Below, in pieces: positions 1-53,407 of a stretch of DNA of 53,407 nt. The translations under genes were made by a program, and so were the position numbers. The stretch lies in IMG/VR virus record IMGVR_UViG_3300036859_000475, positions 1 to 53,407 of that record; one strand, written 5' to 3'. The stretch comes from a virus. Under the pieces are notes generated by a model. It made no database searches, was not told the origin of the DNA, and saw nothing but the letters and a program-made list of their open reading frames with translations. Numbering within the stretch: position 1 is the stretch's first letter; the number at the start of each line of letters is the position of its first letter.

Positions 1-186
1 GGATCGTGGCGTGGTGCACACGTTGCGGCGCCGACGTCTACGTGCACGAGATCCAGCCGGGCTCCGATGTTTGTCGAGGCACGATGTTCGTCCGGACCTA
101 CGGGATGCTGCGGGCACGCCCGTGCGGTCACGAATGCAGCCTCGGAGGGGAAGGGTTGCCACTGATTCGGTGGCAGGCCCTGCAGC
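1..186. repeat. Left copy of terminal overlap
   Basis: These 186 bases are repeated at the right end of the window with one difference (G at 59, A at 53280). An open reading frame passes cleanly through the junction. The simplest reading is a circular map (circular or circularly permuted genome) cut inside a gene. A true direct terminal repeat is possible but would split a gene. Confidence 0.9.
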
Positions 187-224
187 TGCCGAACCCGTTC
201 CTCGGCGGGACAGCCGCCGCGTGA
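1..224 (+). CDS. 3' part of Cys-rich protein spanning the map junction
   Basis: This is the continuation of the gene that starts at 53173. Joined across the circular junction it encodes 90 residues. The part seen here holds a CxxC pair followed by a CGHEC motif, which suggests a small zinc ribbon. Its TGA stop overlaps the GTG start of the large terminase gene (GTGA at 221-224), so the two are probably translationally coupled. Function unknown; the position just before terL fits a small packaging-operon protein. Confidence 0.75.
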   Translation, partial: IVAWCTRCGADVYVHEIQPGSDVCRGTMFVRTYGMLRARPCGHECSLGGEGLPLIRWQALQLPNPFLGGTAAA

Positions 225-1747
225 CACAGGAGTCTGTCGAGCTCGAGCTGGCGCTCGCGGTCGACACGCTCGAGTACGAGGTCTTCAAGCGCTACTACCG
301 CCTCGACCCAGCTGGGTTTGTGGAGGACTGCATCGACTGGGACCGGGCGCATGCGCGTCCGACACGCTATCAGCTCGAGTCGCTGGACGACATGGTCCGC
401 TACGGCCGCGAATCGGTGCGGGCCCTGCACGGCGCGGGGAAGACCGCACCAGCGTCGTGGGCGACGCTGTGGTTCGCGATCACTCGCGACGGACAGGACT
501 GGAAGGCACCGACGACGGCCTCGGTGTGGCGCCAGCTACAGCGTTTCTTGTGGCCCGAGGTCCACAAGTGGCACCGTCTGTTGCGATGGGACCGCATCGG
601 ACGCGCGCCGTTCGCCGAGAAGCGCGAGCTGCTCGATCTCGCCATCCAGACCGAGACGGGGGCGGCCTTCGCCGTGGCCTCCAAGCAGCCGGCGGACCTG
701 GAGGGCGCGCACGCCGACCACATCCTGTACGTGGTGGACGAGGGTAAGAGCGTCCCCGACAGCGTGTATGACGCCATCGAGGGCGCCTTCGCCGGGGCGG
801 GCAAGGACACGGGCATGGAGGCCTTTGCGCTGAACTACTCGACTCCGGGCGCGCCGGCGGGTCGCTTCTACGCCATTCAGAGTCGGCGGCCGGGCTTCGA
901 ACACTGGCACGTCCGGCACGTCACGCTGGAGGAGGCCGTGGACGCCGGCCGGGTGTCGGCGCAGTGGGCCGAGACGATGCGCCGACAGTGGGGGCAGGAC
1001 TCGCCGATGTACCAGCAGCGCGTGCTGGGCAACTTCTCCTCCGACGAGGACTCCGTCATCGCGCTGGACTGGGTGGAGGCCGCGAACGAGCGGTGGCTCG
1101 AGCTCGCTGGTGCGCGTGGGCGCGTGCAGGTGGTGGGGCAGGCCACGGCGCTCGGCGTCGACGTCGGGGGCGGGTCGGCAGAGACGGTGTTTGCCCGGCG
1201 GTACGGCGCGGTCCTGAGCGAGATCGAGACCGACACGCGGCGCGACGAGATGCAGATCGCCGGGCGGATCGTAGCGCTGACCGATGCCGAGGGTGGCGTC
1301 CCGGTCGTGGACGTGATCGGCATAGGCTCGGGCGTGGTAGCGCGGCTGCGCGAGCTCAAGCGCTCGGTGATGGGGTTTAACGCCGGCGAGTCGGCGGGCA
1401 ACCTCACGGACCGCTCGGGCAAGCTGCGCTTCGCCAACAGGCGGTCGGCGGCGTGGTGGGGCATGCGCGAGCGCCTTCACCCGGAGCTCGGGGACAGGAT
1501 CGCGCTGCCGCCCGACGACATGCTCACTGCCGACCTCGTCACCCCACGCTGGTCGGAGACGTCGTCCGGGCGCATCCTGATCGAGCCCAAGGACGAGATC
1601 GCGGGACGGCTCGGGGGCCGGTCCACCGACCGTGGTGACGCGGTCGTGCAGGCCTTTGCTCTTGAGCTGCTAGAACACCTGGACCGACCCCGCGCCCGGC
1701 GGGCGCGGGTGGGACTTGGTGTGCGTTCGGTCGCACCGCAGAAATGA
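221..1747 (+). CDS. terL: Terminase large subunit (ATPase and nuclease)
   Basis: The DNA-packaging motor that pumps DNA into the prohead and cuts it. The 508-residue protein has a Walker A-like HGAGKT at 70-75, a Walker B strand ending in VVDEG near 170-175, and a coupling motif NYSTPG near 205-210. The C-terminal RNase H-like nuclease shows acidic residues at D314 (GVDVGGG), D364 (VVDVIG) and D473 (DRGDAV). I chose GTG 221 because it gives the usual GTGA overlap and begins just before recognisable sequence; the frame stays open back to 11 only by chance. It sits beside the portal gene, as in HK97-type phages. Confidence 0.95.
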   Translation: MTQESVELELALAVDTLEYEVFKRYYRLDPAGFVEDCIDWDRAHARPTRYQLESLDDMVRYGRESVRALHGAGKTAPASWATLWFAITRDGQDWKAPTTASVWRQLQRFLWPEVHKWHRLLRWDRIGRAPFAEKRELLDLAIQTETGAAFAVASKQPADLEGAHADHILYVVDEGKSVPDSVYDAIEGAFAGAGKDTGMEAFALNYSTPGAPAGRFYAIQSRRPGFEHWHVRHVTLEEAVDAGRVSAQWAETMRRQWGQDSPMYQQRVLGNFSSDEDSVIALDWVEAANERWLELAGARGRVQVVGQATALGVDVGGGSAETVFARRYGAVLSEIETDTRRDEMQIAGRIVALTDAEGGVPVVDVIGIGSGVVARLRELKRSVMGFNAGESAGNLTDRSGKLRFANRRSAAWWGMRERLHPELGDRIALPPDDMLTADLVTPRWSETSSGRILIEPKDEIAGRLGGRSTDRGDAVVQAFALELLEHLDRPRARRARVGLGVRSVAPQK

Positions 1748-1974
1748 TTAGCCTCCGGTACGCTCGCGCGTATTATCGACTGCGACCGATGAGTGACCCG
1801 CCGATGTCGCGCTGGCGCGTGCTGACGCCGTTGGAGTGGCTGCGCGTCGCGCTGTGCGGTTTGTTCTGGCTGGGGCTGATCGGCGCCGGCGTACTCGTGC
1901 ATCCGGCCCTGGGGGCGCTGGGATTGTCGGTCGGGGCACTGGCGGTCCTGTTGCTCACGATGGGGACGCCGTGA
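1744..1974 (+). CDS. Small membrane protein
   Basis: A 76-residue protein with a hydrophobic C-terminal half: about two membrane segments, from roughly residue 35 to the end. ATG 1744 overlaps the terminase stop as ATGA. A second in-frame ATG at 1789 would trim a basic N-terminus but has no clear ribosome-binding site. Function unknown. Confidence 0.65.
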   Translation: MISLRYARAYYRLRPMSDPPMSRWRVLTPLEWLRVALCGLFWLGLIGAGVLVHPALGALGLSVGALAVLLLTMGTP

Positions 1975-2222
1975 GCCAGCAGCCCAAGAGCCGCGACATG
2001 TTCCCCGTGCTGCATACGCGCGGGGGCGAGATTCGCTATGTGCGTCAGCGATTCCTGAGCTACAGCCTTGATGATCGGCGGCGGTGGGTCGCCTGGCTGA
2101 ACACGGCCTATCACGGCGAGAACGAGATCAGGTCACGTCCGGTTGCCCGGGCCCGGTGGCGGTGGCTGCTTCATCTCCGTACGCATCGGTTGTGCGCCAC
2201 GCTGCGCAGGGATTGGTCGTGA
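1971..2222 (+). CDS. Hypothetical basic protein
   Basis: An 83-residue basic, Arg/Trp-rich protein starting at GTG 1971, overlapped by the preceding stop (GTGA) and overlapping the next start the same way. No family recognised. Its place in the terminase-portal operon suggests late expression; the C-terminus is dense in Arg and may bind nucleic acid. Confidence 0.6.
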   Translation: MSQQPKSRDMFPVLHTRGGEIRYVRQRFLSYSLDDRRRWVAWLNTAYHGENEIRSRPVARARWRWLLHLRTHRLCATLRRDWS

Positions 2223-2401
2223 ACGCCGCCGAACCTCTGAGCACGGACAAGCTCAAATCCATGATCGAGGCGTGCTACGCAGCGTGCTTGCGTCGCGAGA
2301 TCGTGGCCATTCCCGCCCACGCCTATCCTCCGAAGTGGCTCGAACGGGCCCACGATCCAGAAGCTGGATCAGTTCGGCCGCTTGACTGGTTGGCCGAGTG
2401 A
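2219..2401 (+). CDS. Hypothetical small protein
   Basis: A 60-residue protein between terminase and portal, with GTGA overlaps at both ends (2219 and 2398). It has a mostly helical-looking N-terminus and no recognisable domain. The tight coupling on both sides is the main evidence that it is real. Confidence 0.6.
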   Translation: MNAAEPLSTDKLKSMIEACYAACLRREIVAIPAHAYPPKWLERAHDPEAGSVRPLDWLAE

Positions 2402-4620
2402 ATCTGTTCCCGTCGCTTTCGCTCAAGGTGGCTCCGCAGGCCAAGGACTTCCGGTCCATCGTGGCGCCCACGCAGAGAGGTCGGCCCTACCGAGACTCGT
2501 GGGACGTGGAGAAGGCCGTGCGCGAGGGGATGCAGCGCATGACCTGGGTCTTCCGGGCCGTGCACGTGCGGGCCACGAAGTCGGCCGGACTGCCGATCCT
2601 GGTGCGACGCGGCTCCCCACATAGCGAGGACGTCGACGAGGCCCACGCGCTGCTGCCGTTGCTCAACGCCTACCCCTCGCCCGAGGAGTCTGCCTACGTC
2701 TTCCGCTATCGCCTCTCGGCCGTCGTGGACCTGTCGCGCATGGGCGCTTTCGCGGAGGTGGAGCGCAACGAGCTCGACGACCCGATAGGGCTGCGCCTTC
2801 TTCCGCCCGGGTACACGAGCCCGATCCCCGGCACGCGCGACAACTTCCTGGACGGCTTCCGGGTCCACATCCCCGGCCTCGAGCCCTACACGCTCAAGCC
2901 GGAACAGGTGGTGTGGGTCAAGCACCCGCACCCGACCAACCCGTACGTCGGCATGACGCCGCTGGAGGCGGCGGGCATCACCATCGACACCGAATGGATG
3001 GCCAAGCTCTACCAGCGCAACTTCCTGGCCAACGACGGCCGGATGGGCGGAATCCTGCTCTTGGCCGGCGAGGTGTCTTACGACGATATCGAGGAGTTGC
3101 AGGCGCGCATCGACGCGCGCTCCGGGCCGTCGTCGGCCGGCCGCACGACGGTCATGGAGGCGACGCTGGAGGACGTGGCCGGTCAGGGCACGGGACAGGT
3201 GGAGGGCGTCAAGTTCATCGACACGTCGGTCTCACCGCGCGAGGCCGCCTACATGGAGATGCGCAAGTTCAACAAGGAGGAGATCTTCGCCGCGTTCGGC
3301 GTGTCCGACTCCATCGGGACGGGCTCGTCGGTGGACCGGACGTTCTCGAACGCGGACGCCGACTATCTCCAATTTTGGCGAGACACGATGGTGGACCACT
3401 GCACGCTGCTGGATCGGCCCTTCGACCTGGTGGACTCCGACCCCGCGACCTTCGTGGCCCACGACTTCTCGGAGGTGGCCGTGCTGGCGCGCGATCGCAT
3501 GGAGCGTGAGAAGCATCTGCTGGAACAGCTCAAGGCCGGGGCCATTACTTGGAACGAGTACCGGGCAGAGGTCGGCCGCGATCCGTACGCCGAAGGAGGA
3601 GACTCGGTCCTAGAGCCGCTGTCCCTGGTGCCCGTGGCCGGAACGGGCGGGGGATCGCGGACGAAAGCGCGCGTGCTGGCGCGAACGAAGGAGGCCCCGG
3701 GCGGTGCCAGCCTGCCCGCCGTCGTCGCCTGGGGCCCCTTCGTCGTGGACGCCAAGGCGCTGGCGGCACGACGGCGGGAGCGCGAGAAGCGAATCCGATC
3801 CTGGGAGCGGCAAGCCGTGGGCGTCCTGCGCTCGCTGTTCGAGCGGCAACAGAGGGCGACGCTGGCCAAGCTGCGCGGTGCCAAGACGCGCCAGGGAACC
3901 CGGCATTGGATCGTGCCATCACCCGAGCTCGCCGGACCCAACCCGAAGCTCACGGTGGCCGTCGGCAACGGCACGAAGATCATCGGAGCCCAGGACGTGT
4001 TCGACCTCGAGCGCTGGGACGAGGAGATCGCCAAGGACTTCGGGGCGCTGCTGCGCGAGGTGGCCGTCAGCTTCGGCGAGGACGCCTTCGACGCGCTGTC
4101 GGAGGCCAAGGGGCTACGGGGCTGGGAGACCAAGCAGGGGGAGACCTTCGACCCCGACGCGCCTCGCCTGCTGCGCTTCATCCTGGCACGGACGAACCTC
4201 ATCAAGGGCGCCAACCAGACGACCTTCGAGGCGATCGCCGCCACGCTGGCCGAGGGGGACTCCCTCGGTGAGACCATCGATGACCTGGCCACGCGCATCT
4301 TGGCCGTGTTCTCCGAGGCCCGCGGCTATCGTGCCGAGCGCATTGCGCGCACCGAGATCATATCGGCGGCAAATCTCGGCTCGCGTGAGGCCGCCATACA
4401 ATCCGAGGTCGTCGAGACGCACACTTGGTTGGCGACTCCAGACCAGAGGACGCGGGAGGCGCACGCCGACGCGGACGGCCAGACGGTGGGACTCGACGAG
4501 CCCTACGTGGTGGACGGCGCCGAGCTGTTGTTCCCGGGCGATCCAGATGGTCCGCCCGAGCTGACGATCAACTGTCGCTGCACAGAGATCTACGGTGTGG
4601 AAGGAGGTCCGGTCCTCTGA
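2398..4620 (+). CDS. Portal protein fused to MuF/SPP1 gp7-like minor head protein
   Basis: A 740-residue fusion. Residues 1 to about 400 match an HK97-type portal, the dodecameric channel for DNA at one capsid vertex: note the LxPxQVVWVKHPHPTNPYVG region and the MRKFNKEEIFAAFGV segment typical of the family. After a linker, residues of about 540-740 carry a MuF-like domain with RIARTEI near 648, HADADGQTV and the terminal NCRC. In most phages these are two neighbouring genes. The GTG start overlaps the upstream stop (GTGA). The next start overlaps this stop by one base (TGATG). Confidence 0.92.
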   Translation: MNLFPSLSLKVAPQAKDFRSIVAPTQRGRPYRDSWDVEKAVREGMQRMTWVFRAVHVRATKSAGLPILVRRGSPHSEDVDEAHALLPLLNAYPSPEESAYVFRYRLSAVVDLSRMGAFAEVERNELDDPIGLRLLPPGYTSPIPGTRDNFLDGFRVHIPGLEPYTLKPEQVVWVKHPHPTNPYVGMTPLEAAGITIDTEWMAKLYQRNFLANDGRMGGILLLAGEVSYDDIEELQARIDARSGPSSAGRTTVMEATLEDVAGQGTGQVEGVKFIDTSVSPREAAYMEMRKFNKEEIFAAFGVSDSIGTGSSVDRTFSNADADYLQFWRDTMVDHCTLLDRPFDLVDSDPATFVAHDFSEVAVLARDRMEREKHLLEQLKAGAITWNEYRAEVGRDPYAEGGDSVLEPLSLVPVAGTGGGSRTKARVLARTKEAPGGASLPAVVAWGPFVVDAKALAARRREREKRIRSWERQAVGVLRSLFERQQRATLAKLRGAKTRQGTRHWIVPSPELAGPNPKLTVAVGNGTKIIGAQDVFDLERWDEEIAKDFGALLREVAVSFGEDAFDALSEAKGLRGWETKQGETFDPDAPRLLRFILARTNLIKGANQTTFEAIAATLAEGDSLGETIDDLATRILAVFSEARGYRAERIARTEIISAANLGSREAAIQSEVVETHTWLATPDQRTREAHADADGQTVGLDEPYVVDGAELLFPGDPDGPPELTINCRCTEIYGVEGGPVL

Positions 4621-6446
4621 TGTCCTGGCGCGTGGAGAAGGGCGGCGGAACGTGCTCGGCAGATGAGTGGGCCGTCCTTAAGCAGGACGACGAATCGACG
4701 GCCGGCTGCCATTCGACGCGCCGCAAGGCCGAAGCTCAGATGCGGGCGTTGTACGCCTCCGAGAAGCAGTCCATGCGCGAGCTCGTGGCGGCCTGGCTAT
4801 GTCTGGACGGCGAGGCGCGCGCTGAGATCGTGGCAGAGCTCGGGATCGACCCGCCCGGAGGGCCGGGCAACTGGGACGAGGCGTGCATGAAGGCGGTTCG
4901 GGAACAGGGCAAGACGGAAGCGTTGCGCGAAGCGCTGCACTCGCGCACGATGGGAGGCGACATGGTCAAGCAGACGGAGACCGACTACACAGCAGACCCG
5001 CGCTTCGAGCACAAGACGGTGCGGGCGGCCGGCGTGAAGGTGCTGGACGGCGAGGCCGGCATCTTGGAGGCCTTCGTCGCCGGGATCGGCAACGTCGACG
5101 CTGGCGGGGACGTTATCGAGGCGACGTTCTTCCAGTCCTCCCTGGACAAGCACCTGCGCAAGATGCCCAAGGGCGTGGCGGGACACGACTGGTTGCAGCC
5201 CGTGGCCAAGACCCTGGAGACGCGCACGGTCAAGGCGGGCTCGCCCGAGCTTCCCGCGCAGATCAAGGCGGCGGGCGCGGGGGGCCAGTACGTCAAGGCG
5301 CAATTTAACCTCGACACGCAGCGTGGGCGCGAGACGTTTAGCGACGTGAAGTTCTTCGGGGAGGAGCAGGAGTTCTCGATCGGTTACATCGCTGAGGTGG
5401 CGCCCAAGGACGACGACGGCGTCCGGCATTTGCGCGAGGGCGCGTGGTACGAGTGGTCGCCCGTCCTGTTCGGCATGAACCCGGTCACGGCCACCGTCGG
5501 GGTCAAGGGGCTCGCTGCCGTCATGGCCGAGATCACCGAGGCGGTGGGAACTGAAGGCCCGGTGGACGTCGAGCGCATGGAGGCCGTCCTGCGCGACATG
5601 GGCCCGGACAAGGTGCGGCGGATCGCAGAATCAAAGATCGTGCAGGAGTTCCTGTGCGGCTGCGCCCTGGAGGATAAGGCCGTGTCGGAGAAGCCGTGGG
5701 ACGGCGCAGCCTCCCGCTTCACCGACGAGCAGTACAAGCGGGCATGCGCCGGCTGTCGGGGCGAGGACGAGGAGCACCCGAAATCGGACTGCTATCTTCC
5801 CCACCACGAGCCTGCCGGGGCCGTGAGCCGGGCCGGGGTTCACGCAGCCGCCGCTCGCTTCAACCAGACGCAGGACGTGTCCGACGCGGCCAAGGGTCAC
5901 CTAGCTGCGCACTACCGCAACGATCTGGACGAGGACGTGCCGGTGTCCCTGGGTGGCGAGGAGAAGGCCGGGACCAAGGAAGCCGTGGCCGGGTCGGTGG
6001 AGGAGCGCCAGGAGGCCATTTCCGACGCCGTCCGTGCCTGGGTGGCGGCGACGTATCCCCCCACGCCGGGCGAGCCCGACTACGGCCACTACGGCTGGAT
6101 CGTGGCCACCTTCGCCGACCACGTGATCGTGTGCGTGTACGCGGAGGACGGGGAGCGGCGCTTCCTTGACTTCCCCTACTCGATCGACGCCGTGGGCGAG
6201 GCGACGCTGGGCGATCCCACGGAGGTGGATCTCACGACGGTCGTGTCCCCGAAGACGCTGGAGGCCGCGCTGGCCAAGGCCGGAGCCCGTCACTCGCGCA
6301 CGGACCAGGAGAACATCCAGGCCGCGCACGACGCGATCGTGAAGGCCGGGGCCTACTGCTGGCCCAAGCCGGACGAAGGCAAGATGCCAGCGTGGTCGAT
6401 GACCGACGTGGCTGCGCTGGAGCTGCTGCAGGCCGAGCTGTCTTGA
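4620..6446 (+). CDS. Prohead protease with N- and C-terminal extensions
   Basis: Cleaves scaffold and capsid protein during head maturation. The 608-residue protein has a caudovirus prohead serine-protease core at about 130-300, with the likely catalytic His in GHDW (H189) and Ser in FSIGY (S253). The first 110 residues form a separate Cys/Trp domain often seen in front of such proteases. The C-terminal 300 residues include a FTDEQYKRAC...CYLPHHEP segment common in phage head proteins and probably act as scaffold, since no separate scaffold gene follows. ATG 4620 overlaps the portal stop. Confidence 0.88.
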   Translation: MSWRVEKGGGTCSADEWAVLKQDDESTAGCHSTRRKAEAQMRALYASEKQSMRELVAAWLCLDGEARAEIVAELGIDPPGGPGNWDEACMKAVREQGKTEALREALHSRTMGGDMVKQTETDYTADPRFEHKTVRAAGVKVLDGEAGILEAFVAGIGNVDAGGDVIEATFFQSSLDKHLRKMPKGVAGHDWLQPVAKTLETRTVKAGSPELPAQIKAAGAGGQYVKAQFNLDTQRGRETFSDVKFFGEEQEFSIGYIAEVAPKDDDGVRHLREGAWYEWSPVLFGMNPVTATVGVKGLAAVMAEITEAVGTEGPVDVERMEAVLRDMGPDKVRRIAESKIVQEFLCGCALEDKAVSEKPWDGAASRFTDEQYKRACAGCRGEDEEHPKSDCYLPHHEPAGAVSRAGVHAAAARFNQTQDVSDAAKGHLAAHYRNDLDEDVPVSLGGEEKAGTKEAVAGSVEERQEAISDAVRAWVAATYPPTPGEPDYGHYGWIVATFADHVIVCVYAEDGERRFLDFPYSIDAVGEATLGDPTEVDLTTVVSPKTLEAALAKAGARHSRTDQENIQAAHDAIVKAGAYCWPKPDEGKMPAWSMTDVAALELLQAELS

Positions 6447-6703
6447 CCGTCCCCGTCCCCCAGCCAGTGCCGTCCACTGGCGCGTCCCGTCCCAGCTTGC
6501 GGGGCGGCGACGGCGACGTCGACGACGTGCGCAAGGCCCTGATAGCCTTCCGCGCGGCCTGCATCCTGGTGGCCGAGCGCTTCGATGCCCTCGAGCAGGC
6601 GCAGGCCGGATTGGACGCCGCGCAGCGCAACTACGCGCAGGCGCTGTCTGAGAAGGGTCGGGCGCAGGAGGCGCTCGATCGCGCGGCGGGGGAGTTGCCG
6701 TGA
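6443..6703 (+). CDS. Small coiled-coil protein
   Basis: An 86-residue protein whose C-terminal two thirds form an Ala/Glu/Gln-rich heptad-like helix. The start is TTG 6443, chosen because it overlaps the protease stop (TTGA). Between protease and capsid genes it could help scaffolding, but this is inferred from position only. Confidence 0.6.
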   Translation: MTVPVPQPVPSTGASRPSLRGGDGDVDDVRKALIAFRAACILVAERFDALEQAQAGLDAAQRNYAQALSEKGRAQEALDRAAGELP

Positions 6704-7128
6704 GCATGCGCGACGTTCACGCCGGGATGTTCGCCGAGATGAACGCCCTCGGCCTAGACGTACTGGCCCGGTGCCCGGTGCACGGCTACGTCCCGGCGGC
6801 CGAATGCTCCGACATCGACGACCCCTTGTCCGGGGCCGTCGTGAAGCACACGGGCTGCGCCGAGGCCGTCGAGGTCGTGTACCGCCGCCCGGCCGAGGCT
6901 GCGGCTGACGAGCCCGTCGTGGTTGAGCGCGCCATCCCCGACTGCATGGTATGCATGCGCCCATGTCTTGTCCCGGGCGGTACGCGGGAGCTGTCCTTTC
7001 GTTTCGAGCGGGAGCCTCTGCCGCGCTGCGTCTGGTGCCTGCCCGCCTGGGCTCCAGATGCCTGGCGTTCGGTTGGCGGTCCATTGGTCGAAGTGGACGG
7101 TCAACCGATCCAACCGTTGACGCCCTGA
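6700..7128 (+). CDS. Hypothetical Cys-rich protein
   Basis: 142 residues starting at GTG 6700 (GTGA overlap). It has Cys pairs near the N-terminus (CPVHGY) and later CMVCMRPC and CVWC, consistent with zinc binding. No family recognised. The last codons contain the -35 box of the capsid promoter. Confidence 0.65.
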   Translation: MSMRDVHAGMFAEMNALGLDVLARCPVHGYVPAAECSDIDDPLSGAVVKHTGCAEAVEVVYRRPAEAAADEPVVVERAIPDCMVCMRPCLVPGGTRELSFRFEREPLPRCVWCLPAWAPDAWRSVGGPLVEVDGQPIQPLTP

Positions 7129-7145
7129 GCCGAGCGGCTTAAGCT
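7117..7145 (+). promoter_or_regulatory. Promoter for major capsid gene
   Basis: TTGACG at 7117-7122, a 17-base spacer, and TAAGCT at 7140-7145. The -35 box lies in the last codons of the upstream gene, whose TGA stop falls in the spacer. The same arrangement recurs at 12044 and 19272. An 89-base leader follows, with a GCGGAA/TTCCGC hairpin and the Shine-Dalgarno GAAGGAG shortly before the capsid start. Confidence 0.7.
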
Positions 7146-7234
7146 GCTCGTAGGTTTCTCGCCCGACCGGGCCGCGAGTGCTGACTTGCGGAAGGCGGCG
7201 GATCATTCCGCATCTTTCGCGAAGGAGTCGGCAC

Positions 7235-8581
7235 ATGCTCACCACCACCGACGCGGCAGACCGCGTCAAGGAACTGAAGACGGCAGCGGCCACGCTGCTG
7301 GCCGAGAACCAGGAGATCGCCCGCACCGTCAAGACGGAGGAGATCGACGGGCCGGACGGCAAGAAGATCCCCGTGCCCGTCATCGATGCCGAGCGCAAGG
7401 AGCGCTTCGACGCCAACATGGCGCAGCTCCGCGAGATCCAGGCCGAGGTGAAGCGCTTCGAGGAGCTCGGCGGCTTCGAGGGCTGGGCGTCGGCCTCCAC
7501 GGGCCAGACGGCCAACGCCGCCAACGCGGCTGCGGCAGGCATCACCAACGAGGGGCCGGTGCGCGCCAAGTCCGTGGCCCAGCTCCTGTTCGAGTCCGAG
7601 GAGTACAAGGCGTACAAGGACGCCCCGCGCTCCTTCGGCTCGGAGGCGCGCCTGGACGTCAAGTCGCTATACGCGACCAAAGACGTCTACACCGACCTGC
7701 CCACCGGGGATCCGACGCGCTTCGGGCAGATCTTCCGCGACGCCCTGGTCCCCCTGGCTCACCGCACCTTTCGGGTGCGCTCACTATTCCCCGTCGTGCG
7801 GACCACGGCCAACCAGATCGAGTTCTTCCGCGTGACGGGCTTCGGCTCGGGTGCCTCCACAGGTCCGGCGGGCATGGTGGCCGAGCGCGACGGGGCGGCC
7901 TTCGCCCTCAAGCCGCAGTCCAACCTGTCGGTGGAGGGCGTCACGGCCCTGGTGCGCACGATCGCTCACTGGGAGTCCGCGCACCGCAACGTTCTGGCCG
8001 ACGAGCCGCAGCTGCAGGGCATCATCGAGAACGAGCTCCTGTACGGGCTGCAGCTCACGGAGGACTGGCAGATCCTCAACGGCGACGGGACCGGAGAGAA
8101 CCTGCTCGGCATCCTGTCCACGCCGGGCATCCAGACCTACGCCAACACCGGAGCCGGCGGGGAGGCGGGCCCCATCGACGCCATCCGACACGCCATCACG
8201 CTCGCCTTCCTGGCCAACTACGAGGCGACGGGGATCGTGTTGACCCCGACCACATGGGAGCAGTTCGAGGTGGCCAAGGACAACGAGAATCGTTACCTGC
8301 TATTCGCCGTGGCGGGTATGCCTGGCTCTGAGCCGCGCCTGTGGCGCCTGCCCGTCGTGGTCACTCCAGCCATGCCCGCAAATACCGGTCTCGTCGGTGC
8401 CTTCGGCCTCGGCGCGACGCTGTACGACCGCGAGCAGGCGACCATCCGCGTGGCCGACCAGCACGCCGACTACTTCCTCCGAAACGCCGTGGTCATCCTG
8501 GGCGAGGAGCGGGCGGCGCTGGCGACCAAGCGGCCGGAGTCCTTCGTCAAGATCACGAATTTGAACGACGTCACTCCGTGA
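7235..8581 (+). CDS. Major capsid protein (HK97 fold)
   Basis: 448 residues. The N-terminal 110 or so are helical and charged, like a delta/scaffold domain that the protease would remove. The rest fits the HK97 capsid family: an N-arm, a long spine helix, and the motifs ENELLYGLQL, LNGDGTGENLLGIL and a terminal VILGEERAALATKRPESFVKI-like region. ATG 7235 has a good Shine-Dalgarno (GAAGGAG) and its own promoter. A terminator-like hairpin follows the gene, as expected for a highly expressed product. Confidence 0.95.
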   Translation: MLTTTDAADRVKELKTAAATLLAENQEIARTVKTEEIDGPDGKKIPVPVIDAERKERFDANMAQLREIQAEVKRFEELGGFEGWASASTGQTANAANAAAAGITNEGPVRAKSVAQLLFESEEYKAYKDAPRSFGSEARLDVKSLYATKDVYTDLPTGDPTRFGQIFRDALVPLAHRTFRVRSLFPVVRTTANQIEFFRVTGFGSGASTGPAGMVAERDGAAFALKPQSNLSVEGVTALVRTIAHWESAHRNVLADEPQLQGIIENELLYGLQLTEDWQILNGDGTGENLLGILSTPGIQTYANTGAGGEAGPIDAIRHAITLAFLANYEATGIVLTPTTWEQFEVAKDNENRYLLFAVAGMPGSEPRLWRLPVVVTPAMPANTGLVGAFGLGATLYDREQATIRVADQHADYFLRNAVVILGEERAALATKRPESFVKITNLNDVTP

Positions 8582-8611
8582 TCCGGTAAGCACCCTCGTT
8601 GGGTAGCTGAG

Positions 8612-8641
8612 GAGGCGGCTCCGTCCGAGCGGGGCCGTCTC
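8612..8641 (+). terminator. Terminator-like hairpin after capsid gene
   Basis: An 11-base stem (GAGGCGGCTCC against GGGGCCGTCTC, two G-U type pairs) with an 8-base loop, followed by a pyrimidine run CCTTTCCCT. It lies 30 bases after the capsid stop. Confidence 0.65.
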
Positions 8642-8643
8642 CC

Positions 8644-8672
8644 TTTCCCTGGACGCGGCGGCGCGGTAGTGT
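8644..8672 (+). promoter_or_regulatory. Possible promoter for leaderless gene 8680
   Basis: A -10 box TAGTGT at 8667-8672 lies 7 bases before the GTG start at 8680, the distance expected for leaderless transcription. The -35 (TTTCCC at 8644) is poor. Confidence 0.35.
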
Positions 8673-8679
8673 CTGCGCA

Positions 8680-9096
8680 GTGGACGCGCGCGCGCCCTGC
8701 CCGATCTGCGGGGCTCCCGGCGGCAACTGTGTCGGCGAGCAACCGGAGCCGAGCGCGCCTCCGGCGTTTTACGAGTGGTCCGAGGAGGCAGGCATGGACA
8801 GACCCACGATGGCCCGCAATCCCATTGGTGTTCACACGCCGGTGTACGTGCATGAGGAGGTGACCGAGGAGCTCGTGGTGTATGGCGGCTCCACGACGCG
8901 CGTGCTCAAATGGGCGCGCGGCGCGAGGATCACCGTCGCCGAGGCACTGGCGCACGGTGTGCCGCTGCGCGACGCCGAGGGCTTCGAGCTGGACGAGGAA
9001 GGCGAGCGGGTGGCCGACAAGCCCGCAAAACAAAGGGCGAAGCCAGAGATGGAGACGCAGGAGGTCAAGGCACCCCTGCGTAAGAAGGCAAAGTAA
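8680..9096 (+). CDS. Hypothetical protein with N-terminal zinc knuckle
   Basis: 138 residues. It begins with CPICG...NC, a zinc-binding look, followed by a compact domain and a Lys/Glu-rich tail. It follows the capsid gene after a terminator and has no Shine-Dalgarno; a -10 box sits 7 bases upstream, so translation is probably leaderless from GTG 8680. Function unknown. A head-associated role is possible from position. Confidence 0.65.
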   Translation: MDARAPCPICGAPGGNCVGEQPEPSAPPAFYEWSEEAGMDRPTMARNPIGVHTPVYVHEEVTEELVVYGGSTTRVLKWARGARITVAEALAHGVPLRDAEGFELDEEGERVADKPAKQRAKPEMETQEVKAPLRKKAK

Positions 9097-9132
9097 TGAC
9101 AAGGGGCACTACGGCGAAGAGAGGGGAAGCTG

Positions 9133-9312
9133 TTGCGTGATCCTAATTGGCTTGCTCAAAAGGCCATGCTTGAGGCGGAAGCCATGCGTGAGGCGTATGC
9201 ACTAGGTCACGCGGGCGAGGGAACGTGTCTGCTTTGCGGGCGGCTCATGAACGAGCATCCTCCCGAGCGAGTATTGTCCGCTGATCCGCGCCTATGTCCC
9301 TCGATGCCTTGA
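9133..9312 (+). CDS. Small CxxC protein
   Basis: 59 residues from TTG 9133 with GAGG 10 bases upstream. It has a helical start and a C-terminal CLLCGR...C zinc-ribbon-like motif. It overlaps the next gene by 19 bases. No function can be assigned. The TTG start is the weak point. Confidence 0.5.
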   Translation: MRDPNWLAQKAMLEAEAMREAYALGHAGEGTCLLCGRLMNEHPPERVLSADPRLCPSMP

Positions 9313-9899
9313 GGGAAGCCTGCGACGTGCTGATCTCCGAGGCCGAGTTCACAGCGCCTCACGCCGAATGCGCCAAGCCCCAATGGTGGACGGCTCACGA
9401 CTCGGAATCCACCGAGAACGAGGTCATCGAATTGCTGGCGGCGCTGGTGCGAGCCCTGCAGCCGGAAGTCGTCGTGGAGTCGGGATCGGGCTTCGGCTAC
9501 ACGACCGAGGCCATGGGTCAGGCTCTCATGCGCAACGGCCACGGCTGCCTGTGGTCTTTGGAGATCGATGGTGGTAGGGCGGCCGAGGCTCGTGGACGTT
9601 GTGTTGGTCTGCCGGTGGTCCTCGTCGAGGTCGACTCGCTTGACTGGAGGCCGGATCGCCTCGTCGACCTCGCGTTCTTCGATTCGGCCTACGAGGCGCG
9701 TATCCAGGAGTTCCGACGCTGGCATCAGGGGGGCTGGCTGCGCAAGGACGGGATCGCCTGCTTCCACGACACGACCTCTGGCCTTCGCGGCCATCATGTC
9801 GACATGCAGCGCGAGGTCGGACTGCTCACGGCGGCTGGCATGATTCGTCCCGTGTTCTTAAGAACTCCGAGGGGACTAGCGATATGCGAGATCCTGTGA
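9294..9899 (+). CDS. SAM-dependent methyltransferase
   Basis: A class I (Rossmann) methyltransferase of 201 residues, resembling the small-molecule/sugar O-methyltransferase group. Motif I is VVVESGSGFGYTT (60-71), followed by the acidic end of strand 2 (LEID, about 89-92). DLAFFDSAYEARI resembles the strand-4 motif. It lies directly before two glycosyltransferases, so it may methylate a sugar or amino group added to virion proteins. No target-recognition domain of a DNA methyltransferase is present. Confidence 0.75.
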   Translation: MSLDALREACDVLISEAEFTAPHAECAKPQWWTAHDSESTENEVIELLAALVRALQPEVVVESGSGFGYTTEAMGQALMRNGHGCLWSLEIDGGRAAEARGRCVGLPVVLVEVDSLDWRPDRLVDLAFFDSAYEARIQEFRRWHQGGWLRKDGIACFHDTTSGLRGHHVDMQREVGLLTAAGMIRPVFLRTPRGLAICEIL

Positions 9900-9924
9900 C
9901 GGAGGCCGACGAGGTACGGCCCTC

Positions 9925-10662
9925 GTGATCGTGGTCGGTGCCACGATGCTCATGGAGCGAGACGCTCCCGAACACATGGCGTGGCTGTCCCACGCCAAGG
10001 ACATGATGGCGGGGGCCGACCTCGCATGGTTCCTCGCCATCCAGTACGACCCCGGCGACGACCACAACTATTGGGATGCCAGAGCTGTGGCAGAGCGCAT
10101 GGAGGAGGACGTCGGCGTCCCGCTCGACTTCCAGCGGTTCGCCATTGAGGGACATCGCTGGACGACGCGTGAACGGCTCATCGGTATTACAATGGGACGC
10201 AACCTTGTTCGAGAGCACGCGCTGCGTGACACCGACGCTACCCACGTCCTGTTTCTGGACACCGACATCGAGCCCGACCCGGAATGCATACCCAAGCTGC
10301 TGGAGGTCGATCATCCGGTGGCGGGTGGAGAGATCCCGAGCTATTGCTTGTCTGGGTTGACCGTGTTCTGCTCAGGGGGACCGTCGCATCTACATTCCGC
10401 GGACGTCGACGGTGCCAAGGATGACTATTGCAAGCACTTCAGCTTTCCGACGGAGGAGCACTGGGATACTGCGGGGTTTCTGCTTGTGCGACGTGACGTA
10501 CTCTCTCAGGTCGCCTGGCGCTGGAATCCCGACGACGACATGACCGACGATCCGTGCTTCGCCCAGGACGTGGAGCGTGCGGGGTTCGGCAAGACGTGGG
10601 TGCGGAAGGACTGCATCGGTCAGCATCGTCCCCCGATCCTCGTGCCGGTCGAGGCCCGCTGA
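9925..10662 (+). CDS. Glycosyltransferase, GT-A fold
   Basis: 245 residues with a GT2-like layout: an N-terminal strand, a nucleotide-binding region and a DxD metal motif in LFLDTDIEPDP (D112-D114). HWDTAGFLLVRRDVL near 175-190 resembles the acceptor-site helix. Expected to use a nucleotide-sugar donor in the cytoplasm. The neighbours (methyltransferase upstream, second glycosyltransferase downstream, capsid-area location) suggest modification of head or tail proteins; the acceptor cannot be read from sequence. GTG 9925 was chosen for conservation of the first strand. Confidence 0.8.
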   Translation: MIVVGATMLMERDAPEHMAWLSHAKDMMAGADLAWFLAIQYDPGDDHNYWDARAVAERMEEDVGVPLDFQRFAIEGHRWTTRERLIGITMGRNLVREHALRDTDATHVLFLDTDIEPDPECIPKLLEVDHPVAGGEIPSYCLSGLTVFCSGGPSHLHSADVDGAKDDYCKHFSFPTEEHWDTAGFLLVRRDVLSQVAWRWNPDDDMTDDPCFAQDVERAGFGKTWVRKDCIGQHRPPILVPVEAR

Positions 10663-10829
10663 TGGACGTACTCGCCTGGGTGATCGTGTGGATCTTCTGG
10701 TCAGCACTTTGCTTAATAATTGTGATCGGAAGCATCAAGGACATCGGACTAGTCGGCGTCCTCTGCTTCCTCTGCGTTGTCAGCGCTACGGCATCTGTTG
10801 CATGGGCGCTTGTTCATCTGGCGAATTGA
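10662..10829 (+). CDS. Small two-helix membrane protein
   Basis: 55 residues, almost wholly hydrophobic, with two likely membrane segments. ATG 10662 overlaps the stop of the glycosyltransferase (TGATG). Between two glycosyltransferases it might anchor or assist them, but that is only positional. Confidence 0.6.
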   Translation: MDVLAWVIVWIFWSALCLIIVIGSIKDIGLVGVLCFLCVVSATASVAWALVHLAN

Positions 10830-10857
10830 TCTTCACCGTCTTGGCCATGCGCGTGCC

Positions 10858-12060
10858 ATGAAGGTCCTCTACGTGACGGCCGATCTCGGCGGCTGTCGTT
10901 GGTATCGCTGTCTGCTTCCCGCTTCTGAACTGGCCAAGGCGGGCCACGAGGTCCTCGTCGCTGGCCGCCTGATGACCGTGCAGGGCGGTGAGATCGCCGC
11001 GCCGGACCCGTACTGCCCGGACGTCGTGCAGCAGCGGGACTTCGACCTCGTCGTGCTGCAGCGCTGGATGCACCAGGAGGCGCCGCGCGTCATCGCCCGC
11101 GCGCGCTCCACCGGGCAGGCCGTGGTCAACGACGTTGACGACTGGTTCTTCGGCATCCCGACGGCCAACGCCGGCTTCGCCGGGACGCACCAGCGCACCG
11201 ACCCGACGCACAATGTCGGTCACTATCGCAAGGTGCTGGCGGCCTCCTCGGCTCTGACTGTTTCCACGCCCTACCTCGCCAAGCGCCTCGAATCTCTCGG
11301 TGTGCCGATCTACGTTCTGCGCAATCGCATCGACGTCGACCGCTACCCGCCGCGCGAAGCGTGGGACGGACCGCTGCGCGTGGGCTGGGTAGGCAACGTG
11401 AACTATCGCGCTCCCGGCGACCTTGCGCAGATCCGCGGCGTCATCGGGCCCTGGATGCGTGACCATCCCGAGGCGCGCTTCACGCACGTGGGCTCGGTGT
11501 CCTTCCTCAAGGACTTCTGCCATCACGACCTCGCGCGCTGGGAGCGTACGGCCCAGGTCTTCTGCGAGCACCTGGGTATAAATCGCGCTCGTTACGACGC
11601 GCGTCCCTTGTGCGCTATCGAAGAGCTGCCTGCGGCACTGAGTGAGATAGACGTGGCGCTCGCTCCGTTGGAGGATTGTCCCTTCAATCGGGCGAAGTCC
11701 TGGGTCAAGTGCGCCGAGGCCGGGGCGTCCGGTATCCCCTGCGTGGCCTCCAATCTCCCGGAGTATCGACACTTCGGCCCGACGGCGCTTGCTTGTAGCG
11801 CAGCGGATTGGCGTGCTGCCCTCGATGTTCTTGTTGATCCGGCCACTCGTACCGCAGCCGGATTAGCGGCTCACCGGCGCTCGGAGGAGCTGTCGATCTC
11901 GACCGGCTGGCCCGCCTGGACGTCGGCTTACATGCAGATCGTCAGTGAGGCGAGGGCAGCCCCCGTACTCGCGCCGGCGACGTCCAACGGGGAGGTGGTT
12001 CGTTTCCCGAAGCGGCGGGCAAGGGTCCGCCGCGACAAAGTGATTGACCCGCGCCCCTGA
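10858..12060 (+). CDS. Glycosyltransferase, GT-B fold (GT4-like)
   Basis: 400 residues. It starts MKVLYVTADLGGCRWYR with the N-terminal nucleotide-fold strand, has VNDVDDWFF near 95-100, and a C-terminal donor domain with LRVGWVGN (about 178-185) and WVKCAEAGASGIPCVASNLPEY, the usual E-x7-E-like sugar-nucleotide site of GT4 enzymes. The C-terminus is basic. Start ATG 10858 is preferred over upstream in-frame codons because the fold begins there. The last codons contain the -35 box of the next promoter. Confidence 0.82.
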   Translation: MKVLYVTADLGGCRWYRCLLPASELAKAGHEVLVAGRLMTVQGGEIAAPDPYCPDVVQQRDFDLVVLQRWMHQEAPRVIARARSTGQAVVNDVDDWFFGIPTANAGFAGTHQRTDPTHNVGHYRKVLAASSALTVSTPYLAKRLESLGVPIYVLRNRIDVDRYPPREAWDGPLRVGWVGNVNYRAPGDLAQIRGVIGPWMRDHPEARFTHVGSVSFLKDFCHHDLARWERTAQVFCEHLGINRARYDARPLCAIEELPAALSEIDVALAPLEDCPFNRAKSWVKCAEAGASGIPCVASNLPEYRHFGPTALACSAADWRAALDVLVDPATRTAAGLAAHRRSEELSISTGWPAWTSAYMQIVSEARAAPVLAPATSNGEVVRFPKRRARVRRDKVIDPRP

Positions 12061-12072
12061 CGCCCTTACTCT
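12044..12072 (+). promoter_or_regulatory. Promoter upstream of accessory structural genes
   Basis: TTGACC at 12044-12049, 17-base spacer, TACTCT at 12067-12072. The -35 is inside the last codons of the glycosyltransferase gene and the spacer holds its stop. A 30-base leader with CAGGAGC leads to ATG 12103. Confidence 0.65.
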
Positions 12073-12102
12073 CAGCACGTCGGCCGACGACAGGAGCGCG
12101 CG

Positions 12103-12513
12103 ATGCCAACTCTCATGCTGCACAAGCGGGCGGACAAGTCCGGGGACAGGGAACCCGGCGCAGCCTGGCCGGTGTCCCACGTGGAGCTTCTCAGCGAGGT
12201 CCCCGACGAGTGGGCGTTCAGCGAACAGTTCGTCAAGCAGGGCGTGGCCGAGGGCTGGATCACCTACCGGGGCGACGGCGTGGACTACGAGGTGCACCCC
12301 GACCCGCTCGGAGCGATGGGTAACAGCGGGGAGATCACGCTCAAGCTCCCGGGAGACACGCTGGTTCTCAGCCTGGTCAAGGACGGCGAGCCGGTCGAGG
12401 TGGCCTACCTCATCCTCGTGCCGCCGGTGCCCGTGGGCTACAGGGCCGTGGACGAGAGCGAGCCCCTGGGCCTGCGTGCCAACCACGACTTCAAATGTGA
12501 GGCCGTCAAGTGA
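12103..12513 (+). CDS. Hypothetical structural-like protein
   Basis: 136 residues, acidic and beta-rich, with no recognised family. It is the first gene after its own strong-looking promoter, which suggests an abundant virion protein such as a head fibre or decoration protein; this is inference. Shine-Dalgarno CAGGAGC precedes ATG 12103. Confidence 0.65.
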   Translation: MPTLMLHKRADKSGDREPGAAWPVSHVELLSEVPDEWAFSEQFVKQGVAEGWITYRGDGVDYEVHPDPLGAMGNSGEITLKLPGDTLVLSLVKDGEPVEVAYLILVPPVPVGYRAVDESEPLGLRANHDFKCEAVK

Positions 12514-12950
12514 GCGGCCTCAACGTCGTGGCCAACATCGCCCTCGGGCGCTTCGTGGAGAAGATCGCCGACGACGCGACCAAGATTCTAGTGTTGCTGC
12601 TGAGGGTGGTGCAGGCTGACGCCACATTGCGCGACCACGACGACCTCGCCGCCGCGCTCGGAGCCAACACCGAAGCGAACTTTACGAACTACGCTAGAAA
12701 GACGGGCATCACCGCCACCATCATTGTGGACGACACCAACGACCGCGTCGACGTGGACATTCCCGATCAGACGTGGCTCGTGGCTGGGGGCGCGACGAAC
12801 AACGGCCTCGTCAAGCTGGGCATCGCATACGAGGAGTCGGCCTCCGACGCCGGACGGGTTCCGCTGACGTGGCACACCTTCGACGTCACCACCGACGGCT
12901 CGGACCTCGTGGCGCAGATCGCGGCGGCGGGCTTCGCCCGGGCGAGCTGA
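12510..12950 (+). CDS. Hypothetical structural-like protein
   Basis: 146 residues from GTG 12510 (GTGA overlap). The N-terminal helix is hydrophobic, then a mixed region contains DRVDVDIPDQTW and a Thr/Asp-rich C-terminal half. No function assigned. Together with its neighbours it probably forms a virion-surface set. Confidence 0.65.
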   Translation: MSGLNVVANIALGRFVEKIADDATKILVLLLRVVQADATLRDHDDLAAALGANTEANFTNYARKTGITATIIVDDTNDRVDVDIPDQTWLVAGGATNNGLVKLGIAYEESASDAGRVPLTWHTFDVTTDGSDLVAQIAAAGFARAS

Positions 12951-12987
12951 GGTGAGGGCGGGCGACCCCGCTCTCGGGAGCTAGATC

Positions 12988-13389
12988 TTGTCCTCCACGC
13001 CGGCCTTCCCCGTCACTCCCCGCCTCGGCCGGGCCATCCTGTCGGCGGCCACTACCGACCGCACCGGGGCAACGACGCCGAACATCAAGGACATCCTGAC
13101 CGGGGCGGCCACCGGCACGCGCCTCGACGAGCTCGTGGTGCAGGCAGACGGCGACCCGGCCGACTGCACGATCCTGTGGTTCATCCACAACGGAACCGAC
13201 TACCGACTGTTCGACGACTGGGACATCGGGGATGCCGCCGCAGCCTCCACGACGGTGTCCGGCTACCGCGAGCGGCGGACGTACGCGAACCTGTGGCTGC
13301 CCTCGGCTTCCTTCAAGATCGCGGCCGCCATCACCGTCGCCCCCACATCGGGCAACGTCAACGCCTGGGTCCTGGGGGCTGATTTTTGA
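12988..13389 (+). CDS. Hypothetical structural-like protein
   Basis: 133 residues from TTG 12988, with CGGGAG about 8 bases upstream. It looks like a compact beta protein (alternating hydrophobic strands, ILWFIHNGTDYRLFDDW in the middle, VLGADF at the end). No family named with confidence. Virion role inferred from context. Confidence 0.62.
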   Translation: MSSTPAFPVTPRLGRAILSAATTDRTGATTPNIKDILTGAATGTRLDELVVQADGDPADCTILWFIHNGTDYRLFDDWDIGDAAAASTTVSGYRERRTYANLWLPSASFKIAAAITVAPTSGNVNAWVLGADF

Positions 13390-13871
13390 GTCTCGCAGAG
13401 ATTACGACGAAGCGTTGTAAGCGCTGTGGCTGTACTAAATCGCTTGATGAATTTCATCGGCATCCAAACCCCAAAGATCAGCGGCAAACGCGATGTAAGA
13501 GCTGTGCGCTCGAAGCTGCTAAGGAACACTACGCACTCAATCGCTATGACCGCATCGCAAAGCAGCGTATATGGGCAGAGGCCAATAGGGACAAGGCGCG
13601 ACGATATCGTCAATCCTCTAGTTTGCGGAAGAAGTACGGGCTCACACTTGAGGACTATGAAGGGATGTTGGTCAAACAGGATGGCAGATGCGCGATCTGC
13701 CAAACGCGGGAACCTGGAAGACGAAACTTTTGGTTCTGCGTGGATCATGACCACCTGACCGGCCGTGTTCGGGGATTGTTGTGTTGTGCCTGCAATGATG
13801 GGTTAGGTCGATTCCGTGATTCATCTGCGCTGCTTCTCGACGCGTTCCGGTATTTGGCGGCCGACTTCTAG
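13386..13871 (+). CDS. Endonuclease VII-like HNH nuclease (free-standing)
   Basis: 161 residues. Two CxxC pairs near the N-terminus (CKRCG, CKSC) form a zinc finger; the catalytic region has CAICQ, CVDHDHLTGRVRG and CCACNDGLGRF, the signature of recombination endonuclease VII/HNH enzymes. The coding sequence is visibly more AT-rich than neighbours, which suggests recent arrival as a homing-type selfish gene. The TTG start overlaps the previous stop (TTGA). Confidence 0.88.
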   Translation: MSLAEITTKRCKRCGCTKSLDEFHRHPNPKDQRQTRCKSCALEAAKEHYALNRYDRIAKQRIWAEANRDKARRYRQSSSLRKKYGLTLEDYEGMLVKQDGRCAICQTREPGRRNFWFCVDHDHLTGRVRGLLCCACNDGLGRFRDSSALLLDAFRYLAADF

Positions 13872-13886
13872 TGCTCGGGTGAGCGT

Positions 13887-14588
13887 GTGCCGCTGCCCGG
13901 CCTGTTCGACGTAGTCCGCCCGGACGCCACGCTTCGACTCCAAAACATAGTGGTCTTGACGTCCGGCACGCGCTACGTCCGTCCGAAAGAAGTCTCGGCC
14001 CTGGTTGTGGAGGCAATCGGCGGCGGCGGCGGCGGCGGGGGTGGTGCCACTGCCGCAGTGAGTGCTTCGGCCGGCGGCGGGGGCGGCGGCGGGGCCTTTT
14101 CGCTCATCTGGATTCCCGACCCGCTGCCTTGGTATGCCTACGCCATCGGGGGAGGCGGGGCCGGGGGGGCGGCGGGCAACAATAATGGAGTCGCAGGCGG
14201 AGATACGACCTTCGGTTCACCATCGGTGTGCACGGCTAAAGGCGGTGCGTTCGGAGCGGGAAGCACCGCCGGCACGACGGTCAATCTAGCGGTTGGAGGT
14301 GAAGGCGGCGATGCTGCGCTTGGGGTCGGTACGCTGCTGCTCGCGGGCAGTGGCGGAGGATGTGGCACCACGCTCAGCGGATCCTTAGCCAACACCGGAG
14401 CCGGGGGTGCCGCCGGTCGGGGAGGGGGGATTCGCAGGGAGCGCACGGCGAGCGGTAACGGGCTCGCCGGCAATCAGTACGGCGGCGGAGGTGGCGGAGG
14501 CAGCGTGCTGAGCGGGTCTGGCGCCGCTGCCGGGGGCGCAGGTGCCGCCGGAGTCATCGTGATCTACGAGTACGGCCCGGAGTGCTGA
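13887..14588 (+). CDS. Glycine-rich virion protein
   Basis: 233 residues with long Gly runs (about 46-55, 65-72 and 200-208) after an ordered N-terminal domain of about 40 residues. Such sequences form polyglycine-II sheaths or tail/fibre tips in other phages. It ends in a beta strand VIVIYEYG. It lies directly before the 20-residue-repeat protein with a TGATG overlap, so the two may form one appendage. GTG 13887 start. Confidence 0.7.
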   Translation: MPLPGLFDVVRPDATLRLQNIVVLTSGTRYVRPKEVSALVVEAIGGGGGGGGGATAAVSASAGGGGGGGAFSLIWIPDPLPWYAYAIGGGGAGGAAGNNNGVAGGDTTFGSPSVCTAKGGAFGAGSTAGTTVNLAVGGEGGDAALGVGTLLLAGSGGGCGTTLSGSLANTGAGGAAGRGGGIRRERTASGNGLAGNQYGGGGGGGSVLSGSGAAAGGAGAAGVIVIYEYGPEC

Positions 14589-15646
14589 TGGCGGGAACCG
14601 TCGTAAACCAAGGCCTGGTCGTCGACTCGCTCACCAACGCCCAACTGTTCGGTCTGCTGCGCCCGTGCGCCGTCACCGACCTGGCGCTGGTCTTCCAGCC
14701 CGTCGTCGTGTCCATCTCGCAGGCCCAGGAGACCGACACGGCCCAGGCGATCACGATTGCGCGCGTGCTGGCCGTCGGGCAGTCCACCGAGGCGGACGTT
14801 GCCCAGTCGGTCACTCCGCTTCGCGTCGAGGCAATCGGGCAATCCACCGAGAGCGACACGGCCCAGGCCGTGGCCGCCGTGCGCGCGGTGCCGCTCGCGC
14901 AGGCCGAAGAGGCGGATTCGGCGCGCTCCGTCGCGCCGCTGCGCCTGGAGCATCTGGGGCAGGTGACGGAGATCGACTCGGCGCAGGTCGTCACGGCCCA
15001 ACGCGTTCTGCCGACAGCCCAGGCCACGGAGAGCGACCAGGCGCAGGCTGTAACGCACTACAAGTCCGGCCGGGTGGGCACGGCCATAGAAGCCGATCTG
15101 GTCAACGCCGTGCGACCCGTGCGCTTGAAGGTCTTCGCCCAGGCCAACGAGACGGACGTGGCGCAGACGGTGCGGCCCGCTCACGTCCTGGGCATCGCGC
15201 AAGTCCTGGAAGCCGACGTGGCCCAGCTCATCAAGGCCGTCCGCGCCGTGTCCCAGGCCAAGGAGACCGACTTCGCGCAGATCATCACGCGCGGATTGGG
15301 GGGTCAGGCGGGGACGGCTACGGAGCAGGACGCAGCCACGGTGATCGTCGTGCTGCGCCGCCTCGGTCTGGGCACGGCTCTCGAAACCGACACGGCGCAG
15401 TTTCTCGGCCCGCAGCACCGGGTCGAATTGGAGGAGGCGGTCGAGGCCGACCTCGCGCAGACGATCCGCTTTTACGTCTCCGTGGGGCGGGCGCTGGAAA
15501 TCGACCACGCCATCGGGCTCGTCGTGGCCCAGGCCCGGTGGTCATTCGGCGCCCCGTTCGCGAAGTGGTCTGTTGGGCCGCCTCGCCTCAGCCGTATCGA
15601 GCAGGAGGAGCAAGAGAAATGGCTCGTGGGCCTGCCCGTCCTATAG
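14588..15646 (+). CDS. Protein of fourteen 20-residue tandem repeats
   Basis: 352 residues. From residue 48 to 309 it consists of repeats with consensus ExDxAQxVxxxRxxxxGQAx, period 20 except two of 18. The N-terminal 47 residues and C-terminal 43 residues are not repetitive; the latter holds two short RWSFGAPFAKW-like stretches. Repeats of this ExDxA type occur in phage structural proteins, where they are thought to form elongated beta structures. Probably a head or tail surface fibre. Confidence 0.75.
   Translation: MAGTVVNQGLVVDSLTNAQLFGLLRPCAVTDLALVFQPVVVSISQAQETDTAQAITIARVLAVGQSTEADVAQSVTPLRVEAIGQSTESDTAQAVAAVRAVPLAQAEEADSARSVAPLRLEHLGQVTEIDSAQVVTAQRVLPTAQATESDQAQAVTHYKSGRVGTAIEADLVNAVRPVRLKVFAQANETDVAQTVRPAHVLGIAQVLEADVAQLIKAVRAVSQAKETDFAQIITRGLGGQAGTATEQDAATVIVVLRRLGLGTALETDTAQFLGPQHRVELEEAVEADLAQTIRFYVSVGRALEIDHAIGLVVAQARWSFGAPFAKWSVGPPRLSRIEQEEQEKWLVGLPVL
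14729..15514 (+). repeat. Coding tandem repeat, 14 units of about 60 bp
   Basis: The 60-base units encode the ExDxAQ repeats. They are diverged at DNA level but keep the period, with 54-base units at the 9th and 13th positions. Confidence 0.85.
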
Positions 15647-15653
15647 TTGAGGC

Positions 15654-15959
15654 GTGCTGATTCTTTCGTCCCTTTCCTCGGAGTTCGTGAAGGTTCCCGT
15701 GCGGGCCGAGGAGAACGGTGCGGTCGTCAACCCGACGGCGGACGTAGTCGAGCTGGCGTTCGCCCCCGGGCTCACCGAGCCGGCCGGCACGGCGTGGAAC
15801 GTCGCCGAGTGGGAGACGGCCGGGGCAGACTACTTCGCCCGGATCGTCGTGGGTCCGCTGGGCGTGGTCCTGGCCGAGGGCGACTGGGGAGTGTGGGTCC
15901 GGGTGACCGACACGCCTGAGCGCCCCGTGCATCGGGCGGGGACTCTGACGATCACATGA
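15654..15959 (+). CDS. Small head-tail region protein
   Basis: 101 residues, beta-rich, from GTG 15654, with an ATGA overlap into the connector gene. Resembles in size and composition the small Ig-like or decoration-type proteins found before head-tail adaptors. No firm family. Confidence 0.6.
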   Translation: MLILSSLSSEFVKVPVRAEENGAVVNPTADVVELAFAPGLTEPAGTAWNVAEWETAGADYFARIVVGPLGVVLAEGDWGVWVRVTDTPERPVHRAGTLTIT

Positions 15960-16555
15960 GCCCGATCACGCCCGTGCCGATCCTGACCGTCCCCGAGCTC
16001 GAGCGCTACATGAGGGCGTGCTTCTCGGAGGAGGACAACGTAGAGGCGGCGGTCGTAATCGCCGCCGTGCAGTCCGAGCTGGAGGCCAAGCTCGGGCGGC
16101 CTGTCATGGTACGCAGCTTCGTGGACGTCATCGATCTAGGCCGGCCCGCGTGGAGCGAGTTCGTTTTCCTACGTCCGAACCTGTACCTGCCCAACACGCC
16201 GGTCAAATCCGGCACGCTCGTCGTCGAGGCGGACGGCGTCACGCAGGATCTCTCGGTTGAATGGGTGCGCACCTGGGGTATTCGCGACTATCGCGGGGCT
16301 ATCGGGACGGACGGCACCGTGACCGCCACCTACGACGCGGGATTCGACGGCCGAGCGACGGCCAACGCTGCGCTCCTACTAGCCGTCAAGCGCGCCGCGC
16401 AGCGGGAGATGAGCTGGCGTGAAGATCAGACACAGGGCACGAAGCGAACCTCAGACGAGGGCTACTCCGTGGAGTCCGTGCAGCCCGAGGGCTTCTTCAC
16501 CGCCGCCGAGCTCAACGGGCTCTCCCGTTACCGCCGCCGGCGGGTGAGCGCGTGA
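15956..16555 (+). CDS. Head-tail adaptor (gp6-like connector)
   Basis: 199 residues. A helical N-terminus (LTVPELERYMRACFSEED...AVIAAVQSELEAKLG) and a middle beta insert, then a long C-terminal helix, match the gp6/gp15 head-tail connector type that docks under the portal. Followed by head-closure, gp10-like and tail-terminator genes in canonical order. Confidence 0.75.
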   Translation: MSPITPVPILTVPELERYMRACFSEEDNVEAAVVIAAVQSELEAKLGRPVMVRSFVDVIDLGRPAWSEFVFLRPNLYLPNTPVKSGTLVVEADGVTQDLSVEWVRTWGIRDYRGAIGTDGTVTATYDAGFDGRATANAALLLAVKRAAQREMSWREDQTQGTKRTSDEGYSVESVQPEGFFTAAELNGLSRYRRRRVSA

Positions 16556-16899
16556 GGCTGGACCGCTTCGTGCTCGTGATCGAACGCGACGGCGAATCGC
16601 AGTCCAGCGACGCCGAGGGCGTCCCCGTCATCGAGCCCATGTCGAGCACGCGCGTGCGCGGCTCGCTGTCCATGCTCTCGGCGCGCGAGGCCTTCCGCGC
16701 GCAGCACTTCGGCGAGCACATCGAGGCGGCCGCCGGGGTGCCCAACGGGACGGCCGTGGACCACCGCGACCGCGTCGTGCTGGACGAGGCGCTGAATCCC
16801 TGCGCGCCATCACAGCTCGTCGGTTCATGGACGGTGGAGGCTGTGCGGCACACCCGGCCGCGACTGCGCTTGCTCCTGCGCCGGAGCGCGCACCCCTGA
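16552..16899 (+). CDS. Head-closure / stopper-like protein
   Basis: 115 residues from GTG 16552 (GTGA overlap). A small beta-barrel-looking protein in the slot where head-completion (stopper) proteins are coded. Assignment rests mainly on gene order. Confidence 0.6.
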   Translation: MRLDRFVLVIERDGESQSSDAEGVPVIEPMSSTRVRGSLSMLSAREAFRAQHFGEHIEAAAGVPNGTAVDHRDRVVLDEALNPCAPSQLVGSWTVEAVRHTRPRLRLLLRRSAHP

Positions 16900-18365
16900 T
16901 GCCCGACGACGTCTTCACGCGGGCAGGCCACAACATCGGCGTCGTGCTGCGCGCGGGCGTGGAGAAACCCGAGCCGCTCTTGAGCAAAATTGGCATCGAG
17001 CTGGTGAACCGCATCCGCGTCATCCTGAGCCAGCCGGGCTCTGGGCGGACCTACGCGCGCAGGGGAGTCGTGCACGCGGCCTCGGCCCCGGGCGAGCCAC
17101 CGGCCACCGACACAGGAAAGTACAAGACGTCCTGGGACTGGCGCATCGACGGATCGGTCCTGAGCGTCGGCACGCCGGATGTGCGCGGTTGTCTGCTCGG
17201 AAGCCATCATCATCGCGTGACGACGACGCGCGGGAGCGTGCCGATCGGTCAGATCGCCGCCGGGGACCGCGTTCTTACCCAGACAGGAGAATGGCGCACC
17301 GTAGTCGGAACCAGTCGCTACAAGGCCAGTGAGAAGCCGAGCATGGTTACGCTGCGCGTGCAGGAAAGCGAGAGAGTTCAGCATCGACTTGAACTCACCC
17401 ATGATCATCGGGTGCTCGTTGGTCGTGATGACCATAATGCTTGGATACCGGCTGGTCAGCTTCGCGTTGGAGACAATGCATATATTCGAGTGAGGCGGCC
17501 GACCAATCAGGTTCACTGGTCATGCGTCAATTGCGGAGGGCCTCGCAGGTATCATCAGGGACGCGCCCAGCGGTTTTGCTCAACGTCTTGCCGAACGACG
17601 TTCTATTGCAGAACTGGAACCAACCCTTCCATCGGGACTCGACGTACTTCGGCCGCTCGTCTCAAAATGAGGTTGCGCGCGTTGGCCAAACTCAAGGCCA
17701 GGCCTGAGCTGCATCCGTCGCGACTCGTAGCAGCCAGGGGCTACCAGACGAGCTACGAGTCCCAGGTAGAGAAATGGCTGGACGCACGGGGCGTGAATTA
17801 TGAAAAACAGGTGCCCATCGGCTCCTGGATCGTGGACTTTCTTCTCGTGGACCGATTGGAGATCATCGAGGCTGACGGAGCCTACTGGCATCAGGATCAA
17901 GCGCGCGATCTGGTTCGTGATGCTGGCTTGCTGGCGGCTCTTCCGGGGGCGCGCATTACGCATTTGCACTTTCACGATCCCCGGTTCACGCCAAATCTCG
18001 ATCCCGAACCTATGCCTGGAGTAACCTACGTCATCTGCAATCCCGGCCCGAGTTCATATGTTGACGGAACAGAATTTCGTCCAGCCTCGGTTGTGGATGT
18101 GGAAGCCTGGACGTATGAACCTAGTTCGCATCCGCGGGCAAGTGACAACGCTATGTTGTACGACATCTCGGTCGAAGGTGTTCACTCTTTTTTGGCCAAT
18201 GGCGTTCTGATCAGCAACAGCTGGCTTGAGTTTGGAACTTCGCGCATGGCACCGCGTCCCCACCTGCGCCCGGTGGTGGAGGGCGCCCGCGAGAAGATCA
18301 CCGAGCTGTTTGCCAAGGGCATTGCCGAGATACAGGAGCGAACGATCAGGACCCTGCGCGCATGA
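16899..18365 (+). CDS. HK97 gp10-like connector protein interrupted by an intein
   Basis: 488 residues as translated. Residues 1-97 and 441-488 together form a 145-residue HK97 gp10-like head-tail joining protein: the joined sequence reads VGTPDVRG then SWLEFGTSRMAPRPHLRP, the family's hallmark EFGT...PRP region. Between them lies a 343-residue intein (98-440) that should excise itself. ATG 16899 overlaps the previous stop (TGATG). The mature protein would sit at the head-tail interface. Confidence 0.9.
   Translation: MPDDVFTRAGHNIGVVLRAGVEKPEPLLSKIGIELVNRIRVILSQPGSGRTYARRGVVHAASAPGEPPATDTGKYKTSWDWRIDGSVLSVGTPDVRGCLLGSHHHRVTTTRGSVPIGQIAAGDRVLTQTGEWRTVVGTSRYKASEKPSMVTLRVQESERVQHRLELTHDHRVLVGRDDHNAWIPAGQLRVGDNAYIRVRRPTNQVHWSCVNCGGPRRYHQGRAQRFCSTSCRTTFYCRTGTNPSIGTRRTSAARLKMRLRALAKLKARPELHPSRLVAARGYQTSYESQVEKWLDARGVNYEKQVPIGSWIVDFLLVDRLEIIEADGAYWHQDQARDLVRDAGLLAALPGARITHLHFHDPRFTPNLDPEPMPGVTYVICNPGPSSYVDGTEFRPASVVDVEAWTYEPSSHPRASDNAMLYDISVEGVHSFLANGVLISNSWLEFGTSRMAPRPHLRPVVEGAREKITELFAKGIAEIQERTIRTLRA
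17190..18218 (+). mobile_element. Intein with Vsr/DUF559-like endonuclease
   Basis: The intein begins at Cys98 (block A, CLLG...GDRVLT) and has block B with T167-H-D-H170. Block F/G is YDISVEGVHSFLANGVLISN ending at N440, followed by Ser441 as the +1 extein residue. The penultimate residue is Ser, not the usual His. Inside lie a Cys4 zinc module (C209, C212, C227, C231) and a PD-(D/E)xK domain of the Vsr/DUF559 kind (E287, D313, E324-A-D326-G, H331). Base composition is more AT-rich than the flanking extein. Confidence 0.92.
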
Positions 18366-18769
18366 GCGACCCGTCCATTGGTGGGGCCGTCATCGGGATT
18401 GTGAGGGCCTCGGCCCTGGTCGCCACGCGCGTGTGGCGCTCGGACAAGATGCCTGAGCGCCCGAAGACCTTCCCCTACGTGACGGTGCTGGACATGATCT
18501 CCGACGCTCCGGGCCTGTCCGGGGACTGCGAGACGATGGCGCGCTTTCGGCTGGTGCAGGTGGACGTGTGGCAGCGCACCAAGGATGAGGATTTCTTGCT
18601 GTGCGAACGCCTGGTCGATATGCTGGACGGCACGGCCGTCGTGGCGGCACAGCGTGCCTGGCGGGTGAAGGTCGTCGATGCTCAGCGCCTGGACGATCCC
18701 GACGAGCAGATCATCCACCACGCCCTCACCCTGCGCATCGCGCACCGACAGCCCGTGGTAGCGGCATGA
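18362..18769 (+). CDS. Tail terminator-like protein
   Basis: 135 residues with an ATGA overlap. Motifs such as FPYVTV, CETMARFRLVQVDVW and ALTLRIAHR fit the DUF3168/gp17 tail-completion family, which caps the tail tube at the head end. Correct position in the order connector, gp10, terminator, tail tube. Confidence 0.75.
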   Translation: MSDPSIGGAVIGIVRASALVATRVWRSDKMPERPKTFPYVTVLDMISDAPGLSGDCETMARFRLVQVDVWQRTKDEDFLLCERLVDMLDGTAVVAAQRAWRVKVVDAQRLDDPDEQIIHHALTLRIAHRQPVVAA

Positions 18770-19101
18770 ATGATCCGTTGCTGCTCGTGCTGCTCGTGCT
18801 GGGCTCCTACCGCGCCCAACGCCTTGTGACGGCGGACGACTGGCCGGGCGCGCTGTGGCTGCGCGATGCGCTGCAAGACCGTGCCATGGCGCAAGGCAAG
18901 CCACGTCGGGACGGAACGCCGGGAGGAACATGGGGGTATCTCTTGGCGTTCTTCACGTGCCATTGGTGTCTGGGGTCGCTGCTCGCCGTCGTAGTTACGC
19001 TGGCCGTCGATCGCTGGTGGCAGGGCTTAGGTTTCCCCGCGCTGTGGGCCAGTGCCGTCGCCGCCGGCGTGGGATTGCTCGGCGAGCTGATCGACGCATG
19101 A
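18766..19101 (+). CDS. DUF1360-like membrane protein
   Basis: 111 residues. An N-terminal hydrophobic segment with YRAQRLVTADD, then FFTCHWCLGS in front of two further membrane helices, is the pattern of DUF1360 proteins, common in actinobacteriophages. Role unknown. ATG 18766 overlaps the upstream stop (ATGA). Confidence 0.75.
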   Translation: MNDPLLLVLLVLGSYRAQRLVTADDWPGALWLRDALQDRAMAQGKPRRDGTPGGTWGYLLAFFTCHWCLGSLLAVVVTLAVDRWWQGLGFPALWASAVAAGVGLLGELIDA

Positions 19102-19286
19102 GACTGCTGCGCCTCAGACGCCGCCAGCGCCCCGTACAGGCCCCTGGGAGCTCCGGAACATGCGCGCGCGGCCACGACCTCACCAAGCCGGAAAACGTGC
19201 ACAGGGGCCGTGACGGGTGCCTCCATTGCCGCGCGTGTTGGGCTGAGGTCGGGTTCCGCAATTCGACTCCGTTGACGCCCGGCTGA
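19098..19286 (+). CDS. Small zinc-ribbon protein
   Basis: 62 residues, with C-x2-GHDL...C-x2-C (CARGHDLTKPENV, CLHCRAC), a zinc-ribbon type often coded near phage HNH genes but here without a catalytic core. ATGA overlap upstream. Its last codons hold the -35 box of the tail-tube promoter. Confidence 0.65.
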   Translation: MRLLRLRRRQRPVQAPGSSGTCARGHDLTKPENVHRGRDGCLHCRACWAEVGFRNSTPLTPG

Positions 19287-19300
19287 GGCGGTCGTAGTCT
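19272..19300 (+). promoter_or_regulatory. Promoter for major tail protein
   Basis: TTGACG at 19272-19277, 17-base spacer, TAGTCT at 19295-19300, matching the capsid promoter closely. Confidence 0.7.
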
Positions 19301-19421
19301 TCACTCGTCCGGAACGTGCAGATCCGGCGAGAGCAGGACCCCCGAGCAGGACGTTGGGTGCTGACCCGGCGAGAGCGACGGGCGCCAGTCCGATTCGTTC
19401 CCGCAACAGGGAGGTCAGCCA
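19301..19421 (+). other. Long 5' leader of major tail gene
   Basis: A 121-base untranslated stretch with two copies of CCGGCGAGAGC and two of GAGCAGGAC, ending in the Shine-Dalgarno CAGGGAGG. It may fold, but no known regulatory RNA was recognised. Confidence 0.4.
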
Positions 19422-19991
19422 GTGGCCGTCCAGCACGAAACGACCCTTTTTGACGTATGTGATTTCAAAGTGTTCGAAATGCTGAACGATGTGCCCGGCG
19501 CATCGGCTGGTCCGTCCTACGGCCCCGCCATCGACGTGCCGGGCGTGGCCGCGTTCTCCGGCTTCGACCCGAACATCGTCTCCGCCGAGCTCAAGGGCGA
19601 CTGCCGCGTCCTGGCGCGCCAGGGCCGCATCGACTCCATGCGTGCCTCTTTCACCTACGGCAAGCTCGCCCTGGACGTCCTTGACGCCATCTACACCGGC
19701 GAGATCTTCGACGCGGCGGGATACGCGGCCTTCCGCATGCTGGCCGGCGCGGAAACGAAGTACTTCAAGGCCGAGGTGGTCATCACGGGGGTGGACGTGG
19801 GGCTTACCGACGCCCGGGTGATCCTGTACAAGGCGCAGATCACCGGGGGGACGTTCTTCGACCAGACCACGGATAATTTCGGCCAGCCGAAGTTCGACGT
19901 CGACGGCATCGGGATCGACTCCGGCGACGAGGGTGCCGACTATCCGGCTGCGGCCAAAACGCTCATGGCCGACGTCGTTATCAACGGGTAG
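19422..19991 (+). CDS. Major tail (tube) protein
   Basis: 189 residues from GTG 19422 with a strong Shine-Dalgarno and dedicated promoter. Beta-rich, with EVVITGVDVGLTDARVILYKAQITGG resembling the phage tail-tube fold. It is followed by frameshifted chaperones and the tape measure, the standard order. Confidence 0.85.
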   Translation: MAVQHETTLFDVCDFKVFEMLNDVPGASAGPSYGPAIDVPGVAAFSGFDPNIVSAELKGDCRVLARQGRIDSMRASFTYGKLALDVLDAIYTGEIFDAAGYAAFRMLAGAETKYFKAEVVITGVDVGLTDARVILYKAQITGGTFFDQTTDNFGQPKFDVDGIGIDSGDEGADYPAAAKTLMADVVING

Positions 19992-19998
19992 GCGCGCG

Positions 19999-20541
19999 AT
20001 GACCGAGGAGCGGTTCCCGGCATCTGCCTATCTTCGCGGGCGACAGTGCAGCGTGCGGCTGCACGCGCTGGGCCAGGACGGCCAGCCCGATCCCGCGCTC
20101 GAGGCAGAGCAGGTGTGGTTCTCGCTGTCGAACAATCACATCGCGCGCATCGAGGAGGAATTCGGGGGCGTGGCGGCCTTCGACGAGGCCTTCACGGATC
20201 GGCCGACCTCGACCTTGCGGCGCTTCTTCGCCATCGCCTTCGGAGCCGAGGTGCCCGTGAGCCCCGATGCCCTGGACGCCGTCGGCGCCCGCATGATCGA
20301 CGTCGAGCGCCCGGCGTACATGGCGGCCCTGGACGCCTCGTGGCACCTGGCGCACGGGATGGAGGAAGCCGATGCGGGAAAAGTGTGGGAGGGCCGACGG
20401 GAGCTGGTCAAAGACGGCCGGGAGAAGCTGCTGCGCGTGTTCGAGCGCCTGATCCGGGAGGCGGCGGACGCTACGCCTGGGACGTCTGGTGCCGCGCGTG
20501 GGCGCAGACGGGCCGACCGCTCGCCGAATTCTGGAGCCTGA
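19999..20541 (+). CDS. Tail assembly chaperone, short form (gpG-like)
   Basis: 180 residues, helical, from ATG 19999. This is the short product of a G/GT pair that escorts the tape measure during tail assembly. It ends in a low-complexity tail (GAARGRRRADRSPNSGA), while the -1 frame over the same bases carries the better-looking sequence, so a share of ribosomes is expected to shift. Confidence 0.8.
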   Translation: MTEERFPASAYLRGRQCSVRLHALGQDGQPDPALEAEQVWFSLSNNHIARIEEEFGGVAAFDEAFTDRPTSTLRRFFAIAFGAEVPVSPDALDAVGARMIDVERPAYMAALDASWHLAHGMEEADAGKVWEGRRELVKDGREKLLRVFERLIREAADATPGTSGAARGRRRADRSPNSGA

Positions 20542-20699
20542 CGCCGGCGCAGGCGCGCGCGATCGTGAGGGCCTACGTCCCGGCGCAGGAGCCCGAGGAG
20601 AATGCGCCGCCGGACCCGCGCCGACGCGGGAGCATGGCCGACCTGCGGCGCATGGCTCAGCGACGGGGAATACGGGTAGTCGAGGGAGGCAGGGCATGA
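19999..20699 (+). CDS. Tail assembly chaperone, frameshifted long form (gpGT-like)
   Basis: A -1 shift from the short form joins the frame that encodes RYAWDVWCRAWAQTGRPLAEFWSLTPAQARAI, typical of the T part of chaperone pairs, and ends at 20699 just before the tape measure. The likely shift point is about 20440-20465, where the -1 frame begins to look conserved. I found no textbook slippery heptamer, so the exact site is open. Confidence 0.65.
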
Positions 20700-20714
20700 G
20701 GACGGGGGCCTAGA

Positions 20715-23700
20715 GTGGCTGGCTCGCTTAGCCTGCCCACCCTCGTTCAGGCCATCAAGCTCGACACGGGCGGCGTGACCAGCGCGTCGCGGGAGGCCGA
20801 GCAATCCCTGTCCAGAGCGGGAAGCGCCGCCGGGCGGCTCGACCGCGACGTCCGCAAGGCGGGGGAGGGATTCAAGCTCTCCAGCATCCTCATGGCCGTC
20901 GGGACCACGGCCATCGTCATCGGGCTCAAAAAGGCCGTGGACGCCGGAGTCAGCTACGCCGCGACGGTCCGCAACATCAAGGCCGTCACCGGCGGGACGG
21001 CCGAGGACTCCTCCAAACTCGCCTTCGTGCTGGACCGCGTGGGCATCGGTGCGGACAAGGCCGCGCGGCCGTTCTCGGTGCTCTCAAGGAACATTCAGCA
21101 GGGAGGTGACCGCTTCAAGCAGTACTTCACGGCGGCCGAGCTGGCCGATCTCAAGACGAGGTCGCTGATCCAGACCATTCCCCTGCTCCAGAAGAAATAC
21201 CAGGCGCTCAACACCGCCCAGGAGAAGAGCACCTTCCTGACCAACGTGTTCGCTGATCGGCAGGGCAAGTTGCGTGCCCTGTTGGCATTGTCCGCCGAGG
21301 AATTCGGCAGGATCGCCGATGAGGCGAGCAAGTTCGGCCTCGTGCTCACCGAGCAGAACCTGCAGGCCTTCAAGCAGTTCGCTGAGGGTCAGCGGGCAGT
21401 GACGCAGGCCTTCAAGGGCCTGCAGGTCCAGGTGGGCGTGCTGACGCTTCCAGTCATGGAGCGCTTCAACGAGCTGCTCGTGAACGTGATCAACACGATC
21501 TCTACGGCGCCGGGACCCGTCAAGGAGTTCGCTGCCGGCGTGGGCCTGGTCGGCTTCGGGCTGCTCCAATTCGGTCAGGGAGCGGTGGCTGCCTTCCAGA
21601 TCCTGCGCGGTGTCGTGAGCCTGGTGGGCAAGGCAGGTGGCGTCTTCCTGGACTGGGCAGGGAAAATTAGTGCGCCTGCGCAATCGCTGAACGCGCTGGC
21701 CGACAATGCCGATAGCGTCGCTGACGCCGTTTCGGGTGTGGAGCAGACGGTGGGCGTCGCGGGTGATGCCCTGGTAGGAGCCGATGTCGCAGCGCGTGCT
21801 GCAAGCCGGGGTCTAGCCGCAGCCGGGGGCGCAGCCGAGAGCGCAGCAGCTGGATTCAGCTTGGCTGGGGCTGCCCTGACGGGCCTGGTGGTGGTCGCTG
21901 CAGGGGTAGGGCTCGGTCTGATCATCAAGCAACTGCTCGACGCGCAGAAGGCGGCTGACGCCTTCGCCGACAAGATCGCCGGCCGAGGCGGGGATTCCAT
22001 CGTCGCCCAGATGCGGGCGCTGGAGAAAGAGCGCGAGCGGCTGCGCAAGGCCACCGACACGTCGGATTTCCAACGTGGGCTGCGTGGAGTCGGAGCAGGC
22101 GGCACAGGCGGCATCGTCTTTCCACCTATTCCCTCCGATGCCGAGCAGCGCAGCGACGCTCTCACCCGCAAGCTTCAATCACTCAAGCAGGCGCAGATCG
22201 AGTCCTCAAACGCGGCGAACCTGAGTGCCAAAGAACTACGGATTCAAGGTGATCAATTCGAGGAGCTGAGTACTGTAATCGGGCGTACGGTCCAGATCAT
22301 AGGATCCAGTGAGTTCGCCCAGGCGCGTCTGGAGAACGCGCTGGACGGAGTAGCAATCTCCTCAGAGGCGGGCCGCCGGGCCATCACTTCCTACGCCCAG
22401 GCCCTGATATCGGCCAGGCTGGCGGCCACGTCGGAGATCGAGTCCGACGCGGAACTCAAAAAGATTCGCGCAGAAGCTGCTGGCGCAGCCGTCGAGGCGG
22501 CGCTGAAGATCCAGGAAGCACAGGTTAAGGCCGCCGCTGCCGCCGATGAGGCGCGAGCCAAGCAGATCGCCGCCAACGCCGAACTGCTCTTCTCCTTTGA
22601 CCTGCTGCGTGACAAGGCCAAGGAGGGCCTGGATGAGCTGATCTCCTCTACTCAGGCCAACACGGCGGATTTCCTCAAGTTCTTCGACGGCCTCACGCGC
22701 ATCGCCGCTGCTGGGGCTCCGGTGCTCGCCCAACAGCTCGCGGCCATGGGGCCGAAAGGCGCCAAGGCCGTAAGCGACGCCGTCGCGCTCATAGGGTCGG
22801 ATGTTGGGTTGGGCAAGCTTGAGGCGATCGCTGTCGCTGCCGCGCTGGCCGCCAAGCAAGGCGTGGACAAGCAGTTCAACACATGGCCGGTCAACTTCGC
22901 CGACAAGGCCGATCAGGCCGTGCTGTCCTTCGAGCAGGGATTGGCGCAGCTTCCTGACAAGGCCCGGGCGGCCATAGGCCCGCCGATCAAGGTCGAGATC
23001 AATACCGATGACGTGGATCCCAAGGTCGCACGGACCGTCCAGTCGCTGAATGACATTGGCCTGCTCAAGCCGCTGGTGCGGATTGCGCTCGATCCCGACG
23101 CGCAGGACGACTTCTCCCAATCCTTGTTGCAGACGCGCCTGAGTCTGCTCGGAATAACCGAGGCCCAATGGAACGTCATCCTCGCTACGGTCGCACCGCA
23201 ACTTCGGGAGACCGGGGATGCCATCGACGCGACGGCGGCCAAGAAGCGCGAAGCAAAAATCGACACCAAGGCCCCGAATCTCTCGGCGACCAGCGCATCG
23301 ATCGACGCCATTGCGAACAAACCACGCCGCGCGGGCATCAACGTCGGAGCAGATGTCGGCTCAGCAGCGAAGACCATCGCGGATTTCGTCAACAAGCCGC
23401 GGACGGTCATATTGGATATCGAGGCCCGCATAGGAGCATCAGTTGGCAGGGTCGTGGCACAAGTCGGGGCAGCACTGGTGCCCAAAAACAAGCACGCTGG
23501 CGGCCTGGTCATGCACGGTGGTGGCCCAGTCCCGCTCATGCATGCTGGGGGCCTGCGCGCCGACGAAGTCGACGTTCGCGTGCAGCGGGGTGAGTTCGTC
23601 GTCAACCGCGAGTCCACGCGCCGTCACCTGGCGCTGCTCAACGCCATCAATGCCAAACACAACGGGGGGCTCGTCGCGGCAGCCGCCCCGGCGCGTTCCT

Positions 23701-23810
23701 CAGAAACCCACGTCCATTTCCACGGGGGCACGTTCATCGGAACGGACATGAGTCGGGCGGGGCGCGACCTGTCGCGGGCCCTTGACGCCCACCGCCGGAG
23801 CGTGGGCTAA
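20715..23810 (+). CDS. Tape measure protein
   Basis: 1031 residues, mostly helical and Ala-rich, the ruler for tail length. Hydrophobic stretches occur at about 60-75 and 385-408 (ALTGLVVVAAGVGLGLII). The C-terminus has the common HAGGLVMHGGG and RVQRGEFVVNRESTRRHLALL motifs. GTG 20715 start. Longest gene in the window, directly after the chaperones. Confidence 0.92.
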   Translation: MAGSLSLPTLVQAIKLDTGGVTSASREAEQSLSRAGSAAGRLDRDVRKAGEGFKLSSILMAVGTTAIVIGLKKAVDAGVSYAATVRNIKAVTGGTAEDSSKLAFVLDRVGIGADKAARPFSVLSRNIQQGGDRFKQYFTAAELADLKTRSLIQTIPLLQKKYQALNTAQEKSTFLTNVFADRQGKLRALLALSAEEFGRIADEASKFGLVLTEQNLQAFKQFAEGQRAVTQAFKGLQVQVGVLTLPVMERFNELLVNVINTISTAPGPVKEFAAGVGLVGFGLLQFGQGAVAAFQILRGVVSLVGKAGGVFLDWAGKISAPAQSLNALADNADSVADAVSGVEQTVGVAGDALVGADVAARAASRGLAAAGGAAESAAAGFSLAGAALTGLVVVAAGVGLGLIIKQLLDAQKAADAFADKIAGRGGDSIVAQMRALEKERERLRKATDTSDFQRGLRGVGAGGTGGIVFPPIPSDAEQRSDALTRKLQSLKQAQIESSNAANLSAKELRIQGDQFEELSTVIGRTVQIIGSSEFAQARLENALDGVAISSEAGRRAITSYAQALISARLAATSEIESDAELKKIRAEAAGAAVEAALKIQEAQVKAAAAADEARAKQIAANAELLFSFDLLRDKAKEGLDELISSTQANTADFLKFFDGLTRIAAAGAPVLAQQLAAMGPKGAKAVSDAVALIGSDVGLGKLEAIAVAAALAAKQGVDKQFNTWPVNFADKADQAVLSFEQGLAQLPDKARAAIGPPIKVEINTDDVDPKVARTVQSLNDIGLLKPLVRIALDPDAQDDFSQSLLQTRLSLLGITEAQWNVILATVAPQLRETGDAIDATAAKKREAKIDTKAPNLSATSASIDAIANKPRRAGINVGADVGSAAKTIADFVNKPRTVILDIEARIGASVGRVVAQVGAALVPKNKHAGGLVMHGGGPVPLMHAGGLRADEVDVRVQRGEFVVNRESTRRHLALLNAINAKHNGGLVAAAAPARSSETHVHFHGGTFIGTDMSRAGRDLSRALDAHRRSVG

Positions 23811-25895
23811 ATGGCGCGCCTGGCCTCGGTCGGCTGCCGCCGTTGCCAGTCCGAGCCCCTGCGGCGGATCGGCACCCTGGCCATCGTGGTCGGCAACCAC
23901 GCCGTGAGCTGGGACGCCGATCCTGCGTCCTTCGGTGTGCGTGGATTCTCGCTGGAGGGTTCGATGCGCGACTCTGCCCAGGCTCGCGCGCTGCTGGCGC
24001 TGGTGGACAACCCGGAGCGGCGCGTCGGGGTGGCGGGGACGGTCGGCGTGCTGGAGTGGCTGGACGCCGGCGACGAATACGCAACGATGCGGGGCTGGGT
24101 CTTGTTGCAGGGCTGCACCTACGAGGACGGGCCGCGTTCGGGGGACGGGGATTTCGACTTCGGCCCCTTCCGCCTGCGCGGTGCTTCCCTGGGCTGGCGC
24201 CACGAGCCGGTCATCGTGCGGGGCTCCCGTGCGCTGCCCAATGCCTACGGTCTGACTCCACGCGCCGTCGTGGTCCAGCCCTTCTGGGGACCGAAGATCG
24301 GGGGCGAGCCCTTCTCCGCTGACCCTGGAGGCGTTCCCTTCTCGCGCGAATACGACGCGAATACCGGGATGCACCTGGCCGACATCGACGTGCCGGAGGC
24401 GCGCAACCTGCGCCTGAACGTGGCCACCATCGGGACGTCGGACCCCATGGACAAGGTCGTGCGCTTCGCCTTCGAGCACGCCAAGACCCCCCCGGAGTGG
24501 GCGGTGCTTCGAGGCGGTGAGTGTCGCGCGTATGACCGCCGCGAGCAGGAGTTCCTGTTCGGCCCGGGCCCTGCGCCGCTGGTCCCGACCGACCTGCTGG
24601 TCGGCAACGGATTGGTTCGCCTGTGGTGCGGACAGTGGGGAGGTCCGGCCTACGTCCAGGTGCAGGCCTTCGCCGCCGGGGCCTGGCGCGAGGCCGGCTG
24701 CCTGTGGATCAACGGTCGGGACCTGACCTCCACGGTCATCCGGGCCCGGCTGGGACGCGTGACGCCGGACGCCGTCACCCTCGTGCTCGACCTGGACGGC
24801 GGGCTGGGACCCGTCCACCTGAGCCTGCGGCGCGGCGAGCGGATGATCCATGTCCGTCACGGCGAGGGCATCGGCCCCGTGGATGCCCGCACGCGCGTCC
24901 TGGAATGGACGGGCGTCCCGCCCTACAGGCTCGTGGACGGAACCGGCTCCATGCCGACCCCCGTCACCGAGGCCGGGCGCTTCGGGCGCGCCTACCGCGA
25001 TCCGTCGGCCGGACGCTTCGGGTGGTACGTGCGCCAGATCGACCCCGCCCACTTCGGGGCGTCGATTTACTGGGCACCGGACTCCGACTCCGACGCCCAG
25101 CCGGACTCGGACCTGTTCACCTTCCGCGACGAGGACGGCGTCGTCGTGATGCGCCTGCACTGGGAGGCCTCCAGCAAGCGGCTCAAGCTCGACCATCTGC
25201 CGAACACCGTCCTGGCCTCCGACGTGCTCAACTTCCCGGCCGGGCGCTGGATCTACGCCTCCGGGCATTTCGCGGACTGCGAGGGCCTTGGGCTCACGTG
25301 GGACGCCGGGGCGCAGATCGTCGGCGACACGGCATGGGGAGACGGCGACTGGGGGGACGGAGTGTGGGGGGGCTCGCAGGCCGTGTCGGGCATCTCGTCG
25401 GTCCTTGATGCTGGCAACCGGGACCCGGGCACGGCACACGGCCGCCTGGACCTGCTCGTGCTGGGCCACGCCAACGGGCTGCTGGACGAGGTCGTCGCCT
25501 ACGACGGCTGGCTCACGCCCGCCGAGCGCGTGGCCGTCGCCGCCCAGCCTACGCCGTACTCCGGCGCGCCCGACCCGGAGGGCAAGGCCGTCCTGCGACT
25601 GCACTTCGACCTCGAGCCCGCGACATTCGGGTCGGCCGTGATATCCGGGCGTCGCTACGAGACCACGACCGAGGGCGGGACCACGGCCCAGCCGATAGGC
25701 GGAGGCCTGCTGCGAACGGTCATGTCCCTGGACGCCGGGGCGACCGCCACCGGGACGGGCCTGCGCCTGCTCCAGTTCGGCGCGACCACCTCGCGAATGG
25801 GGGCGGCCCTGACCCTTCCGGCCGCGGAGGACGACGTGGCCGACCATCACAACCAGCTCGCCGCCGATTCCTTCCAGCAGGTCCGCGCGCGCTAG
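23811..25895 (+). CDS. Minor tail protein with lectin-like domain
   Basis: 694 residues starting one base after the tape measure stop. The N-terminal 230 residues look like a distal-tail-type domain; the middle and C-terminal part (about 360-640) resembles a LamG/concanavalin-like fold, with RWIYASGHF and LLDEVVAYDGWLTPAERVA as typical strands. A short WGDGDWGDGVWGG repeat lies near 505. Likely at the tail tip, contacting the cell surface. Confidence 0.7.
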   Translation: MARLASVGCRRCQSEPLRRIGTLAIVVGNHAVSWDADPASFGVRGFSLEGSMRDSAQARALLALVDNPERRVGVAGTVGVLEWLDAGDEYATMRGWVLLQGCTYEDGPRSGDGDFDFGPFRLRGASLGWRHEPVIVRGSRALPNAYGLTPRAVVVQPFWGPKIGGEPFSADPGGVPFSREYDANTGMHLADIDVPEARNLRLNVATIGTSDPMDKVVRFAFEHAKTPPEWAVLRGGECRAYDRREQEFLFGPGPAPLVPTDLLVGNGLVRLWCGQWGGPAYVQVQAFAAGAWREAGCLWINGRDLTSTVIRARLGRVTPDAVTLVLDLDGGLGPVHLSLRRGERMIHVRHGEGIGPVDARTRVLEWTGVPPYRLVDGTGSMPTPVTEAGRFGRAYRDPSAGRFGWYVRQIDPAHFGASIYWAPDSDSDAQPDSDLFTFRDEDGVVVMRLHWEASSKRLKLDHLPNTVLASDVLNFPAGRWIYASGHFADCEGLGLTWDAGAQIVGDTAWGDGDWGDGVWGGSQAVSGISSVLDAGNRDPGTAHGRLDLLVLGHANGLLDEVVAYDGWLTPAERVAVAAQPTPYSGAPDPEGKAVLRLHFDLEPATFGSAVISGRRYETTTEGGTTAQPIGGGLLRTVMSLDAGATATGTGLRLLQFGATTSRMGAALTLPAAEDDVADHHNQLAADSFQQVRAR

Positions 25896-34440: not shown

Positions 34441-35390
34441 AGGTTGGCTCCCTCTTTTCGGGAATCGGAGGGCTCGACCTTGGGCTTGAGCGGGCCGGCA
34501 TGGAGATCGTCTGGCAGTGCGAGAGCGACCCCTATTGCCGCGCCGTCCTCCGAAAGCACTGGCCCCACATCGAACTCTTTGGCGACGTGCGGACCCTCTA
34601 CGCTCCCCGAAGGGTTGATCTCATCTGCGGCGGTTTCCCCTGCCAGCCAGTCAGCCAAGCTGGACGTCGACGAGCCCAGGCTGACGATCGTTGGCTCTGG
34701 CCCGAGATGGCCCGTGTTCTTCGGGACCTACGACCCCGCTATGTCCTTGTGGAAAATGTCCCAGGGCTCCTTGCTCGAGGAATGGGAGACGTCCTCGGAG
34801 ACCTGGCCTCCCTCGGGTTCGATGCAGAGTGGGAGAGCCTTCCGGTTGCCGCGTTTGGTGCCCCGCACTTACGAGACCGGGTGTTCATCTTCGGCTATCG
34901 GCCGCCCGAGACTGTTGGACGGCCCGGAAAGCAACGGCGGGTTTTGGCCGACACCGAGAGCGGTGGACAACGGCCAGATCAAGACAACCCGGACAGATCC
35001 TCGGAACAAAACCTCGAGTCCGTCTCTCAGCGAGGCAGCGCAGATGTGGCCTACTCCCAAGGCGAGCGCAGCGAACTACGGCCGACCGCGGGAGAGCGAC
35101 TGGGGGGATCTCCAAGCGGCCGTGTTGTGGCGCACACCCCAAGCGCGGGACGGGGACCAGAGGGGGCCGAGCTCGCCCGAGCGCAGAAAGGAGCAGGGAC
35201 ATTCGGTGTCCCTGCACGATCAGGTTGGTGGGCAACTGAACCCGACGTGGGTCGAGTGGCTCATGGGATTCCCTCTCGGGTGGACCGTCTTAGAGCCCTC
35301 GGAAACGCCGTCGTCCCGCAAGTCGCGGAATGGATAGGAAGACGAATCATGGCAGCGGACGAACGCTCATCGGAGCGGGAGGGGCGATGA
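34437..35390 (+). CDS. DNA cytosine-C5 methyltransferase
   Basis: 317 residues. Motif I SLFSGIGGLDLG, catalytic motif IV GGFPCQ (C69), motif VI ENV (E106), motif VIII RDRVF (R146, R148) and motif X RLRALGNAVVPQVAEWIGR are all present. It transfers a methyl group from S-adenosylmethionine to C5 of cytosine. The target-recognition region (about 165-250) is low-complexity. It probably protects phage DNA from restriction or prepares it for further modification. A second frame inside this gene also looks coding (34444-35337). Confidence 0.93.
   Translation: MKVGSLFSGIGGLDLGLERAGMEIVWQCESDPYCRAVLRKHWPHIELFGDVRTLYAPRRVDLICGGFPCQPVSQAGRRRAQADDRWLWPEMARVLRDLRPRYVLVENVPGLLARGMGDVLGDLASLGFDAEWESLPVAAFGAPHLRDRVFIFGYRPPETVGRPGKQRRVLADTESGGQRPDQDNPDRSSEQNLESVSQRGSADVAYSQGERSELRPTAGERLGGSPSGRVVAHTPSAGRGPEGAELARAQKGAGTFGVPARSGWWATEPDVGRVAHGIPSRVDRLRALGNAVVPQVAEWIGRRIMAADERSSEREGR
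34444..35337 (+). CDS. Overprinted WPTP-type protein nested in methyltransferase gene
   Basis: An open frame of up to 297 codons on the same strand, offset by one base from the methyltransferase. It is not random shadow: it shows YDPAMSLWKMSQGSLLEEW, TWPPSGSMQSGRAFRLP, WPTPRAV, WPTPKAS, WRTPQARDGD and LNPTWVEWLMGFPLGWT. This pattern I know from phage proteins coded next to cytosine methyltransferases. The start is uncertain (TTG 34444 is the first candidate). Function unknown, perhaps linked to the methyltransferase. Confidence 0.6.
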   Translation: MAPSFRESEGSTLGLSGPAWRSSGSARATPIAAPSSESTGPTSNSLATCGPSTLPEGLISSAAVSPASQSAKLDVDEPRLTIVGSGPRWPVFFGTYDPAMSLWKMSQGSLLEEWETSSETWPPSGSMQSGRAFRLPRLVPRTYETGCSSSAIGRPRLLDGPESNGGFWPTPRAVDNGQIKTTRTDPRNKTSSPSLSEAAQMWPTPKASAANYGRPRESDWGDLQAAVLWRTPQARDGDQRGPSSPERRKEQGHSVSLHDQVGGQLNPTWVEWLMGFPLGWTVLEPSETPSSRKSRNG

Positions 35391-35668
35391 GGAGCCCATT
35401 GGCGGACATCGGAAGTCCGGCCACGGTGTTCAGCCTGGACCGTCCCGGCACCCAAGGTTGCCTACGCGAACCCGTCGAGGGCGGCTATTGCGCGCTGCTC
35501 TGGGAATGCGACCACGCTCACCGGACAGACGACGCGGCGCTGGACTGTGCGCGGAAGGAGTTCGACCGCCGGCGCACCGAGATCATCGCAAACGCTCCGC
35601 CCGATTCCTGGTGGCTGGCAGGCAACAATTCAGCGGATGAACGGTCATGGGACGAGGGAGGGGCATGA
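35387..35668 (+). CDS. Hypothetical protein
   Basis: 93 residues, ATGA overlap. Contains three Cys and an acidic, helical C-terminal half. No family recognised. Confidence 0.6.
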   Translation: MRSPLADIGSPATVFSLDRPGTQGCLREPVEGGYCALLWECDHAHRTDDAALDCARKEFDRRRTEIIANAPPDSWWLAGNNSADERSWDEGGA

Positions 35669-35949
35669 ACCCGTATTCGGCAGTACGGCGAGGAGCTCGA
35701 TTCTTAGACCGGGAACTGCCCCGGTGGGCCGAGATCATCGACCCCAGCCTGCTCATGATGAACGACTGCTATCGGTGTGTCCTTGGGCAACTCTTCCGAA
35801 ACTTCGACGCAGGACTGTGTAATCAATCGGTCCATCCCGCAGAGCGCGTTGTGTGGCTCCGAGACTGGCACAGCAGCCTGACCGTCCATGAGCGGTGCTA
35901 CGACGTGTATCAGGCCGTTGCGGTAGTTTCTCACGAGACCGATGGCTGA
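35665..35949 (+). CDS. Hypothetical protein
   Basis: 94 residues, ATGA overlap. The pattern NDCYRCVLGQLF...NFDAGL...ERCYDVYQAV resembles small actinophage proteins of unknown role. Confidence 0.6.
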   Translation: MNPYSAVRRGARFLDRELPRWAEIIDPSLLMMNDCYRCVLGQLFRNFDAGLCNQSVHPAERVVWLRDWHSSLTVHERCYDVYQAVAVVSHETDG

Positions 35950-36202
35950 CCAGTTCGTTCATCTGACAAACGTGGAGGGCAAACGCCTTGCTCTGGTGGC
36001 TGCGTGCATCGATTTCGTACTTGAGGGACATGAGGAGGAGAAGAACGGCGAGAAGCGAAGGGGCACGCTCGTCGGGACGCACGGGCAGTTTCACCTGGTC
36101 CGAGAGTCCTTCGCTGAGGTCGTCTCGTTCGCCAACGAGAAGGCCCAGATGATCCGAACGCTAGCGGCTGACACGATCGTGGAAGGGCTCAAGGATGACT
36201 GA
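35942..36202 (+). CDS. Hypothetical protein
   Basis: 86 residues, overlapping the previous gene by 8 bases. Mixed alpha/beta with a charged EEEKNGEKRRG loop. No family recognised. Confidence 0.58.
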   Translation: MADQFVHLTNVEGKRLALVAACIDFVLEGHEEEKNGEKRRGTLVGTHGQFHLVRESFAEVVSFANEKAQMIRTLAADTIVEGLKDD

Positions 36203-36222
36203 TTCAACGGACTTCAGGTCCT

Positions 36223-36504
36223 ATGACTGAACGCACGTACTCCAGCCCACTGCTCGTTGGCCCGCTCTGGTGGCGGCTCTGGTGGCGGGTGCGGAATCCA
36301 TGCTGGTGCAAGTGCCAGGGGGTCGTTCCGAAGTTCGATTGCCCACGGCACCGAACGGAGACGCGAGGGTTCTGCGCCAAGTGCAAGCGGTACGACCTTG
36401 TATTCCTCGACGGGGAGACGTTCTGCGCTGGATGCGGAGCCGGATCGCTCGTCCCATCGTATGACTCACAAAGAGCGATGAGCCCAGGAGAAGCTGATGG
36501 CTGA
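36223..36504 (+). CDS. Cys-rich zinc protein
   Basis: 93 residues with a Trp-rich start and at least three Cys pairs (CWCKC, CAKC, CAGCG), consistent with two zinc ribbons. Function unknown. Its 3' end carries the first copy of a 25-base repeat that includes the next start. Confidence 0.6.
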   Translation: MTERTYSSPLLVGPLWWRLWWRVRNPCWCKCQGVVPKFDCPRHRTETRGFCAKCKRYDLVFLDGETFCAGCGAGSLVPSYDSQRAMSPGEADG

Positions 36505-36673
36505 GCGACCCGTCATCGCGCGATGCGAGAGGTGCGGCATGTACTGGTTCTCCCGCGTTCGGGCTCGTTGCGATGCCCATGCCCATCGGATGTACTGCGG
36601 GGGATACGTCCGGTGGAAGCGGGGGTTGGTCCAAACGTCCGGCTCTGTCCCAGGAGAAGCCGATGGCTGAGCG
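36483..36673 (+). repeat. 25-bp direct repeat at two gene junctions
   Basis: CCCAGGAGAAGCTGATGGCT and five more bases at 36483-36507 recur at 36649-36673 with one mismatch. Each copy ends one gene (PGEADG stop), supplies a Shine-Dalgarno and starts the next (MAER). Confidence 0.85.
36497..36670 (+). CDS. Small zinc-finger protein
   Basis: 57 residues from ATG 36497, with AGGAGAAGC just upstream. C-x2-C (CERCG) then CDAHAHRMYC suggests one zinc finger. It overlaps both neighbours by 8 bases, through the duplicated junction. Short but well supported by context. Confidence 0.6.
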   Translation: MAERPVIARCERCGMYWFSRVRARCDAHAHRMYCGGYVRWKRGLVQTSGSVPGEADG

Positions 36674-36818
36674 GTGCAAGTGCGTAATCAGACGATGCGG
36701 CTGCGGCATGAAGACGTGCCTGTACGTGTCGGTCCTCTGGCGTGACCCGAACTGCCGCAACTTCGGCCACAATCCGGGCCTGTTGTTGAAGGAAGACCGT
36801 CGGGCTGATGTCCGCTGA
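36663..36818 (+). CDS. Small Cys-rich protein
   Basis: 51 residues, starting MAERCKC; six Cys, with CKC, CGCG and C...C. Start and ribosome-binding site come from the second copy of the 25-base repeat. Function unknown. Confidence 0.58.
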   Translation: MAERCKCVIRRCGCGMKTCLYVSVLWRDPNCRNFGHNPGLLLKEDRRADVR

Positions 36819-36851
36819 GGCCGCTGAGATTCAACTAGGAGCCGACAGCGC

Positions 36852-37043
36852 GTGAACTTCTCCTTCCTCGGTGGCCGCAAGAACGTCGCCTACTACGTGA
36901 CGGTGCTCTCCGTCTTCGTGAAAGCTATCGTGCTGCACTCCTTGGACGTGGAGGTGATCCTGACAGCGGGGATCACCTTCATGGCGTCCAGTGCCGTGAT
37001 CGAGGCGTCGGCACAGATCGTTAGCGCGCGACGTCGGCGCTGA
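36852..37043 (+). CDS. Small membrane protein (holin-like)
   Basis: 63 residues from GTG 36852 with AGGAGCC upstream. Two membrane helices (about 13-30 and 33-52) and a basic C-terminus fit a class II holin, but there is no lysin next to it on this strand; a lysozyme-like gene converges on it from the other strand. Confidence 0.6.
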   Translation: MNFSFLGGRKNVAYYVTVLSVFVKAIVLHSLDVEVILTAGITFMASSAVIEASAQIVSARRRR

Positions 37044-37055
37044 CCCGCCTCAGCG
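37038..37055. terminator. Possible bidirectional hairpin between convergent genes
   Basis: CGCTGA at 37038-37043 and TCAGCG at 37050-37055 with a 6-base loop. The two arms contain the stop codons of the converging genes. Short, with no U-tract. Confidence 0.4.
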
Positions 37056-37178
37056 GCGCAGGCAGTCGTACCAAGCTGCGACGACCGCGATCCAGGCGTT
37101 GACGACCAGCACCAGAACGCCCCCGGTCACGCCGATCCCGGCGGGCGAGAGCACCGGCTGGACGAGGAAGCTCACCAT
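37050..37178 (-). CDS. Small membrane protein, possible lysis partner
   Basis: 42 residues, one long or two short membrane segments (VTGGVLVLVVNAWIAVVAAWY). It starts 4 bases after the lysozyme-like gene. A holin-like role with that gene is possible. Confidence 0.55.
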   Translation of the reverse strand: MVSFLVQPVLSPAGIGVTGGVLVLVVNAWIAVVAAWYDCLRR

Positions 37179-37182
37179 CTCG

Positions 37183-37710
37183 CTAGGCCTTGCACTCCCA
37201 CTGTCCCTCGCCTGATTCCTGCAAGACGCGCCAGTTGACGCGCGCTTGCTCCTCGATCGGATAGTTGTGGGGATCGCCCCGCCCGCCGTGCGCATGCCAC
37301 GTCGAAAGCATGTCCTGGAAGAACGAATGACAGCAGGCGTTGTGGGCCATCTGGTCGAAGTCGGACTCGCATGAAACGATGGCCACGGCCCAATCGTCGG
37401 GGTGCTCGGGGTCCGTGTCCGGCCACGCGCAGCGCAGCCGACGCGAGAGGTCGGCCCGGCTACCTCCCTCGGGTCGGCAGGGATCCAGGGTCGGGGACGG
37501 TCGAGGCCGTGGAGTGGGCGTGGCGGGCGGGGCTGTGGGCTCCGGAGCGGGCGTGGGGGTCGGGGTGGCACCGGGAACCTCGAACGACGCCAGCGTCGCT
37601 TCTAGGGGTTCGTACGCCCTTGTGGCGGGAAATGCCCTACCGAGCGTTGCGGAAGCGAGGACCAGGGCCAGGGTAAAGAGCCGTGCTTCGGCCCTAGCGG
37701 TCGGTCGCAC
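37183..37710 (-). CDS. Secreted lysozyme-like protein
   Basis: 175 residues from GTG 37710, right after the HNH stop. It has a signal-like N-terminus (RLFTLALVLASATLGRAFPA), a Pro/Thr-rich linker (about 47-76) and a C-terminal domain. There AVAIVSCESDFDQ places a Glu (E115) where SLT/lysozyme-type muramidases have their catalytic acid, followed by FFQDM, a Trp/His stretch, NYPIEEQARVNW and WECK. Four or more Cys suggest disulfides outside the cytoplasm. Likely cleaves peptidoglycan. Confidence 0.65.
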   Translation of the reverse strand: MRPTARAEARLFTLALVLASATLGRAFPATRAYEPLEATLASFEVPGATPTPTPAPEPTAPPATPTPRPRPSPTLDPCRPEGGSRADLSRRLRCAWPDTDPEHPDDWAVAIVSCESDFDQMAHNACCHSFFQDMLSTWHAHGGRGDPHNYPIEEQARVNWRVLQESGEGQWECKA

Positions 37711-37712
37711 AG

Positions 37713-38045
37713 TCAGGAAGGCTCCGGTCCCCAGGAATGCAAGCTCCACCCGATCGCCTCGGCGAAGGCCGGGTCGTTCGTCACGAGCTCGTGGTGGGCG
37801 CGGCAGCACGCCTTGACGTTCGACTCGTCGGTGATCGAGCCGCCTCGCGCCCGGGAGCGAAGCTCGTGGACGTCGACGGATAGCGCTCGACAATCGGGGA
37901 ACTCGCAGATGGGGCGCTCGGCCAGAACCCGGCGTACGAGCGGGACGCGCTGCTCTCGGTAGGTTCGCGCCATTTTCTCCGAGCGATGTCGCAGGGCGGA
38001 TCTTCGGCGCAGCGTAGAGAACCTTTTCAAGCCGGACCGTCTCAT
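37713..38045 (-). CDS. HNH endonuclease
   Basis: 110 residues from ATG 38045. Basic N-terminus, then CEFPDC, DVHELRSRARGGSITDESNVKACCRAHHELVT: an HNH nuclease core with the histidine pair and the asparagine. Could nick DNA in packaging or replication. ATG overlaps the stop of a 10-codon leader frame (ATGA). Confidence 0.85.
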   Translation of the reverse strand: MRRSGLKRFSTLRRRSALRHRSEKMARTYREQRVPLVRRVLAERPICEFPDCRALSVDVHELRSRARGGSITDESNVKACCRAHHELVTNDPAFAEAIGWSLHSWGPEPS

Positions 38046-38074
38046 TCGCGGCCTCTTGGCGCATATGGGGACAC
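38042..38074 (-). CDS. Possible 10-residue leader peptide
   Basis: GTG 38074 follows the strong Shine-Dalgarno GAAAGGAG (38079-38086) by 4 bases. The peptide VSPYAPRGRE stops in the ATGA that starts the HNH gene, which would couple the two. Not proven to be translated. Confidence 0.3.
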   Translation of the reverse strand: MSPYAPRGRE

Positions 38075-38186
38075 GGGGCTCCTTTCGAGGGGATTCGCCG
38101 CGCGGATGGGCGCAGCTCTCGCAGGTGACCTTTCTAACCCAAGCAGGGGCCCGAGCGCCACGACCGATGGGGGAGGGAAAGAGAGA

Positions 38187-38229
38187 GCGGCGCCCCCGGC
38201 AGGTTCGTCGGAACACGCAGGGGCGCCGC
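38187..38229 (-). terminator. Terminator of leftward operon
   Basis: Perfect 10-base stem GCGGCGCCCC / GGGGCGCCGC with a 23-base loop. On the minus strand it is followed by a pyrimidine run TCTCTCTTTCCCTCCCCC. It closes the operon that ends at 38297. The 250 bases between 38046 and 38296 otherwise hold only the leader ORF and no clear promoter. Confidence 0.7.
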
Positions 38230-38296
38230 CCGTGGCGCCGGACGGAAGGAGGGGTCCCCACATCCGGCGCCAAACGATGCTACAAGCCCTCGGGGC

Positions 38297-38479
38297 CTAG
38301 AAGGGAGGCTCCTCGTCATCGGGAATCTCCATCAGCCCGAGGGCGAACTCCCTCATCTTGGCGAGGCATTCGTCGCCACAAAAGGTCATCGCACCCACCC
38401 GATGCGCGACAGGCCCCAGCTGCCCGCACGTCGCACATCGCGCCGGCTCTGGATCAAAAGTGATCGGGCTTCGCCTCAC
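38297..38479 (-). CDS. Small zinc-finger protein
   Basis: 60 residues with CATCGQLG...FCGDEC, a treble-clef-like zinc pattern, and an acidic C-terminus. Overlaps the 3' end of the RecT-like gene by 26 bases. Might act with it; unknown. Confidence 0.6.
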   Translation of the reverse strand: MRRSPITFDPEPARCATCGQLGPVAHRVGAMTFCGDECLAKMREFALGLMEIPDDEEPPF

Positions 38480-39650
38480 GCTCGGCGGCGAAGGCTTCGA
38501 GCCGGTCCGAGCACTTCCGAAGCGACGAGATCGCGAGGTCGCGCAGCGGCGAGGCGAAGCCCGTCAGCGCACCCATCTGCTCGTCGTCCAGGTCGAACTC
38601 GTCGGCCATGTCGGCGGCCATGAGCAGGGTGACCCGGCGCTCCTCGACGGGATCGCCGGACAGCTTCGCGTCCTGCTCGCTCGGCGCCCAGTCGGCCTGC
38701 GCAGCCGCGCGCAGCCGAGCGCCGAGCGTCTGCTCGACTGGCTCCCACTCCGGGTCCTCGGCGCGATGCAGCAAGTCGCGCAGCTCGTCCAGCCCGAGCT
38801 CCTTCGTGGAAGCCCTCGGCGCGATGGCCGAGCGCAGCTTGGCCTCGGCCGCGTCGCCCCATCGGGTGCGGCAGACCGTCCACAGCGCCCTGCGCGCCTG
38901 CTCCTCGGGCGTGAGTTCGTGGGCGGGCTCCGGTTCGGGCTGCTGCTGCGGGAGTGATTCTTCGGCAGGCTCGGGCTGCTGGCCTCCGACGTCGGCGGGC
39001 GCCACGATCGCGCCGTCGGTCAGCTCGTCGGCGGTGTAGCTGATCCCGGCACAGACGTCCTCGAACAGCGTGCCGACGAGCTCCGAGGTCGCGCGCGCGA
39101 CGAGCATGAATCGCGTGAACTTCTCCCACGCGAGCGGCGCGCCGTTCTGCGAGCGCGCGATGATCTCGCCGCGTTCGTTGCGAGCGCACAGCTTGGCCGT
39201 GATCGCATCGTCGATGGTGTAGGTCGCGCGGTCGTATTGACCGGTATCGACGCGCTTGCCCTCGACCACGGCTCGCTCGGCATTGCATTCCGCACGCACA
39301 ACGGCGATGTAGTGACCGCGCCGGCGCACGAGCGCGCGCATGAGCTCGGCCGAGAGGTTCGGCCGACCATCCACCACCTGAATCGATTGCAACGCTTGCA
39401 TCGGCCCGATGCCGAGTTCGCGCCCCGACAGGATGCACGCGAGGACCGCACCCGGCTTACCGCGCAATCCCCTCGGAACGAAATCGGTGTCGTTCACCTG
39501 ATTGGAGATCTGCGCGATGATGTTCCACTCGCCGCTCGACGGTGGGCCAAGCGTCGCCGGCGGCTTGGCCGCGAGCGCGGTGGTTTCCGGCTCGGGCTCC
39601 GGCTCAGTCTTGCGGTTCTTCATGTCCACGACCTCTGCCGTCTTGCTCAC
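38454..39650 (-). CDS. RecT-like single-strand annealing protein
   Basis: 398 residues. The core (about 40-215) has ACILSGRELGIGPMQALQSIQVVDGRPNLSAELM, YDRATYTIDDA and KFTRFMLVARATSELV, a pattern of phage RecT-type annealing proteins. These pair complementary single strands in recombination-dependent replication and repair. The C-terminal half is acidic, with a Gln/Pro-rich linker (about 225-245) and a helical domain of unknown role. A partner exonuclease is not obvious; the VRR-NUC protein at 46994 is a candidate. Confidence 0.75.
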   Translation of the reverse strand: MSKTAEVVDMKNRKTEPEPEPETTALAAKPPATLGPPSSGEWNIIAQISNQVNDTDFVPRGLRGKPGAVLACILSGRELGIGPMQALQSIQVVDGRPNLSAELMRALVRRRGHYIAVVRAECNAERAVVEGKRVDTGQYDRATYTIDDAITAKLCARNERGEIIARSQNGAPLAWEKFTRFMLVARATSELVGTLFEDVCAGISYTADELTDGAIVAPADVGGQQPEPAEESLPQQQPEPEPAHELTPEEQARRALWTVCRTRWGDAAEAKLRSAIAPRASTKELGLDELRDLLHRAEDPEWEPVEQTLGARLRAAAQADWAPSEQDAKLSGDPVEERRVTLLMAADMADEFDLDDEQMGALTGFASPLRDLAISSLRKCSDRLEAFAAEREAKPDHF

Positions 39651-39659
39651 GACCGCTCC

Positions 39660-40457
39660 TCATTGATTGATGGCGCGAACTGCCTCGAGCGCGAGGTTCA
39701 GGTGATCGACTAGGATGCAGTCTCCCCAGGCTTCGCTCGCGGCCTTGATGGCCTTCTCTAGCTGTTCGGCGATGCGCTCGGCCACCCGATCGGCTACGAG
39801 CGTGCGCTGGTGGGGCCTGACGCGCGACTGCCTCACCTCTACGACGTCCTCGTACCTGATGGTGCCGTTGGCTTGTAGCCGACGCGCTAGCTCGCGTTGC
39901 TGCTCTTCGTCGCAGCGCGCGGCAGCCTCGCCCGCCTTGGTGCCGATGCGGCCGTCCAGCCAGGCATTGCGGATCGGATTCGACAGCGACGCGAGGCGCA
40001 TCCGCTTGCGGATGGTCTTGAGCGGGATGCCGGTGTCGCGGGCGATCACCACCGCCGACGGCGTGCCCTCGGCCGTGCGCATGATCTCCTCGATGAGTTC
40101 GAGCTCGACCACCGGATTCGGCGAAGCGTGCACGTTGCCCGCCAGCGCTACCGCCGAATCGGTCAGCCCGAGGTTGCCGTCGACCAGCACGCGCGCCGGA
40201 ACCTCGCGGACGCCGACGTGGCGGGCGGCTCGCGTCCGGCGGCGCCCGTCGATGACCACGAACGACTTGCCGTCTCTCCTCAGCAGCACGGGCGTGAACA
40301 CGCCGTGGATCTCCACCGAGCGCAACATTCCCTCGTCCGGCGGCGAGCCCCAGTTCGCCTCGCGGATCAGCTTTACTGGGACGACGGCGTCGGCCCACTC
40401 GGGTGGCGGTCCGAGGTCGAGTCCTGGCTGCCGTGCCTCTTCCTGCTTGCTCGTCAT
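39660..40457 (-). CDS. ParB-like protein with helix-turn-helix
   Basis: 265 residues from ATG 40457 (TGATG). ParB/sulfiredoxin fold at about 25-110 (VPVKLIRE, GVFTPVLLRRDGKSFVVIDGRRRTRAA, NVHASPN), then a KorB-like helix-turn-helix (GTPSAVVIARDTGIPLKTIRKRM). A basic C-terminal half follows. With no ParA present it more likely regulates transcription or replication than partition. Confidence 0.78.
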   Translation of the reverse strand: MTSKQEEARQPGLDLGPPPEWADAVVPVKLIREANWGSPPDEGMLRSVEIHGVFTPVLLRRDGKSFVVIDGRRRTRAARHVGVREVPARVLVDGNLGLTDSAVALAGNVHASPNPVVELELIEEIMRTAEGTPSAVVIARDTGIPLKTIRKRMRLASLSNPIRNAWLDGRIGTKAGEAAARCDEEQQRELARRLQANGTIRYEDVVEVRQSRVRPHQRTLVADRVAERIAEQLEKAIKAASEAWGDCILVDHLNLALEAVRAINQ

Positions 40458-40585
40458 CACCGCACCTCTCCTTCCTCGAAGACGTCCCGAAGCAACTCCC
40501 ACGCCTGCGTCACGAGCGCGCTCGTGACGACCACGAAGGTCGTCGGCAAGATCGCGAAGCGAAAAACCAGGTCGAGCCACCTCAT
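40457..40585 (-). CDS. Small membrane protein
   Basis: 42 residues: a hydrophobic helix (FAILPTTFVVVTSALV) and an acidic tail. ATGA and TGATG overlaps tie it to both neighbours. AAGGAGG lies just upstream. Function unknown. Confidence 0.6.
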   Translation of the reverse strand: MRWLDLVFRFAILPTTFVVVTSALVTQAWELLRDVFEEGEVR

Positions 40586-40776
40586 GCCTCATGCACCTCC
40601 TTAGGCCGGTCGTCCAATCCGGCCATCTCGAAGTCGGCCAGCCGGTCGCGAGCGCGGCCCACCGGACAGCGCGCGCTTGAGTGGGCAGGCCAGCACACGT
40701 GCGCCTTGTGCGGCGCCACGAGCTCGCGCACGGATCGCGCGAGCTCGTCGGCGAGCACGTGCCAGTCGACGTTCAT
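40582..40776 (-). CDS. Hypothetical small protein
   Basis: 64 residues from ATG 40776, chosen because it overlaps the previous stop (ATGA). Contains HKAHVCWPAH...C, loosely zinc-like. No family recognised. Confidence 0.55.
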   Translation of the reverse strand: MNVDWHVLADELARSVRELVAPHKAHVCWPAHSSARCPVGRARDRLADFEMAGLDDRPKEVHEA

Positions 40777-40994
40777 CGAGCGAACTCGATGGAGCGCAGC
40801 GCTTGCCGGCGCTCCGCGCTGCGGTCGCGCCGCTGGCGACGTTCCGCCGCGGCCCGTGCGCGCATCCGTGAGATGATCACGGCCGTCGCCCACGTCGGCC
40901 AAGTGTTCTCATCCCACAGCGCGCCGAACGCACGCTCGCCCAGTTCGCTGCGGATCGCGCACCGCTCCCGGCGCGCGAGTTCGTAGCTGATCAC
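40773..40994 (-). CDS. Hypothetical basic protein
   Basis: 73 residues from GTG 40994 with AGGAGG upstream. Very Arg-rich second half, suggesting nucleic-acid binding. A TATAAT at 41042-41047 (minus strand) may be a -10 box for this operon, though its -35 is poor. Confidence 0.55.
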   Translation of the reverse strand: MISYELARRERCAIRSELGERAFGALWDENTWPTWATAVIISRMRARAAAERRQRRDRSAERRQALRSIEFAR

Positions 40995-41042
40995 TTCGGC
41001 GGCCCCTCCTTTCGTCCCTGTGCTCCGACGTGTGAGAAAGGA

Positions 41043-41516
41043 TTATATCTCTAGCCGCCGACGTTGCGCTCTCTTATTTTCACGCGCCCAACGGCGACAC
41101 TCGTCACATCGACATCTGAGCGTCCTATAGCCACCGCTCGTGCCATGCCGAATAACGGCCCTGCGCTCAGCTATGACCTCGGCTTGCGTTCTCGCACCTC
41201 GCCTCCGCCGAAGTTGCCTATAGTACGCCGTGTTGGCCTCTCGGCACTGTTCGCAGCGACACTTGTGATTGACGTATTCGCTCAGCGTGCCGTGTTTGGG
41301 CATTCGAGGGCGATGGACGACCGAATGTTTGTCGTAGTGGCACCTGTGACAGATCGGCACGATATCGCCCTTGTGGGCCTCGTCGTAGCCACGATGATGG
41401 TGATATTCCTGCGCGCTCGCTCCGCAGTTACAAATCTGTAGGTGCGGCCGAGGCAACTTCCCCGTCCGGATCAGATATGCGACATGATCGCGGGCTCGCT
41501 TGGGCTGCGTAGACAT
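41043..41516 (-). CDS. HNH-like protein with tandem Cys motifs
   Basis: 157 residues from ATG 41516. An HNH-like part (CNCGASAQEYHHHRGYDEAHKGDIVPICHRCH) is followed by two copies of HGT...Y...CRC-x2-CR (about 85-110 and 128-150). It is probably a DNA-binding nuclease or a derivative. A TAAGAT box lies 8 bases before the ATG, so the gene is probably leaderless. Base composition is somewhat AT-richer than neighbours. Confidence 0.75.
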   Translation of the reverse strand: MSTQPKRARDHVAYLIRTGKLPRPHLQICNCGASAQEYHHHRGYDEAHKGDIVPICHRCHYDKHSVVHRPRMPKHGTLSEYVNHKCRCEQCREANTAYYRQLRRRRGARTQAEVIAERRAVIRHGTSGGYRTLRCRCDECRRWARENKRAQRRRLEI

Positions 41517-41524
41517 GAGGGCCC

Positions 41525-41530
41525 ATCTTA
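41525..41530 (-). promoter_or_regulatory. -10 box of leftward promoter
   Basis: TAAGAT within GCTATAAGAT, 8 bases before ATG 41516, the same spacing as at 33464. No good -35 was found at 17 bases. Confidence 0.45.
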
Positions 41531-41599
41531 TAGCCCGGCGCGGACAACTGGCTTCGACCAAGCTCCTGACCAGCGCTTTTGCCTCGTATCCCAGGCCAC

Positions 41600-41628
41600 T
41601 GGCAACCGAGCCGGGGCTGGGGTACGCT
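41600..41628 (+). promoter_or_regulatory. Possible rightward promoter
   Basis: TGGCAA, 17 bases, TACGCT (41623-41628). The -35 is weak. It lies in the 165-base divergent gap before the 41682 gene, which has a strong Shine-Dalgarno (GAGAAGGAGGG). Confidence 0.35.
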
Positions 41629-41681
41629 TGTACCAGTCGGAACACGGAGGCCCACCAGGGCCAAGAGAAGGAGGGACGCTG

Positions 41682-42026
41682 ATGAGAACTGGAGATTTCG
41701 GACCGCTTGTCCCCAAGGGACCGGCCTATCGCTGGATCCGCGCCGCCGATCGAGTGCCGACGTACGCCGAACTCCGCGACGAGGACCCGATGCTGCGTGT
41801 ACGCCTGTTCAATCCGCAGGGAGCGGGCACGTGGTGGATCGCAGCGTTCGACCCGGATCCTGAGGGCGGCACGAACTCGATCGCGTACGGCGTTGCGGAG
41901 ATCCAGGAGCGCGAGATCGGCTCGTTCTCGCTGGACGAACTCGCGCACTACCGGGGGCCGTTCGGGCTCCCGATCGAGCGCGACCTGCACTTCGAGCCGT
42001 GCCGCATGTCAGAGGTGGCGGGATGA
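41682..42026 (+). CDS. DUF2958-like protein
   Basis: 114 residues from ATG 41682. PMLRVRLFNPQGAGTWWIAAFDP, EREIGSFSLDEL and GLPIERDLHFEP are the hallmark blocks of the DUF2958 family, often coded near antirestriction and plasmid-transfer genes, as here (ArdC at 42528). Biochemical role unknown. Confidence 0.8.
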   Translation: MRTGDFGPLVPKGPAYRWIRAADRVPTYAELRDEDPMLRVRLFNPQGAGTWWIAAFDPDPEGGTNSIAYGVAEIQEREIGSFSLDELAHYRGPFGLPIERDLHFEPCRMSEVAG

Positions 42027-42232
42027 CCTCCGCGCTCGACAACGCGAAGCGTCTTCTCGTTCACTACTTCCGGCTCGCTGGGATCGAAGTCGACCGCGAT
42101 CGGGACCTCCGCGTCGAGATAGAGAGCATCGTCGACGAGATCGCGACCGGCGTCCTGAAGGCCGTGCGCGATGGTGCGGAGCCCTGCATCAAGCATGGCG
42201 CGTATCCGTGCTCGACCTGCCTAGTGCCGTGA
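42023..42232 (+). CDS. Hypothetical small protein
   Basis: 69 residues, ATGA overlap. Acidic helical body with a C-terminal CIKHG...CSTC that could bind zinc. Function unknown. Confidence 0.58.
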   Translation: MTSALDNAKRLLVHYFRLAGIEVDRDRDLRVEIESIVDEIATGVLKAVRDGAEPCIKHGAYPCSTCLVP

Positions 42233-42531
42233 TGGGCAAGCCCGTCCGGACCGACGAGTTCGGCTGGCGGTTGAAGACCATCCGGGAGCGCGAGCAGGTC
42301 GGATACGGGTCTGTGCAGCGGCGCTCGCGCGGCGTCTACCTCGCGCGATGCGCGGACGACGCGGGGAACTTCGACGAGTGCGACGCGTTCTCGACGCTGG
42401 CCGCTGCGAAGCGCTGGGTGAAGGAGTCCGGCGACGAGACGTGGACTTGGGGGCGCTGGGAACGCGACCCCGCGGCCGACGCCTGGTACTGCCAGTCGAC
42501 GTCCGTGATCGAGCGGGAGGTGGAAGCGTGA
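42232..42531 (+). CDS. Hypothetical protein
   Basis: 99 residues from ATG 42232 (TGATG). Trp-rich, with repeated short strands and one helix (TLAAAKRWVKES). No family recognised. Lies directly before the ArdC-like gene with a GTGA overlap. Confidence 0.6.
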   Translation: MGKPVRTDEFGWRLKTIREREQVGYGSVQRRSRGVYLARCADDAGNFDECDAFSTLAAAKRWVKESGDETWTWGRWERDPAADAWYCQSTSVIEREVEA

Positions 42532-43322
42532 CGACGACAGACAAGGCGAGCGCGCTGCTCGCCGAGCTGAAGGACGGCATCGAGCATGCCCTGAGCGAGG
42601 ACGGCTGGCGAGAATACCTGGCCGTCGGGGCCCGCTTTCATCGCTACTCGCTCAACAACGTGATCCTCATCCACACGCAGCGCCCGGACGCGACTCGCGT
42701 GGCGGGCTTTCGGTTGTGGCAATCGCTCGGGCGCCAGGTCCGCAAGGGGGAGAAGGGCATCGCCATCCTCGCCCCGGTCGTCCGCAAGGTCGAGGAGGAC
42801 TCGGGCGAGCAGTCTCGCGCCGTGGTCGGATTCCGGTGCGCCCACGTCTTCGACGTGGCGCAGACCGACGGAGAGCCGCTGCCGGACCCCGTCCTGCCGC
42901 AGGAACTCGACGGCGAGGCGCCGGCAGCGCTCGCGGAGTTAGAGAGGTTCGTCGGGGAGATCGGATTCACCCTTCGTCGCGGCGACGCCGGTGCCGCGAA
43001 CGGCTGGATGGACGCTCGCGAGAAGCTGATCCTGGTCAGCGACGCGCTCGATCCGGCCACGGCCTTCAAGACGCTGGTTCACGAAGTGGCGCACGCGCTG
43101 GTCCACGTCGACGCCGGTGTGGAGCATGGGTTGCAGGAGCTCGAGGCCGAGTCGTGCGCGTTCGTCGTCTGCAAGGCGCTCGGGCTGGACGCGTCGAGGT
43201 ATTCGTTTCGCTACCTGGCCTCGTGGAGCGGTGGCGATCCCGAGCAGGTGATGAAGGCGGGCGAGCGCGCGCTGCGCGCGGCCGACCGCATACTCGGCGC
43301 GCTCTCGAAGGAGGCGTCGTGA
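42528..43322 (+). CDS. ArdC-like antirestriction protein
   Basis: 264 residues from GTG 42528. The N-terminal half (about 20-115) has FHRYSLNNVILIHTQRPDATRVAGF and GRQVRKGEKGIAILAP, typical of the ArdC single-strand DNA-binding domain. The C-terminal half has a zinc-protease motif HEVAH (185-189) and a downstream ELEAESCAFVV with a candidate third ligand. ArdC proteins protect incoming DNA from restriction. Fits the neighbouring DUF2958 gene. Confidence 0.85.
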   Translation: MTTTDKASALLAELKDGIEHALSEDGWREYLAVGARFHRYSLNNVILIHTQRPDATRVAGFRLWQSLGRQVRKGEKGIAILAPVVRKVEEDSGEQSRAVVGFRCAHVFDVAQTDGEPLPDPVLPQELDGEAPAALAELERFVGEIGFTLRRGDAGAANGWMDAREKLILVSDALDPATAFKTLVHEVAHALVHVDAGVEHGLQELEAESCAFVVCKALGLDASRYSFRYLASWSGGDPEQVMKAGERALRAADRILGALSKEAS

Positions 43323-43648
43323 GCGTCGTCTACCTCATCCACTTCGACGATCCCTATCCGCGGGACTCCCGGGGTTCGGTCCAGCACTACATCGGGTTCA
43401 GCGGGTTCGGGCGCGGCATGCTGCGCCGTCGACTGGGCTATCACGCGGCGGGCAGCGGCGCCCGGCTGATGGATGCCGTCCGGCGCGCGGGGATAGGTTG
43501 GCGCGTCGTGCGGCTGTGGTGGGGCGAGGGGCGCGAGTTCGAGCGCCGCCTGAAGCGGTGCAAGAAGGCCCGCGAATTCTGTCCCGTCTGCCGGGGCGAG
43601 CGCGTGCGCTTGCGCGCGCCGTATTGGGTCCAGGCGGCTGCGTCGTGA
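43319..43648 (+). CDS. GIY-YIG-like nuclease domain protein
   Basis: 109 residues from GTG 43319 (GTGA). VYLIHFDDPY and HYIGFSG...RRRLGYHAAGSGARLM, then EFERRLKRCKKAREFCPVC, match the small GIY-YIG-like phage family. Whether it is an active nuclease is unclear, because the first motif is altered. Confidence 0.65.
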   Translation: MSVVYLIHFDDPYPRDSRGSVQHYIGFSGFGRGMLRRRLGYHAAGSGARLMDAVRRAGIGWRVVRLWWGEGREFERRLKRCKKAREFCPVCRGERVRLRAPYWVQAAAS

Positions 43649-43884
43649 GGTCGGCCGGCGAGCTGAGGCTCATCCTGCTCCGAGAGCTGCACCACGTCGG
43701 CTTGGTCCGCGCGGTCGAACTCGCGCCGCGACTCGGACTTTCCTACCGCTCGGTCACGACCGTGCTCGGTCGGCTCGAAGCCGAGGGCCTGGCCCGCAAG
43801 GTGAAGGCGCTGAGCGGAACGTGGACGGCTACTCCGGCGGGCGACCAGGAGTTCGGCCGGCTGCGTCGGTTGTTGGCCGGATGA
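43645..43884 (+). CDS. Winged-helix DNA-binding protein
   Basis: 79 residues from GTG 43645 (GTGA). VRAVELAPRLGLSYRSVTTVLGRLEAEGLARKV is a MarR-like winged helix, then a wing and a short C-terminal helix. Probable regulator of this block. A hairpin follows its stop. Confidence 0.75.
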   Translation: MRSAGELRLILLRELHHVGLVRAVELAPRLGLSYRSVTTVLGRLEAEGLARKVKALSGTWTATPAGDQEFGRLRRLLAG

Positions 43885-43901
43885 CGCAGCGTCGAAATAT
43901 G

Positions 43902-43922
43902 CTCGTCCCGCGTCGGGACGAG
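43902..43922 (+). terminator. Hairpin after winged-helix gene
   Basis: CTCGTCCC and GGGACGAG with a 5-base loop, 18 bases after the stop. No U-tract; may also act as an operator or RNA-stability element. A shorter palindrome GACGCAGCGTC lies just before it at 43883. Confidence 0.45.
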
Positions 43923-43947
43923 CCGAGAAGGAGGGGGGTGCTCAGAG

Positions 43948-44160
43948 TTGGCCGAGCTTCGCTTCACACGGGGCGACGAAGTTGAGCTGCCGAAGAAGCC
44001 GTTCGGGAGCAGCCGGGGCGTCGTTGTCCATTCCATTCGCAACACCCACGGGATCGAGACCACGACGGTCCAGCGCGTCGTGGACGGCCGACCCGTCCAC
44101 ACGGTCATATGCGCGGACCAGCTGTATCGCATCGGGAAAGCTCGGGCGAACCCGACATGA
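43948..44160 (+). CDS. Hypothetical small beta protein
   Basis: 70 residues from TTG 43948 with GAGAAGGAGGGG upstream. LRFTRGDEVELPKKPFGSSRGVVVHSI looks like a small SH3-like barrel. Function unknown. Confidence 0.58.
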   Translation: MAELRFTRGDEVELPKKPFGSSRGVVVHSIRNTHGIETTTVQRVVDGRPVHTVICADQLYRIGKARANPT

Positions 44161-44456
44161 TTGGCAAGGAGCGCAACAGCAATCTCGCTAGCGCCGGCGT
44201 ACCGGTCGGTCCGGTCCGCGATCGGATCGTCGAACTACTCGGCGGCGAACCGTCGACGAGCTCGCTCGACTGGCGCGAAGGCCGACGGCGGCACCTGTTG
44301 AATCGCGCCAACCGAACCGTCGCGTTCGTTCGCCACGGTGCCGGACAGTACGTCATCGCGTGGGCGGTCGACGACGACGGCACTTCGCAGTCCGAAACCT
44401 GGACAGCGACGGTGACGTGGACGCGTTCGACGCGGATCGAAGGAAAGGCGCCGTGA
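44157..44456 (+). CDS. Hypothetical protein
   Basis: 99 residues, ATGA overlap. Contains a basic segment (DWREGRRRHLLNRANRT) and a strand-rich C-terminus. No family recognised. Confidence 0.58.
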   Translation: MIGKERNSNLASAGVPVGPVRDRIVELLGGEPSTSSLDWREGRRRHLLNRANRTVAFVRHGAGQYVIAWAVDDDGTSQSETWTATVTWTRSTRIEGKAP

Positions 44457-44505
44457 ATTGGATCTATGACGCACGACTGTGTCCCGCGCGCGAAGGAGGG
44501 ACGAC

Positions 44506-44763
44506 ATGAAGTGTCCGAAGGACGCCATGGAACATAAGCCGATCAAACTCGGCGACGGACTGATCGGCTGTCCGGGCTGCGGCGCGGTGTTCGACGAGGA
44601 AACTCTCGAACAGGTCGAGTCGCATGACGCGATCTTGGAACTGCTCGGCCAGCCCCGAGCGGCCGTGCAGTATCAGACGCAGGACGGAGAACAGGTCACG
44701 TACTTCGAGTACGGCGATTACGCCGGGAAGCTGACCGTCGTGCGACGAGGCGAGACGCGATGA
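44506..44763 (+). CDS. Small zinc-ribbon protein
   Basis: 85 residues with GAAGGAGGG upstream of ATG 44506. One Cys at MKCPKD and a CPGCG pair (IGCPGCGAVFD). Last gene before a strong hairpin terminator. Confidence 0.62.
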   Translation: MKCPKDAMEHKPIKLGDGLIGCPGCGAVFDEETLEQVESHDAILELLGQPRAAVQYQTQDGEQVTYFEYGDYAGKLTVVRRGETR

Positions 44764-44798
44764 CGGCCTCGTTCGCAAATGCGCCATCAGACAACCGA

Positions 44799-44837
44799 AG
44801 GGGCAGCCCCCGCGCGGTTCGGCGACGGGCTGCCCCT
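44799..44837 (+). terminator. Strong hairpin terminator
   Basis: Perfect 11-base stem AGGGGCAGCCC / GGGCTGCCCCT with a 17-base loop, 36 bases after the upstream stop and 43 before the next start. It separates two transcription units. Confidence 0.7.
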
Positions 44838-44868
44838 CGGACCCTACCGACCGGCTGGCGCCGGGTGG

Positions 44869-44874
44869 TAGGGT
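44869..44874 (+). promoter_or_regulatory. -10 box of replication-block promoter
   Basis: TAGGGT, six bases before GTG 44881. No convincing -35. Confidence 0.35.
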
Positions 44875-44880
44875 GTCGAT

Positions 44881-44928
44881 GTGGGATCGACGATCAATCG
44901 TAGCCGACACGCCCGACGGACGCCATGA
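44881..44928 (+). CDS. Possible 15-residue leaderless leader peptide
   Basis: From GTG 44881 right after the -10 box; basic peptide ending in an ATGA that starts the HNH gene. It would let a leaderless message couple into the next gene. Translation unproven. Confidence 0.35.
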   Translation: MGSTINRSRHARRTP

Positions 44929-45332
44929 GCCGCACGCCAGAGATTCGTCGTGATCGTGATCGGGTTCTGATGTGGTGGGGAATGATGTTCGGTTGCTACT
45001 ACCACATCAGCGAAGCAGAACGCGCAGAGCTCCACGCATGGGAAGACCGGAACGCCAGCACAGATAGTCGCGCTACTTCCGATTGGCCCGGCTGGGGCCG
45101 ATGGCTACCCCCGCCGCCATTCGGGGCAGACGCTGGGGATCGGAAGCGATCTATCCCCGCGAGCCTTCGCATGGCCGTGTTGGCGCGCGATGGCCACGCC
45201 TGCGTCCGCTGCGGTGTGACGGACCAATTACAGTGCGATCACGTCATCGCCGAATCCCGCGGCGGGCCAACGGTCCTCGACAACCTCCAGACGCTCTGTC
45301 GAGCTTGCAACTCGGCGAAGGGCGCGCAATGA
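44925..45332 (+). CDS. HNH endonuclease
   Basis: 135 residues. The N-terminal 75 are a poorly conserved Trp/Pro-rich region; the C-terminal part is a classic HNH core: ARDGHACVRCG, LQCDHVIAESRGG, LDNLQTLCRACNSAKG. Likely nicks or cuts DNA. ATGA overlaps with the leader frame and with the replication-initiation-like gene. Confidence 0.9.
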   Translation: MSRTPEIRRDRDRVLMWWGMMFGCYYHISEAERAELHAWEDRNASTDSRATSDWPGWGRWLPPPPFGADAGDRKRSIPASLRMAVLARDGHACVRCGVTDQLQCDHVIAESRGGPTVLDNLQTLCRACNSAKGAQ

Positions 45333-46117
45333 AGATCGACAAGGATGTCCGCTTCGCGACCGTCCCGGAATGGCTCATCTTCGCCGATGTGAGTGCCTAC
45401 GCCGTCCGAATATGGGCGGTGCTCGATCGCCGTTCGGACGGATCAACGGGGACGTGCGAGGTCTCTCTGTCGACCATCGCGAGATTAGGTCGATGTTCCG
45501 TCAATACAGTCAAGAAGGCACTTGTCGAGCTCGAAGCGTTAGGTGCCATCGATGTCGAGCGGGATCGGATGACTGCTTCGGGCGATCCAGACACGAATCG
45601 TTATCTACTTAGGACATCCGACCCATCATCACGTGATGGGGGTAGGTCAGATCGTGACCCACCCGGTGGGTCATCTGGTGATCCAGGGGTGGGTCACGAC
45701 GTGGCCCTAAAAGAACGAAAGCAAACCCCAAAAGCAAAACCCAAGGTTGGTTTAGGGTTTGCAGCTAAGACTTCTCAGCTACTTACGTTTTCGGCGCTCG
45801 AAGAAACGAGCGCCTTCTCCGACCTCGACGACGACGTCAAGGCTGAACTGCAGAAGATTCGGAAGCGACACCCCGACTTCCCCGTCGCGCAACTGGCCGA
45901 GGCCAAGTGGTGGAGGGAGATCGACGCACAATCCGAGCACCATGACGTGTTCTATCTCGATGAGTTGTGGCGTTACGTCGAGTGGTGGGCGCTTCAGCCG
46001 AGGGGATCGCGGCATCGCAACGTCAAGCGCGCGTTCGGGCGATGGTGGGCCAAGGAGATCTCGCGCAGCGAATGGAGGAGGAGGAATGGGCCGAAAGCGC
46101 AGCGGATCGAGCGTTAG
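45329..46117 (+). CDS. Replication-initiation-like helix-turn-helix protein
   Basis: 262 residues. A winged-helix N-terminus (about 15-90; CEVSLSTIARLGRCSVNTVKKALVELEALGAIDVERD) and a linker with Ser/Asp-rich and Lys-rich parts. The C-terminal Trp-rich domain (WWREIDA, YVEWWALQPRG, FGRWWAKE) is typical of phage DnaD/RepA-like initiators that load helicase. Probable origin-binding protein; I could not identify the origin. The linker DNA is AT-richer (about 45715-45780). Confidence 0.7.
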   Translation: MKIDKDVRFATVPEWLIFADVSAYAVRIWAVLDRRSDGSTGTCEVSLSTIARLGRCSVNTVKKALVELEALGAIDVERDRMTASGDPDTNRYLLRTSDPSSRDGGRSDRDPPGGSSGDPGVGHDVALKERKQTPKAKPKVGLGFAAKTSQLLTFSALEETSAFSDLDDDVKAELQKIRKRHPDFPVAQLAEAKWWREIDAQSEHHDVFYLDELWRYVEWWALQPRGSRHRNVKRAFGRWWAKEISRSEWRRRNGPKAQRIER

Positions 46118-46655
46118 TGACGTCCGCACGGTCTACGAGCTGAGTCACGTGCGCCGATTCGCGCCCGGGGTAGAGATCGCCAATCACAGCACGGCCTACG
46201 ACGAGGCGGAGCGCTTCGAGGCCGAAGCCGACTACGAGGCCCTGGCCCGGCAGGCCCGAAGCGAGGTCGGGACGGAGTGCGCGGCGAGCACCGTCGGGGG
46301 GCAGAAGGCACGCGGGATCGTGGATCGCATCGTCATCGAGCTTCGATCGCGCAAGGTGGGCGCGTGGCTCTCGCCATCGCGGCCGATGTCCTGCGAGGTG
46401 CTGCTGGACGAATCGAGGCTCGCGCCGAGGGCGAGCGCGGTTCGAGACGGATTGCTTGCCGTGCCGGCCGGGAGGCGGGGAGCGCTCTTCGCCGAGGCTC
46501 TGGTCGCCGTCGGTACGCCTGGCCCCGTGGGGCGAGAATCGCAGCACGGACGGGTCTGCGCGAAGCACCAGCGATGGGTCGGGCGAGGCCAGCTGCACGA
46601 CCCATGCTGGTCTCACGTCTGGCGCGCGGAAGATCCTTCGCGCGAGGGAGGATAA
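46086..46655 (+). CDS. Hypothetical protein
   Basis: 189 residues from ATG 46086 with GAGGAGGAGG upstream, overlapping the previous gene by 32 bases. Mixed helical/strand, one Cys-His cluster near the end (CAKHQRW...HDPCWSHVW). No family recognised. Confidence 0.62.
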   Translation: MGRKRSGSSVSDVRTVYELSHVRRFAPGVEIANHSTAYDEAERFEAEADYEALARQARSEVGTECAASTVGGQKARGIVDRIVIELRSRKVGAWLSPSRPMSCEVLLDESRLAPRASAVRDGLLAVPAGRRGALFAEALVAVGTPGPVGRESQHGRVCAKHQRWVGRGQLHDPCWSHVWRAEDPSREGG

Positions 46656-46658
46656 GGC

Positions 46659-46997
46659 ATGACGCTGCATGATCCCGAGCTAATGAGCGGCTCGACTACT
46701 GAAATGGCACTCATCGCCATCGCTAATGAACGGCGGGATCAAGACCGACGTAAGGCCGAGGGGTGCTTCGAGTTCACTTGTGCCGACAGCGCCCTGACTA
46801 ACGCCGAAAAGCTAACCATCTTGGTCGAGGAGGTCGGCGAGGTCGCGCGAGAGGTTCTGACACAGGACGGCCGGCGACTCGCCCGAGACACCGAAGGCAC
46901 GGTTCGAGCGCTTCACAAGGAAGTCATTCAGGTCGCGGCTGTCGCTACGGCATGGGTTGAAGCGCTGAGCTATGAGCTTGCCGCTGATTCGAGATGA
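46659..46997 (+). CDS. MazG-like nucleotide pyrophosphohydrolase
   Basis: 112 residues. NAEKLTILVEEVGEVAREVL supplies the EE-x2-E metal motif (E57, E58, E61), with the second helix pair at LHKEVIQVAAVATAWVEAL (E88). MazG-like enzymes hydrolyse nucleoside triphosphates or alarmones; phages may use them against host stress signals or damaged nucleotides. Confidence 0.78.
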   Translation: MTLHDPELMSGSTTEMALIAIANERRDQDRRKAEGCFEFTCADSALTNAEKLTILVEEVGEVAREVLTQDGRRLARDTEGTVRALHKEVIQVAAVATAWVEALSYELAADSR

Positions 46998-47350
46998 CGC
47001 ATCCGGCGCTGACGGAGCGCAGCTTTCAAGACCAGGTGATCGAGCTCGCGCGCCTGCTCGGCTACGAGCGGATCGCGCACTTTCGTCCCGGCCAGACGCG
47101 AGGCGGTCGGTGGGCCACGCAGATGACGGGGGACCCTGGCTTTCCCGACCTCGTGCTTGTGCGGCCGGGGCGCGTCGTCGACGGCGCCCCGGCCAACGGG
47201 CGAATCGCCTTCATCGAGTGCAAGGTGGGGAAGAACAAGCCGACCTCTGAGCAGGAGGCGTGGCTGGACGCGCTGAGGTGGTCACCCGGCATCGTCGCCC
47301 GAGTCGCCTATCCGGAAGACTTGGACGAGCTCGCGGAATTGCTTCGATGA
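46994..47350 (+). CDS. VRR-NUC endonuclease
   Basis: 118 residues, ATGA overlap. PD-(D/E)xK core: GDPGFPDLVL (D52), FIECKVGKNKP (E75, K77), then SEQEAWLDAL (Q87). VRR-NUC proteins are structure-specific nucleases in repair or phage recombination. A natural partner for the RecT-like protein. Confidence 0.88.
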   Translation: MTHPALTERSFQDQVIELARLLGYERIAHFRPGQTRGGRWATQMTGDPGFPDLVLVRPGRVVDGAPANGRIAFIECKVGKNKPTSEQEAWLDALRWSPGIVARVAYPEDLDELAELLR

Positions 47351-47901
47351 CCGACCTCGCGATCCCCGGCCAGTTTTCGCCGACGTCTCTCGAACTCGAG
47401 CCCGGCTTGCCGTACGAGCGATGGATAGCGATAGGCCAGACGCTGCGCACTATCGAGCACGGCATCCAGTTTTGGCTAGGCGATTGGTACAACTACGGCG
47501 AGGCATCCTACGGGGATAAGGCGGCCCAGGCCGTGGAGATCGGCGCCGAGGCAGGATACGAGGGCTCGACGGTGCAGACCTACGCCTGGGTGGCTGGCCG
47601 CATCGAACCTTCGAGGCGTCTCGAAAAGCTGGCGTTCTCCCACCACCAGTCGGTCGCGTCGCTGGAACCCGACGAGCAGGACGAGCTGCTGCGCAAGGCC
47701 GACGAGAACGACTGGGCCGTCCGGGATACGCGCGAGGCCGCGCAGGAGCTCAAGGCCGCGACGGGGCGGGCCGAGGCGCGCCCGGCGTGGTCGCTCGAGG
47801 AGGCGATCCGCGAGGCGCTCAAGCCGTGGACGTTCGTCGACCAGCTCGACGCGGCGACTGCGGCCATCATGGGCGTCCTTCGCGATCGGAATCTCGCGTG
47901 A
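47347..47901 (+). CDS. LmbU-like DNA-binding protein
   Basis: 184 residues, ATGA overlap. LPYERWIAIGQTLRTIEHGIQFWLGDWYNYGE, then VQTYAWVAGRIEPSRRLEKLAFSHHQSVASL, is the pattern of the LmbU-like helix-turn-helix family found in actinobacteria and their phages, usually next to ParB-like genes, as here. Probable regulator. Confidence 0.75.
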   Translation: MTDLAIPGQFSPTSLELEPGLPYERWIAIGQTLRTIEHGIQFWLGDWYNYGEASYGDKAAQAVEIGAEAGYEGSTVQTYAWVAGRIEPSRRLEKLAFSHHQSVASLEPDEQDELLRKADENDWAVRDTREAAQELKAATGRAEARPAWSLEEAIREALKPWTFVDQLDAATAAIMGVLRDRNLA

Positions 47902-48557
47902 GCACGATGAAGATCGAGCACGTGGCGATCGACCGCTTGAAGCGTCACCCGCGCAACTACCGCGATCACCCCGAGGAGCAGCTGGCGCACATCGAGGCGA
48001 GCCTGCGCGAGCATGGCTTCTACCGTAACGTCGTGGTCGCTCGGGACGACACGATCTTGGGCGGGCACGGGGTGGTCCAGGCGGCCAAGCGCATCGGCAT
48101 GGACCAGCTCCCGGTGCTGCGGCTGGACCTGGACCCCGACGACCCGGCCGCGCTGCGCATCCTGGTGGGCGACAACGAACTCGGGAGGTTCGCCGACGAC
48201 GACGATCGCGAGCTGACCGAGCTGCTGCGCGAGTTGGCGACGAGGGACGCGCTCGGACTCATGGGCACGGGGTACGACGCGCAGCAGCTGGCGGCGCTGC
48301 TGTTGGCGACGCGCACGCGCGCCGAGATAACCGGCTTCGACTCCGCGGCGGAATGGGTCGGCATGCCGGACTACGAGGTCTCGGGCGAGTCGTTCTCGGT
48401 GGTCGTCAACTTCGCAGGCGAGGATGCGCGGGCGAAGTTTATCCAGGCCAACGGCTTAGTCGTCTTCAAGTCCCAGGGGACGTACACCGCGTGGTGGCCT
48501 CCGCGAGAGCGCGACGATCGCCAGTCGGTGCGGTGGGAGTCCGGGGCGGCGGAGTGA
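47898..48557 (+). CDS. ParB-like nuclease-domain protein
   Basis: 219 residues from GTG 47898 (GTGA). A ParB fold at about 5-105: HVAIDRLKRHPRNYRDHPEEQLAHIEASLREHGFYRNVVV, ILGGHGVVQAAKRIG, LRILVGDNE. The C-terminal half contains a beta domain of unknown role. It lacks the KorB-type helix-turn-helix of the other ParB-like protein. Phage proteins of this kind often stand beside DNA-modification genes. Confidence 0.82.
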   Translation: MSTMKIEHVAIDRLKRHPRNYRDHPEEQLAHIEASLREHGFYRNVVVARDDTILGGHGVVQAAKRIGMDQLPVLRLDLDPDDPAALRILVGDNELGRFADDDDRELTELLRELATRDALGLMGTGYDAQQLAALLLATRTRAEITGFDSAAEWVGMPDYEVSGESFSVVVNFAGEDARAKFIQANGLVVFKSQGTYTAWWPPRERDDRQSVRWESGAAE

Positions 48558-49432
48558 GCGACCTGGCCCCGCGCTACCCGATCTACATTCCGTCCAAGGG
48601 GCGCTCGGACGCGCTGCTGGCGGCGCGGATGTTCGACGCCGACGCGGTGCCGTACCACGTCGTGGTGGAGCCGCAGGAGGCCGAGGCTTACGCGGCCGTC
48701 GTCGGAGGCGAGCGCGTGCTGTGCCTGCCGGAGTCGGGCCGAGGCCTGGTCTACTCGCGCACGTGGATCAAGCGCCACTCGGTCGAGCGCGGCGAGGCGC
48801 GGCACTGGCAGTTCGACGACGACGTGACGCAGATGATGCGGCTGCACCTGAACCACAGGCTGCCGTGCGACGCGGCGATCGCGCTGCGCGCCGCCGAGGA
48901 CTTCGTCGATCGATACGAGAACGTCGCGCTGCCCAGCTTTAACAGCGAGTTCTTCTTGCCGACGACGGGGGCTTTCTCGCAGAAGTGGCCGCCGTTCTTC
49001 CTCAACTTCCGCTGCTATACGTGCTTCCTGATGCTCAACGCGATCCCGAACGAGTGGCGCGGTCGATACAACGAGGACACCGACATGACCCTGCAGGTGC
49101 TGGCCGACGGCTGGTGCACGATCTTGTTCAACGCGTTCTGCATGCGCACGCCGGCGACGATGACGCACCGCGGCGGCCAGACCGACATCTACGAGGGCGA
49201 CGGCCGGCGCGAGATGGCGCGAGAGCTCGAGCGCCGGTGGCCGAGGGTGGTCAGCGTCAAGCGAAAGTTCGGGCGCCCGCAGCACCACGTGGACTGGAAG
49301 AAATTCGACACGCCGCTGCGGCCGAAGCCCGGTGTGGTCATCCCGGACGGGGACCCGTACGGCCTCGCGCTCGCGGCCAAGCGCGAAGTGAGGAGCGCGG
49401 CCCTGCGCGAGCTGCTGGAGCGGAGCCAGTGA
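48554..49432 (+). CDS. TET-associated-type glycosyltransferase
   Basis: 292 residues from GTG 48554. RYPIYIPSKGR near the start, YHVVVEPQEAEAY, RTWIKRHS, HWQFDDDV (DDD 88-90, metal/sugar site) and WRGRYNEDTDMTLQVLADGWCTILFN match the TET-associated glycosyltransferase family of actinophages. Members are thought to glycosylate hydroxymethylated cytosine in phage DNA. No TET/JBP oxygenase was found in the window, so the acceptor here is uncertain. Confidence 0.85.
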   Translation: MSDLAPRYPIYIPSKGRSDALLAARMFDADAVPYHVVVEPQEAEAYAAVVGGERVLCLPESGRGLVYSRTWIKRHSVERGEARHWQFDDDVTQMMRLHLNHRLPCDAAIALRAAEDFVDRYENVALPSFNSEFFLPTTGAFSQKWPPFFLNFRCYTCFLMLNAIPNEWRGRYNEDTDMTLQVLADGWCTILFNAFCMRTPATMTHRGGQTDIYEGDGRREMARELERRWPRVVSVKRKFGRPQHHVDWKKFDTPLRPKPGVVIPDGDPYGLALAAKREVRSAALRELLERSQ

Positions 49433-50220
49433 TCGCCGACCTCGCCGTCGTCGTCCCCTGGGTGGACGAGTGGCAGCGCGACGAGTTCATGCGGGCGTGG
49501 CGGCTATCGGAGATCCCGCCCTGGTTGTTCATGCTCCAGGACGAACATCGGCAGGGCTGCGCCGCCACGAAGAACCGCGGCGTGGCGATGGCCGTCGAGG
49601 CCGGCGCCGAGGTCGTGGTCGTGCTGGACGACGACTGTTATCCGTGCGAGCCCGGCGACTCGCTGGAATGGCTGGCCGAGCTTCATGCGCTGGCGCTGGC
49701 ACCACAGCCAGTCCAGCTCTTCGAGGTGGTGACCGACCCGCCGTCGCGCGGGACTCCCTATGGCTCGCTCGAGGTCGAGATGCCGGTCGCCGCGAGCATG
49801 GGCTTCTGGACGGGCTCGGGCGACTACTGCGCCGTTCGGCAGCTGGCGTTGGGGATCGACATGACGTTCTCGCGCCGCGCGATCCACGGCCGCTACTTCC
49901 CGCTGAGCGGCATGAACCTGGCCTTTCGGCCGCGCGACTGGGAGCCGTGGTGCCGCTTCGTAGACGTGCCGCGGTTCGACGACATCTGGATGGGCTGGAT
50001 GTGGCAGCGCGAGGCGTATCGCCGCGGGTACTGCTTCAACCTGGCAGGCCCGCTGGTGCGGCACGCTCGGCAGAGCAACGCGTGGAGAAACCTGCAAGTC
50101 GAGGCCCGTCACCTCGAAACCAACGAGGACCTGTGGCGCCAGATCGCCACCCACCCGGACCCGAGCTACGAAGGGCTCTGCGCCTTGCTCCCGGCCAGCC
50201 CGGGCGGGAGCGACCGATGA
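49429..50220 (+). CDS. Second GT-A-type glycosyltransferase
   Basis: 263 residues from GTG 49429 (GTGA). VVVPWVDEW, then VVVLDDDCYPCEPG (DDD 67-69) gives the donor-binding motif; SGMNLAFRPRDWEPW and FDDIWMGWMWQREAYRRGY form the acceptor side. Resembles plant-type reversibly glycosylated protein-like (GT75) enzymes in layout. Coupled to the TET-associated-type enzyme, so it may add a second sugar. Confidence 0.75.
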   Translation: MIADLAVVVPWVDEWQRDEFMRAWRLSEIPPWLFMLQDEHRQGCAATKNRGVAMAVEAGAEVVVVLDDDCYPCEPGDSLEWLAELHALALAPQPVQLFEVVTDPPSRGTPYGSLEVEMPVAASMGFWTGSGDYCAVRQLALGIDMTFSRRAIHGRYFPLSGMNLAFRPRDWEPWCRFVDVPRFDDIWMGWMWQREAYRRGYCFNLAGPLVRHARQSNAWRNLQVEARHLETNEDLWRQIATHPDPSYEGLCALLPASPGGSDR

Positions 50221-50664
50221 TCCCCGCGCGGGCGACGCGCCCGTACCTGCTCGTGGGCGAGGCCCCGGGGCAGGGAGGCGGCGCTGCGTTGGCCGGCGCG
50301 ATCGGCAAGCGGCTGGCCCACCTGCTCGGCGCGGAGCCGGCCGAGCACTTCGACCTGTGGCAACTTGCTCGACCAGTACCCGGGCTCGCTCGGGAAGGGG
50401 ACTTATTTCCCCGAGAGGCAGGGCCTGGCGGCGGCGAAGGCCGCAGTCGGCCGCTTCGCTTCGTGGCGCGGGGTCGTGCTGCTCGGGCGGCGCGTCGGCG
50501 ACGCCTTCGGGCTGCGAAGCCAGCTGCTCTTCCAGTGGACGCCTTTGGGCGACGGCCGAGCGGCGATCATGCCGCACCCCTCCGGCTTGAATCGCTGGTG
50601 AAACGACGCTTCCAACGCCGAGCGCGCGAGGCGATTCCTGCGGGGGCTGCGGGCGCCGTCGTGA
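50217..50664 (+). pseudogene. Broken uracil-DNA-glycosylase-like gene
   Basis: Frame 1 from ATG 50217 gives YLLVGEAPGQGG and runs to about 50360. The rest of the protein continues in the next frame: NLLDQYPGSLGKGTYFP, GVVLLGRRVGDAFGL, IMPHPSGLNRW, as in the uracil-DNA glycosylase superfamily. Removing one G near 50362 restores D-L-C-N-L-L-D. That frame then meets TGA at 50599-50601, where family members have Trp (NRWW). Beyond it the frame continues (NDASNAERARRFL) to 50664, with a GTGA overlap to the next gene. Two lesions: inactivated, or sequence errors. Confidence 0.75.
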
Positions 50665-51077
50665 AGTGCTCGTTCTGTTTGCGCCCGGCCGTCACCGACG
50701 AGTTCGAGGCGGAGCGCTTCGAATTCATGGGCGAGTCGCGCTTTCGGTGCTGCGCGATGCACGCCCACATGATCGCCCAGGCGGTGCTCTCGGAGGTGGG
50801 GATGCTCTTGAAGTGGAGGCACGAACTGATCGAGGCCGAAGCCCGACCGACCGTCGCAGACGCGGATCTGATCTTGGCAGCGAACGCGCGACACGTGAAG
50901 GAGCGCGACGAGGCCCGCGCGCTGGCGGACCAACTGGCCGAATTGCTCCCCGAGATCGCAGGGCTCCTGAAAGAGGTCGTCGAAGGGCGCGACCCCGGAG
51001 TGATGAGACTCAGTCAGGTGCTCGTCCAGGCCACCAGGACGCTGACCGCCTACGAAGCGCGAGACTGGAAAGCGTGA
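50661..51077 (+). CDS. Zinc-finger coiled-coil protein
   Basis: 138 residues from GTG 50661. CSFCLRPAV...CCAMH looks like a zinc finger; residues of about 75-125 are helical. Function unknown. Confidence 0.6.
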   Translation: MKCSFCLRPAVTDEFEAERFEFMGESRFRCCAMHAHMIAQAVLSEVGMLLKWRHELIEAEARPTVADADLILAANARHVKERDEARALADQLAELLPEIAGLLKEVVEGRDPGVMRLSQVLVQATRTLTAYEARDWKA

Positions 51078-51340
51078 TGTACGCGGACTCGCTCGTCGAG
51101 TTGCTACCTGGTGAGATGTTCGGTTACCCGGGTTCGTGCGGCTACTGGGTTGGCGACTTTGAGGACGGGATCACCGAGCTTGGCCTGCGCGCCTTCGCGT
51201 TCGAGGTCGAGGAGAACGACGCGGCTTGGCCTTACTTCACAGAGGCGTACTGGAACCCGCCGACGGAAGTGCCGTGTCCCCGCTGCGATGGGAGTGGGAA
51301 GGTGTCGGCGGGGGTCGCGAAGGAAATTATTTCTGCGTGA
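51077..51340 (+). CDS. Hypothetical protein with C-terminal CPRCDGSG
   Basis: 87 residues from ATG 51077 (TGATG); GTG 51074 is an equal alternative. Acidic and aromatic, ending in a CPRCDGSGK DnaJ-type half motif. Function unknown. Confidence 0.58.
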   Translation: MYADSLVELLPGEMFGYPGSCGYWVGDFEDGITELGLRAFAFEVEENDAAWPYFTEAYWNPPTEVPCPRCDGSGKVSAGVAKEIISA

Positions 51341-51373
51341 TCAAGCCGCGACGGCAAGCGGTGCGACCCTTCG

Positions 51374-51379
51374 TAGACT
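51374..51379 (+). promoter_or_regulatory. -10 box of small-terminase promoter
   Basis: TAGACT, 7 bases before GTG 51387. A weak ACGGCA lies 17 bases further upstream. Confidence 0.4.
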
Positions 51380-51386
51380 TGGGAGC

Positions 51387-52073
51387 GTGACCGAAGGACT
51401 GCCCGCGGGGCGCCTCACCGAGCCGTGGGAGCGCCAGCGAGGCGAGACGGCCAAGGCCTTCGCGGCCTTCGTCGCCTACAGGGAGCAGTCCCCCGACAAG
51501 AGGACGCTCGCGGCCGCGGCGAGGGCGACGTACGGCGAGCGGGGCGTCCGTAAGAACGGGCAGGTCATCGGAGTGATGCAGGAGTGGATCCGCCGGCACG
51601 AGTGGGCGGCGCGCGCGGCGGCGTGGGACGCGCACCTAGACGACCTGCGCCGGCGCGAGGACGAGAAGGCCGTCGTCGAGATGCAGCAGCGCCACCTTCG
51701 CGAAGCGGAGCTGATCCAGCGCACGCTGCTCTCGCCGGCGATGGCGCTGGCCAATCGGCTGCGCGCCGATCCGCAGGCCCAGTACCTGTTCGAAGGCACG
51801 GAGCTGCCCGCGCTCGTCCGGCTGGCCGACCGCGCCGGCCGCGGCTATGACCGCCTAGCGCGCTTCGAGCGCCTCGTGCGCGGCATCGCCGACCGCCTCG
51901 AGGTCACGGGCGCCGGCGGGGGCCCGATCGAGGTCTCCATGACGGTCGAGCAGGCATGCCTGGTCCTGGCGCCGTACCTGGGCGTCGAGCCGGCCGACGT
52001 GCCCCAGGCGATCGCCGACAGGCGACGGCAGCTCCGGGAGGCCGAGGGGGAGGAGGAGGCCTCGGCGGTGTAA
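51387..52073 (+). CDS. Terminase small subunit-like protein
   Basis: 228 residues from GTG 51387. An N-terminal helix-turn-helix region (RTLAAAARATYG...VIGVMQEWIRRHEWAARAAAWDAHLD) followed by a long charged helix and a Gly-rich linker is the usual layout of small terminases and related packaging initiators. It lies upstream of terL in the circular map, with six small genes between. No Shine-Dalgarno; probably leaderless. Confidence 0.7.
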   Translation: MTEGLPAGRLTEPWERQRGETAKAFAAFVAYREQSPDKRTLAAAARATYGERGVRKNGQVIGVMQEWIRRHEWAARAAAWDAHLDDLRRREDEKAVVEMQQRHLREAELIQRTLLSPAMALANRLRADPQAQYLFEGTELPALVRLADRAGRGYDRLARFERLVRGIADRLEVTGAGGGPIEVSMTVEQACLVLAPYLGVEPADVPQAIADRRRQLREAEGEEEASAV

Positions 52074-52079
52074 TCGGGG

Positions 52080-52108
52080 TTGACACGGTGCCGCGTGTCA
52101 GGTAAGAT
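52080..52108 (+). promoter_or_regulatory. Promoter for packaging/head operon
   Basis: TTGACA at 52080-52085, 17-base spacer, TAAGAT at 52103-52108. The best match to the sigma-70 consensus in the window. It should drive the run of overlapping genes across the map junction into terL and the head genes. Confidence 0.75.
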
Positions 52109-52115
52109 TACAGGC

Positions 52116-52280
52116 ATGAGCACCAACCAAACCCCGAGCCCCGAGAGGGGAGAAAGGAGGGTCCAGATGGGGACCTTCCAAGTGGCCTGCACCTGCGGGT
52201 GCGGCCAGGCAGTCGAGGCCCGCGACGAGGGCTTCAGCGCCACGACCGTCGGAGATCGCCGCCTGCGACAAGCGGCGTGA
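52116..52280 (+). CDS. Small zinc-knuckle protein, two possible starts
   Basis: ATG 52116 lies 7 bases after the -10 box and would be leaderless (54 residues). An internal ATG 52167 has an excellent Shine-Dalgarno (AGAAAGGAGG, 6 bases away) and would give 37 residues. Both share CTCGCGQ. Either or both starts may be used. Confidence 0.55.
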   Translation: MSTNQTPSPERGERRVQMGTFQVACTCGCGQAVEARDEGFSATTVGDRRLRQAA

Positions 52281-52287
52281 GGCGGGG

Positions 52288-52614
52288 ATGGTCAGCGTGA
52301 CCATCCGAAAGTCGGTTGCCTACAAGGCCGCCGACGAGCTCCACCGGAGGACCGGCGAGCGGGACATCCCGCTCACCATCGAGCGCGCCGCCGGCGCGAT
52401 CTTCGACGCGGTGCTGGCCAAGGCCGAGGACGTCGCGCACGACGCGATCGACGCCCCGGATCCCGACGACACCGACGACGAGCTCCGCGACGAGGTCATG
52501 GAGCTCGTCTTCGAGGTCAACGAGCGGATCCTGGCAGCGGTGCGGGACCGCCTCGTCGACTACGTCTGCGACGCCATCCCCATCCTGGAGCGGCCGACCG
52601 CCGACAAGCGATGA
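52288..52614 (+). CDS. Hypothetical acidic helical protein
   Basis: 108 residues, strongly acidic (DAPDPDDTDDELRDE) and helical. No family recognised. Confidence 0.6.
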   Translation: MVSVTIRKSVAYKAADELHRRTGERDIPLTIERAAGAIFDAVLAKAEDVAHDAIDAPDPDDTDDELRDEVMELVFEVNERILAAVRDRLVDYVCDAIPILERPTADKR

Positions 52615-52772
52615 CGCGCTCTACGCCATACACGAACGGGATGAGCGGCTGGGTGATCCGCGATGAGATCCAGCGCGCAGGGATGACCCGGCCGCACGTC
52701 AGCTGGTGGTACGGCCCGAACCACGGGCGGCGGGACAACGCCGACAGAGTGCGCGCTCCTCGGGCTTCGTGA
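52611..52772 (+). CDS. Hypothetical small protein
   Basis: 53 residues from ATG 52611 (ATGA overlap). MSGWVIRDEIQRAGMTRPHVSW suggests a short helical DNA-binding unit. Unproven. Confidence 0.5.
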   Translation: MTRSTPYTNGMSGWVIRDEIQRAGMTRPHVSWWYGPNHGRRDNADRVRAPRAS

Positions 52773-52802
52773 GAACCTCGAGATCCGACGAGAGGGGTTG
52801 GG

Positions 52803-52973
52803 ATGAGCAAGGTCATTCGCATCGACGAGGAGGTTCAGGCGGCCGTACTCGAGAAGAAGCACGACCTCGAACGAGCGCGCCGGCGGCCGGTCACCATGGG
52901 CGAGGCACTACGCGCAGCTGTTGAGGAGGCAACGGGCGAGGCGATCGGTCGTCCAGTCAAGGATCGCAAGTGA
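52803..52973 (+). CDS. Ribbon-helix-helix-like protein
   Basis: 56 residues. SKVIRIDEEVQAAVLEKK then TMGEALRAAVEEA has the strand-helix-helix rhythm of CopG/Arc repressors. Its stop overlaps the next start (GTGA). Confidence 0.6.
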   Translation: MSKVIRIDEEVQAAVLEKKHDLERARRRPVTMGEALRAAVEEATGEAIGRPVKDRK

Positions 52974-53176
52974 AGCCGTACGGGATCGCGGAGATCGCAC
53001 GGGCGCTCGACGCGCGTCCGGAGACGGTCGCACAGTGGCGCCGGCGCGGCAAGCTCCCGACGCCAACCGCCGAGCTCGCCATGGGTCCGGTATGGACCGC
53101 CGAGGAGATCGAGCCGTGGATCGACCTAGTCGCCAAGCTGGACGACGTTGGCCGACGGACGCTGACGCACACATGA
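52970..53176 (+). CDS. MerR-like helix-turn-helix protein
   Basis: 68 residues from GTG 52970. YGIAEIARALDARPETVAQWRRRGKLPTPTAEL is the HTH_17/excisionase-type DNA-binding domain. With no integrase present it is more likely a packaging or transcription factor. Confidence 0.75.
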   Translation: MKPYGIAEIARALDARPETVAQWRRRGKLPTPTAELAMGPVWTAEEIEPWIDLVAKLDDVGRRTLTHT

Positions 53177-53407
53177 GCGAGACGCCGACGGTCTACCTGG
53201 CACAGTTCGTCGTGCCGGCGGGGATCGTGGCGTGGTGCACACGTTGCGGCGCCGACGTCTACGTGCACGAGATCCAGCCAGGCTCCGATGTTTGTCGAGG
53301 CACGATGTTCGTCCGGACCTACGGGATGCTGCGGGCACGCCCGTGCGGTCACGAATGCAGCCTCGGAGGGGAAGGGTTGCCACTGATTCGGTGGCAGGCC
53401 CTGCAGC
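53173..53407 (+). CDS. 5' part of Cys-rich protein spanning the map junction
   Basis: ATG 53173 overlaps the previous stop (ATGA). The frame continues past the end of the window into 1-224 to give 90 residues, as described there. Confidence 0.75.
   Translation, partial: MSETPTVYLAQFVVPAGIVAWCTRCGADVYVHEIQPGSDVCRGTMFVRTYGMLRARPCGHECSLGGEGLPLIRWQALQ
53222..53407. repeat. Right copy of terminal overlap
   Basis: Matches 1-186 at 185 of 186 positions (A at 53280 against G at 59). Within the coding frame this changes CCG to CCA, both proline, so it is silent. Confidence 0.9.

Follow-up and report, generated by a model that had tools for sequence, protein, structure and literature searches.

Virion glycosylation has already been published for mycobacteriophages Che8, Corndog, and Myrna (Freeman et al. 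2023, as presented in PMC11256854 and PMC12363180), and these sources connect mycobacteriophage glycosyltransferases (GTs) with glycans carried by the capsid and the tail tube protein. A second point of comparison is Hiyaavirus (Streptomyces phages Hiyaa and Galactica), in which the gene order is capsid, annotated methyltransferase, a small protein designated here P8, repeat protein, and adaptor. A third is the phrog_7162 family of GTs, which includes Arthrobacter phage Mimi gp173 and Streptomyces phage Zuko gp5, each with a UDP-glucose dehydrogenase in its neighborhood. Our literature search, with most subscription journals outside its reach, returned no paper on the Hiyaa genes or on GTs located between capsid and adaptor.

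We analyzed a viral DNA stretch of 53,407 nucleotides (IMG/VR record IMGVR_UViG_3300036859_000475), referred to as the window, that carries both fiber-type and sugar-type genes between its capsid and adaptor genes. Phage-encoded GTs are common to the window and the mycobacteriophages; the Che8 GTs lie at the right end of that genome, whereas those of the window lie beside the capsid gene. The window GTs were also compared with Che8 gp108-gp110 as possible sequence relatives, and none was found (best profile E 0.07). GT4 of the window is homologous to the Mimi and Zuko enzymes, which in contrast are encoded outside the capsid-adaptor interval. P8 and the repeat protein (REP) are homologous to their Hiyaavirus counterparts and occupy the same order and position (against a set of 11 proteins, P8 matched Hiyaa with E 4e-24 and REP with E 1e-11; tblastn against the phage collection gave E 8e-15 and 2e-5, respectively). 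By sequence, the window shares the Hiyaavirus-type arrangement, in which the capsid-adaptor interval encodes a P8 homolog and, after it, an ExDxAQ repeat protein. The two differ in that P9, an endonuclease, and a Gly-rich protein separate P8 from REP in the window, in that Hiyaavirus has no recognizable GT and a methyltransferase not detectably related to that of the window, and in that the Hiyaa repeat protein is 1110 residues long with long N-terminal domains, unlike REP. Hiyaa gp9 was considered as a relative of P9 and was not counted (E 0.01 in the set of 11 proteins).

Results

Organization of the capsid-adaptor interval

The block follows an HK97-type major capsid gene (7235-8581) and precedes a head-tail adaptor gene (15956-16555; phrog_442, E 2e-13), with all genes on the + strand. 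The capsid protein is 44-48% identical to the capsids of L003, Chidiebere, and Cantare, and its profile matched the HK97 capsid in the PDB (1ohg, E 2e-63). An earlier sequence-only reading had described an accessory locus at 8680-15646 with its own promoters; all of the genes that it named between capsid and adaptor were located on the + strand, and its gene inventory was accurate except that it overlooked an endonuclease VII gene (13386-13871, +; PF02945, 79 bits with a cut-off of 23.6; GC3 0.55), a probable mobile insertion. The locus itself was upheld with a different start. P1, a small Cys-containing protein (8680-9096, +), has relatives immediately 3' of the capsid gene in L003, L004, L005, and L050; it is probably a core gene of the capsid group outside the accessory block, and the accessory part therefore begins at about 9133, not 8680. 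The P1 profile matched 61 of the 114 sequences searched, a count that includes duplicates and distant matches, many on the opposite strand and not vetted singly, and only the post-capsid matches were used. A possible 59-residue protein with a TTG start (9133-9312, +; ORF only, GC3 0.55) opens the accessory part, and P13 (15654-15959, +), a small protein gene for which no family match was found, overlaps the adaptor gene by 4 nt.

The same reading held that connectors usually come right after the capsid gene. They are indeed separated here, but long intervals are frequent in this capsid family: the interval was at least 2.5 kb in 16 of the 17 loci with a same-strand adaptor found, a sample in which most capsid loci are missing because they yielded no adaptor match. 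The adaptor and capsid profiles were iterated on our own loci (E up to 1e-3 or 1e-4), such that misses do not equate to absence. The capsid relatives, 80 loci, came from the profile scan; a single-protein scan gave none.

The claim of separate promoters was not sustained. No sigma-70-like sites were found in 8400-16000, for which 0.7 would be expected by chance, and the intergenic gaps range from -19 to +98 nt, continuing into the adaptor gene. The block is packed as in a single operon with capsid and adaptor and, because of this packing, we propose that the sugar cassette acts late in infection.

The probable fiber module and its occurrence in other phages

P8 (12510-12950, +; phrog_26662, E 1e-23), encoded downstream of the sugar cassette, probably anchors a fiber. 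Its structure model (pLDDT 89) was derived from an alignment of the window and 36 of 78 P8 loci. The nine highest VIA rows for this model were all phage fiber, connector, or baseplate proteins, the best being 8jou_a with a Z score of 7.6 (below 8), and the predicted fold appears to resemble the GP4 fiber/adaptor (8jou), the Bas63 connector (9mt4), and the phage 7-7-1 tail fiber (9rkv). P8 differs from those fiber-anchor proteins in being a separate small protein, with 5-12% sequence identity to them. Comparison with a viral structure library yielded 12 matches with E ≤ 1e-3, including a phage 7-7-1 structural protein (TM 0.68); the best PDB E-value was 5.6e-3, and sequence searches of the PDB with P8 and P9 gave no credible match.

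P7 (12103-12513, +), a small protein of the putative module, has relatives just 5' of P8 in six loci (L161, L180, L189, L147, L198, and L199) and none in the phage collection, despite these relatives in viral contigs. P9 (12988-13389, +), a possible fiber partner, is related to a protein of Pseudanabaena phage Pam2 (E 6e-7) whose gene adjoins one annotated as tail fiber. The Gly-rich, fiber-tip-like protein (13887-14588, +; 30% Gly) matched PF21722 above its cut-off (37 bits, E 4e-9) and the tail family phrog_863 (E 5e-27). REP (14582-15646, +; phrog_14065, E 2e-13; homologous to Hiyaa gp13), a probable fiber shaft with a 20-residue ExDxAQ repeat, contains 13 ExDxA sites spaced mostly by 20 residues, and its autocorrelation at lag 20 was 0.25, compared with a maximum of 0.15 in 1000 shuffles. 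The REP structure model is unreliable (pLDDT 42), and a single-protein scan of viral contigs with REP returned no relatives.

Viral contigs yielded 163 relatives of P8. A regular 20-residue ExDxA repeat protein was encoded within 6 kb 3' of P8 in 36 of 78 loci (80 minus two without a callable ORF), corresponding to 28 of the 63 distinct P8 sequences; in the control, such a protein occurred in none of 80 capsid loci and 26 GT loci (0/106 in total). P8 was flanked by an upstream capsid and a downstream adaptor gene in eight of the 78 loci. L197 carries, in succession, genes for a capsid, P8, a repeat protein, and an adaptor, and PHROGs matches confirmed the first and the last of these. The surface fiber proposed from the sequence is supported by the fold resemblance of P8 and by this linkage in many phages, and we consider it likely that P7, P8, P9, the Gly-rich protein, and REP form a surface-fiber module. 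The gene position points to the head or neck as the site of the fiber; the solved relatives of the predicted P8 fold, as parts of baseplates, fibers, or connectors, may offer an alternative cue.

The sugar cassette and its occurrence in other phages

Four genes make up the sugar cassette. The SAM methyltransferase (9294-9899, +) belongs to Methyltransf_24 (PF13578, 31 bits with a cut-off of 26.3), and we propose that it methylates a sugar or glycan. GT1 (9925-10662, +), a putative GT-A-like (GT2-like) enzyme, is 58% identical to its L003 counterpart, has a related ORF in L007, and matched phrog_1574 (E 4.5e-5); its Pfam match was weak (PF00535, 16.5 bits, below the cut-off of 23.3), and D112-x-D114 was invariant in the two sequences compared. 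A 55-residue membrane protein (10662-10829, +) has hydropathy values of 1.6-2.7 in all 19-residue segments printed. GT4 (10858-12060, +), a GT-B-like enzyme of the phrog_7162 family (E 2e-28), is 53% identical to the L003 protein; all Pfam models were under their cut-offs, and its family profile matched MshA, a GT4 enzyme, in the PDB (E 5e-7). By sequence, this protein is related to known GT4 enzymes. In genome contigs the GT4 profile found nine loci, each of them in an actinobacterial record (Streptomyces, Micromonospora, Modestobacter, and Goekera).

The placement of a sugar cassette at a structural locus is supported by relatives that carry the same GT family and other sugar genes in this interval. 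L003 has four GTs with a 993-residue fiber-like protein, L008 has one GT with spike/tail-like proteins, and L050 has six sugar-type genes (an epimerase, a TOD1-type GT, a methyltransferase, two GT2s, and a GT4) and no fiber gene seen in the interval. GT4 lay on the same strand 0-6 kb 5' of an adaptor gene in nine of 34 GT loci, and in three of the nine the two genes adjoin; the 34 include L031 and L032, which have no callable GT ORF. Among 50 capsid-family records GT4 was present in 13, within the capsid-adaptor interval in four and at least 16 kb from the capsid gene in nine. In the first 114 sequences, our profiles detected no relatives of the methyltransferase, membrane protein, P7, P8, P9, Gly-rich protein, REP, or P13.

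Inheritance of the block as one unit was considered and rejected in view of this result and because no relatives of GT1, GT4, the methyltransferase, P9, or the Gly-rich protein were found in the 78 P8 loci. The block instead combines two modules that can be separated, fiber and sugar. The further claim that the cassette glycosylates these fibers was not borne out, as L050 has sugar genes without a visible fiber gene and Hiyaavirus and L197 have fiber genes without these GT families; with GTs found without fibers and fibers without GTs, glycosylation of the fibers by the GTs is not established.

Discussion

We propose that the capsid-adaptor interval serves as an accessory site, holding here a fiber module and a sugar cassette. 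P8 would anchor the fiber to the particle, with REP as its shaft and the Gly-rich protein as its tip, and the methyltransferase, GT1, the membrane protein, and GT4 would equip a virion protein with a methylated glycan late in infection. A search for proteomic or glycan data on these phages found none; the presence of the products in the particle, the synthesis of the glycan, and its attachment target are what we infer. The overall reading, a surface fiber together with a late-expressed virion-glycosylation cassette, seems to us as apt to be right as wrong, and the chances are similarly even that the GTs act on some virion protein. That the acceptor is the fiber of this locus is doubtful. Improbable as a whole is the fullest version, a fiber of 20-residue ExDxAQ repeats that is anchored at the head or neck and carries a methyl-glycan from a dedicated, co-transcribed cassette, with one late locus encoding, assembling, and glycosylating it and a separate enzyme glycosylating the DNA of the genome. 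The analysis suggests a likely role, as fiber anchor and repeat shaft, for phrog_26662 and phrog_14065, which carry no function in PHROGs, and the cultured Streptomyces phages are ready material for testing the fiber role. The interval as a recurring site of sugar cassettes also aids in finding phages with possibly glycosylated particles.

The main rival explanation, which we regard as unlikely, is that the GTs and methyltransferase hypermodify DNA against restriction and lie near fiber genes incidentally. The window does hold genes that fit this view, one for a TET-associated GT (48575-49177, E 7e-35), one for a C5 cytosine methylase (34437-35390, E 4e-43), and one for an RGP-like GT. Moreover, most of the distant GT4 copies that were read sit amid terminase, nuclease, and ParB-like genes, and in freshwater-type relatives GT4 is near these and RuvC-like genes (names from reading translations), a setting that fits DNA work equally well. 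However, a thymidylate-synthase-type hydroxymethylase was detected in none of 12 possibly incomplete records, in a search whose control was positive in nine of 14. A TET/JBP oxygenase was likewise found in none of five records, a weak result given that its control was positive in 0 of 14. The TET-associated GT occurred in the window and in none of the 12 other GT4 records (possibly incomplete); therefore, GT4 does not travel with that enzyme.

Phage GTs that modify host surface sugars are of a known kind, and the gene for the membrane protein, a conceivable helper, sits between GT1 and GT4. Action of the GTs on the host surface, in superinfection exclusion or receptor change, is nevertheless very unlikely in our estimation, given that the genes are packed within a late structural operon and that the membrane protein, unlike the GTs, lacks relatives in the loci searched. 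Alternatively, the interval may be a mere landing site for unrelated cargo in which sugar and fiber genes co-occur by chance. Such cargo is evident in L072 and L074, whose intervals carry a 649-residue ribonucleotide-reductase-like protein (named from reading its sequence), with an endonuclease also present in L072, and the GC3 values of the sugar cassette and endonuclease in the window (0.55-0.80) are below those of P7-P9, REP, and capsid (0.87-0.92). We judge this explanation unlikely, as sugar genes recur in the interval of the window, L003, L008, and L050, and fiber-type genes recur in that of the window, L003, L008, Hiyaavirus, and P8 loci such as L197.

Organization of the capsid-adaptor interval

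The block between the capsid gene (ending at 8581) and the adaptor gene (15956) is probably a virion-glycosylation cassette adjoining a fibre module. Read left to right, the 53,407-base IMG/VR virus record encodes terminase, a portal bearing a Mu F domain, protease, capsid, the block, head-tail adaptor, small connectors, tail tube, tape measure, tail proteins, and amidase (the terminase, protease, and tape measure labels are our reading of the sequence). Every block gene lies on the + strand, with intergenic gaps of -19 to +98 nt from the capsid through the gene 3' of the adaptor. A scan of 8400-16000 for sigma-70-type sites, which leaves room for other promoter types, found 0 versus 0.7 expected. 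The genes listed in the sequence-only reading were correct, but an endonuclease VII at 13386-13871 had been overlooked.

The capsid shares 44-48% identity with its counterparts in the related locus L003, Gordonia phage Chidiebere, and Brevibacterium phage Cantare. Capsid and adaptor were both found on one strand in 17 loci, apparently including near-copies (the window, L003, L004, L005, L050, L072, L074, L075, L080, L084, L086, L094, L095, L096, L106, L109, and L110). Cantare has a gap of 0.7 kb between them, whereas the remaining 16 have gaps of 2.5-8.9 kb, so long intervals are the usual arrangement for this group of capsids. This interval is a site of accessory genes in many relatives, and its cargo differs between them. 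L072 and L074 carry a 649-aa protein read as ribonucleotide reductase plus small proteins. L003 has four glycosyltransferases (GTs) alongside endonuclease genes, a metalloprotease-like protein, and a protein of 993 aa that matches both tail and structural PHROGs. L008 encodes one GT, a beta-helix/tail-spike-like protein, and more tail-like proteins. In L050, GT4 is accompanied by two GT2s, a TOD1-type GT, an epimerase, and a methyltransferase, and inspection of the interval revealed no fibre-type gene. We read a sliding-clamp-like protein directly after the capsid-side gene of L050 (11665-12507).

Several insertions were observed elsewhere. An intein with Hint and DUF559 matches splits a tail-completion-type protein of the window (16827-18365), the L003 homolog of which (16038-16595) is uninterrupted at the same site. 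From translations, an intein-like insertion breaks the L003 protease gene (1997-4582) and is absent from the window protease, and another apparently lies within a terminase-like protein of L163 (3357-5714). The window also has a lone tRNA-Thr (cgt) gene (37751-37838).

A probable fibre module

P8 (12510-12950) matches phrog_26662, a family without known function. A profile search yielded 163 relatives, of which 80 were kept; 78 loci had a callable P8 gene (63 distinct P8 sequences). In 36 of the 78 loci (28 of the 63 distinct sequences), a gene no more than 6 kb downstream of P8 encodes a protein in which ExDxA sites recur three or more times at regular spacing. Counted in the same way, no such protein occurred in any of 80 capsid loci or 26 GT loci, even with any ORF >150 aa anywhere on these control loci admitted. 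The repeat protein of the window (14582-15646) has a period of 20 and 13 ExDxA sites. P7 (12103-12513) relatives lie immediately upstream of P8 in six loci. The gene order in L197, checked against PHROGs, is capsid, P8, a 1335-aa repeat protein, and adaptor; like the window, Streptomyces phages Hiyaa and Galactica have P8 and the repeat protein between capsid and adaptor. Neighbours of the P9 relative in Pseudanabaena phage Pam2 (L116, 10381-13883) bear implausible product names, which we took as label errors and left unused.

The P8 structure model, which is of good quality (pLDDT 89, pTM 0.83), was compared with the PDB using Foldseek, which ranked a phage GP4 fibre and fibre-tail adaptor first (E 5.6e-3, probability 1.00). 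With VIA, each of the top nine rows (Z 7.6 to 5.1) was a fibre, connector, or baseplate protein of a phage. The aligned stretch comprises residues 13-139 of 9rkv chain A, taken to be the long tail fibre of phage 7-7-1, which is anchored to the baseplate by residues 1-120 according to its description (PMC12796354). The predicted resemblance is suggestive of a fibre- or connector-type function but does not settle family membership, because Z values <8 may reflect a common arrangement.

The sugar cassette and its candidate acceptors

The block is two modules, not one. Relatives of GT1 (9925-10662), GT4 (10858-12060), the methyltransferase (9294-9899), P9 (12988-13389), and the Gly-rich protein (13887-14588) were all absent from the P8 loci. 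GC3 was 0.87-0.92 for the capsid, P7-P9, and repeat-protein genes, and 0.77-0.80 for the methyltransferase, GT1, and GT4; the Gly-rich gene (0.71) and the endonuclease (0.55) were lower still. This pattern, from one genome, would fit a later arrival of the sugar cassette and endonuclease.

GT4 belongs to phrog_7162, and a 12-sequence GT4 profile matched the solved glycosyltransferase 3c48 (MshA). GT1 scored below the Pfam cut-off, and its DxD is invariant. GT1 relatives adjoin GT4 in L003 and L007, the latter with an epimerase and a methyltransferase alongside, and UDP-glucose dehydrogenase genes lie near GT4 relatives in the cultured phages Zuko (gp4-gp5) and Mimi (gp163 and gp173). Among 50 records surveyed, which comprised the window, L003, L008, and 47 longer contigs picked from the 80 capsid loci, GT4 was present in 13, lying inside the capsid-adaptor interval in four (window, L003, L008, and L050) and at least 16 kb from the capsid in nine; distances were derived from coordinates, in one record along the shorter direction around. 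Of 34 GT loci, 9 have a same-strand adaptor 0-6 kb downstream, which abuts GT4 in L050, L124, and L125; many of the other 25 are short, or have an adaptor possibly of a type missed by the profile used.

The sequence-only reading had envisaged a system that builds and glycosylates surface fibres on head or tail; virion proteins and phage DNA are both candidate acceptors of the sugars. Virion proteins have precedent, as PMC11256854 and PMC12363180 describe phages of mycobacteria, among them Che8, Corndog, and Myrna, whose own GTs glycosylate capsid and tail tube proteins. The window GTs have no detectable relation to those of Che8. Transfer of sugar to phage DNA instead is likely enough to be a serious rival, because the same genome encodes, far from the block, a TET-associated GT (48575-49432), a C5 cytosine methylase (34437-35390), and an RGP-like GT (about 49400-50220). 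By our reading, nuclease, RuvC-like, and ParB-like genes also occur around GT4 in several relatives, a further point in favour of DNA as acceptor. The TET-associated GT is, however, confined to the window (0 of 12 other GT4-type records). Thymidylate-synthase homologs were found in 0 of 12 records and TET/JBP in 0 of 5, a search in which the positive control was also silent. At 42348-43322 lies a gene for an ArdC-like anti-restriction protein, part of which may be a metallopeptidase.

Follow-up and report, generated by a model that had tools for sequence, protein, structure and literature searches.

Results

The window analysed here is a stretch of 53,407 nucleotides, one single IMG/VR virus record. 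On its plus strand, an open reading frame running from the ATG at nt 16899 to the stop codon at 18365 encodes a precursor of 488 residues. The ATG is overlapped by the stop codon of the upstream gene, and the precursor stop codon by the next ATG (nt 18362). Because the gene overlaps both neighbours, the start at nt 16899 is credible. An intein of 343 residues (precursor residues 98–440) extends from its Cys codon at nt 17190 to the end of its Asn codon at nt 18218 on the same strand, and all 1029 bases are in frame with zero stop codons. The N-extein of 97 residues is encoded by nt 16899–17189 (+), and the C-extein of 48 residues, with Ser+1 of SWLEFGT as its first residue, by nt 18219–18365 (+), stop codon included. 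Joined, the flanks give a gp10-like (tail completion/Neck1) product of 145 residues.

The gp10-like gene is placed between a head-tail adaptor gene (nt 15956–16555, +; PHROG_442, E 2e-13) and a tail completion gp17/tail terminator gene (nt 18362–18769, +; PF11367, E 3e-7; PHROG_78), as for a Neck1 protein. The neighbours also include the gene of the major tail protein (nt 19422–19991, +; PHROG_4971, E 8e-8) and a tape-measure-like gene. Separately, the stretch between the major capsid and connector genes (nt 9925–12060, +) holds glycosyltransferase-like genes; insertions like these were reported in cluster J mycobacteriophages (PMC3706429).

The profile PHROG_5, 'tail completion or Neck1', spans the junction on the joined protein (residues 58–137, E 3e-11), and the match to TIGR01725, HK97-gp10, changes from E 1.4e-3 with the intein to 7e-5 after its removal. 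When aligned with 28 uninterrupted homologues from IMG/VR, the two halves are continuous across the junction, which falls at ...Y(A/G)^x-x-L-E-F-G-T (^, insertion point). Judged by sequence, the exteins form one continuous gp10-like protein. Ser+1 is native to some uninterrupted homologues; those at L023 and L043 read YG-SWLEFGT, nearly the RG^SWLEFGT of the window. The sequence-only reading of this DNA had placed the insertion exactly before EFGT. The junction in fact reads ...VRG^SWLEFGT, so that EFGT starts three residues after the insertion point. Otherwise its proposal of an intein at nt 17190–18218 splitting a 145-residue gp10-like protein is exact to the base, with profiles, fold comparison and a conserved family in agreement. 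In a deletion scan against a profile of the uninterrupted homologues, the exact boundary ranked top among 1,681 deletions (106.1 bits vs 90.4 unspliced), with a lead over some in-register shifts of just 1–2 bits, which makes this a weak test. Because that margin is small, the precision of the boundary rests mainly on the splice residues and the family. No solved structure for the extein was found by sequence search.

The N-terminal splicing (Hint) half of the intein (nt 17190–17498, +) is matched by Hint_2 and carries Cys1 and the block-B motif T70xxH73 (nt 17397–17408). The C-terminal half (nt 18126–18218, +) ends in His332...Ser342-Asn343, with H332, S333 and N343 invariant; here TIGR01443 (intein_Cterm) matches precursor residues 421–441 and passes its cut-off. 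In Pfam, Intein_splicing (E 9e-5, below its curated cut-off), Hint_2 and DUF559 match the intein, as do PT-HINT models. The predicted structure has a mean pLDDT of 74.6; values are high over the splicing halves and reach 81–90 for residues 1–100. It shows a HINT fold, with VIA Z scores of 19 to the Mtu RecA intein, 19.8 to hedgehog and 18 to gp41-1, and Foldseek agrees. C1, T70, H73, H332 and N343 are invariant in the 17 non-identical inteins of the gp10 clade described below. The +1 residue is Ser in every full-length member, and Cys+1 is seen in one partial copy. C1, T70xxH73, N343 and S+1 are the residues that mark a class-1 intein, and the window copy has them all.

The penultimate residue is Ser342, not the usual His, and Ser is found there in 16 of 17 clade members. 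A penultimate His is common in class-1 inteins and is not required. Perhaps the F-block His332 compensates for its absence. A sister clade, described below, shows the reverse, with Glu at 332 and His at 342, and this swap may bear on Asn cyclisation.

The Hint halves are separated by a Cys4 module, a basic linker and a DUF559 domain. The Cys4 module, C112-x2-C115-x14-C130-x3-C134 (nt 17523–17591, +), presumably binds zinc and contacts DNA; its four Cys are invariant in 17/17 gp10 inteins and in 21/21 cousins hosted by MuF genes. The nuclease domain (nt 17748–18125, +) is EDxHD/Vsr-like (DUF559), by profile match, residue tally and the dN/dS of relatives. A profile of 17 nuclease domains matched I-Bth0305I (PDB 3r3p) first, with E 9e-7, then the DUF559-like 3hrl (E 1.4e-4) and, weakly, Vsr 1cw0 (E 0.04). 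The EDxHD pattern of the window intein consists of E190 (nt 17757), D216 (nt 17835), H234 (nt 17889) and D240/D244 (nt 17907 and 17919). Its D and H align with the D and H of Vsr 1cw0, and 3r3p has A at both places, which presumably reflects an inactivated construct. E227 (nt 17868), D229 (nt 17874) and all four Cys are likewise intact in the window copy. The 38 inteins examined from the gp10 and MuF groups all share the four Cys, D216, E227, D229, H234 and R243. The EDxHD glutamate is lost in two relatives, L145 (Q) and L149 (K), so some copies in the family may be inactive nucleases. The earlier description of a Vsr/DUF559-type endonuclease with a Cys4 module is thus borne out by the profiles and the family, while EDxHD/Vsr-like is a better name for it than plain PD-(D/E)xK. 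One gp10 intein, at L138 (nt 3001–4119), has a tandem pair of Cys4 modules (CQNC...CSMEC and CRYC...CSREC); the others have one.

Scans of IMG/VR viral contigs, with the window intein first and then with alignments, added 16 non-identical full-length members to the clade, besides near-duplicates and two partial copies. All of them interrupt a gp10-like gene at the identical junction, which reads ^S-x-(V/L)-E-x-G-(T/H) or nearly so, and PHROG_5 was confirmed on nine of the exteins besides that of the window. The host gene was not selected for, because the scan motifs all lay inside the intein; one alignment ended with eight extein residues, which were unused as motifs. Between members the inteins average 45% identity, the exteins 26% and shuffled exteins 20%. 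The nearest relative of the window intein, at L154, is 45% identical to it. A tree of 39 inteins, built by a quick method, places the gp10 members (SH-aLRT 95) and the MuF members (94) each in a clade of their own; L110, assigned to a terminase host by its flanks, sits on a long branch. Among 50,697 GenBank phage records neither the window intein nor that of L136 had a full-length match, and plasmids gave none for the L136 intein. The sequence-only reading had called the host gene unusual. This holds against the described phage inteins that were checked, but not within the clade, in which the host is gp10-like in 17/17 non-identical full-length members. Most likely the family is a mobile intein lineage that is active and has specialised in neck genes of the virion.

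The sister clade, with the same Cys4 module, EDxHD nuclease and overall architecture, occupies MuF-type minor head genes (for example L003, L068 and L130). PF04233 was found in two of these hosts, above the cut-off for L068 and below it for L003; the remaining MuF labels are based on a shared flanking motif. The MuF inteins differ from the gp10 clade in their PF04233 host, in Cys+1, in the usual His-Asn end and in a block-F Glu in place of His. The window encodes a portal protein fused to a MuF domain (nt 2398–4617, +; PF04860 and PF04233) whose ...NCRC end is intact. The MuF site used elsewhere by the sister clade is therefore empty in the window phage.

Four inteins in MuF genes (L118, L189, L201 and L202) contain an antisense DUF559/EDxHD nuclease gene that the intein-coding frame encloses completely, and both frames are open. 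At L189 the antisense nuclease (nt 3644–4384, +) lies inside a sense frame at nt 3206–5299 (-), and at L118 (nt 3791–4534, +) inside one at nt 3569–6799 (-). The antisense proteins of L189 and L201 are 51% identical, and the sense frame over the same DNA 40%. L189, L201 and L202 are Vibrio phages. A fifth, unrelated case, L006, has an antisense nuclease frame of 280 residues (nt 319–1161, -) inside a sense frame at nt 1–3543 (+); it encodes several Cys4 modules and a domain resembling EDxHD. The MuF-like gene concerned holds two inteins, of which the first contains this antisense frame and the second has its nuclease in sense. We know of no described case of an antisense endonuclease gene inside an intein frame. 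The nearest known likeness is an out-of-frame HNH insertion (PMC11855218), which is not an intein.

Empty-site evidence for the gp10 clade comes from L146 and L190; no empty site was found in a near relative of the window phage. The gp10 gene of L190 is uninterrupted (protein ...AGGRGAMQSWLVEHGHGG...), and the closely related gene of L146 has its intein exactly between Q and S (...AGGRGAMQ-SWLVEHGHG in L190 vs ...AGGRGAMQ^intein^SWLVEHGHG in L146). DNA identity between the two is 88% over 1.6 kb before the site and 87% over 164 bases after it. By this comparison, L190 represents a clean empty site for the L146 intein. Further empty gp10 alleles, related to the L146 group, are found at L192–L196 and have Ala at +1. 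Such an Ala would block the splicing of an incoming intein and possibly make the allele resistant.

The inteins of L136 and L137 are 56% identical, and zero flanking open reading frames match. L152 has flanking genes in common with the L146 group (42% over 412 residues), yet its intein is among the most distant. In the group of L146, L148, L150 and L151, the dN/dS of the nuclease is 0.05–0.09 where dS is measurable (dS is saturated elsewhere), and the host protein changes faster than the intein. These ratios indicate that the nuclease of this group is under strong purifying selection. The data fit an intein that has homed repeatedly from phage to phage and whose nuclease has been maintained; recent homing in the window phage is not thereby proven.

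The G+C content of the intein is 0.571 against a window mean of 0.668, and the region is about the lowest kilobase of the window. This low value was rejected as evidence of recent acquisition, as the intein lies below its flanks in 18/18 loci and the dip scales with the G+C of the host. Being common to all these loci and host-scaled, the low G+C is a family trait and gives no date of arrival.

Discussion

We consider it very probable that the window phage carries a full-length class-1 mobile intein in its gp10-like neck gene, and that it acts by splicing and homing as follows. A precursor of 488 residues would be made. Removal of the 343-residue intein by Cys1, the TxxH block, the F-block His, Asn343 and Ser+1 would leave the exteins joined as the 145-residue neck protein. 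Either the precursor or the freed intein would serve as the homing endonuclease. The Cys4 module and linker would bind the uninterrupted gp10 junction in a co-infecting phage, the EDxHD/Vsr-type domain would cut it, and recombinational repair would copy the intein into the cut gp10. The lineage would have spread among widely differing tailed phages without leaving this site.

The intein could be competent in splicing and carry an endonuclease that is dead or dying in the window phage, so that it is inherited and no longer homes. A dead nuclease is a common end state in the homing cycle (PMC3229294), and two relatives have lost the EDxHD glutamate. We judge this unlikely for the window copy, which keeps all seven nuclease residues and the four Cys, and whose relatives include a group with strong purifying selection on the nuclease. 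Far less probable is a failure to splice at all, in which the element would be an insertion in frame or a Hint domain that cleaves at its C terminus (BIL-like), and the neck protein would stay unspliced or be cut in two. The penultimate Ser would agree with it, as would the Hint_2 and PT-HINT matches and a Pfam intein model below its cut-off. However, the catalytic residues are kept in 17/17 members, Ser+1 in all full-length ones, and TIGR01443 is above its cut-off. In addition, all members keep the two gp10 halves in the same frame and at the same junction, and uninterrupted relatives show that junction too. An RNA intron in place of an intein has a negligible probability, given the 1029 in-frame bases without a stop, the HINT fold and the splice residues; it was rejected after Rfam found no intron family within nt 15900–19500.

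A role for splicing as a switch, in which head-tail joining awaits the exit of the intein and the rate of splicing times virion completion, is conceivable but quite improbable. That rate would perhaps be sensed through Cys1 or the metal site of the Cys4 module. If true, the switch would explain why the genes occupied by the two sister intein clades, gp10 of the neck and MuF of the minor head, both serve assembly.

Phage inteins have mostly been described from genes of terminases and of DNA metabolism; one study of mycobacteriophages reports them in terminases and non-structural genes (PMC3706429). Our literature search, mainly of freely accessible papers, found no description of inteins in neck or connector genes, and an earlier one is possible. 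Inteins and the EDxHD nuclease family are already known; in the searchable literature, the insertion site, the gp10 host and the site-faithful family were not found. What the family adds is one lineage confined to one junction in a neck protein that is small and evolves fast, in phages that otherwise share little, next to a sister lineage tied to MuF head proteins. It is a natural setting in which to ask how a homing nuclease tracks one conserved motif when the DNA has diverged strongly, and it supplies new EDxHD nucleases whose natural targets are defined. For annotators it carries a warning: a gp10 gene that codes for about 480 residues may owe its length to an interruption.

EDxHD/Vsr enzymes are a recognised family of homing endonucleases (PMC3943268; PMC12350094, which cites Dassa et al. 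2009). I-Bth0305I, the same kind of nuclease by profile (E 9e-7), is intron-encoded (PMC3943268), and 3r3p was deposited as a 'mobile intron protein'. In contrast, the window nuclease, with its catalytic pattern intact, is fused in frame inside an unsplit intein. In the intein cases of Dassa and co-workers from 2009, the intein is reportedly split and the nuclease gene stands free between its halves. The gp41-1 and Mtu RecA inteins have the HINT fold in common with the window intein (Z 18–19), gp41-1 with distant sequence similarity as well (E 4e-6). They differ in their hosts, gp41 and RecA, and their solved forms are splicing domains without an EDxHD nuclease. The TerL inteins of mycobacteriophages, such as Omega gp11, are likewise full-length, of about 340 residues and located in a virion-assembly gene (PMC3706429), but they have a predicted HNH endonuclease and a terminase as host.
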